64,000 nucleotides of DNA, taken from positions 17,428,009-17,492,008 of the forward strand of contig NC_134517.1 in assembly GCF_027942865.1 (NCBI RefSeq). The letters are read 5' to 3'. The notes under the pieces were generated by a model that was not told where the DNA came from, made no database searches, and saw nothing but the letters and a program-made list of their open reading frames with translations. This DNA comes from Odontesthes bonariensis. Its lineage: Eukaryota; Chordata; Actinopteri; Atheriniformes; Atherinopsidae. Each line of letters begins with the position of its first letter. The stretch's first letter is position 1. Shown piece by piece: positions 1 through 64,000 of this stretch. Both the position numbers and the translations under genes were made by a program.

Positions 1-2890
1 CCCCAGAATCATGCATGTTAGGAGCCCCAGGGAAGGAAAACTTCAGAGAAACAAACCAGGGTAGGGGTTGGTCTTCAGCCTTGGCTAACAGGTCACTTAC
101 TAGAGGGAAAACTTGGACAAGAAAACCAATGCCGAAGACGGATGTACTGGGCCCCTGGCGCGTAACGGCAGTACAATGCAACTGCGTCATAGAGACGAAC
201 AAGACAACAGCATCTGATACAGTTAAGATAACTGCCTGTACTATAAATGACTATCAAGTTACATATACGTTAGTTATCAGTACATTTGTCCATTCATTTA
301 ACATTGCACACTTTTTTTGGGCAGAAATCATTACAGCAGCCCCATTAATACTTGGAAGGTACTTTATTTACAATACAACAAAAGCATCACAAGTTAACAT
401 TTCTTGTCTTTAAGCCCATCTGGCAGTGACTTCATGCCATTTTTTCTAAAGTGTAAGAATCCCTTTAGTTCCCCCTTATGCTTGAGAAAAAGTATTTATT
501 TAGTAATATACTTTGAGAAGTTTCAGTGTTTAAAAGTGTAGATACCTCTAACTTTCTTTCTTTGGGTCATTTAGAATGTACAGAAAGATCAGGAGTTCAT
601 ATATATACAGTAAATATGTGTGTGTGTGTGTGTGTGTGTGTGTTTAAGTACGTACAAGGAACAATCAATACTTTTCTTACAAACTGAATGTAGCACAAAT
701 TCATTTAGAGAAAGAAGCAAAAAAACAGCAATGATAAAAAAGAAGCCTTAAAAACAATACTGAAACAAATCATAGCAAAAAGAAAAAAAAGCAAGGGAAC
801 AAATAAATCAATACCAAGGGAAAAAATGACTGAGGAACTGGAGAAAGGTTCCCAAATTGAGAGCTTGTAAATTTCATTTGCAGACTTTAAAGGGTATTAA
901 TAGACTTATATAGAATAAAATAAAAATACATTTCATTTACAGTCTAGTCTAGACACAAAATAAACACAAAAAAGTAGAATAAAGATACAAACATAAATCA
1001 GGAAGTAAAATTAGCCAGAATTATATTGCTTCCCATATTTCTTCCAATGCATTCAATGCATAGTCATTGTATATGTCTGACTGTACAGACATCTGCATAG
1101 ACGAAAATCCATGTCAGAGTGCGTGTGTTAGGTGTTTATGGCTTGTAATGTAAAATGGCTTTGAGTGGTCAACAAGATTAGAAAAGTACAATATAAATGC
1201 AGAGCCTATTAGCCACTGTCTACTTTCAATAAGGTGACTGGTTTGTGTGTTTGATGGTCCAAAAACACAGTTTTTTTTTTCTCTCATTAAAAATACTGAG
1301 ACATTTTGTTTAAAACAAAAAGTTGCTCTTTTCAAGCACAGCTTTCAAACTTGGTTGCCTCTTCTCCCGCGAAACAAGTGAATTGGGTTGAACAGCAGTG
1401 GTGAAACTAAAGATGAAGCGGACTGTTGTGAGTCGCACAACAGCAGTGAATTGGAAAAACAAAACCTTGTTCATCCATAGTTTCGCAGCAGGTCCACTGG
1501 TTTAAAAAACATAAATCGATGTGAGGAACACAACTGGCAACGCATATAAGAGTTTTTGCAGTTAGTTCATCGCTGCTACATTCCTGGTAGACGTGGCAAA
1601 ACACAAATAAACCTCTTTAAGAGGAGAATACCTTCTTATGTCTCAAAGCATATAGAGGTTTAGACTTGTGACACACAGAGAGAGCATGAATAGACTGGAT
1701 CAAAGTTTTTTCCTTTTTCACAATTTCTTCTGAGATTCTTTACATAGCGTGCAATGTATTTTTAAAATAGATTTACACGGTAACATTAATGAGTAATAAT
1801 CTTTTTCTTATATGACACCTGAGCATTTATTGAGACATTGACATTTCTGTTTTGGACAGGAGAAACTGCTCCATCAGCATGGGATTTTGACACTGATCTA
1901 TTAACAAGGCGCTGTGACCACGAATCTGAGCTGCTAATGACTTAAGGAGCATATTAGCGAAGGCAGGTTTGCTGAACAGCAGAGGGGCGCATAGCCCTGA
2001 GTTTCTTGTTTAATTTGGGATTGACTAAAACAGTCTTTGTGGTTCTGACATAATACCGATACTCACGTGCGCTGATGTGTTCGTCTTTAAAACACCTCCT
2101 CGGGGGCTGCAGGTTATCCCGCAGCTGTCTAGTAAGTAATGTATTTTGATATGACTTGTCCATGTGGACGTGTTTAATGCATTTAATGCCCTTTGGGTTC
2201 AGTGTGTGCGAGTTCAGACCGAGTTCTGCATGTAGGTCAGAAGTTCACCTTCATTTGTGAGGTTCATCTTTGTACACGGGATAAGAAAACTAGTCACAGT
2301 TCTTCTCAATCAAACCCTGATCAAGCACAATGTCGGGTTTGACTCTAAATAATACATAACCTGCCTCCTCATACATACTCCCCACTGGGACGCTGAAAAG
2401 AGCGAGCGGGTTCAAACATCTCTCCCCTTCAAAAAATCCTCCCTTCATCTTAGCTGCCGCCAGATTTTCTGCTAAGACCTGGAGATATCAGGAATTACTG
2501 TAAAAGGGCAAAGCCTCTCATTTCAGAGCATGTTTATCTTTGTTCTGAAAGATGCCCTTTGATTCGGACGTTCAGTTAAGATGTCTCAGAGATGCAACAT
2601 TTGCCTTAGGAACTGTTGAGCCATATTTGGATAATTTAGCAGGCAGTTTTATTTCTGCAAATATTGCTTTTATTTAATCAGGAAAGTCAATACAAGACCA
2701 CCAAATATTGTACATTAATGGTTATTCTTGGTTATTGTGTGGTTTTATACTCATGAACTACCATAATTTTCTAAGTTCTACATATAGCTGAAAGCACATA
2801 AAAAAATGGGTAGCTCTTTTTATTGCTTGTACTGGCATCTATGTTGGATTTTATTTAGATGGACACTAACCATTTATTGTGGCTTTGTGG
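1..2890. other. Gene-free upstream flank of pou3f3, left end
   Basis: I find no supportable gene here. Open frames are short and show no family motifs, and the stretch at 700-1,000 is A-rich. The only clear structure is a TG microsatellite near 617-643. The region could hold distal regulatory DNA of pou3f3, but nothing in the sequence proves it. Confidence 0.6.
617..643. repeat. (TG)n microsatellite
   Basis: About 13 uninterrupted TG dinucleotides follow an AT-rich stretch. Confidence 0.95.
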
Positions 2891-2894
2891 CTTT

Positions 2895-3120
2895 AATTTA
2901 CACTTAGCAGATGCTTTTATCCAAAGTAACATGTGAGGAACAATATTCAGTCTTCTGTGTAGTTAGAATACCTGGTGTGTACATCAAGTGCTCAATCATT
3001 CAGTTGATTTAATGACAGGGGAGCAAGAGGAGCAGGTAGCCATCATACAAAGTGTGTGTAAAATTTTAAATCAGTGGAGGTTAGGGGTGCTAGGAGGGGA
3101 GGTGTTCTGGGAAGAAAAGA
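2895..3120 (+). repeat. Teleost interspersed repeat fragment
   Basis: The opening words (AGCAGATGCTTTTATCCAAAG, then a run about a bag of gag/cag-rich 'GCAAGAGGAGCAGGTAGCC' and 'GTTAGGGGTG..AGGAGGGGAGGTG') match a sequence type I recognise as very common in fish intergenic DNA. I cannot name the family with certainty. There is no coding potential beyond a 101-codon frame with no known domain. Confidence 0.4.
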
Positions 3121-6100
3121 CGGTCCTTTTTTTTAGTGATGTCAGATATCATAAGTATCAAACAAATAAATCAGGGAATGTTTGTTCAATCTTTTGTACA
3201 AGGTTGATAATAATAGCAGGGCAAAGAGACATCATTTGTGTGACTAATTTTAGAGAGCAGACAATTTTGACAGAAGACAATGCAATCTTTTGACAGAACA
3301 TAAGAACATACACTCTCAATTGAGCAATATGTGGCGATATAACAATAAACGCTCAAATGTTGCACAAAAGCTACACTTTTCTTTCTTAGTTCTGTACTGT
3401 GATGCAGCTGACTTTTCCACTCCTGTTGTAACTTTAAGACGCAGACACTCATGAAGTAACGATGTCACAAACAGTTGCCACTTTTGACAGGAACAGAAAT
3501 GCCATATTAAGGGGGAGGAGGGTTGGGGTTAAACCCCCCCGACCTTAAAGCAAGAGATCGCTGGTTAGAATTCCACCATCTTTTCCACAGTTCTTTCACA
3601 TTTTTACTTCTGCTTCCAATCCTGGTCAGGGTTAGGAGTTAAAAGTAAACAGTTTGCATTGGTGTTATGGACGTCGGAAAAATTAAAGAGATGCAGATCC
3701 AAATCAACATCCTGGTTTTATACAGACAAAAAAATATTCAAATATTTCTCCATCGTTTTTTGTTTTAATTTTGTCAAATGCAGAAAAAACTTGCAGACAG
3801 AAATGGGAGATAGAACATAGCCTATCTGGGTTTGTCAAAAATACTGTTTTTCACTGAAAAGCTAACGAAGTGTTGACTAAAAAATCCTCATTTCCAAGCC
3901 TGGATTCCAATAGACTTGATGAATTCATACTCTGCTCATTTTGGAACTTATTTTATGAATCTGTTGGTACAATTGACTGGACAACAGTGAGCAAGTGAAC
4001 ACAGTCACATTCCTGTTGACATCACATGCACACCCTCTATATAGGGATAAATACTCTATATAGACAGTAAAGAAGAGAATAATCAGAAGGTTGTGCCAGA
4101 ATTTGACTTGGCATTGTTCTCTTGTCATACAGTTGAATTTACCAAACTGAGATGTAGTGAATAATTATCTCAGCTCTCTTGGTGGAGAAATTCTGCAAGA
4201 GATGCAAAAATGCTTGTTGAGGTTCATGTTAAGTTTCCTCGTTTGAATCCCGGTCATTTGATTAGAGAAAAAAATAATATCCGTCTTTCTCTGACAAGGA
4301 ATGAAGACACAAGCACAGAAGGCAGGCGGCTCAGTAGAACTCACAGTGCTGCTGCTTTTTGGCTGGTGATAAAGATTCAGCCTGTTCCTTTAGCTCCAAG
4401 TGTAGTCATGTGTATAATTGCTCTGGGACTGGAAATGCACCATGTGTGAATATAAAGGAAGGGCCATTTAATAGGAAACACTGTCCAAACAACGTAGTTT
4501 CAGTTTGTCTAAATGTCCCATGTCACGGAGAAGCTGCAGAGGATGGAGAGAGGTTCATGATAGCAGCCACAAATGGTGAGAATGGGGGAAGCTAACAGGG
4601 AGGAACAATGAAGTAAACAGAAAGTGGAGGAGGAAAACTAATCGTGTCCGACCGTCAAAGCAAATGAACTAATGTATCTGGCTTTCCCATCACAGAAATC
4701 AGAGCAACTTTAAACCAATTTGAATAGAGCTGGCCTCACAGAGTGAGGATGACAAAAACTTACAGTATTTAACTATTAGAGAAGGGATGTCTGAATGCCG
4801 TTAACAGCTCTCTGGCTTAAAATGAGCTCCTTTTATTGCTGTTTGAATAATTCTTTGACCAGTTTAAGTGGGATCAAACTATATGATGGCCTATTTTCAT
4901 TGAAGTAGATTTGACTAGAGGCTATTCTTTCGTACATTAAACTGATGTGGAACATCTTCAGCATCGATTTGGTGTCATGTTTCATCTTAACCTAGGAATG
5001 TAAGTCTAACATTAGCTTTAATTTGAGCCTTTTTCAGGTTACTGCTGCTAAAACTCTCATTACGTACCCATGCTAACTTTGTCTATCTGTTGTTCTGTGC
5101 TTGCGCTTGGTCTGTCAGATATTTCCTACAGAAAAAGAGCAGCTTTCTGGAACTGGAAGCGATGCCAAGACGGAACTAGTGACAGTGGGGTCACAAAATT
5201 GAAACAAAGAGCCCAAAGACAAGCACAGCTCCTTAAATAACAGGGTAGCTGCATAGTTGGACGGTAAGTGACAGTAGGTTCCTCACCACAAGCGACATCT
5301 TCCAAAAGTACTAATGATCTATTAAAATAAAAAGATCACAGCAGTGAAAAAGCAGAAATTAGCAATACATTGATTAACTGAGAACAGTTTATCCAAAACA
5401 CCTAATGAGCAGACATCCACTTGGCATCAGTCACATTTTAAGATGCTTATTTGTTTTTTTTTTTAACTATCAGAATATTAAAAAAAGATTTACTTGAGCT
5501 TCTGAGGAAGTGAAAGGAGAGGTGAACCGACACTAATGAGGCGGTGATTTGCAAACAGACATCAAAGGAAGGAGGGGAAAGCCACAAACTCACAAGTCAA
5601 TTTTTATCCTGAAGAGGGCAACGAACCAACACACAGATCTCTAAAATGAAATGAGTCGGATTGTTTTGAAGTCACCAATGATCGCCTGCCTGAAAAACAA
5701 GAAATGAAAAGAAAGAGTGGAGAAATGAGAGGTGAGGAACAATAGGCAACAGACACTATTGTAGACATTAGATAGAGGGGGTGGGGGAACTTGGGGCCTC
5801 TTGGATAAGTGTGGAGCGACCGAGTTAAATGTAAATGCACCATTGATCGCTTGACAAAGGCAAACAGAGAACCTGCTCCTATTGATCCGTTCAAGGCCAA
5901 GGGCGAGATGAGGCTTACCTAAGACACTAACCTTTGACACCATGACCCTGGCCTAAAGCCAGGAAACTGCATTTTAGCCTACATCATGTGATCTCTGGCC
6001 TCAGCAGATGTGACCTGAACTGTGATCTGGTGGCTGGCTCTAGTCCAATGCTCCTAGACAAACTACCTGAGCCAAAGGAACATCTTCAGAGGACCAAAGA

Positions 6101-8100
6101 GGAACGGAGAGAGAAAGGAGGGTCGAAATGAGAAAAGAGTGCAACTGCATCTGCAGGATGTGATCAGAGACCTGGAACTGGGAGACGAAAGGAAAGACAG
6201 AGTCAGGAAGCTTGTCGGCACTCCTTAAAAGCAGTTGTAAGGTTACTAGAAGCTAAGCGTTATTGATTTGCTAATTCAACTTCACAGCATGCTTTGAACT
6301 CACATACACAAGTTCAGACATTGTGATGGAATGTTTTGATTGTGATGGAAAGGCATTTACTTTCTTTATATTCCTATACAAACTGGGAAGGATTCTCCAT
6401 AAAAATGTGAATGTTACCTGCAGATAGTTTCAGATTGATAACTCTTAATTATGCTGTAGTATTTCATTGACAAAACATTGGTTTTGGAGATTGCCAAGCT
6501 GCTTAAAGCAAAGTTTTCGACATTAGGTGACATAAAAAATAAATGGACTTCACTGGGTAAAATAAAACAAGTAAACCAACACGTGGATGTATGAATGATG
6601 TCCTCAGCTGAAACGTCGTACTGGCTTTTTTAATTTGGATGAACGAATAGGAGGACATTGTAAAGCATAAGAATAGATTTAGAATGTATTTTCCTGCAGT
6701 ATGACTTAATCTAGTAGAAAAATGTAAATAAAAACATTTTGTCATCTGTTTTATGGCACTTATGGCACTAATATAGCATTTCAGATATCCATAAGGGGAT
6801 GTTTGAAGGTGATATCTATGTTGATAGTAAGAATTACTTGTTGGTAACAAGCCTGCAGTGAGTATTCTCTTTGTGATAAACACTACATTTTTACAGCGTG
6901 AAAAAAGACTGTTTCGAAGTCTTAGGACTGTTGCCGGAAACACAATTTTTAACATGAATCCGTTACAAAAGGATGAGTTTGTGGCTGTCTGCGTATGGCG
7001 GGTGGGACATGTTGGGCGGGTTATTGAAAACTAATACCACCCATCTTGGTCAATTTCAGGGAACACCTGAGCTTTTCCTAAATGACTTTGATATTAGTGG
7101 ATGAAACTGCAAGGTAAAAATAGACGACAGACATATTACAAGAAATTTGTTTCGGTTCTTCAAATTATGCCCTGACATGCTGCTCTTTGATTATAGTGAG
7201 GCTCACTGCATGAGGTATAAGGCAGAATGACTGAAGCAATTAACTCAGCTGATCTTTTCAGGACCACTTGCAGCACAGGGGGCTCAATCATATTCTTTTT
7301 TGGAGGAAAACAAGGAACAATTTCCCTCCTACTAATTGTCTTGTTATGAGGTCCTGGTGTGTTTGTGTCCTCTTATTGTAAGTTCACAGCCTCATCCCAT
7401 CTCCAGTCGCTTCACATTGTGTGCTTATTGCCTTTATCAATCTACTGGAGCCCAGAACAAAGACCTTGGTGTTCAAACAGCAATTACTCCCTCATCTCCT
7501 GAGGCATCAGTGCAGGCCTAATTGGATTTAAATGAACCCCCAAATTTCCCTTTGTTACAGAAAATAATATGCAAGGCTTTTTAATTAAGATCCGATACAA
7601 GCGCACGTGGAGGGTCTGTTGCTGCTTTCATGTCCTGCTCTTCAAATAGGGGCTCGGGCTTGCTTAGCGGACAGTTTGGTGCAGCATCTGGCTCAGCAGG
7701 AGGTTGCCTTATGTCTGTGTGTTGTCGGTTGTGTGTGTCCGTGCGCTCAGTGTGTGCGCGTGGTTGTATGTAATGGGAGTGTCTATCAAGAGAGGTGGAT
7801 AAGTTAATTAAAAGAGCTCTAATGTGATTGATCAACTTCTTTTCGAAACAGTTGAGACAAGTTGTTCTGTGTCAGACCAAAACTTTGAACTGCGGCTTGA
7901 TGAAACAAGATTTTATTGTATCTTAGATGAAGCTACTTTTGATATGAGGTGAAGGACTTAATTAAAATTCATACTTACTGAAAATTACTTTAATGTAAAA
8001 AAAAACTTTAAAGGCTCAAACCATTACTGTTTGAAAGATTGACTGACACTCCAACACAATTTAAGTGTCACTTAAAGCTTTTAAAGTGAGACGCGTGAAA
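3121..8100. other. Intergenic DNA without recognisable genes
   Basis: No exon, RNA gene or clear transposon is visible. Open frames such as the 150-codon one on the minus strand at 6,503-6,955 have no family motif and are probably chance. The patch at 7,380-7,560 is compositionally balanced, lacks simple repeats and carries AATTGG/TTTAAAT/AATTAAG homeodomain-type words, so it is a candidate conserved non-coding element. Confidence 0.5.
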
Positions 8101-8104
8101 TTGA

Positions 8105-8240
8105 ATTGTACGGTACTGGTATGTCCAGCTGGAAGGACACCCTGGGACAGACCCAGGACACATTATGTCTCTCAACTGACTTGGAAACACTTCTGCACAT
8201 GGCAATGGAGAGGGAAGTGTGGAAGCCATGTCCAAAGTCA
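8105..8240 (+). mobile_element. Non-LTR retrotransposon (LINE) ORF2 3' end, relic
   Basis: Conceptual translation in two broken frames gives a decayed version of the block that closes many fish LINE ORF2 proteins. One frame reads ...AGRTPWDRPRTHYVSQLTWK..., corresponding to the usual GRPRTRWRDYxSxLAWERL; the other reads ...AMEREVWKPCPK, corresponding to AGEREVWASLLK. The frame shift between the halves shows it is dead. There is no host-gene context, and the fragment length suggests 5' truncation. Confidence 0.6.
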
Positions 8241-10583
8241 TCATGTAATTACTCTTTTTGAGAATTAAAAGTTTTCCCTCACCCTGAACAAGTACCTTAA
8301 CCTGTAGAGTGAGTGAAAGAGAAGAACTCACACGATAAGTAGAAGTGACTGAAGCCACACTGTGCAGGACAAAACTACATTAAAAAGCACATTGGTCATG
8401 TCTCCAGTGCAAAAGTCTTATGAATTTGAGTAAAGATTTGATTATATGTAAAATATCACACTAAGAACTGATTTTTGGAAATATAAAATGAGAGCATTTG
8501 ACCCCCCCCCCCCTACAATTTTTAATCACCCAAAAACTCCTCTGTGTTCCTCTAAATTGTACATTTGGACATTTTTCACATGAAAAAAAAATTCTACAAT
8601 ACTGGCTTGGACATGATAAACAGTCAGAACAGCATTGGGCTTAATTATAAGTTTAGTTGCTACTTCCAGTTGATTTATGGGTGGGATTTGCAAAGCCGTT
8701 TAAAACATGAAGACTTCCGTGTCCTCCTGGAATTTTGGACGGGACACTACGATGTCTATGAATCCCCATCTGTCATGGTTTAAGACTTTAATGCTCACAG
8801 CATCTGACTTCATGCCGTCACAGCCATAATTTACTCATGATCTATCTTGTAACACTGACTAATGGACATGTTAGCAAGGTTAAGTACTAGATCTTCGTTT
8901 GAGGGGGACTTTAAGTATTCCAAATGGCTCATTTCGAATTTGATTTTGATCTTCATCAGGGACAGATGGGATTAAAGTCAGTTTTAGCACGTGTTTTTAT
9001 CAGGGTTACAGTAATCAAAGATGACTTCTGAACTTAAGCCGTCATTGAAATAAACTGATAGCCCAGGATACGCAGGTATTCCTTCTTTTTCTTTTTTTTT
9101 TTACAAAAAAAAGTCATTTTTCTTTGTGATCTCTTTTGATTTCATTAAACAGATCATCACTCTGACAGATAGAAACTTTTTATGTAAAGCACAATAGTTA
9201 ATCGTATATTTATATTTACATTGTATATGGCTTTGGCTTCAGAGACATAAGGTTATAGGTTTTGTTATGAATAGAATTCAACTGCTGAGGATATTGAATT
9301 ATTCCTGTAACCCCACATTAAATGCATAGGAATACATGAAGGAGTGCGCAGCCCAACCAACCCCAGTACCTTAGGCATAATTTGAAGTCATGACATGTGT
9401 TAAACAGATGCTGCAGCACACAAGGAACCCTTTGCCTCCGGCAAAGTTGTAGTGGCCGAGTGAAAAGTGCTGAATCTTAACAGAGCTGTCAGCATCTACA
9501 CTTGAACTTCACAATAACTGTGATCATTTGCTGCTTCAAAACTGGTTAGACTGCAACAAAAGAATGCTCTGTCAGTCGATCACTATTGTCAGGGGGGGGT
9601 GTGTATGATTGATTCATAGATCTGCTGCTCGTGTTATCTCATACATTAATATGGAGCTCTCTCTAACACCAGTTAAAACAGGAAGTCATCAGTCAGCCAG
9701 TAGCTGTCTTGAATCATTTAAGGTTTCACCCCTTTGTTGAGTCAACTTTGGTCGATCGCGATAGAAGATTCCGGAGACGGCAAACATGGCTCTTTGTGAT
9801 CTTTCTTTTGTAATTATTATTGTGTGATCTCCACTTTTACCGTAAAATTAGGACTAGAACGCTGCTATAAAACTACACAGAGTTCACACAATCCATCAGA
9901 GCAGAACAACTAAAGAAGTGGATTAAATTCTCCCATGCCTCGGTGAATGAGCAGAGGAAATAATAGAAGATGATTGAAGAACAGGGAAATCATCTTTTCA
10001 TTTGCTGATTGCAGAACCCTCTCTCAGTAACTCTGCACACAGTTTAGGTCATTCCCATTACCACAGCGGAGACTTTGGAAGATAATGATAGCATACTGAA
10101 TGGAATAGATATTCACATACCTCTTTTCTAATGTGTAATTCTCTCTTTTTATTGAGGAAAGGGTGGAAATATTAAGTTAAGCTAGGAAAATATTAGCCAG
10201 GCGCCGCATGGCAAGTGGCATCAAGCGCAGATTTTTTTTTTTCCTATAAAGTGGAGCTTCTTCATTAAATATGCAATCAAATTCATATTCAGAGCTCAAA
10301 ACGTGTGTTAACATGCAAACCCAATTACAGGCACCGCTCTATAATCACAGGCTGTGAATGTGTTTCTTCAGAAGTGCAGTGTTTGCAGAGTAACGCTTGG
10401 AGTTTTAGGTGTGCATTGCTGGAGCAGAAAAAGAGAACTTCCAGCTGAAACTGTGTATCGAGAAGCTGATCAAGAGTGAATGGGACTTTCTCATTCTCTC
10501 ATTTCTTTCTCTTTTGATGTCTGGAGAGTTCGGCTCCTATTCCATAAGGTGAAGCCAAACAGTTCCATGCGGTTTGTGAGAGA

Positions 10584-10602
10584 ATTAATCATGATGATTA
10601 AT
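10584..10602. promoter_or_regulatory. 19-bp homeodomain-type inverted repeat
   Basis: ATTAATCATGATGATTAAT is an inverted repeat with 9-bp arms (ATTAATCAT / ATGATTAAT) around a single G. Each arm holds a TAAT core and an ATGATTAAT word that homeodomain or PBX/HOX-type dimers could bind. It lies in a repeat-poor patch about 9.3 kb upstream of pou3f3. Function is inferred. Confidence 0.35.
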
Positions 10603-11267
10603 TGGCTTTCAAGTTAAATATCCAGTGAGCGATGTCAGGCTGCCAGACATCACGGCTAAATTGACAGGCCTTTAAGAAGAGGCAGATTGATTTACACAGC
10701 AGCTAATGAATACCCCTCCACACAGGAAGGGGAGGAAAGATAAACAAGTCTTTTCTTTTCCTTTCTTCCATCTGTTTTGTTCAGGTACGCTTTGCTCTCT
10801 GTGTTGAACTCTAACCTGGTGGAGACCATTGGCACGTTCCCTCTTGTTATTGATTTTCTGCCATGATAAGAAGACAACTAGGAGAAATCAAGAAATTCCA
10901 CCCAATGTGCTACTGAGTTGCTTATTTCCAAATATATTTTCAGTCAATGCACGTGAAGCAGATGAGGAGCAAAGATTCGTGGCGTTTTGGGCCCCCGGAT
11001 TTGTAGTCGAGCTCATCCCTTCTGCTGCTGAAAATGCTATGTATAAACAGTACTACCTCTGCCAATCTGTCATCTTTTCCAGGAAGTCGAATTCTGCAGT
11101 TTTTGGTTAAAGCCAAATGTTCTGATGTCACTCTACACTGTTCACTTATTGTGAGCAAACAATTCGATTGTCGTGTGGAGGTTGGAAGACTGTATAAATG
11201 CAGGCTGACACTGCCTCGTTGCTTTTGAGGACTATGCAGCCACTGCTGGCCCCGAGAGCAACTGCAT

Positions 11268-11330
11268 ATAATCCTAACTATGTAACTTTATTACCTAAAC
11301 CTAACCAGGAAGTGACTCATCTGTTTCAGG
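11268..11330 (+). repeat. CCTAAACCTAACC-type interspersed repeat fragment
   Basis: TTATTACCTAAACCTAACCAGGA here recurs almost exactly at about 63,777-63,799 in the same orientation. This 'cctaaacctaacc' block is a familiar component of fish interspersed repeats. Its edges and class are undetermined. Confidence 0.35.
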
Positions 11331-14300
11331 AAGGTATTGTAGTGTCAATAGGTGCCAGTGATTCTGAAGTGGAAAAGCAAGTGTCATATGTTATATTGCC
11401 CTCCTTTCACTGTCACCTTACAGAAGAGTGATGCATGCAAAAATGTCAGAGTTAGTTCATCATAGTTTGTTATGCACTCTGGTATTATGCTTTATTTGCC
11501 AGAGTAATAGGAACACTAGTCGAGTTTCAGTTGCTGTTTTTGATTCACATTGAGAAGATGATGATAAACAAAGTGGACTGGAAACAGTGAAGATTGAGAA
11601 ATTCCCACAAATTTTGCACTGACCAGATATGTTTTTTGCCCGTTTTGAAGATGACGCGATAGCGTCTGACCTGGCAAAAATGAAACCACTGTGAGTCAAC
11701 ATCGGTTTCTGGTTTGGGAAACGATAAACTCATGTGACTAAGCGGCGTCTTCCCAGATATGATATAACATTCCAGAGACGCAAGAAATTCCTAAAAAAGA
11801 GCTTTTTTTTTAATTTGCTCCTTGTGGATGTCCTCTACAGTATACTTAGCCTAGTTTCTTTGCTGCAAACCTGTTACTGGGAACATGTGTCTGATCCACA
11901 TTTCCTTTTTACGGCTTTTCAGGAGATCGATTCAGACTTGCTTCACTCGTGAATGGAATGGAAATTAACTGTAGCCTGTAATATATAATCCACTGTCCAA
12001 AAGCTTATCATTTAGTTTTTTTTTTTAACACCTTGGTTTCATATCTGTATTGTTTATTTTACAGCACAAAGTCATAATATCCACGTTACATCTCGAAATT
12101 GCACTCAAAGGTCATGGCCGGTGAAAAGCAGGAGCTGGAGCATTGGCTGTGTTTTGATGTTCAGTGCTACCTATTCCCTCTCTGTAGCCCCCCTGAGCTC
12201 CTCTGATCTACTGAGCAGCTCATTAAAACACCCTCTCCACCTCCACATTAGCATCAGAGTCATGGTCAGACTGCTTTGTGTTATAAGGGTTGAAAACAAT
12301 ATCAATAACAACAACAAAAACAATAGTAGCCTTTGGTCCGGGGAGGAGAGGAGGAGAAAGGTCTTTGATAATGTACATCAAAGACAGGCACTGAAGTGGG
12401 CTGTGTTTTTGTTGCGTGCATGCCAAGGTCGTTTCTGATCCTGCCCGTGTGCTGAGAGCACCGGGGGCCAGTTTTGATGGCACAAGGTGAGCTGCTTGGT
12501 CCGCTGGACAGGAGTTCGAGAGTGGGAAGTCAAACATTACAACCAACAAAGCTTTCTAATAGGTTCATGTTGCACCTCTCATTTGACACTGATTTCCCCC
12601 GGCTTCTTGTGAGTGCACGTGACAGGTTTGTGTGTTTTGTGGAAGTCTTGGCATCTCGACTTTCCTGTCAGTCGGCCACCACCAAAGACACTATGAATCT
12701 TTATACAGCGTGAAGCTCGTGTGCTCAGTCCTGAGGAAAGAACTGCTTAAATCAGCTCTTACGAATTCTCTGAGTAAAATGTCTCATGAAGGATGAAAAC
12801 AGATGCGAGGTTTAGATTCAGGGAACATCCACAGCCTTATTCTGAGACCTTCAAACTGGATATCTGCCTTTTCTCACATAAAAGATAAAAAGAAAAGAAA
12901 TTATCTGCCCCAATTCAACATTATATAAAATCGTAATTCATCTTTACTATTTTATAATGAAATAATTCCTGATCTTGGAGATAAGAAAGCGACCAAATGA
13001 AATCAGTTTAATGCCCACTTATTGGATTTTGCGACAAATATTGTGTTGCATACTTGGATGCTGCTCAAGGAGGTAGGAAATGCAAGATTATCATGTTTAT
13101 AACACTGCAATCATCTATAATAGGATATAACTGAATATAACTTGGCTATAATGCTTAAATACTTGCAGTGCATTCACGATCCCCGAGCTGCTGGAATGCA
13201 GTGTAACAGGATGACAGGAGCAAAAAAACACCCCAAACCGTTCCGCTGCTTGTATCAGTCACTTAATATTTCACTATGTGATACTTCCTTCTTCCTCTCC
13301 AAACCCACCTGAGGAATCATCTTAACTACAGAGAGCCTTTATAACCACGTGGACCTTAGTGGGAGCTTCAGGGAGAGGTCTCTCCATTCATGAAAGGAGC
13401 AGGGCCAGCCAGACTCAGCCAGGCCAGGCCTTCAGGGACGCCGGCTGTTTGGTTTGGCTCACGAATGGGCCTGGGTACAGGGCTACAGTTGTCTGAGGCC
13501 ACAAGCGGCAGAGCCGGAGGTATTTCCTGACTAAATTTCTCTGTCATACTGTTTACAGTTGTATTCTGCAAAGAACCTTCAGAAACAGAGCATGGATGAA
13601 AACTGGATGCGAGTGGAGGAAAACAGAAAAGCAACCACAAAGCGATGAATTTTCTTCTTTCTGTGTCTCCTTGCGAGCAGAATAAAACCTAAAAGGAAAT
13701 CAGAAACCTAAAGCTTCTTTCCTCTGACCCATTTTTACTTGTCTTCTACTTTTCCAGCAGTAAAAGCAAGATATTTTCCATATCAGTCTTGACTTTATCT
13801 GAGTCCTCTGAAGAGTTTAATCTTTTCTCAATTTCCCTCTGTTTTGCCTCTGTGATGGCCCAGATGTTGCTCTTCTCTCCAGGTTTGGTTTAGCATAAAC
13901 ATTAATCATGGACTTCCATGCCATCATTTCAAGAACACCCCTCGCCATTATGTTAATGCACACAGACACTTAGAAAGAGGCAAATTTCAGCCTCTCCGAG
14001 CACCTGCGAACACCTGGGTACACACAGAGAAAAAGAGAAAGGAGTGATGTCTTTCCACCAAATCCCTGCCGTATTCTCTCAGCGCTTCCTCGTCACTTTG
14101 GCCTCTTTCAAATGATCCCTTGGGATTAATGAATGTAATTTTCACACATTAACTACCCCTCATTCATACATAATGAACCAGCCCACAACAGCGTTTAACC
14201 AGTGCGTCTGTCTATTGGGTTTCATCATTTGAGCCACAGCAGGGATTCTTGGCTGATACTTGTTCAAATGCTGCAGACACGACTGACCTCCCTCTTGTCT

Positions 14301-16625
14301 TTGCCTTCTTTCCTCCTGCTGCAGCGAATGATTCCACCACATCATTCAAGAGAACTTTCCAGCAATTATGAATCATATTTAAGCTCAGTTTGAAACATCA
14401 CATAACAGTGCATTCAGACATGTGGCCTAACCTCAAAAAAACATCCGCCTTTAAATTTGAGTTTTATTGGTCGTTTTTGTCTCTTTTCCAGTCTCTGTGA
14501 ATGAGGAGTCTTGAGATGAATGCACTTTGATCATTTCCTCTCCATATCCTCCACTTTTCATTCCCTCTACATCCAACACTGCTGCACTTTGTCTCCCCCG
14601 GTCTTTCTCTCTTTCCGAGGTTACCTCTGCTTCTGATTTAAACACACAGCAGGAGGTTGTGGGTAGGGACTCGTGCTGCGAAGGATCTCTCTGGCGCGGG
14701 CAGAGCTGAAGGTCAAACACACTCATGATCAGAACCACAGGATGACACTGAAGAGGTGGAATATAAAGAGTGCTCGCATGAACTTAAGTTCTGTTCTCTC
14801 AGCAATGTTTTCAGCGATGACAGATAGTCCATTAAGTAAATACCACACTGAACGTACAGAGTAAGGTAATAATTTGCTTGGTCTTTTTTTACAACATTCA
14901 CACATGCCAAATGAATCAATGAAAAGAGATTTCAAGGGTTCAGTATTGCCTGATAACGGCCTAATTCCACGAATAGGATGGATTTCTCTATAGTTTCTGC
15001 AGAAGATATCCATAAACTTGAAAATTATGCTGATGAAAGTGACAACGCCGTCATCCTGTAAAGTGTGTTTTTGTGTTGACTGCCTCATTGGTGCTTCACT
15101 CTTGTTTTAATTACACAAACCCATGACTGATAAAGCAAACTGAGCAAAAACAAGAGCATGAACGAGAGAAAAATCATCTGTTCCTAAGAAAGGAAAACTC
15201 CTGGAGCCCAGATGAAACCTTTTTTCCTTTTCGCTTTCGCAATTTTTTTTTTGTTGGAAGCATTAACATGTTTCAAAAGTCTACCAAAGAAAATAGCCTG
15301 CGGACAGGAACGGCCAATCTGCATATTGAAGACTCAACACAGGGCGAGGGGAGGGAAACAGAATGAGACAAAGTCTCTCTGTAAATGACTCGAGGTTGAT
15401 CTTAAAGAAACAATAATGTCAATTAGCTGATGGTGTCATGCTCATTATGCCGGATTAATTGCAACATTGGCAACAACTGAAACAGATTATATTCTTAGTT
15501 GTCGAGCAGCTCCAAGGAGAGTGTGGGAGGGGTGAGGGGGAACAGCGAGAAAAAATGTGCATCATAAGAAGGCCTCTTCACCCAGCTTCCTTCATGAATA
15601 ACAAATAGAGGACCCAGTGCTGTGACCAGGCAGCACAACACATGAAAAACATTACTGCCTTCCCTGACTCGTCTGGCTTTCTCTGCATTATGCTGGCAGG
15701 CTGGAAACATGTGAAACACTGCGGTGCTTTTATGCAGCTCCTCTCAACGTTTTGCTCTTCCACTGAACACAACTAAGCAATGGACTGGCTTTAAAAGCCG
15801 TGGAGTGAATAATCGTTTTACTAGAAATGATCCAAATGTAGTTAAGGTGACATTTTCTCACTGTTGTGATTTTACAAATCCCCTTAAAGCTTTTTCTGAA
15901 TCGTCTCAATTATTTGTGAATTTTGGTTTTATTTTCATCATTATCATGTCAGAAAACTCTTGACACCCTAAAGACAGTGCATGTGATGAAAAAAACCCTG
16001 GAATTTTACCTAAACCAAACAGTTTAGATTTGGACTTTGCACTGCCAGTTTTAGAAAGCTCTTACAGTATTTTCTCATTTGCTTACTCTCTGTTCGGCGA
16101 GGCAATTTAATGTTGTAAACTGGAAAGTCTTGAGGTTTGATTTGAAAGAAGCAACAGTTGACGCAGACCTGCAGTTATCTTTGAGCTTGTTTCACTTACA
16201 TAGTGCAAAAAAAAACCTGCGAGCAGCTTCTCAATGTTTAGTTCTAACTCGGGAGATGCAAACCTGTTCCTGTTGACCTGAGAGGTTAAAGGTTCATAAC
16301 GTACCAGAAGTCTGAGATGTACTTTGGCCCCCCATTAAGTGAAATGAATGGAACACCTTTTCTAGATCCGTCTGAAACATATTAATTCTTCAGTCCTTTT
16401 AAATGTAGGCTGACTTCCTAACTGACTTGATATGGCTGTCAAAATTCAGGTCTGAGACATAATGACACCTGGATTTCTGGCTTGGTTTGTGTTTTTTAAA
16501 ATTACAGACTGAAGTTGAGCACAGACTTTAACCATTCTTCTTTGACTGAAATATGTTTTGTCTTTGTTTAACTGAAGGGTCATCCACATGTTTATTTGTT
16601 CTGGGGACTTAATGAGTGTTTGTAA

Positions 16626-16782
16626 GGTATTCTAACCCCTGGGCGATATGGTGATGCAGATTGTGTGTCGTCCGCACAACTGTGGTAGCATATTTTGTCG
16701 CTTTGCATAATCAAAGCCAGTGGGAGCATGTAAATGTTGAATAAGAGAGGGCCCAGAAATGAACCCTGAGGAACTCCACATG
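16626..16782 (-). mobile_element. LINE reverse-transcriptase fragment
   Basis: Reading the minus strand downward from 16,780 gives one open frame through the most conserved part of a non-LTR retrotransposon reverse transcriptase: GVPQGSFLGPLLFNIYMLPL, then about 15 residues, then a C-ADDTQ motif. GVPQGS is RT block 4 and ADD is the catalytic Asp pair (usually YADD; here the Tyr has become Cys). About 50 codons remain open, and I see no continuation on either side, so this is a truncated relic. The style (IYMLPL..ADDTQ) fits the CR1/L2/Rex1 group; I cannot decide which. Confidence 0.75.
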
Positions 16783-19300
16783 CCTACAGGCACAAAGACG
16801 TCTCCGTCTTTTAGGTGATTAATATTACCAGGCTTACAGGCAGTACATTCCAAACCATTATGCCTTCTACTAAAGTACACACCTATTTTCTTAAACTAAA
16901 AACTAGAAACCCTGTTTTGACAGATGATACAAATTTGGTTAACTGCAAAACTTTACACATGAATACCTTCGTATATGACTGCCTACACCAGGGGCTTATA
17001 TTAGCAGTCAAAACTCTTCTCTCAAGTCAGCAGAGCTGAAATCAGATCAGCACACAATTATCTAAACCGAACCACGATGACTTAAAATTGTTTTCCGAAA
17101 CCTGCCAGAATCTTTGGTAGAGAGGTAAAAGCTTGGCTAGGTTTGCTTTGCTTTGGAATACTGGATCCAGAAGGACGTGAAGGAAGAGGAGACAGAGAAG
17201 GAGGGATGGGCCGATGAGAAAAGATCCAGACCAGAGCTGGCACGTTGTGGCAAAATTTTTATTTTTGTGTACCTTTTTTAAAAAACTGATCTTACTCTGT
17301 TTTATTTATTTATGTTCAGTACTGACCATCAACAAACTTTGTGATTGTATAAACTGTTCATCATGCAAAGATGAGCCACATTGCTCACTGCAGTTTGCAG
17401 GATAATTTTAAACTGATCTTGGCTGTGTGTAGGTGTTTCGGTGCACTTCTGTGTTATGCCTGAATGCAGAGTTAGCTTTTTTTAAATAAAGTTTTTGAGG
17501 GGGAGAGTTTGTTTTTAAACTTGAAGCTTTGGAGTTGAGTTCGCAGATATGGATTTGTGTCCAGAGGCATTTGAAATGGTGGCATAATTTCAAGAAATGT
17601 GTTTAGCAATGAGAAAAAAAAAAAATGCAATTTAGCTGGAAGGACCGCTATAAGGAACAGTTTGACAAGGTTTTTATTCCATCCCGGTCGTTACAGATGA
17701 TAAACATTTACAACTGCTCACTTGGATTTGTATAAAGACTCCTTTACTTGCCCTTGCACATGTTTCATCCTGTCCGAAAAGAAACCAATCTGAAGGGTTT
17801 GGTACCATGCAAACCACACAGTGTTCTTGCCAGTTTACTCATAAAGAACTCTTTTAAGGCCTCTGTTAATAATTGAACAACGATGGCTAAAGCCACAAGT
17901 TCCAACATATAGACTCTTGACAAACTGCATATTACCATGAAGTAGTGGTTGAAGACTGTGTCTAAAATTAGTGTGTACTTTAAAATCCTGCATGCCACCA
18001 CAGGGTTTAAACTGTAAAGCAGCTCATACAGGCGTTTAAATACATCCTATTATATACTTTCTTGAAAGCAATTTGTTGGGCAAACTATCATACATCTTAT
18101 GGTCTCTTCTTGAGAGTGAAGTTATGAGAGAGTGTGTAGTCTACGCTGTTATGGCCCTATTTTTCTGCCCTCAAATAACAGGACTTTTGAATGGATGTTG
18201 TGGAATGCACTCAACCAGTTGATTTCAGAAATGTTCAGCAGTTTATTTTAGAAAAAAAAAAAAACTTAAAATTCCCTCAGTTGTTGCATTAAGCACTGAT
18301 TGGTTGACCTCAAAGTTTTAGAACTCCAAACAGCCTAACCAGTATGACATATTTCGGCTACATTTGTTGACAAGTTTTTATTTTGGGGGGTTGTTCTATT
18401 TTCATATTTTTTCGTATTTAATTTATCCCATAATCGGATAAGACTAAAGGCAATTCGGAACATAATTGCTGAGATGAACATAATGACTGTAAAGTGAATT
18501 TCAATGTTGTGTTAATGGTCTCACTTGGGGGGAGAAGGATTTGAGTCTATTTATCTTTCACCTTTTGGGCAAGATCCAGGATAAATCCGCTGAAAAACAT
18601 AAATTAGCAGCAAGCTGACAAGACCGCACCTGGCTGTCTGCTCAGCACACAGAACTCCATGTGTCTCAGTCGGTGCCTCTCACTCTCTTAAGGCCCGTAA
18701 AAGCGAGGCAAAGCCGTGGTAGAAAATTCCCCACGACACGTTTATTAAACGGTCCATCCATAAACTGACCGAGCGTGGAAACGTCCCGGCAGTTTGTGTT
18801 TTTCAGGGTGGAAAAATCGAACCCGTGGAAGTTTTTTTGTGTGTTGCCCTCCAGTGCGCGCGTCACGCAACTGTGGCCTCTCCGTTTTCATGTGAAAAGG
18901 GGAACCCATTGAGATGCAAGAGGCGTTCAAACCCCTTGTGTTCCCAAAGGCCATCTAAGTGGCTTTGATTCAGGACTCAACCGCTCCGAATGGGTAAATT
19001 GGATAAACACAGTCACCACATGTTTTTTCAAACATTTATTTCTATATTTTTGTCTAGCATTGTGGCTTACTTTCCAGAGTTGGTTAGATGTTTTAAATAA
19101 TAGCCTAATAATAATATTAATGATAATTATGATGAATGATAATGATAATAATATTAAAACTATTGTTTTGCTAGGATTTGTTGTAACCCCCCCCCCCCAA
19201 ACATAGTTCATCCTTAGAGCATCATTGAACACACAGGTTATTCTGTTTCTATTGAATTTGTTATTCTATTGTATTTGTGAGCAAATTCTTGCTTTGTTTT
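16783..19300. other. Proximal upstream region of pou3f3
   Basis: No gene is visible. A poly-C tract lies near 19,188-19,198 and a TAATAATAAT-rich stretch at 19,095-19,160. The segment 18,600-18,960 is richer in CG dinucleotides than its surroundings, which may mark the outer part of the pou3f3 CpG-rich promoter domain. Confidence 0.45.
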
Positions 19301-19366
19301 CCACCCGCAGGAAGAACTCTGTGTGCGCCAACTCCAAGACGCACCAACTCCGCTCCGGTCGTGCGT

Positions 19367-19408
19367 CCAATCAGCGGAAGCCCTGCAGAGCCTTTCTATT
19401 GTAATTGG
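19367..19408 (+). promoter_or_regulatory. pou3f3 promoter CCAAT pair
   Basis: CCAATCAGCGG (19,367-19,377) is an ideal NF-Y site. An inverted CCAAT (ATTGG, 19,404-19,408) follows about 30 bp later, a spacing typical of paired NF-Y promoters. The surroundings are CpG-rich. A weaker TATA-like word, CATATAAG, is at 19,806-19,812, about 120 bp before the start codon. Which initiator is used cannot be decided from sequence. Confidence 0.55.
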
Positions 19409-19932
19409 ACGGCGATGGGTGAGGAAAAGGCAGCCTTGGCACAACGTAAACTCGCGCTTGTCACCTTCGCTCCGTAGAAGACACGCCGGATCGAGCAGAT
19501 GTAGTGAGCGAAACAATTGAGTGGACCGCAGAGGCTTCACAGGTTTTGTTAGAAATATTTCATTTCCTTCAAAACGTTGATACCAGAGAAGAAAACAGAC
19601 AAGCAAGCTGTTTTAGTTTGACACGGATCAAACAGGGTTTTTTCTTTTCTTTTCCCTTTTTCTTCTCATAAGTGGATTACGTACAGCGGAGCTCCCGGGA
19701 CAAAGAAAAAGTTCCAAAACTATATCATTTTGCCGCACAGGAGTGCGTAAAGAAGAGTGCTTTCTCGCGCAGGTTCCAACAACTCACTCTTCTCCTCAAA
19801 CCACCATATAAGCCTCTGTGGAGTGATTTGACACTTCTTTTTTAATTGGGGAAAAAAATGGATTAGAGCAAAGCTGTACTTCAAACAAACTCCAGAAGAG
19901 AGAGAAACATCTCAAGATATATGCTTTGGGGG

Positions 19933-21192
19933 ATGGCAGCAGCAACCTCAAGTCCATACCTCGCCAGCAGCAGGATTTTATCTGGCCCGGTTGTTCACTC
20001 TGATCGGAGAGGTGGCGGCATGCAGCCGGGCAGCACGGCCGTGACCACGGTGTCCGGTGGATACAGAGGGGACCCTTCGGTTAAGATGGTGCAGAGTGAC
20101 TTCATGCATGGAACCATGGTGGCAAGCAACGGGGGACACATGCTTAGCCATGCCCACCAGTGGGTGACATCGTTGCCTCACGCAGCAGCCGCGGCCGCTG
20201 CGGCCGCAGCGGCAGCAGCAGAGACCGGCTCCCCGTGGCCCCCCAGTTCCCAGCCGCAGGAGGTGAAGAGAAACACCGTCAGGGATGACCTTCACTCGGG
20301 CTCAGCTTTGCACCACAGGTCCCCACATCTGGGACCCCACCAGACGCACCCGGGAAGTTGGGGAGGCACTTCCTCAGCGCACATCAGCATCACTGAGGGG
20401 CAGCAGCAGCAACAGCCCCTCATTTATTCTCAGCCCGGCGGATTTACAGTCAACGGGATGCTGAGCTCACACACCGGACAAAGCCTCATGCACTCGGGGC
20501 TGGTGCGCGGGGAATCCCCTGAGCTGGATCACGGAAGCCATCATCATCACCACCATAACCACCACCATAACCACCACACGCACCATCACCAACATCAAGG
20601 GGTGGGCCACGATTCGCACTCAGACGAGGACACCCCGACGTCCGATGACTTGGAGCATTTCGCCAAACAGTTCAAACAGCGGCGGATCAAACTCGGCTTC
20701 ACCCAGGCAGACGTGGGCTTGGCTTTAGGCACTCTGTACGGCAACGTGTTTTCACAAACCACCATCTGCAGGTTCGAGGCGCTTCAGCTGAGCTTTAAGA
20801 ACATGTGCAAGCTTAAACCTCTGCTCAACAAATGGCTGGAAGAGGCCGATTCCACGACCGGGAGCCCAACCAGCATCGATAAGATCGCCACCCAGGGCAG
20901 GAAGAGGAAAAAGCGCACATCCATCGAGGTGAGCGTAAAAGGCGCCTTGGAGAGCCACTTCCTCAAGTGTCCCAAACCCTCCGCACAGGAGATCAATTCT
21001 CTGGCGGACACTCTGCAACTGGAGAAGGAGGTGGTCAGGGTCTGGTTCTGCAACCGCAGGCAGAAAGAGAAGCGCATGACGCCGCCTGGACTCCCGCGCA
21101 CCCCCGAGGACGCATATTCACAGGTGGGCAGCATGGGACCTGACACGCCGTCCCCTTCACTAGAGTGCAAGAGGATGTACAGCGACACGTGA
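19933..21192 (+). CDS. pou3f3: POU class 3 homeobox transcription factor Pou3f3 (Brn-1)
   Basis: Single-exon gene for a 419-residue nuclear transcription factor that binds octamer-type DNA and directs neural and kidney development. I chose the ATG at 19,933 because [10 protein letters not shown] matches the family N-terminus (MATAASNPYL in mammals); an upstream in-frame ATG at 19,921 adds only four residues. Visible in order: class III N-terminal blocks ([22 protein letters not shown]), a poly-Ala run (about 84-97), poly-Gln (157-161), a His-rich tract (203-222), the POU-specific domain (about 231-305), a basic linker RKRKKR, and the POU homeodomain (about 322-381) with [12 protein letters not shown] in the recognition helix. 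The low-complexity tracts are shorter than in mammals. POU3F3 rather than POU3F2 is indicated by the N-terminal MQPGS block and the neighbourhood. The paralogue (a or b) is undetermined. Confidence 0.95.
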
Positions 21193-21985
21193 AATGAACC
21201 CAAACAGACGGACTGGCAGGAACATCTGAACATTTTTAGATAGACATGTCCCTTATTGACCAGATTGTCTGGGAACTTTTTTAAAATTTAATTTCTTAAC
21301 ATTTTCCACCCTACATGAGGACAGTGCTTATTCGATGTGTTTATTTCAGATCGGAACAAATGTCAACCGTTATGCATCCTTGGGTATTTGAAGATGTATT
21401 TCAAGCTAAACTGAAATCTGCACAGAAGTTAAAAGTCCTTTAAAGACACTATTCGGTGACCAAGAGATTACAACCTCTGAAAAGCATTTTCAGAGTCCAC
21501 AAAGCCAAGTTGTTAAAATAGAAAAAGTTCTTTCCAAATCTCTGTCCTGTAGAAATAAAAGTTCCCTTTTAATGCTGCAAAATTTCATGTGTCATATGTC
21601 AGACTGGGCTGAAGCCGAAATGAAAGACGGTTATTTATTGGCTTTATTCAAAATTACATTCTTTTTAGTTGGTTTTGTTGTATGTGTTTGTTTGTTTTTT
21701 ATAGCCAGCAATAATTTATATCCATTCAAAAGTGTTTCTCATGTGTGTTGTGTGGCTGTGGATTTCTGTTGTGACACAGTTTGTGGTCAACAAGTGATTT
21801 ACAAATATTCCAATATTGTAGTTTTCTCTGTAGATGAGCATCTTTTCTAATTAGCAAACTTTCCATCAAGTTGATGTACAACTCTGCTGTGTATTCTTGT
21901 GTGATAATTTGGACTATTTATTTTTTTCCACCGTGTTTATTTTCTTGAAGACTGATTATTTAATAAATTTGACATAAAAAATTGC
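21193..21985 (+). promoter_or_regulatory. pou3f3: pou3f3 3' UTR with polyadenylation signal
   Basis: The roughly 790 bp after the stop are AT-rich and gene-free. The best poly(A) signal is AATAAA at 21,962-21,967; an earlier AATAAA is at about 21,554. The transcript end near 21,985 is inferred. Confidence 0.55.
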
Positions 21986-24900
21986 GTTATGGTACCAGAT
22001 GACTTTCATTTTGAGGCTGCTCGACACGCACACACACTCACACTCACAGTTTCATTTTCATATCACTTTGCACTTGCTTCTGTGAAATACTGAAAATGTA
22101 CGCCGCTGCTTTTAATGGACATCCAAAAATCACAAGGCTCTGCCTGCCAGCACAATAATAGGTGTCTTTCACGAGTATCAGACACAACACATTGGCGGTC
22201 TCACATTTAAACTGTACAAGGGAGTCCTGAAGGCATGTCTTCTTTAAAATGTGTCAGGGCTTTTCTGTTAATAACACCTTCAGATCGTATCAGGTAATCA
22301 GTGGAGGGACATCATGCCAGGCATTGTCACTATTTTTGTCTTTTTATATAAAATATTGAAACATTAGCAGGTGCCCAGAGGATTAAAAAAATGCACCCTA
22401 AATCAGATTAATTGTCAAAATCTTTCTTTACTGACCTCATGTTAAACAAATTCCATTATCAATTGTAAGTAGCCGACAATATTAGTATAAATGAAATCGT
22501 CATGTTTTCGTTTATGCTATGCTGACCCCATCAAGACTGACTGTACTAATTACATGAGCCTGTTTATGGGGTTTGCATATGCATTTATCTGTTATATGCT
22601 GCTTATCAGTGCAGCCACTGTTGCAGGGCTATGGACTGCAGCTTGATGGAACGCAGCCAGCGGAGGTCGGCAATCCCAGATGGCAGTTCACCTCAGCAGC
22701 GGTTGCCAAGGTGACAGCGAGATGGAGTGACACCAGGCAGCAGCGGATCTTTTGCCACAGATGATGGGTTTGGCAGATAGGCAGTGAGACGCTCAGGACG
22801 GAGCTCTGAAAAACAGTCGACGTTTTTTTTCTCTCTGCCTCTGCTGCAGACACACAGTGATACATGCAAGCAGCTACATACACACACGTGAGCTGATGTT
22901 AGAAATCTGATGCCATGCAGTTACTAAAGCCAAAGGGGCAAAGCCACTGAGACGACACAGTTGCAGGGAAACTACAAGGAAGGTCAAAGGTCTGCTGCGA
23001 CAGTAGCTGCTGATAAATCAGACAGAATGCCAGAGAGTAAACACAAACCAGGAAGTTAATGCTTTACTGAAAATGTTACACATTTTTTTTTTTGTTATTA
23101 CTCCAGTTGCATCTTGCGTTGTGCATTGCCAAACGGGTTACCGACACGCATGATTTTGGCAACACTTTCACCTTGAACGATTCATGATTAAACTGCTCAT
23201 AAATCTCACCTCGACCGTACGAGCACTCAGCACAAAGCCTTCACGGTGTGTGTTTTCTCACTTTGCATCCTTTAAATCAAAGCCCGGGCAAAATACACAA
23301 CCAGCCCGAGAGCAGCACACCAACAGAACGGAACACAACATCAAAAACAGAGACGGCACAGCATGGAACGCCAAGAACAACATTCCAGATGCATGAAATC
23401 AGAACAGAAAAGATACAGTTTTCAGCAACAAATTTTCACACATGGCACAATTTCCCAAGTCATATATTTAAAAAACACAACACTGTTTCATTATGTTTTG
23501 TTAAATGAAGCCGCTTTGTCCAACACTGTTGTGTCAAATGCTGCTGTGTTTTCTGCTCTGGTGTCGTACACTGAAATATTTTCTTGTGTTATTTATTAAT
23601 CTTCTCTAAATTTAGTTGTGTTGTAAAAAAAAAAAACTTGTCAAAGCCACTAGTGCTGTTTTGTGTTTTGAATGTGATTTCATCTCCCTTTTACATTTGT
23701 ACGTGAGGATTCATTCATTACAAACTAGTTTGGATTTGCTCAAAACCCCGACCTAAAACAGACCTCTATTTACCTCCACACATATAGTCCCGGGTGACTT
23801 TTTAAATGAAGTTATACAATAGTTAAGTTAACATTCATACGCGGAATTCTCTTAGCTGCCACAGCACAATCACAATAACTGGTGACAGGTGGTGCCCCTG
23901 CTCACTGTCATCATCAATAACTGACTCTTGACATGATGTATTCCCACTGAGCTGCAAGATGAAAATCGAGGTAGAATATAAGCTTTCAGGTTTGCAGAGT
24001 GATCCCCTCAAAGCTTAGCGATGTAAAGATGGGAGATAAGGCTGGAATTGGGGGATAAGCGACGTTTAAAGGGGTTTTTGTCATCACATGATGCGCATCG
24101 TCTGCACTGAATATCAATGTGGGGATCTGGAGGTACGAGCTGATGATGATACAGAACGCCCAGGGTCCTCATCAACAGAAACAGCTCAGCTCGCATCAAG
24201 GTGCACAATTCAAGTCAGAAAGCAAAGTGTGCTTGCACGTTCAGCTCAAATTTAGCGTCATTCACCATAAAGAGTATTGTTTCCTGCATCTCTGAGCCGT
24301 GGGATGATTGCAGTTGCACACTGAGGATGTTATTACCTCCTTCTAGTTGTAACTACTAATATAATTGCTCATAATTGCTCTTAAAGCCTTGTTCAGAGGC
24401 ACTTAACATAAAGTAATTACTACACAATTAATCCCTCCTTTAATGCTTGTTGTTTGTGTCTCACAGTCTGAGCACAGCCACACGTACAACCGGCACACAC
24501 ACCTTTGTCATTCCAAGTAAACGTTTGACAGCAGCAAAGTTCGAATCCACAACTGTTTCACTGCAGTTTGCACATTATCATTCCCCATTGCTCAGTGTTA
24601 ATTATTTTCACAAGGCAGAGATTGGTTAACCACTACGTCTAACACTGATTAACACACCCTGGCCTCCTCAGTGTAACAAAGACCCATGAGGCTGGTAACT
24701 TACCTGGAATCAGAGGCACTGGGATGCATGAATAAAAGATTCAAAATTCACATTTGACGTCTTCTGTTTGCATGTGAGGGTATTCAAATGTCTGACTTTT
24801 CCTCTCTAAATGTAACACATCTGGCTGAACATGGCTCAGTCAATATTGTATCTTGGGTGGGTTCTCACCTCTCCTCTGAATATTCTCATTTAGAGGGGAA

Positions 24901-26030
24901 TATTTTCACTTTTCCTATGTTTGCTTTTTGGGTGATTGATGGAGTCGCTGCCGAAGTCTCTCAATCAGGAAGAAATTAAAGCAAACATCTGTGGAAAAAT
25001 GGACAGGGAAATGAATTCTCTTCCCAGCAAGCTTGTTGTGTGGCTGCCACTGAACGTGACGAGCATGCATGTGCTCGACCGCTGGAGTGGAACTCGTTTG
25101 ATGGGCATGTTCAGCACATTGGCATGATGCCAATTTAGACAAGCATGCCCATGAAAATAATATCAGCCCGCATGCTAAGAGTGTGAATGTAGCTGTGTCT
25201 GCATGAACGTGTCGGGTGTGCCACGTTAGACAAAAACGGGTAGGTCTGAATTGCATGTGCAAAACCCGTCTCAGTAGATGCTGTTTTGCAAATTTGTCAG
25301 CATTTGATCAATATTGTTTCAAAGTTTGAAGGATTAAGTTGCACACATTAACCAATACATTGAGACACTCTGGTCCCGAGGTCATTGCTGATCTGTCATG
25401 CACTCTAGAAGCACTGCGAACGTGAGTGCAATTGAACTAAAAGCCGAAAGCCATGAATACCAGAACATACAAATCACAAGCGCTGCACCAGATCATATGG
25501 AGGATAATGCTGCCATCTTCTGGACAAAATCCTATATATATATAGGCCTATATATATACATACATAAATATATTTTTATGGGCGTATATATGTCAATATG
25601 TCACACTATATATGTCTGTTTTTATATGTAACTTTCTATGGCAACTGTTATATCATTATTCTTTTTACTTTATCTATAACTGATTGCGATTTATATGGCT
25701 TTCAAGACTAAATTGATTTTGTGTCCTCAAACATACTAATGCGCATACAGGCTTAGGCCTATGCTTTATAAATCATCGCAACTTTCTAATACTTAAGTCA
25801 AGCAGCTGTAAATATTTTCCTGCTCTTCAGGCCATTTTTTGATAGAAAAAAAAGGAAACGACCCTCATTTAGCTTGTATATACTGAACAGCAACAGGAAA
25901 GATAATTCTCTGTAGAATAATTACTACATTCTTAATTACGACATTTTATCGAAATTGTGCAATCAGGGGGTGTAGGCTCATATCAAATGTGCATCTGATC
26001 ACCTGTTGATCAACAGTTTATGTAACAACG
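21986..26030. other. Intergenic DNA between pou3f3 and gpr45
   Basis: In mammals mrps9 lies here; I find no open frame or exon resembling a mitochondrial ribosomal S9 protein. A short CA-rich stretch is near 22,025-22,050. A TATATA tract with a perfect 24-bp palindrome centred on AGGCCT lies at 25,535-25,558. The stretch at 24,350-24,450 contains a repeated ATAATTGCTC word and several TAATTA/TTAAT cores. Nothing else is recognisable. Confidence 0.5.
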
Positions 26031-26266
26031 CAAACATGAACAAGGATGATTATTCTTCTGCCTCACTGCTCCTTTAAATCGGAGACCACCTGCTCCTCTG
26101 GCGTCAGCATCACCCACAGGCGGCACGAGGGCAATCGATACGGGCAGAGAAATGTTCAAAGTGAGATGTTTTAGAAAGACCTCAGCATGCTCAGTAGAAA
26201 GGACACAGTAACCGAGCTGAACGTCTCCACGAGACTTAAAACCCGGGATCAAGTCTAGCAGTCGAG
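26030..26266 (+). promoter_or_regulatory. gpr45: Candidate gpr45 promoter and non-coding first exon
   Basis: A CG-richer island ends in GTCGAG|GTAAGT (exon end 26,266), a near-perfect splice donor. The gpr45 coding exon begins behind a strong acceptor at 27,943, so a 5' non-coding exon ending here and a 1.68-kb intron would fit. The exon start is unknown and no TATA box is evident. This is inference from splice signals only. Confidence 0.35.
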
Positions 26267-26890
26267 GTAAGTGTGATCCTGTCTGATTGAGAGGGAACGA
26301 TGTATTCGATTATTCTGTCTCTCGACGCTCAGGCAGCGGACGGGCATTTTGTCTGCCGTGATTCCTGCAGATGTGCTGCAGGGGAGCAGACAGGTTCAGG
26401 GAGCAGCGGCCAGTGATCGGCAGAGGAACACAGGTGATAAACGTGAGGACGCGCTGTACAAGCTCTGTGCTTGGAGCTCTGCAAGAAGATGGATGCAAAA
26501 GATGAATATTCAGCACAGTGAGAATGTGTGTGTGCCAAATCTAAAATGGCACAGTTCCTGTAGTCTACGTGAAAACGAGGATATTAAGAGGCCCAACTCA
26601 GTCTGTTTTCATCATACGAATTCATGACTATTATTTAGATCTTATCAGGCTGCAGATTGCTCTGTTGTTGCACTGTCAAATCCCGCCTTACCGACCACAC
26701 CTGAAATTTTTGTGACCTGAAATAACAACAAGACAACCATACTTATCTGGTCATCGCCCGCCCTCTGAATTTTGTTTTCAGAGCTAGTCTTAACGCGATC
26801 GACGGTTCCAACAAGCAAATCCTGCGGTAAAAAGAACATTTTGTCAAAGACGCTTTGCACAGAGAGGTAGGATGAGAGTAAGGGCTGCTT

Positions 26891-26929
26891 GTTGCCATGG
26901 AACTGATGACCCTGTTGCCATGGCAACAG
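26891..26929. promoter_or_regulatory. RFX X-box pair upstream of gpr45
   Basis: CTGTTGCCATGGCAACAG (26,912-26,929) is a perfect 18-bp palindrome containing the optimal RFX site GTTGCCATGGCAAC. A second site, GTTGCCATGGAAC (26,891-26,903), differs at one key base and begins about two helical turns earlier. RFX factors control ciliary genes through such X-boxes. The pair lies about 1 kb before the gpr45 coding exon. Confidence 0.6.
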
Positions 26930-27943
26930 CCAGCATCACTATGCAGTGGCTTAAAAAGGGGTCTTGTGCTAGAATGTGTCTACAGTCACTGAAGGAATCG
27001 GTTTCCCTCACCTGTGTCTGTGGCCCAGTTTTTGTTTTTGCGATAACGTCATAAGATGCGATTGACCTCCAAGATTTCGGCACTTTAGTCGGAAATGTCA
27101 TATACGACAGTGATATGACAGTGACAAACACAGTCACTGTGGCCATAAACCTTTTTTTTTTTTAAATCTTATTTTATCAAAAGAGAGTTTGACCTGATAG
27201 CTGACCTCCATTTAGCTGCTTCTGATGGAGCGCCCTGGCAGAGGCATTGCCTTTCGGAGCGCCTACTCCCAAAACCTGTTAGATTACGCTGTAAGTAAAC
27301 AACACACCACACACAGAACATCACGGGCAGTAACTGGGTCACCATTGCCCACCTTGCAGGACTGCATCTGATCCTCGAGTGCTGCCGTGGACAAGATGCT
27401 TCTGAACAAAGTTGCATGATCATCTCAAGTATTTATCAGGGCCGAGTGTGCTAAGCTGACAGCTGACTACACCCTTGGTGCGGTATATGAGTGTGTTCCC
27501 AGTCATATGTGAAACACTACAGCTTGGCTGTTAATCATCAACCTCTCTGAGCCAAGTGAGCAGCACGTCTCTGCTCTGTGTGGCTGCCGCTCTCAGTGTG
27601 GTGTGTCCCATGGTTTTATATAACTCCTTCAGCATCATATGAACGTCATTCCTCCTCTCATATTTGCAGTTATTACTGACTAATCATTCAGAAAGCTGCT
27701 GAACTCCTCCTGGCTCTCTGATGAGACAAACATGATTTTTTTTTTCTATGAGTATGACATGTTTATCACAGCTTCTTAAGAGACAGACGGAACATTAAAT
27801 GCCTTGCACTGCGAATTTACATCCCCATCATCCATTAGAATCTTTGAATGTATACCTTGTCAGACATGAACTTGTGTTTTCAATATTGTTTATTCAGTTC
27901 CGCAAACTGCCTTGATAAGGATTTTTCTGTCTCTCTGTTTCAG
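26930..27943. other. Upstream sequence or intron before the gpr45 coding exon
   Basis: No coding exon is recognisable. A TTAAAAAGGGG word near 26,949 could be a weak TATA element. The segment ends in a pyrimidine tract, TTTTTCTGTCTCTCTGTTTCAG, a strong splice acceptor (AG at 27,942-27,943). Confidence 0.45.
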
Positions 27944-28055
27944 GTATTGCCATGGAACACCAGCTGTTGGAAAACGTCTTAACGTGTTCACCACCACCAC
28001 AATAGTCAAATGTGTTCACCTTCGCTTGGGCTGTTATTGCTTAATTGGAGCTGCT

Positions 28056-29213
28056 ATGGCTTTTTGTAATGAAAGCCTGCTGGAGGAGTGTGACTTCATG
28101 GAGCCAGGTGTAGAGGAAGCTGCAGAAAGCCTCCCATCTGAAGCTGCGACTCCTCTCATATCAGTTACTCTGCATGTGACCCTGGCAGCCATAATGATCT
28201 TCATGATTACTATCGGTTTCCTTGGCAATGCAATTGTGTGTCTGATTGTTTACCAGAAACCCGCCATGCGCTCTGCCATCAATCTCCTCCTCGCCACGTT
28301 GGCCTTCTCTGACATCATGCTCTCTCTGCTCTGCATGCCCTTCACTGCCGTCACCGTGGCCACCGCTGACTGGACCTTTGGGAGTGGCTTCTGCCGAGCC
28401 TCCATCATGCTATACTGGCTGTTTGTCCTTGAGGGGGTGTCCATCCTCCTCATAATTAGCGTGGACCGCTTCCTCATAATTGTGCAGCGGCAGGACAAGC
28501 TGACCCCACATAGAGCTAAGCTGCTGATCGCAGGTTCCTGGGTGTTGAGCCTGTGTGTGTCCCTGCCGTCCGTCGTCGGCTGGAGGTCGGGTGCGGCAGG
28601 TATCGGCGGTGCCTGGGCGCCGCAGTGTGTGCTGGGATACAGTGAGTCTGTGGCAGACCGTGGATACACAGTTCTCTTGGCTGTAGCGGTTTTCTTTGTG
28701 CCATTCGCTGTCATGTTGTACTCCTACATGTGCATCCTCAACACGGTGCGCCGCAACACCCTGCGCATCCACAACCACACCAGTGAGCATTCCTGCCTGC
28801 CAGCCCTCAACCAAGTCAGCAAAATGAGACTCACTGGGCTGCAGCGGCCACCTCAGATCAAGGTGGACATGAGCTTCAAAACCCGAGCCTTCACTACCAT
28901 CCTCATCCTCTTTGTCGGCTTCTCTGTGTGCTGGTTGCCTCACACAGTGGTCAGCCTGCTGGCTGTGTTCAGCCGGCAGTTCTACTACAGCTCCGTCTTC
29001 TACCCCATAAGCATAGGAGCTCTGTGGCTTAGCTACTTGAAGACGGTCTTTAACCCCGTCATCTACTGCTGGAGGATCCGAAAGTTCAGGGAGGCCTGTC
29101 GGGAGTTCATTCCTAAAAGCTGCAGACTGTGTCCCAGAGTGCCAGGCAGGAGCCACAGACGAGTGAGGCCCAGCAACATCTATGTGTGCAGCGAGACCCA
29201 GTCGGCCGTGTGA
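28056..29213 (+). CDS. gpr45: Orphan G-protein-coupled receptor 45
   Basis: Class A GPCR of 385 residues encoded in one exon, as in mammals. The plasma-membrane receptor is orphan and mainly neuronal. The start at 28,056 (MAFCNES) is chosen over an in-frame ATG 48 codons upstream, because family similarity begins there and the extension runs back toward the splice acceptor at 27,943. Visible: an N-glycosylation site (N5), TM1 with GN (N58), TM2 with LAFSD (D86), the TM3 Cys113 of the conserved disulfide, DRF (137-139) in place of DRY followed by the family-specific LIIVQRQDKL, TM6 CWLP (292-295), TM7 NPVIY (333-337), and the C-terminal words REACREF and NIYVCSETQSAV, near-identical to mammalian GPR45. 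The second intracellular loop and TM2 block (PAMRSAINLLLATLAFSDIM) is also diagnostic. It is probably under RFX and neural control (see the X-box entry), which is inference. Confidence 0.95.
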   Translation: MAFCNESLLEECDFMEPGVEEAAESLPSEAATPLISVTLHVTLAAIMIFMITIGFLGNAIVCLIVYQKPAMRSAINLLLATLAFSDIMLSLLCMPFTAVTVATADWTFGSGFCRASIMLYWLFVLEGVSILLIISVDRFLIIVQRQDKLTPHRAKLLIAGSWVLSLCVSLPSVVGWRSGAAGIGGAWAPQCVLGYSESVADRGYTVLLAVAVFFVPFAVMLYSYMCILNTVRRNTLRIHNHTSEHSCLPALNQVSKMRLTGLQRPPQIKVDMSFKTRAFTTILILFVGFSVCWLPHTVVSLLAVFSRQFYYSSVFYPISIGALWLSYLKTVFNPVIYCWRIRKFREACREFIPKSCRLCPRVPGRSHRRVRPSNIYVCSETQSAV

Positions 29214-29930
29214 AACAGGGAGTACCTGCTGGTCTGTTGCTGGCACACCTGCCAACTGTTTTTACTTTTCAGCTGCCCTCAAAACAAGAAGTTTAACAAA
29301 AGAAAAACTTGTTGTTGACGAACGACATCACCAAAAGAATGAACACTCAGCCTCAGCATGAAGAGCAGCGTGTCTGTCTTTGCTCACAAAAGGCGAAATT
29401 TGATTGTGAATACACCTCTGACTCCATCTGCTGAGGAAGGTCGTGTGAAATGTTCAAAATGTCCAGATTAGCTGTTAAACAGACCACGTGGTGAGATTAA
29501 TTAGTCTATTTGTTTCCATAAATAAATACAATTTCAGTCTGTTGACTTAAGTTTCTGGCCGTTAGAATAATTCTGGCTGCTCGACAACTTCCACTGGTAG
29601 TTTCTGTCCTTTTTTTTACGTCACTCATGAACTCTGAACTGTTATTCTGGTGTTTCAGACTGTAAACTCAATTCTCACTCAGAAACAACTGAGCTGTCGT
29701 GGTGGTGAAAATAATTCTATTGTCAGTTATGTGTTGAGTTTTGGATAAAAAGGCACACAGTGTTAATATTCAGTGAGCCATTAAAAAAAATTGAATGAAA
29801 TTTGTGTGTAAATGAAACATTTTGTCAGATCATGCTGTTATTTTGAGATTTTTTTAAATGTTTACTTGGATTGATCGTAATTTCTCAACATATGAACCCA
29901 GGTCAATAAACAGGTTTGCAATACTAAATT
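29214..29930 (+). promoter_or_regulatory. gpr45: gpr45 3' UTR with polyadenylation signals
   Basis: AT-rich sequence after the stop with AATAAA at 29,521-29,526 and 29,905-29,910. The second is followed by a GT-rich stretch and is a plausible transcript end. Confidence 0.45.
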
Positions 29931-30293
29931 ACACGGACGCAGTGTCGTTTTTTCGTATTATTTGAAGCTTTAGTGTTACTCTTTTGAATTTGATGCCAGC
30001 AACATGTCTCAAATAAGTTGCTTTCACATTCTTCCTTGATATAAGATTTCAACTGCTCGTCAGTTTGGGTCCTTCTGTGTGGCTTTTTTTTTTTTTATCA
30101 TAACGTGGCAAATGAGGCAGACCTCTCTGGCTAAACACCTCCCCATGGGACCTTTGGTCATACATGCGTTTGAAAATAATGGAACCTCTAGTGGTCGTGG
30201 GAGTTACTGCATGTGTGTTCACACATGGTATGGGGGGGGTCCAGAATCCAGCCCCTTGCAACTGTTGACCAGATAAAATGGGTTTGAAGAATA

Positions 30294-30360
30294 GATGGAT
30301 GGATGGGTGGGTGGGTGGATGGATGGATGGATGGATGGGTGGATGGATGGATGGATGGAT
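30294..30360. repeat. (GGAT)n/(GGTG)n tetranucleotide array
   Basis: About 17 units of GGAT with interspersed GGTG variants. The minus-strand translation gives a spurious IHPSIHPS peptide. Confidence 0.95.
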
Positions 30361-32090
30361 TTGTTTGACCACTGGACAATTTCCTGATTTGCTGCAGTCC
30401 ATGTCAAATAAGCTCAGGCCCCGAGAAGGAGGTAATGTCTCTGGATCTTGATCACATACGATTTGTATGAGTGTTGACTTGTCGTTGTGGATGCAGCAAC
30501 TAACTGCGTTCTCAAACAATTGTTTTAGTCGTTTTGTAAATGTTCCTGAAAGTCATCCGGGGACACTTTGCGTAGCGGAAAAACCCATCCATTCACTATC
30601 TTCCACTTACCTCAGGAAGGAAACCCAACAACTTCTTTCGAGCTAACACTTGGGACATAGCTGGGGAGAGGAATTCATGGCAGAGCCAAACTCAGAGAGG
30701 GCAACCTCCTACCTTGAGATGTCGGTGAAAGGCTACAACAACAACAAGCTATAAACACTGGGTAGGTTGGTTAGGGCAGCAACCGCAGATCAGAAACACT
30801 CTCTGAGTGTTAGTTAATGACAGGCAGCTGAGGGGAGATTCTTAGGGTGCCATCTGATGTTCTGCAGTTGTTTGAGTCTATAGATGCACAACTAAGGGGT
30901 GGTTCTACTGTGAATCTGCAGTAAGAAAATGTTGAATTCACCACTTAATTTGGACAAACTTGTTGCGGTACTTTGAGTCTACAGTTTGGTCGTTGTACTA
31001 TTGCTCATGTGAAACAACACTGTCCTGCAGACATGATTTATACGAGAATCAAAAGACATATCCTATTCAACAGTAACTCAGTAACAGTAACTCCAGCTTT
31101 CCCATTGCTTGCTGTGCCATGAATATAATTAATGTTTGATATGAGTTCAGAAACAGAAGACCATTGATCCCTGAGGCCTTTATGTCTGACTTGTTTTATT
31201 AGTCTTCATAGATGATATACAGTCATAAAAAGGAATACTGACGCTCTTATTATTCGCTAATTAGATCGGTTCCATTTACTCCCTGCTATATTAACAAACT
31301 GAAGAACCCTTAAGACTGACTTCATTCATCATTCACTAAATCACAGCCATACAGATGGCTTTACAACAGGGCTTGTGACATTTTTTTTTTTGCTGGAAGC
31401 ACACCAGCAAAACAGACAGAGAGATGGAGACATTCAACCGTCTGAGTGGGAAACAAGGTTTGGATTTTTAGATGTTAAACCCTGAAATATTTCAAACATG
31501 TAGGAAATTGACTTAACTAGTTTGAATTAGTTTTGAGGATTCGCGGTATGCTCAGCTACTTCCTAGGCAGTCAGTGATAATATCAGTGATCAAATTTCCA
31601 TCACATTAACCGATGGTGATTACTTTCGAATTAACAGATAAATAGAATGAGAAAATAATCAGCAGAAAGGCTCCTTAAAGTTTCCTAAGGAGTTGGACCA
31701 AGAGCCAGGAACCAGTGGTGATGATTGATTTATTGTCATTTGATTTAAAGAAAGCAAAAAAAAAAAATCAAAATTCTTCAAGGTATGTGACATGAAAATG
31801 CTCATTTTTGTTTGAAAACTGACAGAACAGATTCAGTGATAAATCAGAGGCTTGTAGGTCTTGCTGCCTCAGAGGAGTTCAGTTATTTCTGCTGATGCAT
31901 TGAGAACAGCTTTACATTTTCTTATACTTTCGGCACATGTGGTGTTCCTGCCTGTCTTTCCTGGGTTGTGAGAGTGGAGGAGTTTTTTTTTTTTTTTTTT
32001 TTACCACCGGAGAGAACTTCTGTTACCTTCATCCTGAGTTGGCCAGCCTCTGCTATGTCAGTATTCATTACCTCTGCTTTTTTGGCCACG

Positions 32091-32530
32091 ATGGAGGCTC
32101 CCACTGGTATCTATCATGTGGATAAATCGAGTCCTGTAACGAAAGCCCCTTCTGTGATCGCGTTATCTGGTAAGTTTTTCATCCACTGATGCTGCATGTG
32201 GACTGTGGTGTCACGTTTTTGTATAAAATAATTGGATTTTCTCAGGGAGGTGTTAATTCTCAGCTGTAAACTTCTGGGGTCTTTTTTTTTTGCGTTCTTT
32301 GCTCTTTTTATTAAATTGACTTCTAAACACATTAACAAATTTGTGGGGACAGTTTCTGACACCTGGTCAACTATGTCCATAAGTGCTCTTTCATACCACT
32401 GTGTCCTTTCATCCCAAAGTGAATGACAGTATGTTTGTGTTTGGTTCTCAGATTATGCATCTCCAAGAGTTCTTCAGTTCATACTAACTGGCGGGGAGTT
32501 CCAGAGAGCATCTTGAGAATGGCTGAGTTC
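32091..32530 (+). CDS. Doubtful two-exon small ORF
   Basis: An ATG in good context (CACGATGG, 32,091) opens a frame MEAPTGIYHVDKSSPVTKAP and ends at a strong donor, TCTG|GTAAGT (exon end 32,169). Behind the acceptor TTGGTTCTCAG (ending 32,451) the frame joins in phase and continues about 20 codons (DYASPRVLQFILTGGEF) to a TGA near 32,515. The same segment ends at a further GTGAGT donor near 32,550. I recognise no family. It may be a remnant of a larger gene, a lineage-specific gene, or chance. Confidence 0.2.
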
Positions 32531-32826
32531 CATGGGTCGTTGTCCCCGGTGAGTATTTTACACCTCCTCCGTGTAGAGATCAACCATTATAAGTGACACA
32601 CGGAGAACACAACTGTTCTTTTGTTTCTAAAATCCTTACAAACATTTCAAATATGCTGCCAGAAGACAGATTTTTGCTGGTCATAAAAACTGATCTAGGC
32701 TGAATGTGGACTTTTTGTTTAAAAAGCCATCAGTTGTTTTCAGATAGTGTCCACAACCTCAGATTTAGGTATGCACATGATAAATTAAGTGAGATTAAAC
32801 TATACACTGATTTAGTGTTATCATCA

Positions 32827-32868
32827 AATAATAATAATAATAATGATAATAATAATAATAATAATGAT
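32827..32868. repeat. (AAT)n microsatellite
   Basis: Thirteen or so AAT units with two GAT interruptions. Confidence 0.9.
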
Positions 32869-33438
32869 GTTTTAACTAATCAGTTAATCTAAATAATTCT
32901 AACTTCAGCAGATTTTTTTTTTTTTTACAAAATACGTTCCTTCAAACACGAAGACTATCATTTTGCATCATCACTATTTTGCATAGTCAGAAAATGTATA
33001 TATGCTTCACGCTCAACAAGGAGGCCGAGAAATTAGGTCCATTAACTATATATTTACCTTAAACTCTGTGACATTTGCACGTGGAGCAACACATGACAAC
33101 CTAACCATAACCCATGTCATCTTAATCTGGAGCTCATGTTTGTTTCTCTATCACATTACCGTCTTAACTGAATCATTTAACCAAAAGACGAATCTAACCA
33201 GCCATTAAACTGCACAGACGTCAGAGGAGGGGACTTTTCCTTCCTCTCAGGTGCTGATCCTCTCGCACAACACAATCAAACCAGTTGAAGCTGTTTGGAA
33301 CAAACTCTACATTGATCCAAATTTCCAGCTGAGCTCCATGCATCAGTAGCTGTGAAAAACTTTATTTTGGGGCCGTAAAGACAAAGGTGGATTTTGTGTT
33401 GTCATTCTAATGAGGACGATGTGAAACCAATTTTAAAA

Positions 33439-34323
33439 TTAAAGTGATACTTCGGAGTAGATTCACCCTAGGGTCATTTGAACCGTGACATCCAGCCAAG
33501 TAGCCCACCAGAAGTTTTTTCGATCTTGGCTGAACATCAGCTGAGTTACCGAGTTATCCCGAATAGCTTAGTACAAGCGCTAATGGAACCTGGCAGTATC
33601 TCCAAAATTACCACACTAAAATCACATGCCATGACACCAAACTTCTACAGTAGTACAAATATGGTCTGTACTCACAAAACGATGCATTTTGAAGTTTGTA
33701 CATAGTCCAGGAGTTTATTATAATCAACACAAGCCTAATAGCTTCTCTGCTGCTAAAGCTTGCGTCGACGTCACTTCCTTGATCTGGGAGCTTCAAAGTA
33801 AGATTAGGGTTGATCTACTACTGTAGACAACAAAGCAAGGCTGCTCAATTTCTCCATTGATAAAATAAATTCACAACTCTACAACATAAAAATTAATAAA
33901 AAATCATGTAGAATATAGCATATACTTTGTTGTCTACAGTAGTAGATCAACCCTCATCTTACTTTGAAGCTCCCAGATCAAGGAAGTGACGTCGTCGACG
34001 CAGCTTTAGCAGCAGAGAAGCTATTAGGCTTGTGTTGATAATAATAAACTCCTGGACTATGTACAAACTTCAAAATGCATCGTTTTGTGAGTACAGACCA
34101 TATTTGTACTACTGTAGAAGTTTGGTGTCATGGCATGTGATTTTAGTGTGGTAATTTTGGAGATACTGCCAGGTTCCGTTAGCGCTTGTACTAAGCTATT
34201 CGGGATAACTCAGTAACTCAGCTGATGTTCAGCCAAGATCGAAAAAACTTCGGGTAGGCTACTTGGCTGGATGTCACGGTTCAAATGACCCTAGGGTGAA
34301 TCTACTCCGAACTATCACTTTAA
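33439..34323. mobile_element. Palindromic foldback element, copy 1
   Basis: 885 bp with two arms of about 395 bp in inverted orientation around a loop of about 90 bp (33,836-33,925). The ends read TTAAAGTGATAC...GTATCACTTTAA-like, that is, TTAA followed by AGTGATACT(T/C)CGGAGTAG. TTAA may be the target duplication, as in piggyBac- or Kolobok-type insertion, or the outermost inverted bases. Both arms keep the same words, such as GCGTCGACGTCACTTC. There is no coding capacity, so it is a non-autonomous element mobilised in trans. A second copy lies at 39,695-40,570. Confidence 0.85.
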
Positions 34324-34960
34324 GGTTGTAGCCTGGGTGCCAGCCGAACTTAGCCACGCCCATAAAATTTTTGGTCGGGAAGTTCAGTCTAGCTCTGCTC
34401 AGTTGGGAAATCTCTATGCTTGAATTCAAAACAGTCGACCCAATCAGATTGCCAGGGCGGGCTTTATACGATGATGGACAGATGATCAACAGGGACATTA
34501 TCGACTACGTCACTAAAGAGCGCTTGGTTTGAATTTGTTTGAAACAAACATGGCTGCCGCTGGAGAGCTAGGGTGTGTAGATTCTGCCATCGAGTCTGTT
34601 CTACAGGATCTCCACATTGCATTCACTTTGAAAGACGAACAGAGGAACGCGACAAAGGCTTTTATCGATAGAAAAGATGTTTTTGCCGTCCTTCCTACAA
34701 CAAGTGTGTGTCGCTTAATCTACGTCACATACTACGTTGCTCTGATTGGTTGTAGGTCTATCCAATTGAGCGAAGAGGCATTTTTTCTCCTGGTTCAGTT
34801 GAAACACGCCCCATACTCAAAACTCTATCCAGCGGTATCAGACTCACATTCTGACTAGAATCGTGAGTATGACGTAGTCAGGCAAGCAAGGTTGTGCAGA
34901 AGTGGCTAAATCAATGGAGGGATTTTTCTAAATGCCGATGCTTTGCTCTTCATATGAACG
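34324..34960 (+). mobile_element. Transposon fragment carrying a RecQ-helicase-like 5' coding piece
   Basis: ATG at 34,550 opens a frame MAAAGELGCVDSAIESVLQD that continues LHIAFTLKDEQRNATKAFIDRKDVFAVLPT. This is the typical N-terminal edge of RecQ/superfamily-2 helicases, where a DVFA-LPTGFGKS Walker A motif follows. Here the similarity breaks exactly before Walker A (LPTTSVCRL...), and the frame runs about 50 further unrelated codons to a stop at 34,858. It begins directly after the palindromic element with AGCCTGGGTGCCAGCC, a start I associate with repeated fish elements. I interpret it as an internally deleted derivative of a helicase-carrying repeat. Outer edges are approximate. Confidence 0.45.
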
Positions 34961-36486
34961 CACGTGTCAGTATTATCCAAGTGATGTTGCAACAGCAAAT
35001 AACTTTAATTTGAAAAAAAATGCTCTACCCATGAAGCACATATCTGAGATCCAGGAATTTTGGTGACGTAGCCAAAATGTGTCTTGGAACCACCGTGAGT
35101 CTCCCACATCGTGTAGAATCAACTTTTACATGGATATTGCTGACAATACAAGAGCTTTCTGACGAGCACAACAGAGAATGTAACTTTTTTTATGCTGTAA
35201 ATCGTTTTTTCAACGCGTAACCGTAAAAAGTAAATCAGTTTATCTAAATATAACATTGGGGTTTTTTTTATGTGAAAAATCCAGATTGGAAAGGACATGG
35301 AACATAACCCTGAGACAGAAGTCTCCAATGTTTTTATGCTAAGAAACATTTTTGCAAATATAGAAGTTGTAGAGTCCTTTGATTCTTTCTACAGAGAGTC
35401 TCTGTAAGTCAGCAGTCTGACTTGTATCCTCACATTCCTATTTCCCAATACCCCTGGTATTGATAATAACCTTATGAAAGAATAATAGGTGATAAAAGGG
35501 AATTATGGTTAGAAGAGGGGGGGAAATAGAAATAACTCTATGGACTTTTGAAGTTTTACTTCAAACTTTAGGCCACTGTTGTGATCTATTCCAAAAACCA
35601 ATGTATTAGAAAGTGTGGAGCAACTGCTTAATACACACAGAGTTGTTGACTCATTACATTTTGATTGATGATTTCAAGCATTCGTAGAAGGGTAAATTAA
35701 GCAAACCAGGGTTTTGTCGTATTACTCTGAAACATGGTCAGTTACCGAATATAATTACACGGAGAACTTTGTAACGCAAGATTGAAAAATGTCAAAATGT
35801 GGCACAATACTGATACTTTACTTGGACTTTTTTACAGACAACCTAAAGCAAATAAGAAGTTTTTTTGAATATTTATTGCAACTATAAATCAAGATACTCT
35901 TGTAAAACTGCGCTGGTGTAAATATAAACAGGTGTACTATACTGTTTGCTTTCTTAAGGTTGTGGTTGTCATATTTGAAAAAATGTAATAAAAATGTTCT
36001 CAAGTAATGCTTGACTGTGTAACTGTAATCCTAATTTACTTTCCTCTTTAAATATTTTCTGGGCTAGTAATGGTTACTGTTTTTTTTTTTATTATTTGTG
36101 CTTATTGAAGCTAAAAAAAACAAAAACTAAACTACATGTCTAAGAGCATTTTGGTAAACTAAATTCATACGCTGTAAAAACTAGATTTCTGAAAAACTTT
36201 AACTACCTGAAAATATATTGTGTACATACAAAGATAACAAAACAATACCCTAATCTTTAAGAAAATAATAATAAAAAAAAATTGTAAACCTTATAGAAGA
36301 ATAAAGTAAAACAATTAAAGTTCAAATTTAACGCCATCGACTGTAGTGTAGAGATGCATTTGGCTAATTACATTTCTTTGAAAGAAATGGAGGCCGAGGA
36401 AAACTAAATCCAGTAGGAGGCAGTGAAGGGGCTCCATTGGGAAAGACGCCGGAAAACGTCAACGAAGAAGAACAAGAGCAGCAAAC
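34961..36486. other. Intergenic DNA upstream of ashwin
   Basis: AT-rich DNA without recognisable exons. The last 100 bp, with GACGCCGGAAAACGTCAACG, include an ETS-like CCGGAAA word and probably belong to the ashwin promoter and 5' UTR. Confidence 0.5.
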
Positions 36487-36597
36487 ATGGCGGCCGGCAT
36501 AGGACAAAATGGAAAGGCTGGTGGTAACTCCGATGTGGATCTCTTGTTGCACCCTGAGCTGCTGTCTCGAGATTTTATGCAGATAATTTTAAGTGAG
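36487..36597 (+). CDS. ashwin: ashwin exon 1 (coding part)
   Basis: Thirty-seven codons from ATGGCGGCC (good Kozak context), ending at GAG|GTGAGT in phase 0. Encodes the conserved [12 protein letters not shown] block. Confidence 0.9.
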
Positions 36598-39134
36598 GTG
36601 AGTCATGAGTTGGATAGGGAAATTGAAGGTGTCCCTTAGTGTGGAAATAAGTCAAGAATTCTAAAATGTTAGCACATCAGCTATCAGTCAGAATGGCTGT
36701 TTGTTTATGTCGCCTTTCAGCAATTTTCTTTACGTCAGTCGTTGATTAACGTTTTACTTATCGAGGTGAGCTGACGGCATGATTTCTCTGATTCAGAGAA
36801 GCGTCAATACCAGAGACTGTGAAAGCAGGGACCATCTCACAGAAGTGTACCTCCGGCATGTCATCCCGCTGCCGCAGAGAACTCTCCCCAACAACCGCTG
36901 GGGACGGAGGATGGAGAAGAGCCGGGGCAGACAGACACCGGCTGGGCACAAGTCAGAAAGGTAACTCTTCACAACACAACACTCTAGGATGGCGGTCATT
37001 ATATCTTGATGGGTAAACTTGTCCTCAGTGAGGACACCTGAGCCATTCCTGCAATGTTTCATTAGTCTTCTAATTGTTTAAATTTGGACTGAATACATAT
37101 TTTTTGCTACTCTCTCCGGGATAAGAAAAGTTTGCTTAAAGCATTATTCAGAGATACCAAAAGAGGAAAATGAGCAACCAACTAGTTCGTCAGCAACAAT
37201 TACCTCAATGACTTTATTCTGGGACTCCTCTATAGTACATTTGGTTGATTATCATAAAACAAAAAGAGTTATAGATAGTATTTCATACAATTATAACATT
37301 CATCACATTGTGGGCTTTTATGCAGTTTATGCCTCAGTTGATCCTCCTGTAATACTTCCCTGGAAGTTTCAATACTTGTTTTGGAGGGCTGCATATGGGG
37401 GCTGAAAATATCTGTAATGCTCACTCCTGACTTCTGCAGGGCTGAAAATAACTTTAGCTACCATGCACACGAGAGCTGCTGCTTTGCAGAAATGATGAAG
37501 CGAGCAAAGAGGGTCGTCCGCACACTTTTGAGCCTGTTTTCGTGACACTTTTTGTGGAACTCGTTACATTCCATGTGATTGAGTCATGGTTCGTCAAACG
37601 TGTCCCTACACGTAAGGCTGGTTGCGTTTTTGGAAAAACAAAGTTTCCCAGCAGGTAACACTGAGAAGTCGTTAATAACTGCGGCTCAGCTTGTTGCTGA
37701 CAAACGCAGTGGGAAAGGTGGGAGCGGGGCTGCGTCTCCAGTACGGCTTGATATAAAAAATATAAATATTGGCTGATTTCATACCTTATTTGAAAAGATA
37801 TTGATTAAAAACATATTTGTTATTGCTCTGAATGTAGGCGGGTAATGATAACAACACAAAACTAATATTCAGGGAGCATCACCTGCCATATCCTGTAAGC
37901 AAAACCCTGGAATTCCCTCCATTTCCGTTTTGCATCAAATGCTGCATCACCACTCTCACTTCCAGCTCTGAAACTACGTCTCAGGGAGGGAATCTCCTGC
38001 TGCGAAGTGCATGTGTGAACAGCAACTGTCGAGCGAGTCTGTTGCAAATAGTCTCCACAATCGGCAGAACTTCTCTATGTGTTCATTTATGGAAACAGTG
38101 TCGAGGCCAGACGGCAACATACTGGCCAGGCTGTTTTTCTTGGCAAGCCTGACTAAAATGGCTGAATTTCTGTCCAATTGGTTTTCAGTTGCAAGTATAG
38201 ATACCAGGAGAAAAGTCACTCATTTATTACATCTCAATATCTAGATAATGAACTGATACAGATCAGGTGTAAACTGGGTAAAGGTGTTTGATGACCTGTA
38301 CTGAGAAAACAGGTGACGGTTGTACTACAAAGCCAGACAGGGAACAGCTCGCACTCGTCCGTCCAATGAAACATGCCACGAATGACCAACAAGTCTTGCC
38401 GCTCGCCTTTTAAAAGAGAAAAGAAAACGATCATCATCAAAAGATCCCATCATTTAGAAATAAGTTTGTTCTTTAGAGTGAGCGTCTAATTGTTATTGTG
38501 TGGTTATTTCTAGCTCCAGTAATGACCACGGTAGGAAAAGGCCTCTGATCGTGTTTGATGGGAGTTCCTGTCACTCTGGTCCGCCAAAAGTGAAGAAACC
38601 AGAGGGAACGACCGCCTCAACAGGAGTCTCCGACAGGTTAAAACCCCCTCCGGCTGCAAATCTGTCCAACCCCATCCGCCGACTGTCGGACAGTTCATCT
38701 TCTTCCTCGTCCACGCATCGCAGTACCGACACAGCAAACCTCAAACAAGAATCAAACGCCTCGGTAGGAACTTCTTCCTCTGTCTCCACTGTTATCCGTG
38801 TACACTTTTCCATTCTGTGCTGCTTTTGTTTTTGAAGATGATCGTTTTCCAATTCCAGCACATGTAATTATATAAGTGTTGAGAAGCAATAACGTCTTAA
38901 AACATTACATTTAGGAGAAAGAGCAAAATAAAAAGTATGAGAGCAGTTATGAATCAGAACATTTAATTATTCAATCGTATTTTTTGGTCGACGGACCAAT
39001 CGTTAATCAAAATGCTGCACTGATTTCAAATCGCTATTCATAATGGTGTTCGATGTCTCATTTTACATCCTTTTCAGGGGGCGCTACAATCTCCAGAAGT
39101 TAAGAAAAAGATCCAGCACGTGACATGGCCCTGA
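36487..39134 (+). CDS. ashwin: Ashwin (C2orf49 homologue), four exons
   Basis: Small nuclear protein; the mammalian homologue is a subunit of the tRNA-splicing ligase complex (RTCB, DDX1, FAM98B, CGI-99), and the Xenopus gene affects embryonic patterning and survival. Exons: 36,487-36,597, 36,797-36,960, 38,514-38,763, 39,078-39,134. All junctions are GT-AG and in phase, giving 193 residues (human 232). Conserved words: [13 protein letters not shown] (exon 1); LTEVY..H-IPLPQR-LP-NRWG--MEK (exon 2); [20 protein letters not shown] and a Ser-rich run (exon 3); [10 protein letters not shown] at the C-terminus (exon 4). The basic RKRP/KKK patches may be nuclear localisation signals. The region between the Ser run and the C-terminus is shorter than in mammals. 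The gene is convergent with fhl2, as in human. Confidence 0.93.
36797..36960 (+). CDS. ashwin: ashwin exon 2
   Basis: Follows acceptor TCTCTGATTCAG and ends GAAAG|GTAACT, phase 2. Encodes [19 protein letters not shown]. Confidence 0.9.
36961..38513 (+). other. ashwin intron 2
   Basis: 1.55 kb intron bounded by GTAACT and TTATTTCTAG. No exon or named repeat is recognised inside. Confidence 0.75.
38514..38763 (+). CDS. ashwin: ashwin exon 3
   Basis: Begins by completing the split Ser codon (AG|C) and encodes [20 protein letters not shown] and a Ser-rich run. The donor GCCTCG|GTAGGA is in phase 0. Reading through it would add about 23 unconserved codons to a stop at 38,835. Confidence 0.88.
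39078..39134 (+). CDS. ashwin: ashwin exon 4 (coding part)
   Basis: Behind acceptor CATCCTTTTCAG; 18 codons ending [10 protein letters not shown] and TGA, the family's signature C-terminus. Too short to show as an ordinary ORF. Confidence 0.9.
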   Translation, partial: GALQSPEVKKKIQHVTWP

Positions 39135-39694
39135 CCTCTGAGCACAGATGCCAGCTCAGGCTCTTTCGGACAGACTCCTCCCCCTTCCCCGTCTCTTGAC
39201 TTGTCAGAATCCACCACCTTAGCGGTCCCCATCACGGTTTTCCAAGTCGACGATTCTTTGAAACCCTTTAACTTGTGTTGTCAAGCCCACCTCGCGTCCT
39301 CGCTCGGCTCTGGGGGCCAACACGGTGGAGAGGTGCTCAGGAGATCCTCCCGCTTGTTGAAGTCACGAGCTTCGTTGTTGCTCTCCACAACCTCAAGTGC
39401 CCTTTGCCATCGCCACAATCAGCCTGTCCAGTCACCTTCCAGAGGAGGGAAAAATACGTGAGAGGACTTAGTTTCCAGACTTAGTTTCCAGACTTATGTC
39501 CGTTCATGGGTTGTTCAATGCGAAAAGGCCCCTGGTGCTGGAGGAGTGGGTGACTTTCTTGGCTGGGTCATGCTTTTCTGAAATTAGTCTGATTTTGAAT
39601 TAAATGTCATTTGAGGTAATGTGAAAGGCGTTCAGAGACAGATTGTCCTCATCGTAACCTTGTAGAGGTTTTGTTTGCGTTTTAGTTGTTGGTG
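39135..39694 (+). promoter_or_regulatory. ashwin: ashwin 3' UTR
   Basis: Post-stop sequence with a variant poly(A) signal ATTAAA at 39,599-39,604. Canonical AATAAA is first met at 40,892, beyond the palindromic element, so long transcripts could include that hairpin. A 14-bp tandem duplication (GACTTAGTTTCCA) is at about 39,466-39,495. Confidence 0.45.
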
Positions 39695-40570
39695 TTAAAG
39701 CGATACTCCGGAGTAGATTCAACCTGGGGTCATTTGAACCGTGATATCCAGCCAAGTAGCCCACCCGCAGTTTTTTCGATATTGGCTGAACATCAGCTGA
39801 GTTACCGAGTTATCCCGAATAGCTTCGTACAAGGGTTAATGGATCCTGGTCCGTATCTCCAAAATTACCACACTAAAATCACATGCCATGACACCAAACT
39901 TCTACAGTAGTACAAATATGGTCTGTACTCACCAAACGATGCATTTGGAAGTTTGAAAATAGTCCAGGAGTTTATTATTATCAACACAAGCCTGATAACT
40001 TCTCTGCAGCTAAAGCTGCGTCGACGTCACTTCAGGAAGCTGGGAGCTTCAAAGTAAGATGAGGGTTGATCTACTACTGTAGACAACAAAGCAAGGCTGC
40101 TCAATTTCTCCATTGATAAAATAACTCTACAACATAAAAAATTCATAAAAAAACATGGAGAATATAGCATATACTTTGTTGTCTACAGTAGTAGATCAAC
40201 CCTCATCTTACTTTGAAGCTCCCAGCTCCCTGAAGTGACGTCGACGCAGCTTTAGCTGCAGAGAAGCTATCAGGCTTGTGTTGATAATAATTAACTCCTG
40301 GACTATTTTCAAACTTCCAAATGCATCGTTTGGTGAGTACAGACCATATTTGTACTACTGTAGAAGTTTGGTGTCATGGCATGTGATTTTAGTGTGGTAA
40401 TTTTGGAGATACGGACCAGGATCCATTAACCCTTGTACGAAGCTATTCGGGATAACTCAGTAACTCAGCTGATGTTCAGCCAATATCGAAAAAACTGCGG
40501 GTGGGGTACTTGGCTGGATGTCACGGTTCAAATGACCCCAGGTTGAATCTACTCCGGAGTATCACTTTAA
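39695..40570. mobile_element. Palindromic foldback element, copy 2
   Basis: 876-bp inverted-repeat element of the same family as 33,439-34,323, with ends TTAAAGCGATACTCCGGAGTAG and its inverse. Arms are about 390 bp and the loop about 80 bp. It differs from copy 1 by scattered substitutions (for example CTTCAGGAAGCTGGGAGC in place of CTTCCTTGATCTGGGAGC). No ORF. It sits between the ashwin stop and the convergent fhl2 3' end. Confidence 0.85.
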
Positions 40571-42091
40571 GAACTGGTATCCTTTGGTGATCAGTGGATA
40601 TTCAGCATGTTTGTCATCCATCCCAGTTTTTTCAGTGCTATTTCGCAGATTATTCAGGTTTTTCAGGTTTCTTGTTTTTTTTTTAGAAGATGGGGGAAAC
40701 TCGTCCTTGTGTATGTGAATAATCCAGACAAATGGAATGAAAACTACTTTTTTTTTTTAAGAATATTTATTTGTGTAGATTAATTGACTTTGCAGTTAGC
40801 ATCTTTGGTGTGTAGAGAAATGATTGAAAACACAGAAACAAGGATTTTGACTCAGTATCGTGTTTGTACCAACAGTTTTTTTTTTTTTTTAAATAAACTC
40901 TGAACACAATGTATCATCTTTTAGTTCGGAAGTCTTGTGTCTCGTGTTTAATTTACCAATGTTTCACCATTAACAGCACACAATGAAGTGTTGACGCGGG
41001 TGTTGTGGTAAAAAATAAAGAAATCTTAACACTCTGCGATCATAAGGAATATTTATATATCTAATTTCTTCTTTTTTGGATTCGCTGTTTTTGAAATAAA
41101 CGATTTTATACACAACTACAAGCCGTAAGTATTTGTAAGAATAAAGATGCAATTTTATTCTTTAAAGGCATGCAAAGCATAACACTAAAAAATAAGAATA
41201 AAACAAAACATACACCCACACCAAAGGCATCCCTTGCAATCGTGTTTTATGATCCAGTGTAAGTATGTGTTTGTGTACAAAGTGACCTCCTCTTTTCATG
41301 CATTTCCTCCTATTTTTCTGTATTGGGTGATTTTTCTTTAGCAGAGCCCCTTCACGCAGAGGCTCTTCAGACATAAGCCAATGGCAGCACACGGGTGTAA
41401 GAAAAATCTGAAAACATCGATCAGTTCCAATCCCCGTCACACTCATTCACACACCATGCTGTGGGAAAGACACAAAATTTAGATGCAGCACCCTCTCACA
41501 GCATGCCGTAGGTGTGTTTACTTGTGCTTTGCACTGTAACTGCATAGCAAAAGAACACCCCAAAAAAACAAGCTAAATGACATTTAATTAATGACATTTC
41601 TGTTTTATTGATTCCTGTGACTGAACAAGCTGTTACTTTGCAGCACAAGGGAAGAAACAGTTACTGCTCCTTTAACTGTTTGCCAAAGAACTCAGTCACG
41701 AAACCTCAATTAAATTACACCAAAAGGTGACTCCATCAACAAAGCAGCTTTACAGTCGCTCTTCAAAGCTTATAGTGTTCAAACATTAGATCTATCTGCA
41801 AATATATATATTTATTTTAAGTTCTTTACAGTCATCACTACAGCTATATTATTAGTGATATTTTTTTTCTACAAGAGTGTACAAGTAACTTGGATAAACT
41901 TTGTAAATTCAAATAACACCATTAGTAGTTCTGTAACTCATAGCTCAGAACAATGAACATTCTTGATAACGCTAACGATGCTTTAGATGCTGTGCTCTGT
42001 GTCCTGATAATATTTTCTGTATTTTTTTTTGTCATTCCTCAATCACAACATGACCATCCAGTGAGCTGCAGCTGTCGTCTTCCAGCCTGAT
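40571..42091. other. Convergent 3' region of ashwin and fhl2
   Basis: Contains AATAAA at 40,892-40,897 on the plus strand, for ashwin. On the minus strand AATAAA occurs at 41,816-41,811 and 41,609-41,604, for fhl2. The fhl2 3' UTR probably covers the part next to 42,091. No other gene is visible. Confidence 0.5.
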
Positions 42092-42243
42092 TTAGATGTC
42101 CTTGCCACACTCCGGGCACAGGATGTCATCGCGCTCGGTGAGGAAGCCACGGCCGACCAGGGACACGGAGCACTTCTTGCAGTTGAAGCAGTCATTGTGC
42201 CACTGGCGCTCCTCGAAGGAAATGTACTTGCTGCCTCCCAGAC
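42092..42243 (-). CDS. fhl2: fhl2 last coding exon
   Basis: Acceptor CCCTCAG, then a Gly split across the junction, KYISFEERQWHNDCFNCKKC and the terminal CGKDI with TAA. Confidence 0.93.
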
Positions 42244-44616
42244 CTGAGGGTGGGAATCAAGTCGGAGTCAGTACAAATACTCATATGGCCAAGCTGTTCT
42301 TTTTAGGTTCAGGGAGAGCAATAATTTCTGAGTACCGCTAATTGGGATGGTGCAGGAGGCACACTTCTTGGCATAAAGGTTGCAGAAGCAGTTGAGACAG
42401 TAGGGGAAGTCATCTCTTGAGGTGAACCTCTGGCCAGACAGTTGCTGCTTGCAGCTAGTGCACAGAAAGCAGTCCTTGTGCCAGGGCTGATCACGGTAGG
42501 TCACCCCACCAGTGGTGATGGGCTATTAAAAGAAGTATCAGACTGAGTACCTCATGAGCACACGTGGACACAGCTTCTAAAGGGAGTCTTACGTTGGCAA
42601 TAAGTCGCACACCTTATGGTATGTCTTACCTTCTTGCAGTGCACACACTGCATGGCAAACTGCTTCTCATAGCAGGCCACACAGAAGTTATGGTTTTCCT
42701 TCGGGATGAAGCTCTTGGTGCCAATTGGCTGCTGGCACCTCTGGCAGGTGAAGCAGGTCTCATGCCAGCTGTTTCCCTTGTGCTCCATCTTCCTGGAGCC
42801 TGCAGAAAAGTGTGAAGAAAGTGAATGTATGATATTAAAGGACTAAGACAGAAAGAACCAAGGCTGTGACAGAATTAGAAGAACCAAAGATCTACAGTTT
42901 TAAGTAAAAGAGACGGTACACTATGGGTAATTGATGCCATTTGGGATAGAGAGTACATGTGGAAGAGCTTTAGCTCTCCTTGACTCTTTAATAATAATAA
43001 TAATAATAATATTATTCTCTCTGTTATCATCATGTATTATTATAATCTCTTACAACAACTTTTTGAAGCTATATTAAGTCAAAAGCATAACCTATAACAC
43101 TGAATCTTAAAATCCTCTGCTTTTGCTTTACTTTTATGATTCATTCACAATTCATTTGATCGTGGTGCTCTACTTTCGTGGTGCTCTTCACATGCTGTGA
43201 AGCTCAATAAAGCTTTATTTCTTACAAACGGTACATTGTTGTAGCACTTGATTTCACTTGCATGTATTCTTAGTGTTCAGCACTTTGGTCAGTACCTGCT
43301 GTTTTTAAAGTGCTTTATGAATAAAGTCAGCTTGTCTGAAATCGTTGGTTTTGGCTCTTGTCTATCCAAGATCCTCTGTTTTATAGGGCTCAGTCTGCTC
43401 TAAATAGTAAAAAAACGAGGTTGGAGCAAAATTTTTCTTCTCAGCATGCTGACCCAATAAGGAATGGAAGAAAAGTCTGGACTGCCAGTCGGGCATGTGA
43501 CACAGATCAGCATCAATGTTTTCTGTGGAGGAGCAAAGCTCCCTTTGGTGTGAAACGGAGACTGTAACTTTGCAGACCTTTCATGTGTAGCTTACTAGAC
43601 ATGAATCAGACACATTGATGGAAGGGGGGGGAAGACACTAATCGTATTGAATAATCTTTGAAGGAAAGTCTCATACTAAATGTTTTGCTTTGTTGTAGCC
43701 TTTTAGGATTTACAGTAAAGCAGATTCAATGCTACGGGCTCAAATTGTTTTAAAGGTTGTTTGCATGTTCCCACCTCCTTTCTCCTCTGTGCTTAACAAC
43801 TTGTACTACACACGTGAAAAAGGTAGGGTTGCTAATTAAAAAAAAGAATTCCCCCGGAACTGTCACTGATAAGAATACTGCCAAACATTTTGTTTACTGA
43901 GGAGATGATGCGATCGGCACAGCTTGTTTGTCCGTTTGTTAGCAGTCTTACTCAACAACTTTATTGCATTTGCATGAAAATCTTTACCAGAGTTGAGCCA
44001 TGGTGCAGCTGAAAAATGATTCTCTTGTCGATTCAAATATGTTTTTTATTAAATCTTGAAGGCTATAAATCTATCAATCCCGATCACATGAAATCAATCA
44101 GGATGCACAATTATTGCACTGAGAAAATCTCTTTTTTTTTTTCAATCTGACTTGACCCCTTTTGCATTCTCTCCCTACCTGGGATGATGGTTTTCTTGCA
44201 CTCATGGCACTTAGATGAATACTCATTGGCATAGCACTCAGTGCAAAGGAGCTGTTCATCCTTGGTGGAGAAAGGCTTGTCCACCAGGGAGCGCTTGCAC
44301 TGGAAGCACTTGAAGCAATCGTCGTGCCAATGACGGTCCTTGTAGGAGAGATCCTGCAGGGAACATCGGTGGAACAGATAAAACCAGGCTGACACAGCCT
44401 CACAACAGCTTGTATGTACAGTATTTTCTCTTATTTTTTTTTTTTTTACATTTTTTTTACCCTAGTGTTGCACCCGATGGGCTTTTTGCACTCCTCGCAG
44501 GTATTGGAGTACAGGCTTTCATAACATTTCACGCAGTAGGGATTCTCCTCTCTCAGAACGTACTTCTTGCCAAACAAGGACTCCTTGCAGTAGTGGCAGT
44601 CATAGCGCTCGGTCAT
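42092..44616 (-). CDS. fhl2: Four and a half LIM domains protein 2
   Basis: LIM-only scaffold and transcriptional cofactor, found in heart and muscle sarcomeres, focal adhesions and nucleus. Five coding exons on the minus strand: 44,616-44,461, 44,353-44,179, 42,799-42,630, 42,522-42,336, 42,243-42,092. All have GT-AG borders and compatible phases and sum to 840 bp, that is 279 residues, exactly the length of human FHL2. An N-terminal half LIM (MTERYDCHYC...) is followed by four LIM domains with CxxC/HxxC zinc ligands. FHL2 rather than FHL1/3/5 is indicated by SSWHETCF-like and RCQQPIGTKSFIPK, QLSGQRFTSRDDFPYCLNC, and the end GRGFLTERDDILCPECGKDI. The paralogue (a or b) is undetermined. An upstream non-coding exon and an SRF-type promoter are listed separately. 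Confidence 0.95.
42336..42522 (-). CDS. fhl2: fhl2 coding exon 4
   Basis: Acceptor TTTTAATAG. Encodes PITTGGVTYRDQPWHKDCF through CASCTIPIS, with donor AGCG|GTACTC (a GTACT donor, weaker than usual). Confidence 0.92.
42630..42799 (-). CDS. fhl2: fhl2 coding exon 3
   Basis: Acceptor TTTTCTGCAG. Encodes SRKMEHKGNSWHETCF through QCVHCKK, with donor AAG|GTAAGA. Confidence 0.92.
42800..44178 (-). other. fhl2 intron 2
   Basis: 1.38 kb between coding exons 2 and 3, with an AAT microsatellite at about 42,989-43,010. No exon or recognisable transposon is visible. Confidence 0.7.
44179..44353 (-). CDS. fhl2: fhl2 coding exon 2
   Basis: Acceptor TTCCCTGCAG. Encodes DLSYKDRHWHDDCFKCFQCK through CKKTIIPG, with donor CCCAG|GTAGGG. 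Confidence 0.92.
44461..44616 (-). CDS. fhl2: fhl2 first coding exon
   Basis: Starts ATGACCGAGCGC (MTERYDCHYC) and ends CNTR|GTAAAA. The acceptor TCGTAGCAG lies about 17 bp before the ATG, so the real 5' UTR is mostly in an upstream exon. Confidence 0.9.
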
Positions 44617-44639
44617 TTTGCCAAAAGGCTGCTCTGCTA

Positions 44640-46872
44640 CGAGACAAAAGAGAGAGAGAAGAAATGATTCTGTCCAGAATTATTTTTATGTATAAGTATA
44701 TAAGTACTTATCTACAGTTTTGTCACTTTGGTACTTTCTTCGAATTGAAGTGAGATTGGCACTCAATACAAAGTAGCTTCTTAGAGATGGTAAATCCCGC
44801 CCCAATAATGTTTCCCAGCATCGAGATCCTTCACATTGCAGGATACAGTGTTTTCCCATGTTGCATTTCCCCTTTTATCTCCCTCTCCCATCTCTCAGTC
44901 GCCTTTCATTTTGCTGTCTGCGTCAGGAGAAGAGGGGTGACCGATGAGGAGAATATAAATAGCTCCTATCAGTCCTGCTTAGAAACAGTGAACTATTGCC
45001 CTCATTGCATTCCAACGCGCACTATGCCAGTGTGCACTGACCCATCCGCCGCCTCGCCTCCAACTGTCAGCACCAGGTCTCCGTATCCCTTGTCGGTGCG
45101 TGCATGTGTGCTTGTGTGTGCACATGCATAAGTTGGTTTGAAAGGCACACTGAATAATGACTGCTCACAATCAGCAGCTGCTTGTGGTCTGCCTGTTAAA
45201 CCCTCTGTTATCCCGTCTGCCTTTATATACTCTCACTCCCTGTTGTCGAAGGATGGCAGCTTATTCATCTGTGTCTTTTGTGAATGACACGGATTATATG
45301 ACCAAAAAATAAAAAATAAAAAAGAGCGAACAAGCTTTGGCACTCCCAAAAGGGGAAACTTTAATCCACACTTGCATGAAAACTAATTTTTTTTATGTGA
45401 CTGCGTATTCACTGACTCCAGAGACGAGCTTCTGCTATTTTAGGAGGTTCAAGGAAAAGAAGATGAAAAGCTTACAAATGAGCTCCTTTTGCACCACTTC
45501 CTCATTCCTTTCTTCCTCTCAGTTTCATGGATTCTGGATCTTTGATTGAGCTCCTCTCCTTTGTGGTTATTCCTTTTAAATCTCTCACCATCCCTTCCTC
45601 CTGATCCATCTGCAATCACTGACTATTCGTACCCAAGTAATCTCTTAAAGTAGAACTGTGAGCGATTTGTGAAAAAGTATTGGTATCTTTTTATTAATCC
45701 GTCCGTCCTCTCTGCACTAAGCATTCTCAAGTCCTCCCACATTCCCTTTGTCTATTACTCCGACCATGACTCACCTAGCTTACATGAGGATTTATCTGAC
45801 TCCTAAAAATAAAAAATGATAATCTGAACTGCCCCAAATAAAATCTCCAGCTATTCAGACGCACTGTGCAGCTGTTTCCCAGCTCCTGGGCTTCCTTTGA
45901 TGCCACCCACCTGGGAGACAAATGAGCTAAGAGTTAAATGGCTGGGGAACTGTCTGTTTAATGACGTTCATGGTTGTGTTTAAAGTGTGTTTAGCCACTT
46001 AAGAAAATAATAAAAAAAACACTTTACATGGTCTAACACACAGACATGAAGTAATTCACACTATTTTCTGCCGTATGAAAGCGACAATTCATGAGTACAT
46101 TCCTTGTAAATTAAACAAGGTCTGAACAATCGCCTCTAATTACAGCCTTGAAAGTGGATAATGGAATTAGATGTGAAAGCAAATTAAGTCCCTATTTTAA
46201 AAAATGTTTCCCAATTCAGTTCACACTTTTAAGTCATTTCAATTCAAAATGAAATGCCCTCCACTATTTGCACAATCACAAGCTACTGCATATGTGCCAT
46301 ATTCCATTTTCTTTTACCCTTTTAATTGTATGAGTACTTTGTAAAATTTTCGTGACACGACTTTGTGCTGAATTGCATGATGGCAAAAAAAACTATTTGA
46401 ATAAAATATTACAAATCTACAACAGCTAAAGAACAGTGCAGTCTACATATGGTGTCGTAAAAGTCACCACTTTTTAAATAGCAGGCACAGTTTTGCTGAC
46501 AGGAAGTATGAAGCTGACGAAAAGAGAGAAAGGAAAGGTACAAATCAACTCTCAGGGGTCAACAGATGTGGAGATGCTTTTATGGTCAGAAGTTGAAACT
46601 AAAATAGCAAATAACTCCTCTCTGAGACAGATAGTGAAGAAAGGAGGGTTGATAGTAGATATGGATAAAAAAAATGGAGGATAGTGTGCAGGGGGAAAAG
46701 AAGGAGAAAATGAGCAGGTGGGTGGGGAGGCTGACAGGAGGATGCCAGAACACCAGTGAGCAACAGTGTCCAGGAGTTCAGAGGAAATGGTAAATGAAGT
46801 CCAGTCAAGGAAAAGGAGGATGGACAGGTGAACGGATGGAGAGTGGAGCAGCTGAACAGAGTTTGTTCTTAC
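44640..46872 (-). other. fhl2 first intron
   Basis: 2.2 kb between the non-coding first exon and the first coding exon. Several short ORFs have no family features. No transposon is recognised. Confidence 0.6.
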
Positions 46873-47035
46873 CTTCCTGTCTGAGGATTGTGCTCCTGCG
46901 CTGAGTCTGGGGTAGACTGAGAGAGGAGACTCTGTGGATCAGCTGTAGATACTCCTGATTGCATTACTCCACCCATCATGGGCTAATTGAAAATGGGGGA
47001 GGGGCAATGACAAGGGGTGGGGGGGCAAAAAGGGG
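46873..47035 (-). other. fhl2: fhl2 non-coding first exon (5' UTR)
   Basis: The minus strand reads ...CTCAGACAGGAAG|GTAAGAAC, a consensus donor with the exon ending at 46,873. No in-frame start is needed because the coding exon has its own acceptor just before the ATG. The 5' limit near 47,035 is inferred from the TATA-like word at 47,069-47,062. Confidence 0.55.
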
Positions 47036-47061
47036 GCAGGGATTCTTTTTTTGAGACGATC

Positions 47062-47069
47062 TATAAATA
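47062..47069 (-). promoter_or_regulatory. fhl2: TATA-like box of fhl2
   Basis: TATTTATA on the minus strand (TATAAATA on the plus). It is placed so that transcription would start around 47,035 and run into the exon ending at 46,873. The plus-strand reading is the stronger TATA match, so orientation is uncertain. Confidence 0.45.
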
Positions 47070-47142
47070 CAGCAGCGCCTCACAGAGATAACCCTGAGGC
47101 CCTCGTTCAGTTGCTCACTCAGTCACCAGTGCGACCATGTGG

Positions 47143-47152
47143 CCTTTTAAGG
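47143..47152. promoter_or_regulatory. fhl2: Perfect CArG box (SRF site) in the fhl2 promoter
   Basis: CCTTTTAAGG fits CC(A/T)6GG exactly and is palindromic. It is about 75 bp upstream of the TATA-like word and about 110 bp upstream of the inferred start. Mammalian Fhl2 is a known direct SRF target gene, so a proximal CArG box is expected. Confidence 0.65.
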
Positions 47153-47950
47153 TCACTGAGTTGTTGTTCACTCGCTCACGCACACACTGAGTGATTCACT
47201 TATTCAATTACACAAATTTTTCTGCATCCTTATTCCTAAATATTTGTCTTTCTCCCCAGAACAGCCGTGTCACATCATTCCTCCCTCTCCAACTTCCTGG
47301 AGAGGATTCTCCCTTCAGCTCTGCTGCTGTTTTCTTTACATGAGACATATCCGTTGTCATCATTACTCAAACATTGCACACGAAAAAACACAAAAACATT
47401 TTCTTACTCAACAGCGCAGATTTCTTTTAGTCTTTTACATATGATGGAAAAGATGTCCGGGGTCAGACGTCAAAGGCTTTTCTGAGAATTGTCTCTACTT
47501 AGATGTCTTATCTTTTCCTACCTCCCCATATTTTCCCCCACACAGGAGACCACACAGCTCCAAACCTCAAATGTGTTGGCTACAGTATCCAGGCTTGCTA
47601 ATGACAGATACCCACATGGTTTCCAAGAAAATCTTAGCACCATTTTCTGCACCCCCTTACTCCCTTGTTCACACTGCAGCCCCTTCCATCACTCCACACG
47701 CTATTCCCCTCTCTGTCCGAGGCAGGTTTTCCTGACCCAGTGGTCCCTGGACACTCTCCAGTGAGAAAATGCGTCATCACTGCTCCACTAGGATTCCAGT
47801 AATCTATTTGTAGTACAGCACAAAAAGTTAGGTGCTTCAGCAAAGTGTTAAATCGATTTGATTGTGGTTTGTTGCATGTATGGTTATACAAGCTTAACAT
47901 TTATATAGGTTAAACACCATGCAGTATACTTTTTAGTCACAGCGTGACTC
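47153..47950. other. Upstream flank of fhl2
   Basis: No gene or named repeat is recognised. Short pyrimidine-rich ORFs are not supported. Confidence 0.5.
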
Positions 47951-47954
47951 TCGG

Positions 47955-48490
47955 TTGAAAATCTCTGTAAGTCGGTTGATGAGCACATTGCTTCAGTTCA
48001 CACTGAAATATCTAAGAAACTGCTGGATGGATTACTGTGAAATTAATTGATGTGCTGTAACGGCTGTGGCTACCCCTTGACTCTAGCAGCATCATAATGA
48101 TGACATTTGTGGTCAAGTAAGAAATGTTGCAGTAGCTATTTGCAGAATTGCCATGAAATGTGGTAGACAGTCATGTTGGTCATGCATTATCAACAGTTCA
48201 TTGAAATCCAATCAGTAAATAATCATTAGAATTTTTTTGCAGTTCTTTAGTTTGTAACTGAGCACATCATCCTCGCATCAACTTAAGCTGTTCTTTGTGT
48301 TAAACACTAACTAGCAAATGTTAGCATCTCAATACTTTATATTTGGATGCTAAACTCGATACTGCAGCTGCTAAATATCAACATGCTAATGTTGTTATTG
48401 TGTCAAACTTAGCATGCTTATTCAGATCAAAGCACAGCTGTGTTTAAGCACAGACTTATAGAGCCACTAGCATGACTCTACACACTAAGT
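47955..48490 (+). mobile_element. LINE 3'-tail-like repeat (Maui/L2-type), decayed
   Basis: Contains the succession I associate with a very common teleost LINE tail: 'AACTGCTGGATGGATTACTGTGAAATT', 'TTGCCATGAAATGTGGTAGACAGTCATG', then 'CAAATGTTAGCATCTCAATAC', 'CAACATGCTAATGTT' and 'AAACTTAGCATGCTTA'. No ORF. The family name is tentative. Confidence 0.45.
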
Positions 48491-48629
48491 CTTGTTTTAG
48501 TAGCTATGGCAACAACCACAACTGAGATACACACACACTGGCAACGACATTAAAACATTTAATAACATTGATTATCTCACTACAATGGCACCTGTCAATA
48601 CGTTTCATATATAACACAGTCATTGTCAT

Positions 48630-49019
48630 GAACAGTCAGTTATTCGAGTTGATGTGTCTGAAGCAGGTGAGCAGCTTTGACAAGAGCCAGATTGTTGGAG
48701 CTGGACGAATGGATCGGAGCACCTCCAAAGTGGCAGTTTTCATGACTTTACCCAGAATGCACTGGTTGCTGCCTTCCAGATTCAACTGTAATGGGATCAA
48801 GGATGCTAAAGTGTGGGTGGTCAGTTAAGGCTGGCTCATGTAGCTTGACCCCACAGAAGATCTACTTCATCACAAACTGTTGAAAAACCAAAGTTGGTAA
48901 TGACAGAGTTGCACAATGCACCACAGCTTGCTTCATATGAGGTTCTATGGCGCATACCAGTCAGAGCTCGCATTCACCCCGCTCTACTGCCAAAAGTATT
49001 TACAATGGTCATGTTAGAG
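48630..49019 (+). pseudogene. Tc1-like transposase relic
   Basis: The frame at 48,568-48,828 reads ...SSFDKSQIVGAGRMDRSTSKVAVF, resembling the N-terminal helix-turn-helix of Tc1-like transposases (family pattern SxFxRGxIVGARxAGxSxSKTA). After a stop, another frame reads WRIPVRARIHPALLPKV, resembling the family's later SRAPxRKPLLT block. The catalytic region is not recognisable. Several stops make it dead, and it is cut by the hAT-type fragment that follows. Confidence 0.45.
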
Positions 49020-49660
49020 CAGAGATACTCATTGCGCGGCTCGCGAGCCACATGCGGCTCCTCAAGCTTTAATTGGTGGCTGGCACTCACATAGTAGCTT
49101 ATAACAATATGGTAACAATAACAATACATTTTTTCATATAACATACAGCAAACACTGCACAGTATTAAGTATTTTTTTAAGTTTGCGTTTATGTAGTATT
49201 AAGTATTTTTATTAAGTATTAATTAAGGCTGCAGCCCGCTTAAACCACCGTCACACTTGACCGCAGTGCACGCTAGCTCCTTTAGCCAGCGCGAGATGCA
49301 GGCACAATGGATCAGTTTTTAATTAAAAAAGGGCAAAAACCAGCACAAAAACCATGCTCATCTTGAATGTCTCACTATGATTACAACAACCAACTACAAA
49401 TACAACATGAAGAAAGTTAAGGACATGCATGCCAGCTTCCGCTCATCCCAGTATTAAGGCAAATATAGTCTTAATTGAAAATGTATTGGTTGTGTTGTTT
49501 CTTTTTTTGTGGGATGTTTTATATGTAGAAATGCATATTTGCAAAAGGGGACTTAGTATGTTGTCGTAAAAGTGGCTCTTCCCTTGATTTTGCTCTACCA
49601 ATGGGGCTCTTGTGGCTGAAGTTGGCTTGATTTGATTAATCTGGCTCTCTTTTACTTTAT
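49020..49660 (+). mobile_element. hAT-type transposon relic
   Basis: Starts CAGAGATACTCATTGCGCGGC and CTCGCGAGCCACATGCGGCTC, the 'cagnggt...gcggctcgcgggccacatgcggctc' end typical of a widespread fish hAT group. Inside, at 49,306, ATGGATCAGTTTTTAATTAAA encodes MDQFLIKKGQKPAQK, like hAT transposase N-termini. A MKKVKDMHASFRSS word follows in another frame. The right half repeats TGGCTCTT words. The right end is approximate and the 8-bp target duplication was not found. Confidence 0.5.
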
Positions 49661-49845
49661 GTGGGCGGCCATGGAGTGTGTTTGGAATTTTCCTGGGAAA
49701 GAGATGGCAGCGGGATTCACTGAGGAAAGAAACAAAGTGGTCAGAGGCGATGTAAAGCTCTGCACAATGTTTTTACTAACCTAGGCACTGGCAGTCATGT
49801 GGTTATTACTTTGACATTTTCCCTCTTCGGAAACGTTGTGAGGAG

Positions 49846-49912
<67 letters not shown>
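49846..49912. repeat. (CA)n microsatellite
   Basis: More than 30 CA units, almost uninterrupted. Confidence 0.95.
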
Positions 49913-50225
49913 CTTCATGGAAATGATATTCCTTTAAAGTAGTATCATGTCTCCACAGGATAATGTGTTCTGCAGCTCTTAAATTGCTTTTCAATAGTTG
50001 CATATGAAATTTCCCAGATCTCAATCTGATGAAGCACCTGAGCAATGTGTTTATACTCCAAGATACATTACAGCTCATGATGAGTTTATGCCTCGTAGGG
50101 TCGGAACTGCTTTGGAAACTTCAGGGGGGACCTTCACAAAATTAAATCAGGTGACTTTAATGAAGCTGATTAGTGCAAGCAAGAGGTTTTATAATGGATC
50201 AAACAGACCTTCTTTTCTGTCGATG

Positions 50226-50305
50226 TAGGCAAGGCAAGGCAATTTTTTATTTGTAGAGCACAATTCGTACACAAGGCAACTCAAAGTGCTGTACTCTGAA
50301 TACCA
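50226..50305 (+). repeat. AGGCAAGGCAA-type interspersed repeat tail
   Basis: AGGCAAGGCAATTTTTTATTTGTAGAGCACAATTCGTACACAAGGCAACTCAAAGTGCTG is a decayed copy of a phrase (GGCAAGTTTATTTGTATAGCACATTTC..CAATTCAAAGTGCTTTAC) found widely in fish genomes. Its class is not decided here. Confidence 0.5.
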
Positions 50306-52047
50306 ACTGAAACTAATACTAGGAAGTTTTAGATTTCTAACTGTAGAGCAGTGTGTATGCAGGCTAAACAAGTTTGGTGCAGGCAGCTGGGACAAACAGG
50401 ATGTTGCATAATTTTGACTAGTAATATAGGTAAAATTGAAGTCAGATGACAACTGTCAGACAGAACAGGAATTTTGTACTAGCTCTAATGAAAAAACTGG
50501 GGGGAGATTTTATTCGATTACTCTCCTTGTAATAGACATGGGGCAATTAGTTTTTAACACAGGCGTTGTAGACAAATGTTTAAATTCAGTTTACTTAATT
50601 TCAGACATGTGGTCTAATTAATACCTCAAGAAACAAATCTGTATAATGCCCACTTGGAAAAAAATATTCTGTCCTACTGTGCTTGCCTCTTCTTCCCTGC
50701 TTTAGACTTGTACACAGCTACCCATCCTCCATCCTGCACTCTCTGGGCTGGAGCCTCCACCTCAGCTGCTAAGGCCAGGGGATAAGGATGCAGCTGTCTG
50801 GGCACTGCGAGGCTATCATGATGCTAAAGCCTAGTGCTTACACCGGCTGCAAATACAACCATGTGGAAAGGTCAAGCTAGGCAGTCCCCATCATCACTGG
50901 AGGACCATTAATCATTAATGTCACAGCAACCAATTGGATTGGAATTTCTCTTGGTCATCCAAGATCCAATATCTTCCTCTGGAAGAACATCATTGCACCT
51001 TGTGTTAATTGAGTCGAAATGAATCCCAGCAAATGATGTGCAGCGTCATGACGAAGGTCTCAAAGGGGCAGTTAGAGCCGATGGAGATGGATGGAATCAT
51101 TTGGGGCTCCCACTGTGGGAACAGGGTAGCAACCGTACAGCAGAAGCCTGTTACAGTCTTGACTTAATTTGAGCTGAGAAGTTTGATACCACTTCTATCA
51201 TCTGGTAATTACATGGCTGCAGACAGAAGTCAGTTGGCTTAGTATAGTCCGAATTTAGGAAGCAGGGAAATCAGATAGCCAGTTTTTGTCAACATTGCTA
51301 TGACAGTCTGAAATATAACATCGGATTTACTTACGGGATTTAGACATCTTATTTCATCAGTGTGTTTGGGCAACAACAAAAGGTTCAAAGCAATTTCCCG
51401 GCCAAGTCCTCCAACCTAAATGCAACTGATAAACTGTTTAAAAAGTGATGTGAAATAGCTGGGATAAAGGTTAGGTTTGGTTAAGGCACAGACATGACTT
51501 GGATAGGTGTGGAAAAAGATAAATAACTTCATAGTCATTTAAACTTTAGAGGATCATCACCATGGTCACAATACTAAACAAATGTCTGCTATGTGTGGTT
51601 CATAATGGTGCATAATGGTGTAATAGCAATCTCATCAGGGTGCAATCACTCTCAGTTTGTGTATGTTGTAATCCAAGCCGTTGTGTTATGTGGCAGATGG
51701 ACTGGCCATATGAGTTGTTGTCAGTGCACATGAGTCTATGCCATGCACGCGGGGCCAAGCACACTTTCAGATTTTTCTCCATTGAAACAAATTCTCTTAT
51801 TTGGCTGAAAAGGTTTATGTGAAGAGAGGGATAAAAGCAGCAACAGTTTTCCAAGGAAAAATGCCCAAGCTTCTTAAGTTAAGTCTCACCTTTGGTATTA
51901 TCTTTGTTTAGAACTGAGTTTTTGCTGCTCTAGTGCAACACCTGGTGGTTTTCTTAGGTTGCATGTTGCACTGTTCACCTCTGGAATTTCCATTGAAAAG
52001 AGACACATTAGGTAAGTGGTTTGAAACAGAAATGAGCGGTTGTCACA
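50306..52047. other. Intergenic DNA before the giant foldback
   Basis: No gene is visible. The part at 50,690-51,120 is balanced in composition, lacks repeats and includes an ATTAATCATTAATG word, so it could be conserved regulatory DNA. This is not demonstrable here. Confidence 0.45.
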
Positions 52048-52869
52048 TATGGAGGTAGATTTGTTTCTTTATTATTCAATCAAAAAAAAGGTTGCTTCAA
52101 TCAAAAAATATATTTTCAATCAAAAAAACCCGTTTCAATCAAAGAAAAAAAGTGTTTGAATGCAAAAATATATTTGAGACTCAAAAAAATGCATTTGAAC
52201 ACTATTTTTTTTTGCTTGAAAATGTTTTTTTTGATAGAAGTGAAGGTTTTTTTGTTTGAAGCAACTTTTTTGATTGAAGTATTGTTGTTTTGTGTTTGGG
52301 CCATATTATGGGTAGGACATTTGTGTCTTTATAATTCAATCAAAAAAGAAGTTGCTTCAAACAAACAAAAAATATTTTCAATAAAAAAATCACTTCAATC
52401 AAAAAATAAACCTTTTCAATCATAGAAAAAATGTTTTTGAATGCAAAAAAATATTTGAGACTCGAAAAATTGCACTTGAACACTTTTTTTTTGATTGAAA
52501 ATGTTTTCTTTGATTGAAGTAATCTTTTTTGTGTTTGGACCATGTTATGGGTAGGACATTTGTGTCTTAATTATTCAATCCCAAAAAAGTTGCTTCAATC
52601 AAAAAAAAAACATTTTCAATCAAAAAAAAATATTTTCAATCAAAGAAAAAACTGTTTAAATGCAAAAAAAAAAAAAAATCATTTGAAGTGTTTTTTTTTT
52701 TGATTGAACTTTCTTTTTTTTTGAATGAAGTGAAAAAAGTTTTGAAGTCGTTTTTTTTTTAAATCATTTTGACACAAACGTACCGCAGTGGGCGGGTGCT
52801 TCCCCATTGGTCAGACATGTTTGAGTGACAAGTGTCTACACCAACGACGTCTTTCTGACAAGCAAGTCA

Positions 52870-52927
52870 TGGTCGCCACTCGCCAGCGAGCCAGGAAGCA
52901 GTGGTCAGGCAGTGGTGGAGTTGTTGG
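52870..52927 (+). CDS. Mini-exon in left arm of foldback
   Basis: ATGGTCGCCACTCGCCAGCG starts a frame MVATRQRARKQWSGSGGVV that ends at a perfect donor, TTG|GTAAGT. About 60 bp upstream is an inverted CCAAT (CCCCATTGG) in CG-richer DNA, so a promoter is plausible. The same structure is mirrored in the right arm at 58,374-58,317. I do not recognise the peptide. A downstream acceptor would be needed, and the candidate CACACAG/CCCACAG sites near 53,222-53,290 are unproven. Confidence 0.35.
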
Positions 52928-53368
52928 TAAGTAGATAAAACCGTATTAAAATGATTGGTGTCACGTTATTAGCCTACTCTGTTTGATATTTCGATTAAAC
53001 ATACAGCTTGCTAACTTAGCTCACGTTGACTAATTTGTGTGATTGTGTTAGATATCTGACGCCTCATATTGTCAGGCAGGCTAGCAGGGTGCGCTAACGG
53101 CTAATTGAATTGTTTATTTCACTTAAGTAACGTTACAGAGGCTTGCTATGTGCTAGTGCTATATTGTGTTATAATACGTAACGTCATTAGTGGTCAAACA
53201 ACAGTCCACAGGCCAACTGTTGCCCACAGCGCTGCCTGTTTAGCAGCAACAGGTCATGCAGAGCCTGAGTCTATCTTCTCACACAGCCCACAGGATTACA
53301 CGACGCTGAAGTTGGCATCCGATTCGCCAGCCTCCGATTCGCGCATTAAAGGGGTGGGCATAAAGGGC

Positions 53369-54240
53369 CATTTCACTGCTTTTTTGCATTTTGATCGACC
53401 AAAACAAGGTCCTATATGGAAACTACAAAAGTTACACTGCTCAAATCTGGATGGAATTATTCTAAAGAGGCTATAGATTCATTAAAATCTTGTTTGGGAT
53501 TTGTGAAACCTTTTTCTGATTTGTAAAAATACAGAACAGGGCCATTTCACTTCTTTTTTGTTATTCTGATCACCCTGAACTGGGTCCTGTATGGAAACTA
53601 CATTACTTAGACAGCTCAAATCTTGATATAATTATTCTAAAGAGGCTATAGATTCATTAAAACCTTGTTTGGGATTTGTGAAACCTTTTTCTGATTTGTG
53701 AAAATACAGAACAGGGCCATTTCACTGCTTTTTTTGCATTTTGATCGACCAAAACAAGGTCCTGTATGGAAACTACAAAAGTTACACTGATCAAATCTGG
53801 ATGGAATTATTCTAAAGAGGTTGTAGATTCATTAAAATCTTGTTTGGGATTTGTGAAACCTTTTTCTGATTTGTGAAAATACAGAACAGGGCCATTTCAC
53901 TGCTTTTTTGGTATTCTGATCACCCTGAACTGGGTCCTGTATGGAAACTACATTACTTAGACAGCTCAAATCTGGATGGAATTATTCTAAAGAGGCTATA
54001 GATTCATTAAAACCTTGTTTGGGATTTGTGAAACCTTTTTCTGATTTGTGAAAATACAGAACAGGGCCATTTCACTGCTTTTTTGGTATTCTGATCACCC
54101 TGAACTGGGTCCTGTATGGAAACTACATTACTTAGACAGCTCAAATCTGGATAGAATTATTCTAAAGAGGGTACAGAGTCTTTAAAACACATTTTATTAT
54201 TTGTGAAAACTTTATTTGGTCATTGAAAATTCAAAAAGTT
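53369..54240 (+). repeat. 174-bp tandem repeat array, left arm
   Basis: Five units starting with GGCCATTTCACTGCTTTTTT at about 53,369, 53,542, 53,716, 53,890 and 54,064, then a decayed sixth. Two unit types alternate in part: one with GCATTTTGATCGACCAAAAC, the other with GTATTCTGATCACCCTGAAC. Confidence 0.9.
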
Positions 54241-55085
54241 CCTCTGAGCTTTCTTTCTTCTTTTCATTTGGACCATCCAAAACCAGAACCTGTATGAAAA
54301 ATGATTAAATATGGGTTTAATCATTGATCACATGATATAAATGATATCAAACACACTTTAGAATTTGTGAAACCTTTCTTTGTCCCAAAATTCACTGGAG
54401 TCCTCGCCTCTCCATGTTCATTTTAATTTCCATGAGGATCTCCTGTCTTTCACTACATAGGAAAAAGAAAAAGTTCATGCATTTTACGTCACTAACTACT
54501 TACAAGAGTCTTCTTTACTTGTTGACTTTATTATCATGTTCTTTTATCTAGAAACAATGACTTCTCTCACCTTTCTTCCATCTGCCCGTGGTCAACCTCT
54601 GCCACCGATTCAATCCGTTTCATTTTTCTGACTACTTCCAGAGCCTTTATTGTTGCCTGCATCAGACATCCCATAGTCCAACCATTAATATGCCCTATTC
54701 TGTATTGGATGCTTTGATGAAATCTGCATCACACATTTATTGCTGTCATCTCATGAATCTTTCCACTAACATGTGCTATCATTTCAGACCCTGCTTGTCT
54801 TCTCCTGCTCCCATCATAGTCATCTTACCTCCCATCTGAGTGCAGACAGGACCTTCTTCATCCCTTTATTAACACTATCTTAGATGTCTGTAAAACAACT
54901 GTTCAACATTGTCTTTGCTTTGCAGCCCTTTAGCCTATTTGTGAATGTGATAACCTGCCATTGTAATAATGAGATTAAAAACTGTCTATTTGGCTAAAGT
55001 TTGTTTCCAGTTGCCATTTTACAAGACACGTCAAGAAAATAAAAATTAATTTTATTTGACATATTTAATGTAAAATAATGGGTGG

Positions 55086-55458
55086 TTAAAGACATGGTAG
55101 GTAATCCTGTTCAGAAACACATTTTGTAATACTGGGTGAAATGGTCCGTCTATCCTGAGAGAAATCTATACAAGATGTATTTAGAAAAAGGGACGAAAAT
55201 AATCAGACCTCTGTGGCAGCTGCAGGACTGAGAAAAAGCTGACGGATTGGTCGCCTACAAAAAACCAATCAGATGCCTCTGCTTTCTGCCTACGCCCCCC
55301 TCTGCCGGCTCCCTGCTCCATGTGCGCATGCGGTTCCACCGGCTTTGGATGAAGCACTGACGGAATGGGGAGGGGGGGGTGGAGCTTAGAGGAGTGGACA
55401 CTTTCGAATCTTGCTAGCTCTCTTGCTAGCTCTCTAGGATTACCTACCATAGCTTTAA
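55086..55458. mobile_element. TTAA-ended MITE nested in the foldback loop
   Basis: 373 bp with inverted ends TTAAAGACATGGTAGGTAATCCT / AGGATTACCTACCATAGCTTTAA. It includes a short duplication, TTGCTAGCTCTC. There is no coding capacity; a minus-strand frame of 144 codons crossing its edge is composite and spurious. Confidence 0.75.
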
Positions 55459-55522
55459 GACCAACAGTAATCATTAGGTTGTGCTTACATGATTTAGAAT
55501 ACTGTACATGGACATATGTATC

Positions 55523-55919
55523 TGTTAGGATGGCCATGTAGCAGCTGGATACGCAAGGTAGGAGACTTGAGGCAGAGGTAGTGATGAACCAACCGGGTGT
55601 TTTATTCACCAACATTTACATCAATCATACACTTTAACATGGACACATACTGCGGACCAGGAGCACTGTGGTCCTAGCAGCATTCGTAGTAACAGGACCA
55701 ACTCTCTCACGTGGTCCAACTGGCAGCCTTATATCCTACTCTGGCTCCACCAACCAAACCCGTAGGGGATTCTGCTCCTCCCATTACACATCCCCATAAC
55801 AACAACACACAAAAACCTTAAAATACATTTACCCTCTATTATAAAATCAATCAATTCCTAGCATGTCTAAACAAAAGTACCAAATCTACCAAAGACTTCC
55901 CCTAACTGATTCTGGTGCA
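55523..55919 (-). mobile_element. LTR-retrotransposon LTR (Ty3-type style)
   Basis: Read on the minus strand: a G-rich polypurine run (GTAGGGGGGAG, 55,930-55,920), then TGCACCAG... through a TATA box (GGATATAAGGC, about 55,737), a poly(A) signal (GAATAAAACACC, about 55,604), ending GGCCATCCTAACA. The order of TATA and AATAAA and the TG...CA ends are those of an LTR. No partner LTR or target duplication was found, so the boundaries are a best guess. Sequence to about 56,430 may be remaining internal retroelement DNA. Confidence 0.5.
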
Positions 55920-56437
55920 CTCCCCCCTACACTAATCAGCACATGGTACGACCCGGAACCTTCAAACGCTGCAGACTGAATGTAGGGACTCTTTTGACTG
56001 AGCACCCTGGAGAGGAGACATAGGTGAATGACTTTACACACAAATTTCAGAATTCACCATTCCAAACAGCATAGTCACCTCACAGTTTATCACATCCTTT
56101 AGCTACACGTATCCTTATCACAGAGCATTTCAGGCTACTAACTGACTGGATGTTTCCCTTTACAGGCCTGGTCCCCCCTCACTCCCCGCTGAGGGCAACA
56201 CAGGACCTGCACACCCACCTGTTGTTAATATACACATTCAATAAAACATTTGACAATTTATTTATGCCACATTATTAAAAATACTACTCATGTGACCTCA
56301 AAGACCAAAAGTCAGTAATGAAGATTACCTTCATTACAGTAGCCCATTTTCCCATTGTAATTTATTTTACTCTACTCTGGAGCCACAACAACACTACACA
56401 TTTTTAACTGACCAAACTACACACTGTTCTATCTATA

Positions 56438-56662
56438 TTACAACAACTTAACAAGAAGTTTATTTCTCACTGGCAACCACTTGGAGATATGAAGAAATAG
56501 TTTAACCCAAAAGACATCTTCAACATTCCAGAAAGACAAATCTTGATTAAGTAAATGTATTTCAACCTTACATTCACAAATTGTCTGGTATAGGGTGAAC
56601 TCTAACAGCAAAATGTAATGTTTAATATCCAATTCATCAGTGCACATAACACATAATGGCAA
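56438..56662 (-). pseudogene. Unassigned frame in the foldback loop
   Basis: A 74-codon frame opening TTG and containing CTDELDIKHYILLLE and DLSFWNVEDVFWVKLFLHIS. The composition looks protein-like rather than random, and it lies just inside the right arm. It may be the last piece of the element's own gene or of a captured gene. I do not recognise a family. Confidence 0.25.
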
Positions 56663-56710
56663 AATACTACAGGTTTGATAGACGATATAATCAGGAAGTT
56701 GTGGTACAGT

Positions 56711-59197
56711 ATCTAAGATAGTGTTAATAATGGGATGAAGAAGGTCCTGTCTGCACTCAGATGGGAGGTAAGATGACTATGATGGGAGCAGGAGAAGACA
56801 AGCAGGGTCTGAAATGATAGCACATGTTAGTGGAAAGATTCATGAGATGACAGCAATAAATGTGTGATGCAGATTTCATCAAAGCATCCAATACAGAATA
56901 GAGCATATTAATGGTTGGACTATGGGATGTCTGATGCAGGCAACAATAAAGGCTCTGGAAGTAGTCAGAAAAATGAAACGGATTGAATCGGTGGCAGAGG
57001 TTGACCACGGGCAGATGGAAGAAAGGTGAGAGAAGTCATTGTTTCTAGATAAAAGAACATGATAATAAAGTCAACAAGTAAAGAAGACTCTTGTAAGTAG
57101 TTAGTGACGTAAAATGCATGAACTTTTTCTTTTTCCTATGTAGTGAAAGACAGGAGATCCTCATGGAAATTAAAATGAACATGGAGAGGCGAGGACTCCT
57201 GTGAATTTTGGGACAAAGAAAGGTTTCACAAATTCTAAAGTGTGTTTGATATCATTTATATCATGTGATCAATGATTAAACCCATATTTAATCATTTTTC
57301 ATACAGGTTCTGGTTTTGGATGGTCCAAATGAAAAGAAGAAAGAAAGCTCAGAGGAACTTTTTGAATTTTCAATGACCAAATAAAGTTTTCACAAATAAT
57401 AAAATGTGTTTTAAAGACTCTGTACCCTCTTTAGAATAATTCTATCCAGATTTGAGCAGTCTAAGTAATATAGTTTCCATACAGGATCCAGTTCAGGGTG
57501 ATCAGAATACCAAAAAAGCAGTGAAATGGCCCTGTTCTGTATTTTCACAAATCAGAAAAAGGTTTCACAAATCCCAAACAAGGTTTTAATGAATCTATAG
57601 CCTCTTTAGAATAATTATATCAAGATTTGAGCTGTCTAAGTAATGTAGTTTCCATACAGGACCCAGTTCAGGGTGATCAGAATAACAAAAAAGAAGTGAA
57701 ATGGCCCTGTTCTGTATTTTTACAAATCAGAAAAAGGTTTCACAAATCCCAAACAAGATTTTAATGAATCTATAGCCTCTTTAGAATAATTCCATCCAGA
57801 TTTGAGCAGTGTAACTTTTGTAGTTTCCATATAGGACCTTGTTTTGGTCGATCAAAATGCAAAAAAGCAGTGAAATGGCCCTTTATGCCCACCCCTTTAA
57901 TGCGCGAATCGGAGGCTGGCGAATCGGATGCCAACTTCAGCATCGTGTAATCCTGTGGGCTGTGTGAGAAGATAGACTCAGGCTCTGCATGACCTGTTGC
58001 TGCTAAACAGGCAGCGCTGTGGGCAACAGTTGGCCTGTGGACTGTTGTTTGACCACTAATGACGTTACGTATTATAACACAATATAGCACTAGCACATAG
58101 CAAGCCTCTGTAACGTTACTTAAGTGAAATAAACAATTCAATTAGCCGTTAGCGCACCCTGCTAGCCTGCCTGACAATATGAGGCGTCAGATATCTAACA
58201 CAATCACACAAATTAGTCAACGTGAGCTAAGTTAGCAAGCTGTATGTTTAATCGAAATATCAAACAGAGTAGGCTAATAACGTGACACCAATCATTTTAA
58301 TACGGTTTTATCTACTTACCAACAACTCCACCACTGCCTGACCACTGCTTCCTGGCTCGCTGGCGAGTGGCGACCATGACTTGCTTGTCAGAAAGACGTC
58401 GTTGGTGTAGACACTTGTCACTCAAACATGTCTGACCAATGGGGAAGCACCCGCCCACTGCGGTACGTTTGTGTCAAAATGATTTAAAAAAAAAACGACT
58501 TCAAAACTTTTTTCACTTCATTCAAAAAAAAGAAAGTTCAATCAAAAAAAAAAACACTTCAAATGATTTTTTTTTTTTTTTGCATTTAAACAGTTTTTTC
58601 TTTGATTGAAAATATTTTTTTTTGATTGAAAATGTTTTTTTTTTGATTGAAGCAACTTTTTTGGGATTGAATAATTAAGACACAAATGTCCTACCCATAA
58701 CATGGTCCAAACACAAAAAAGATTACTTCAATCAAAGAAAACATTTTCAATCAAAAAAAAAGTGTTCAAGTGCAATTTTTCGAGTCTCAAATATTTTTTT
58801 GCATTCAAAAACATTTTTTCTATGATTGAAAAGGTTTATTTTTTGATTGAAGTGATTTTTTTATTGAAAATATTTTTTGTTTGTTTGAAGCAACTTCTTT
58901 TTTGATTGAATTATAAAGACACAAATGTCCTACCCATAATATGGCCCAAACACAAAACAACAATACTTCAATCAAAAAAGTTGCTTCAAACAAAAAAACC
59001 TTCACTTCTATCAAAAAAAACATTTTCAAGCAAAAAAAAATAGTGTTCAAATGCATTTTTTTGAGTCTCAAATATATTTTTGCATTCAAACACTTTTTTT
59101 CTTTGATTGAAACGGGTTTTTTTGATTGAAAATATATTTTTTGATTGAAGCAACCTTTTTTTTGATTGAATAATAAAGAAACAAATCTACCTCCATA
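56711..59197 (-). repeat. Right arm of the giant foldback
   Basis: 2,487 bp, inverted copy of the left arm with three full 174-bp units (about 57,345-57,880) and the mirrored mini-exon (58,374-58,317). Confidence 0.85.
58317..58374 (-). CDS. Mini-exon in right arm of foldback
   Basis: Same ATG, reading frame and GTAAGT donor as at 52,870-52,927, with the inverted CCAAT upstream preserved. The two mini-exons face each other across the loop. Confidence 0.35.
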
Positions 59198-59805
59198 GTC
59201 ACAGTGCTGGTGTCCAGTGTTTTGTCAACCCATTCATCCACCCCTGAGTTCCCCCAGCAGGGTAACTGTATGGGACTTTAAAAGCCTTACTTCTTCCTCT
59301 GTTGTCATAATAATGGAAACTGTCACAAATGGAATTTTCTGGCACAGTGCTGTCAAACTCCTTTTTGCCTGTCAGATGCCTTTGAAAGCTATTCATTGAA
59401 ACTTAGCAGACTAATGACTTTGGTATAAACGGTTTGATTTATCTGCATATCAGCAAGAAAGTTATAAAACATACTTTTGAAAACATGAATAACAGAAAAA
59501 TACATAAAGAATTTTTTGTGTTGCGTTTGTGTGGGTGTGTGTGTGTGTGTGTGTGTGTGTGATTATCTGAGGCAGAGTTCTGATGGCATCATGTGACTTT
59601 TCATTGATTCTGCAAGTAAACAAAAAGTCTGAAGGGGGAGGTTATGGTCTTATTTGAAATGATAAATGATATGAGGAATGCTCATGTGGTAGACGAGAGA
59701 AAGTTAATTGTATAGCTGCAATGGCAAAAGTAAAATTAGCTTTTAATAGTTTTCGGTCAAAACACTGCTGCTGTGTTAAAGTGAAATGTGATGGAAAATG
59801 TGTAA
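59198..59805. other. DNA between foldback and TTAA element
   Basis: No gene. A GT microsatellite is at about 59,535-59,561. Confidence 0.5.
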
Positions 59806-60535
59806 TTAAAGGGACACTATGTAATAAATTAAGTAATTTATTAGCTAAAACCAACATATTCTTTCATAAATTAGTCCTCTTTGGTGTAAAATTATTTCTG
59901 TCAAAAATCTCAATTATCCTCCTGAGTGAAGAATAACTTGTCTGTATCTAAATAGAGCGGGCAAGCTTTATGGAGGCTGCCATGTCCGAGTGCCGAGAGG
60001 GACATAAAGCACTTTGAATCGCGTTTTCCCCAACGCCAGGCCTGGAAGCGGAAATTACGTCATTTTGACGTCACATTCGCCGAATGGCTTATTACTGGCG
60101 CTAATGGTAAATAGATTTTATCTCGTAAATTATCCCACTAATAATGCATTGATTGTTACCAAACTTCTGCCGTAGTACACATAGACTCTTAACTCACAAA
60201 ACGAGGTATTAGAAAGTTTGTAAGTTTACCGGGAGTTTATTTAAAAGAACACTTTCCAGATAGCAACTACACACTGCTGCTAACGCTACTGCTGCTAACG
60301 CTACCGCTGCGTCGACGTCACTTCCGGTATCTCCCGGAATATGACTATGGACCTTTGTATGGACCTTGAGTCTGAAGCCATAGCTTCTTGAATCTTGACA
60401 CATACCGCCTGCCGTAGTTCAAGAAGTTGCAACGCACATTTGAAAACGTGAGGCGTTAGAGAGCAAATTCATTCGACTTTGCAAAATAAAATTGCACCAC
60501 TAGATGGGGGAAGAAATTTCATAATGTCCCTTTAA
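59806..60535. mobile_element. TTAA-ended element related to the palindromes
   Basis: 730 bp with ends TTAAAGGGACACTATG and CATAATGTCCCTTTAA. Its interior (about 60,110-60,340) follows the same order of words as one arm of the 0.88-kb palindromes: TACCAAACTTCTGCCGTAGTAC, ACTCACAAAACGA, AAGTTTGTA, GGAGTTTATT, then GCGTCGACGTCACTTCC. It is not palindromic. It carries a 17-bp tandem repeat (CTGCTGCTAACGCTAC) near 60,275-60,305. Non-coding. Confidence 0.7.
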
Positions 60536-61129
60536 GGTGTCAATAAAGATTAATTTTGTAATCTTGCTTATAATGTAATATTGTGTCCATGAAAAATGCC
60601 AAATAAAATTTGATGATAAAGTAGAATTTTGTGCACTAACAAGGTGATTCCAATAGAGCTTGTAGTTGAAAACTTAACATATCTCATCATGGGGTGCAGT
60701 ATGTCCTTAAAAAAAACGGGATCATCTTGACAGGCAATGGAACACTGAGCAACCAACATCCAAAGAAGGGCTTTCGGAATGTCCATCAAGAATCCCTGAG
60801 AGCTACTCCTGAGGACAACTTCAATAAATTCTAAGAAAAAGGGTTCAAGCGGGGTGGCAGAATAACTGTGGTCATACCAAATATTAATTTTCAAGCTCAA
60901 TAGAATTTAAAAAAGTCACTTGTTTTTCCTCCCAATTTATGAGGTCATTAGGGGTGGCTCACGACCAGCAACCAGCAACTATTCAAACACAGAGAGAAAA
61001 AAACATCTCCTGATAAAAAATATTTAAAATCTGAAATAAAACTAGCCTCCTAGCCTACATTACATTCACACCATAACACCTTCAAAACACTTTTCCATAG
61101 TAGAATGAATGTTCACGTTAGCTACTTAC
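60536..61129. other. Repeat-derived DNA with an unassigned minus-strand frame
   Basis: A 110-codon frame on the minus strand (60,568-60,900) includes LEPFFLEFIEVVLRSSSQGF and IPKALLWMLVAQCSIACQDD. I do not recognise it. It follows, on the same strand, the short exon at 61,130-61,180 and may be part of the same decayed element. Confidence 0.3.
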
Positions 61130-61180
61130 TCTCTGGGTGGTGAAATAACTTTTGACGTCTCTTTTCTTTTTCGGTGACAT
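61130..61180 (-). pseudogene. Transposase-like first exon (hAT/TTF-type style)
   Basis: ATG at 61,180 encodes MSPKKKRDVKSYFTTQR and ends at a perfect GTAAGT donor. A basic stretch followed by an SYF/SFF word is how many TTF-finger hAT transposases begin. Upstream DNA (61,190-61,300) is CG-rich and promoter-like. No zinc finger or catalytic part follows recognisably. Confidence 0.3.
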
Positions 61181-63760
61181 TTTCTATTTACAAAGCAGAA
61201 ACGCGGGTTGAGACCACACGAAATTAATGCGCGTCTCTTCGTCGGGAGCGATGACAAGAGGGGCTGACCTTCAGCCAATCAAATGGCAGCATATCTAACC
61301 TTGTTGCGTTGCAGGTTACACTGAACATTGCGACGAGAGGGCACGTTGGAAAACTAGTTCTCTACAAATGCTTAATACTACGAATGAGCTTGTGAAAAAT
61401 ATGATATTTAATGCATTATGTAGAAAAATATTATATTACAATATCATCGAAAATATTGGTAGGGACAACTCTGTCTTTCCCAAACTTTGGTTGTGACTTG
61501 TCCCTATATGGTCCCTATACAAACTGACGCCCTTGGTGTAGATACATAGATAGAAAAGGTCTAATAGATAGAAAGAAAAGATAGGTCTAATAACAATGTG
61601 CAAGACTAATTTGTGACACCAGACTTTCATAAAACCAGCGAAAATCTATTCTTCTAACTCTTGTCATAACTAAAAACTGTTTTATTGTTTTAAGGTCATG
61701 AATTTAGAAACTTTTCTTCTTGAGTTTTTTGGTACAGCAAACTTTACTGCAGGAATCCCTCTCTGGGATTGTTGCTATAGTGTTTTGTTTTGTTTTTCTT
61801 CTTAAAGAGAACATCTGTCCACTGCGAAACCTTTCTCTGACCTGGTGATTTCTTTGTCACCAGAGATTGAATCTGGGAAGAAGATTAAAAGGCTCCTTTG
61901 CTCATTTTCGCTCAATCTTCACTTGGTGCCACCGCTGTGATATGGGTCTAAATATGACACAGCAAATCCTCAGTCATTTAGGCTGGTGTTGTGTTCCCAG
62001 ACTGCTAAATCCCTGCAGAGATTGGTGGGATGTTTCAACCCCAGCAGCGATCTGACACTTTTTTTAGATGCTGAAGTTTGTCTTTTGTCTTTTGTTCCAC
62101 TTGCCTGCATGTTGTTTCTCTCCGACAAAACCAGACAAATGGTTGGACTTGACACAAAACATTAAACACAAAAAAAATCCCAGTCGCCTACTTCCTTCTG
62201 TAATCACTTGTGTGTTACAGTGACATATGAAACAACACAAAAATCTCTAATATGTGTGAATGAGTTTTGAAAATACGAGCAAAAAATTGTTCTTAAACAT
62301 CACCACTAATTATTGTTGAACACGAATCTTAAATGATAGCAAAATTCCTCGGGTCATTGAACAAAACAATTTATTTGCAAAGCATATTAACTAGCATGTT
62401 AAGTGATCAATTCTATTTGTTATTTTCATGAATCGTTGCTTACCAAGATTTCCTGCCACCCCTTCTTTTAACAACTTTGTAAGTGATCAAGAACTGAGGA
62501 GACCAACAGCTGTACCTTTAAAAAAAAAAAAAATAGACTTTTTCACCTTCATGCTTGATGAAGGATTTCTTCTGCTCCACAGTTTGAGGCCTCCTTTAGT
62601 GTGTTTTTAATTTATAATACATCAAATCTTTTCAGCCGATGACATATCTGGACAGCATGCAAGTTAGCTTATCACCTGGAGTCTTTTACTACAGAGTCAT
62701 GCTGCGGTAATACTGCTTGTATGTTTTTCCATGTTTTCTTGCTTAAATAAGCATGGCCTTTCCTAAAAAAAAACTTCATATGGATGGCAGCATTTGTTCC
62801 ACCAAAATCGGATTAACTCGTCCATCATTAATGGGGCCTCCACCGAGTTGCAAGTTACCAAAGCCATGTGCACTAATTGTTTGATTTGATGCTCTGATAA
62901 CAATCCACATGCTCCCTCTTTAGCCTGGATAACATGGTTATCATAATTTCCAGAACAGATTTTCAAATTTTTAAACATTTTTTTTAAACATCAGACCATC
63001 AGTCCGGTTGTGTTGGCTATCTTGTCTTTCTTTGAATATACACAATAGGATTTACACAATTTGCGACTGATTGCATTATATTTTTTGACGTTTTACACAA
63101 TGTTCCAAGCTATTTGGACAGCGCGCTATAAAAACTTGCTTATCTAGTGTTCCCATTTTTGTAATAGATGATAAGAGTCTGCAGTCTCGCTTATTGAATG
63201 ACAGCTTGGCCTCTCTGTCCCTGGCTGCATTTATTGTACTAAATCTGTTGCAGCAAGGACAGCTGATATGGGGACTACTCTGGAAGGTAGTTCCAAATCT
63301 ACACTCCCCAGGATACAGATCCAAAAGATCTGGCAAAGAGAGTGAGGACTGCGGCTGGTGGTGTGGTGGCAGCTGAGGGACAACTGTGCCCAACATTCCC
63401 ACTCTGTTATACTGAGAGAATTTGGCTACTGTGCCAGCAAAAGCTTTTTAATCATCTTTTTCTTTTTTTTCCACCACTCGTGCTCAAAGACTTTGCCTTC
63501 CATTTTTTTTTTTATACCTAAGCGAAATGAACAATCCCTCTGACATATCAGTTGAAAACATCATGCTCACAAATCTTTTTCACAGAAGACATGTTCACAA
63601 CACAGAAAGTAGGGTTGTAAAAAATGATTGCATTGCTGGTTGGGCACTACTGCCATACTCTCATGATGCATTTTTGGACGATACTGTTAATGGGGGATTG
63701 TGGTGCTCCACAATGGACAACGTACCTTTGTGTTTTTTTTTTCTCTATAAACTTGCTAAA
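61181..63760. other. Intergenic DNA, right part of the window
   Basis: No host gene is recognised. Two minus-strand frames (62,763-62,978 and 63,076-63,402) have protein-like composition but no family I can name; they may be retroelement debris. An A13 run is near 62,520. Confidence 0.45.
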
Positions 63761-63764
63761 CCTA

Positions 63765-63815
63765 ACGAATGTGTGTTATTACCTAAACCCAACCAGGAGG
63801 TTTTGAAAGGTGTAC
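63765..63815 (+). repeat. CCTAAACCCAACC-type repeat fragment
   Basis: TTATTACCTAAACCCAACCAGGA matches 11,269-11,305 in the same orientation; see that entry. The remaining bases to the end of the window hold nothing recognised. Confidence 0.35.
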
Positions 63816-64000
63816 TAGTAAAGTGTTACTGGGATATCCATTGAACTTGATTAAAAAGTGAACGATTTTTTTGGTCATATGTTGGACTCACGTCTTGAAC
63901 ATGCAAACAGCCGACAACCCAACTACTTATAAAGATAGTGTGGGTTAAGGAATTACTTGAGAATAACGTAGGAAACGCTCATATGAGTCGTATTTCCCAC

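Follow-up and report, generated by a model that had tools for sequence, protein, structure and literature searches.

A probable composite transposon in Odontesthes bonariensis: a foldback element framed by IS3EU/GingerRoot ends

IS3EU/GingerRoot transposons have TA..TA ends, a 6-bp target site duplication (TSD) and an integrase-type transposase (PMC10045372, PMC12730594). In the fungal families the ends read TAYGG..CCRTA, and an alpha-kinase gene lies opposite the transposase. A different kind of element is Tetris, a foldback of Drosophila virilis consisting of a flanking domain, tandem repeats of ~220 bp, an inner domain and a variable middle. It has 8-10-bp TSDs and was suggested by its authors to belong to Mutator; they found no autonomous partner (PMC4079207). 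The same paper cites the proposal that long-armed foldbacks originate when the transposase gene is lost and the terminal repeats are elongated. Galileo, a foldback-like element of the P superfamily, has long inverted repeats and occurs in a variety of structures, for which abortive gap repair and template switching have been invoked (PMC4168063). In the FB4 and FoSTeST Pack-TIRs, repetitive foldback arms lead to rearrangement and template switching and thus to chimeric mobile units (PMC8277862).

We analyzed a 64,000-nucleotide stretch of the O. bonariensis genome, referred to here as the window. Self-comparison revealed an inverted repeat at 52048..59197, with a left arm of 2,838 bp (52048-54885) and a right arm of 2,487 bp (56711-59197). 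The arms differ by 7 substitutions, a single-base indel at 52714 and a 350-bp length difference that corresponds to two 175-bp units. The near-perfect 7.15-kb foldback with 2.5-2.8-kb arms reported in the initial annotation is therefore real, and the proposed layout was also recovered: a motif zone, a promoter-like stretch, a mini-exon-like sequence, a tandem array and an inner block (Table 1). Long frames do recur on opposite strands, as had been noted. For example, a 123-aa open frame is found at 53105-53476 and at 57770-58141, within opposite arms. Since any frame recurs in a mirrored stretch, this is no evidence of a gene. A Pfam profile search with two open frames of the element gave no match, nor did Rfam within the window. 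The subterminal zone carries TTCAATCAAA-type motifs in both orientations, which are possible transposase sites judging from their sequence. Among 17 copies of the element, the arrays comprise 2-6 units per arm, and in seven of them both arms have a T at position 52927, the G of the mini-exon GT. The core segment 55470-56710 is present in the genome at least 40 times, with identities of 97-100%.

Table 1. Features of the 7.15-kb element and its flanks (window coordinates)
Feature	Coordinates	Strand	Remarks
TSD, left (GTCACA)	52042..52047	.	exact 6-bp TSD in 18/20 complete short and 7-kb copies
TSD, right (GTCACA)	59198..59203	.	pairs with left 6-bp duplication
IS3EU terminal repeat, left: TATGG end, AT-rich subterminal zone, promoter-like stretch, mini-exon-like sequence	52048..53299	+	
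Subterminal zone: three ~250-bp blocks	52048..52775	+	blocks 2 and 3 start with TATGGG version of end
Mini-exon-like sequence, ATG start, then GTAAGT	52869..52926	+	mirror copy in right arm; predicted, from sequence
Inner foldback element, 4,647 bp	53300..57946	.	terminus ACGACGCTGAAGTTGGCATCC; right end with one substitution; solo copies elsewhere
175-bp tandem array, left, about 5 units	53364..54213	+	
175-bp tandem array, right, about 3 units	57383..57882	-	
Foldback inner block, left arm	54214..54885	+	
Foldback inner block, right arm	56711..57382	-	
Single-copy core (middle domain)	54886..56710	.	
Nested short element, TTAA at bounds	55086..55458	.	missing from 9/17 copies
IS3EU terminal repeat, right	57947..59197	-	mirrors left one (one 1-bp indel) up to inner-element start base

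In each arm, the outermost ~1.25 kb (TATGG..CCATA) belong to IS3EU/GingerRoot, as judged by the termini, the TSD and the partner transposase. The ends, TATGGAGG..CCTCCATA, correspond to TAYGG..CCRTA and mirror each other, as the initial annotation had observed. The TA that it described as flanking them, however, is part of the element end. A TA target duplication of the Tc1/mariner type was rejected, as the TA lies inside the end and a 6-bp TSD outside it. Of 20 complete copies, short and 7-kb ones together, 18 have an exact 6-bp TSD; L011 retains 5 of 6 bases, and L025 has none. L038, whose right end lies beyond the fetched piece, and the 17-kb-type loci C7 and C24, in which one end was found, were not counted. 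Further loci with differing flanks show the same structure, which is hence no artefact of one locus. An assembly artefact or a segmental inversion of host DNA could be considered, since long near-identical arms are difficult to assemble and two 17-kb copies lack TSDs. We nevertheless give this explanation practically no credence, given the distinct flanks, the exact TSDs and 26 mirrored loci spread over 16 contigs.

Copies of ~17 kb with the same ends encode an rva_4 integrase-type transposase. The left terminal repeat of the window element (52048..53299) is 98.0% (2 mismatches plus gaps) and 99.8% identical to the two terminal repeats of one such copy. A 405-aa transposase, spliced by hand from a 17-kb copy, matched Pfam rva_4 (E=2.5e-73), an integrase-type DDE enzyme; a search of solved structures with it gave no match. 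The frame is open at 5 loci, with a last exon of 98-100% identity and no stops. One 17-kb copy is flanked by a 6-bp TSD (GAAACG), whereas two of the three with both ends located have none. The 17-kb copies also seem to carry a second gene on the opposite strand. Its hand-joined protein is weakly HECT-like (Pfam E=0.0063, below the cut-off) and matched Rsp5 in the PDB with E values of 0.88 and 1.2. When single frames were used in the profile search, HECT was not matched, and a literature search pairing IS3EU with HECT found nothing.

The inner 4,647 bp are an older, independent foldback. Its exact termini occur 419 times genome-wide, and its ends carry ACGACGCTGAAG. Solo copies outside IS3EU were assessed in C19, C12 and 8 pairs hand-picked among the matches listed for exact termini. 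A 9-bp TSD was exact in 9 of these 10, one of them within a CTT repeat, and had one mismatch in the tenth. L041, L044 and L049 and the right sides of L039 and L040 were not counted, since no inner terminus lies within their pieces. The target duplication of Mutator/FB-like foldbacks is 8-11 bp. With a 9-bp TSD and long inverted arms containing internal tandem repeats, the inner element may be labelled Mutator/FB-like on the basis of TSD length and layout. What had been taken for one undescribed element thus turned out to be two nested elements of different kinds, with TSDs of 6 bp and 9 bp.

The exact composite junction, CAGGATTAC followed by ACGA, occurs 53 times, as 26 mirrored pairs and 1 single. 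The flanks of the foldback are mirror images at 26 of the 27 loci with the exact junction, and the 9-bp TSD is missing. Both junctions are common to all 18 checked 7-kb copies. The uninterrupted IS3EU site, CACAGGATTAC joined to AGCTATTTGACCG, was found 10 times, 9 of them within five transposase-bearing loci. The single junction belongs to C15, where the two sides of the foldback join the terminal repeat at different offsets, 1272 and 1477; this copy is flanked by the 6-bp TSD GACTGT. A second IS3EU family, whose arms have no BLAST similarity to those of the first, contains the same inner foldback with mirrored junctions (5/5) and a 6-bp TSD (2/2). Its 41 exact junctions form 12 pairs; for the remaining 17, no exact partner lies within 12 kb. 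These data bear on whether the foldback simply transposed into the center of an already palindromic short IS3EU derivative. Short derivatives in which two arms face each other do occur (L024, 1,680 bp; L025, 1,898 bp), but their arms stop at ~750-930 bp and not at 1252. The expected 9-bp duplication is absent and the flanks are mirrored in both families, and the C15 offsets differ. We therefore regard simple insertion as improbable.

The mean pairwise difference between 17 copies is only 0.18%, an estimate biased because the copies were picked by exact end matches. The composite was amplified recently; a recent insertion was one of the two readings offered by the initial annotation. The extreme conservation of the outer 600 bp is left uninterpreted, since exact matches to this very stretch were the criterion for selecting copies. 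Alleles common to both arms, together with a LINE insertion located in the left arm of L013 and in the right arm of L012, show that the arms exchange sequence. The ongoing in-place conversion also proposed is not needed, given that the arms of the old copy L039 are 93.3% alike over ~1.5 kb; those of L040 are 98.8% alike over 415 comparable bp. The core is oriented forward in 9 and in reverse in 8 of the 17 copies. Loop inversion was rejected as a reading of this, because the element ends are symmetric and core orientation merely mirrors the direction of insertion. Exchange between arms, the change of array number in 175-bp steps and the presence of both junctions in all 18 checked copies would also suit a single foldback of one superfamily, with arms lengthened by arm-to-arm conversion and an inner part representing a non-autonomous IS3EU lineage. 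The inner element moreover begins with ~40 bp that match the interior of a 17-kb copy at 87.5%, which speaks for this explanation and against a composite. However, the inner part is also found by itself, bounded by exact ends and by 9-bp TSDs of its own, and within the second IS3EU family with its dissimilar arms. A single foldback is hence very improbable.

The window element is most probably a composite non-autonomous transposon, a foldback inside IS3EU ends. According to this model, an old foldback with a 9-bp TSD and arrays in its arms would have landed in a ~17-kb IS3EU, within its ~2.6-kb terminal repeats. Around a foldback lodged in one terminal repeat, the 9-bp duplication would be CAGGATTAC or CTATGTCAG. 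Recombination via the palindromic arms of the foldback would then have deleted the IS3EU genes, either because one inner copy in each of the opposite terminal repeats provided a pair of direct repeats or through gap repair from an inverted donor. The product would be the mirror-image order IS3EU end, foldback, IS3EU end, which IS3EU transposase from surviving 17-kb copies could cut and paste into 6-bp targets. The comparisons establish the identity of both elements as far as ends and duplications go, the junctions, the existence of transposase-bearing copies sharing the ends, and recency; the recombination route and a transposase acting in trans are inferred. No predicted precursor, a full-length IS3EU with the foldback in one terminal repeat only, was seen among the copies compared. 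The two 17-kb copies without a TSD, the imperfect TSD of L011 and the lack of one in L025 also count against the composite model.

More generally, foldbacks could serve as adaptors for recombination. A foldback that lands in the long terminal repeats of an unrelated transposon would cause its host to collapse into a short mirror-image element, which retains the transposable ends and carries the foldback, so that an old family would travel by means of a new transposase. Such a collapse would have happened at least twice in this genome, in two IS3EU families, with a further landing site at C15. We consider the chances of this generalization to be even. In our judgement, the origin of long-armed foldback transposons is unsettled. 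Here, all parts are readable in one genome, namely solo foldbacks with TSDs, intact IS3EU with the uninterrupted site, symmetric composites in two families and one asymmetric composite, so that the way in which composite foldbacks form can be tested directly. The composites suggest a route by which one transposon family re-mobilizes another.

A literature search for IS3EU together with foldbacks found nothing beyond work on oyster satellites. Although the initial annotation knew of no named family with this layout, the outer part fits IS3EU/GingerRoot and the layout resembles that of Tetris. The ends and the 6-bp TSD are like those of IS3EU/GingerRoot, but the window element has no transposase and its arms hold a second transposon; the second gene is an alpha-kinase in the fungal elements and weakly HECT-like in the 17-kb copies. 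A Tetris-like layout is thus known, whereas a composite of two superfamilies is new. Unlike in Tetris, the flanking domain is IS3EU here, and the genome contains transposase-bearing copies that share its ends. Galileo belongs to a different superfamily and is treated in PMC4168063 as one transposon, in contrast to the fusion of two kinds at this locus. Finally, in FB4 and FoSTeST the foldback carries a host gene, whereas at this locus it is carried as cargo by another transposon.

The element at 52048-59197 of the window is an inverted repeat of 7,150 bp, and repeat search together with global alignment of the arms confirmed the foldback of about 7.15 kb with long, near-identical arms proposed in the initial annotation. 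The arms (2,838 and 2,487 bp) enclose a single-copy core of 1,825 bp. Aligned with each other, they show seven substitutions, a single 1-bp indel and a length difference of 350 bp, corresponding to two units of the 175-bp array present in each arm. Their outer zone is AT-rich and consists of three blocks of about 250 bp, the second and third of which start from a TATGGG variant of the element end. No further match to the element was found within the 64-kb window (blastn, E 1e-3, low-complexity filter on). Judging by the appearance of its genes, the host is probably a fish, as the initial annotation also assumed. The core contains a short TTAA-bounded element (55086-55458), which is present in 8 of 17 copies and for which L011, a copy elsewhere in the genome, shows the empty site. 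Elsewhere in the window, repeats of about 890 bp at 33439-34324 and 39695-40571 (weakly 60080-60244) match mutually in both orientations, at 92% and 88%, i.e., they represent another palindromic element family.

When the 945-Mb genome was searched with a 601-bp element end, at least 42 matches at 100% were obtained, and 40 of 75 candidates were scored. Exact 6-bp duplications adjoin TATGG..CCATA in 18 of the 20 complete short or 7-kb copies examined (the window copy, with GTCACA, and 19 others, L011-L028 and L037); the exceptions are L011, in which 5/6 bases agree, and L025, which has none. The flanking TA, previously taken as the target duplication, was therefore rejected as such and assigned to the element's own end.

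The outer ~1,250 bp of the window element, with ends and duplications that fit the IS3EU/GingerRoot superfamily, are also present in copies of about 17 kb, within terminal repeats of about 2.6 kb. Both ends were found in three of these, on C8, C13 and C16. The C8 copy measures 16,998 bp and has GAAACG at each side; the copies at C13:27507267-27524293 and C16:38058511-38075542 have intact ends and no 6-bp duplication, possibly due to recombination between copies or assembly joins. The plus strand of the 17-kb copy encodes a transposase split into five exons, assigned by eye, whose 405-aa product matches Pfam rva_4 (E=2.5e-73). Its frame is open at five loci, with a last exon that is 98-100% identical and free of stops. 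On the minus strand of the C16 copy (L009/L010), opposite to the transposase, lies an apparent second multi-exon gene with a weak resemblance to HECT ligases, below the Pfam cut-off (E=0.0063). The mirrored promoter and exon of the terminal repeats could provide both genes with the same start.

Past arm base 1252, no match longer than 100 bp was found between the window element and the 17-kb copy; the first 40 bp of the inner part (53300-53339) match the 17-kb interior (L009 ~6894-6933) at 87.5%. Older core copies, 97-99% identical, led to loci where the inner part adjoins different DNA. Its terminus, ACGACGCTGAAGTTGGCATCC, occurs in exact form 211 times forward and 208 times in reverse in the genome (control, 0). 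In two solo copies read at both ends, on C19 and C12, perfect 9-bp duplications were found (ACAGGAAGT and ATGCTGCTC). Eight inward-facing pairs outside composites were picked by eye among the terminus matches listed, and seven have perfect 9-bp duplications (one within a CTT repeat), the eighth a single mismatch. Ten solos span 397 bp to 8.1 kb. Since solos have their own exact ends and 9-bp duplications, 53300-57946 is an independent foldback element nested within IS3EU ends.

Miniature forms of the inner foldback, and host gene exons of the window (identified by eye among the listed ORFs)
Feature	Location	Strand	9-bp duplication	Form size
Miniature inner foldback	G000:C1:28914-29310		one mismatch	397-475 bp
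Miniature inner foldback	C1:45852685-45853118		exact	397-475 bp
Miniature inner foldback	C4:1542665-1543139		exact	397-475 bp
POU-domain factor exon	window 19867-21192	+
7TM receptor exon	window 27870-29213	+
LIM-domain protein exon	window 44111-44461	-

Simple insertion of the foldback would predict 9 bp repeated on both sides. In the composites, however, its flanks are CAGGATTAC and GTAATCCTG, which are mutual reverse complements, and no 9-bp repeat is seen. Both junctions are present in all 18 composite copies checked. Genome-wide, the exact junction, a search that mutated junctions would escape, occurs 53 times, as 26 mirrored pairs and one single on C15. Ten occurrences of the uninterrupted IS3EU site were counted: nine are spread over the five loci with the transposase, and the tenth lies next to the C15 single. 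In the C15 copy (22309983-22316608, duplication GACTGT), the foldback abuts terminal-repeat offset 1272 at one junction and offset 1477 at the other (L009 numbering), both junctions falling at the exact ends of the foldback. This is most simply explained by insertion of foldbacks at two or more sites in the terminal repeats of this family.

The same foldback is preceded by a different end, TATGGAGAGAGATTAGTC, read directly in L040 and in copies on C4 and C26. The 743-bp flank of this second family, also matched on C20, C2 and C3, has no BLAST similarity to that of the first. Duplications of 6 bp were found in both copies tested, and all five junction pairs tested are mirrored and lack a 9-bp duplication; the exact junction occurs 41 times genome-wide, with 12 pairs within 12 kb. 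Thus, two IS3EU families, the second known here from ends, flank and duplications, carry one and the same foldback, with mirrored junctions in both. In second-family copies, a deletion of 8 bp or so near the inner end is consistent with separate captures.

Two copies of a palindromic foldback in opposite terminal repeats would act as direct repeats, and recombination between them would remove the genes, leaving end-foldback-end. The same landing site in both repeats, e.g., via conversion between them, would produce mirrored junctions, and different landing sites offset ones, as on C15. Gap repair with an inverted donor, starting from a single inserted copy, would likewise yield mirrored junctions; we prefer recombination between two foldbacks, as it would account for both arrangements. 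Having kept IS3EU ends, the composite could be moved by the transposase of the 17-kb copies.

Arrays excluded, the mean difference among 17 full copies is 0.18%, in a choice of copies that favours young ones. Three outer-arm substitutions were found in two or more arms: of these, two are present jointly in both arms, in 16 and 17 of the 17 copies, and the third in the right arm only, in two copies. One both-arm substitution abolishes the GT behind the mini-exon in 7/17 copies. Relative to the core, a 683-bp LINE-like insertion (CCATCC...), which we take to be Rex1-type, lies in the left arm of one copy (L013) and the right arm of another (L012), within the 175-bp array at arm position ~1637; the two are 5 differences apart, and a 12-bp duplication was read by eye. 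The shared substitutions and the insertion on opposite arms indicate that the arms do exchange material. In two old copies, L039 and L040, the arms are 93.3% alike (~1.5 kb) and 98.8% alike (415 bp), respectively; not all resting copies are therefore kept identical by conversion.

In the literature searched, we found no IS3EU foldback and no foldback carried between IS3EU ends in two families, and the sequences described here may already be filed in Repbase or Dfam as IS3EU or unclassified. For IS3EU/GingerRoot, PMC10045372 describes ends of the form TA..TA and duplications that are usually 6 bp long, and both features are common to the window element; for fungal IS3EU, PMC12730594 gives TAYGG..CCRTA ends and 6-bp duplications. 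The initial annotation knew of no named family with such a layout, but Tetris, as described in PMC4079207, has the same one: flanking domain, tandem repeats, inner domain and middle.
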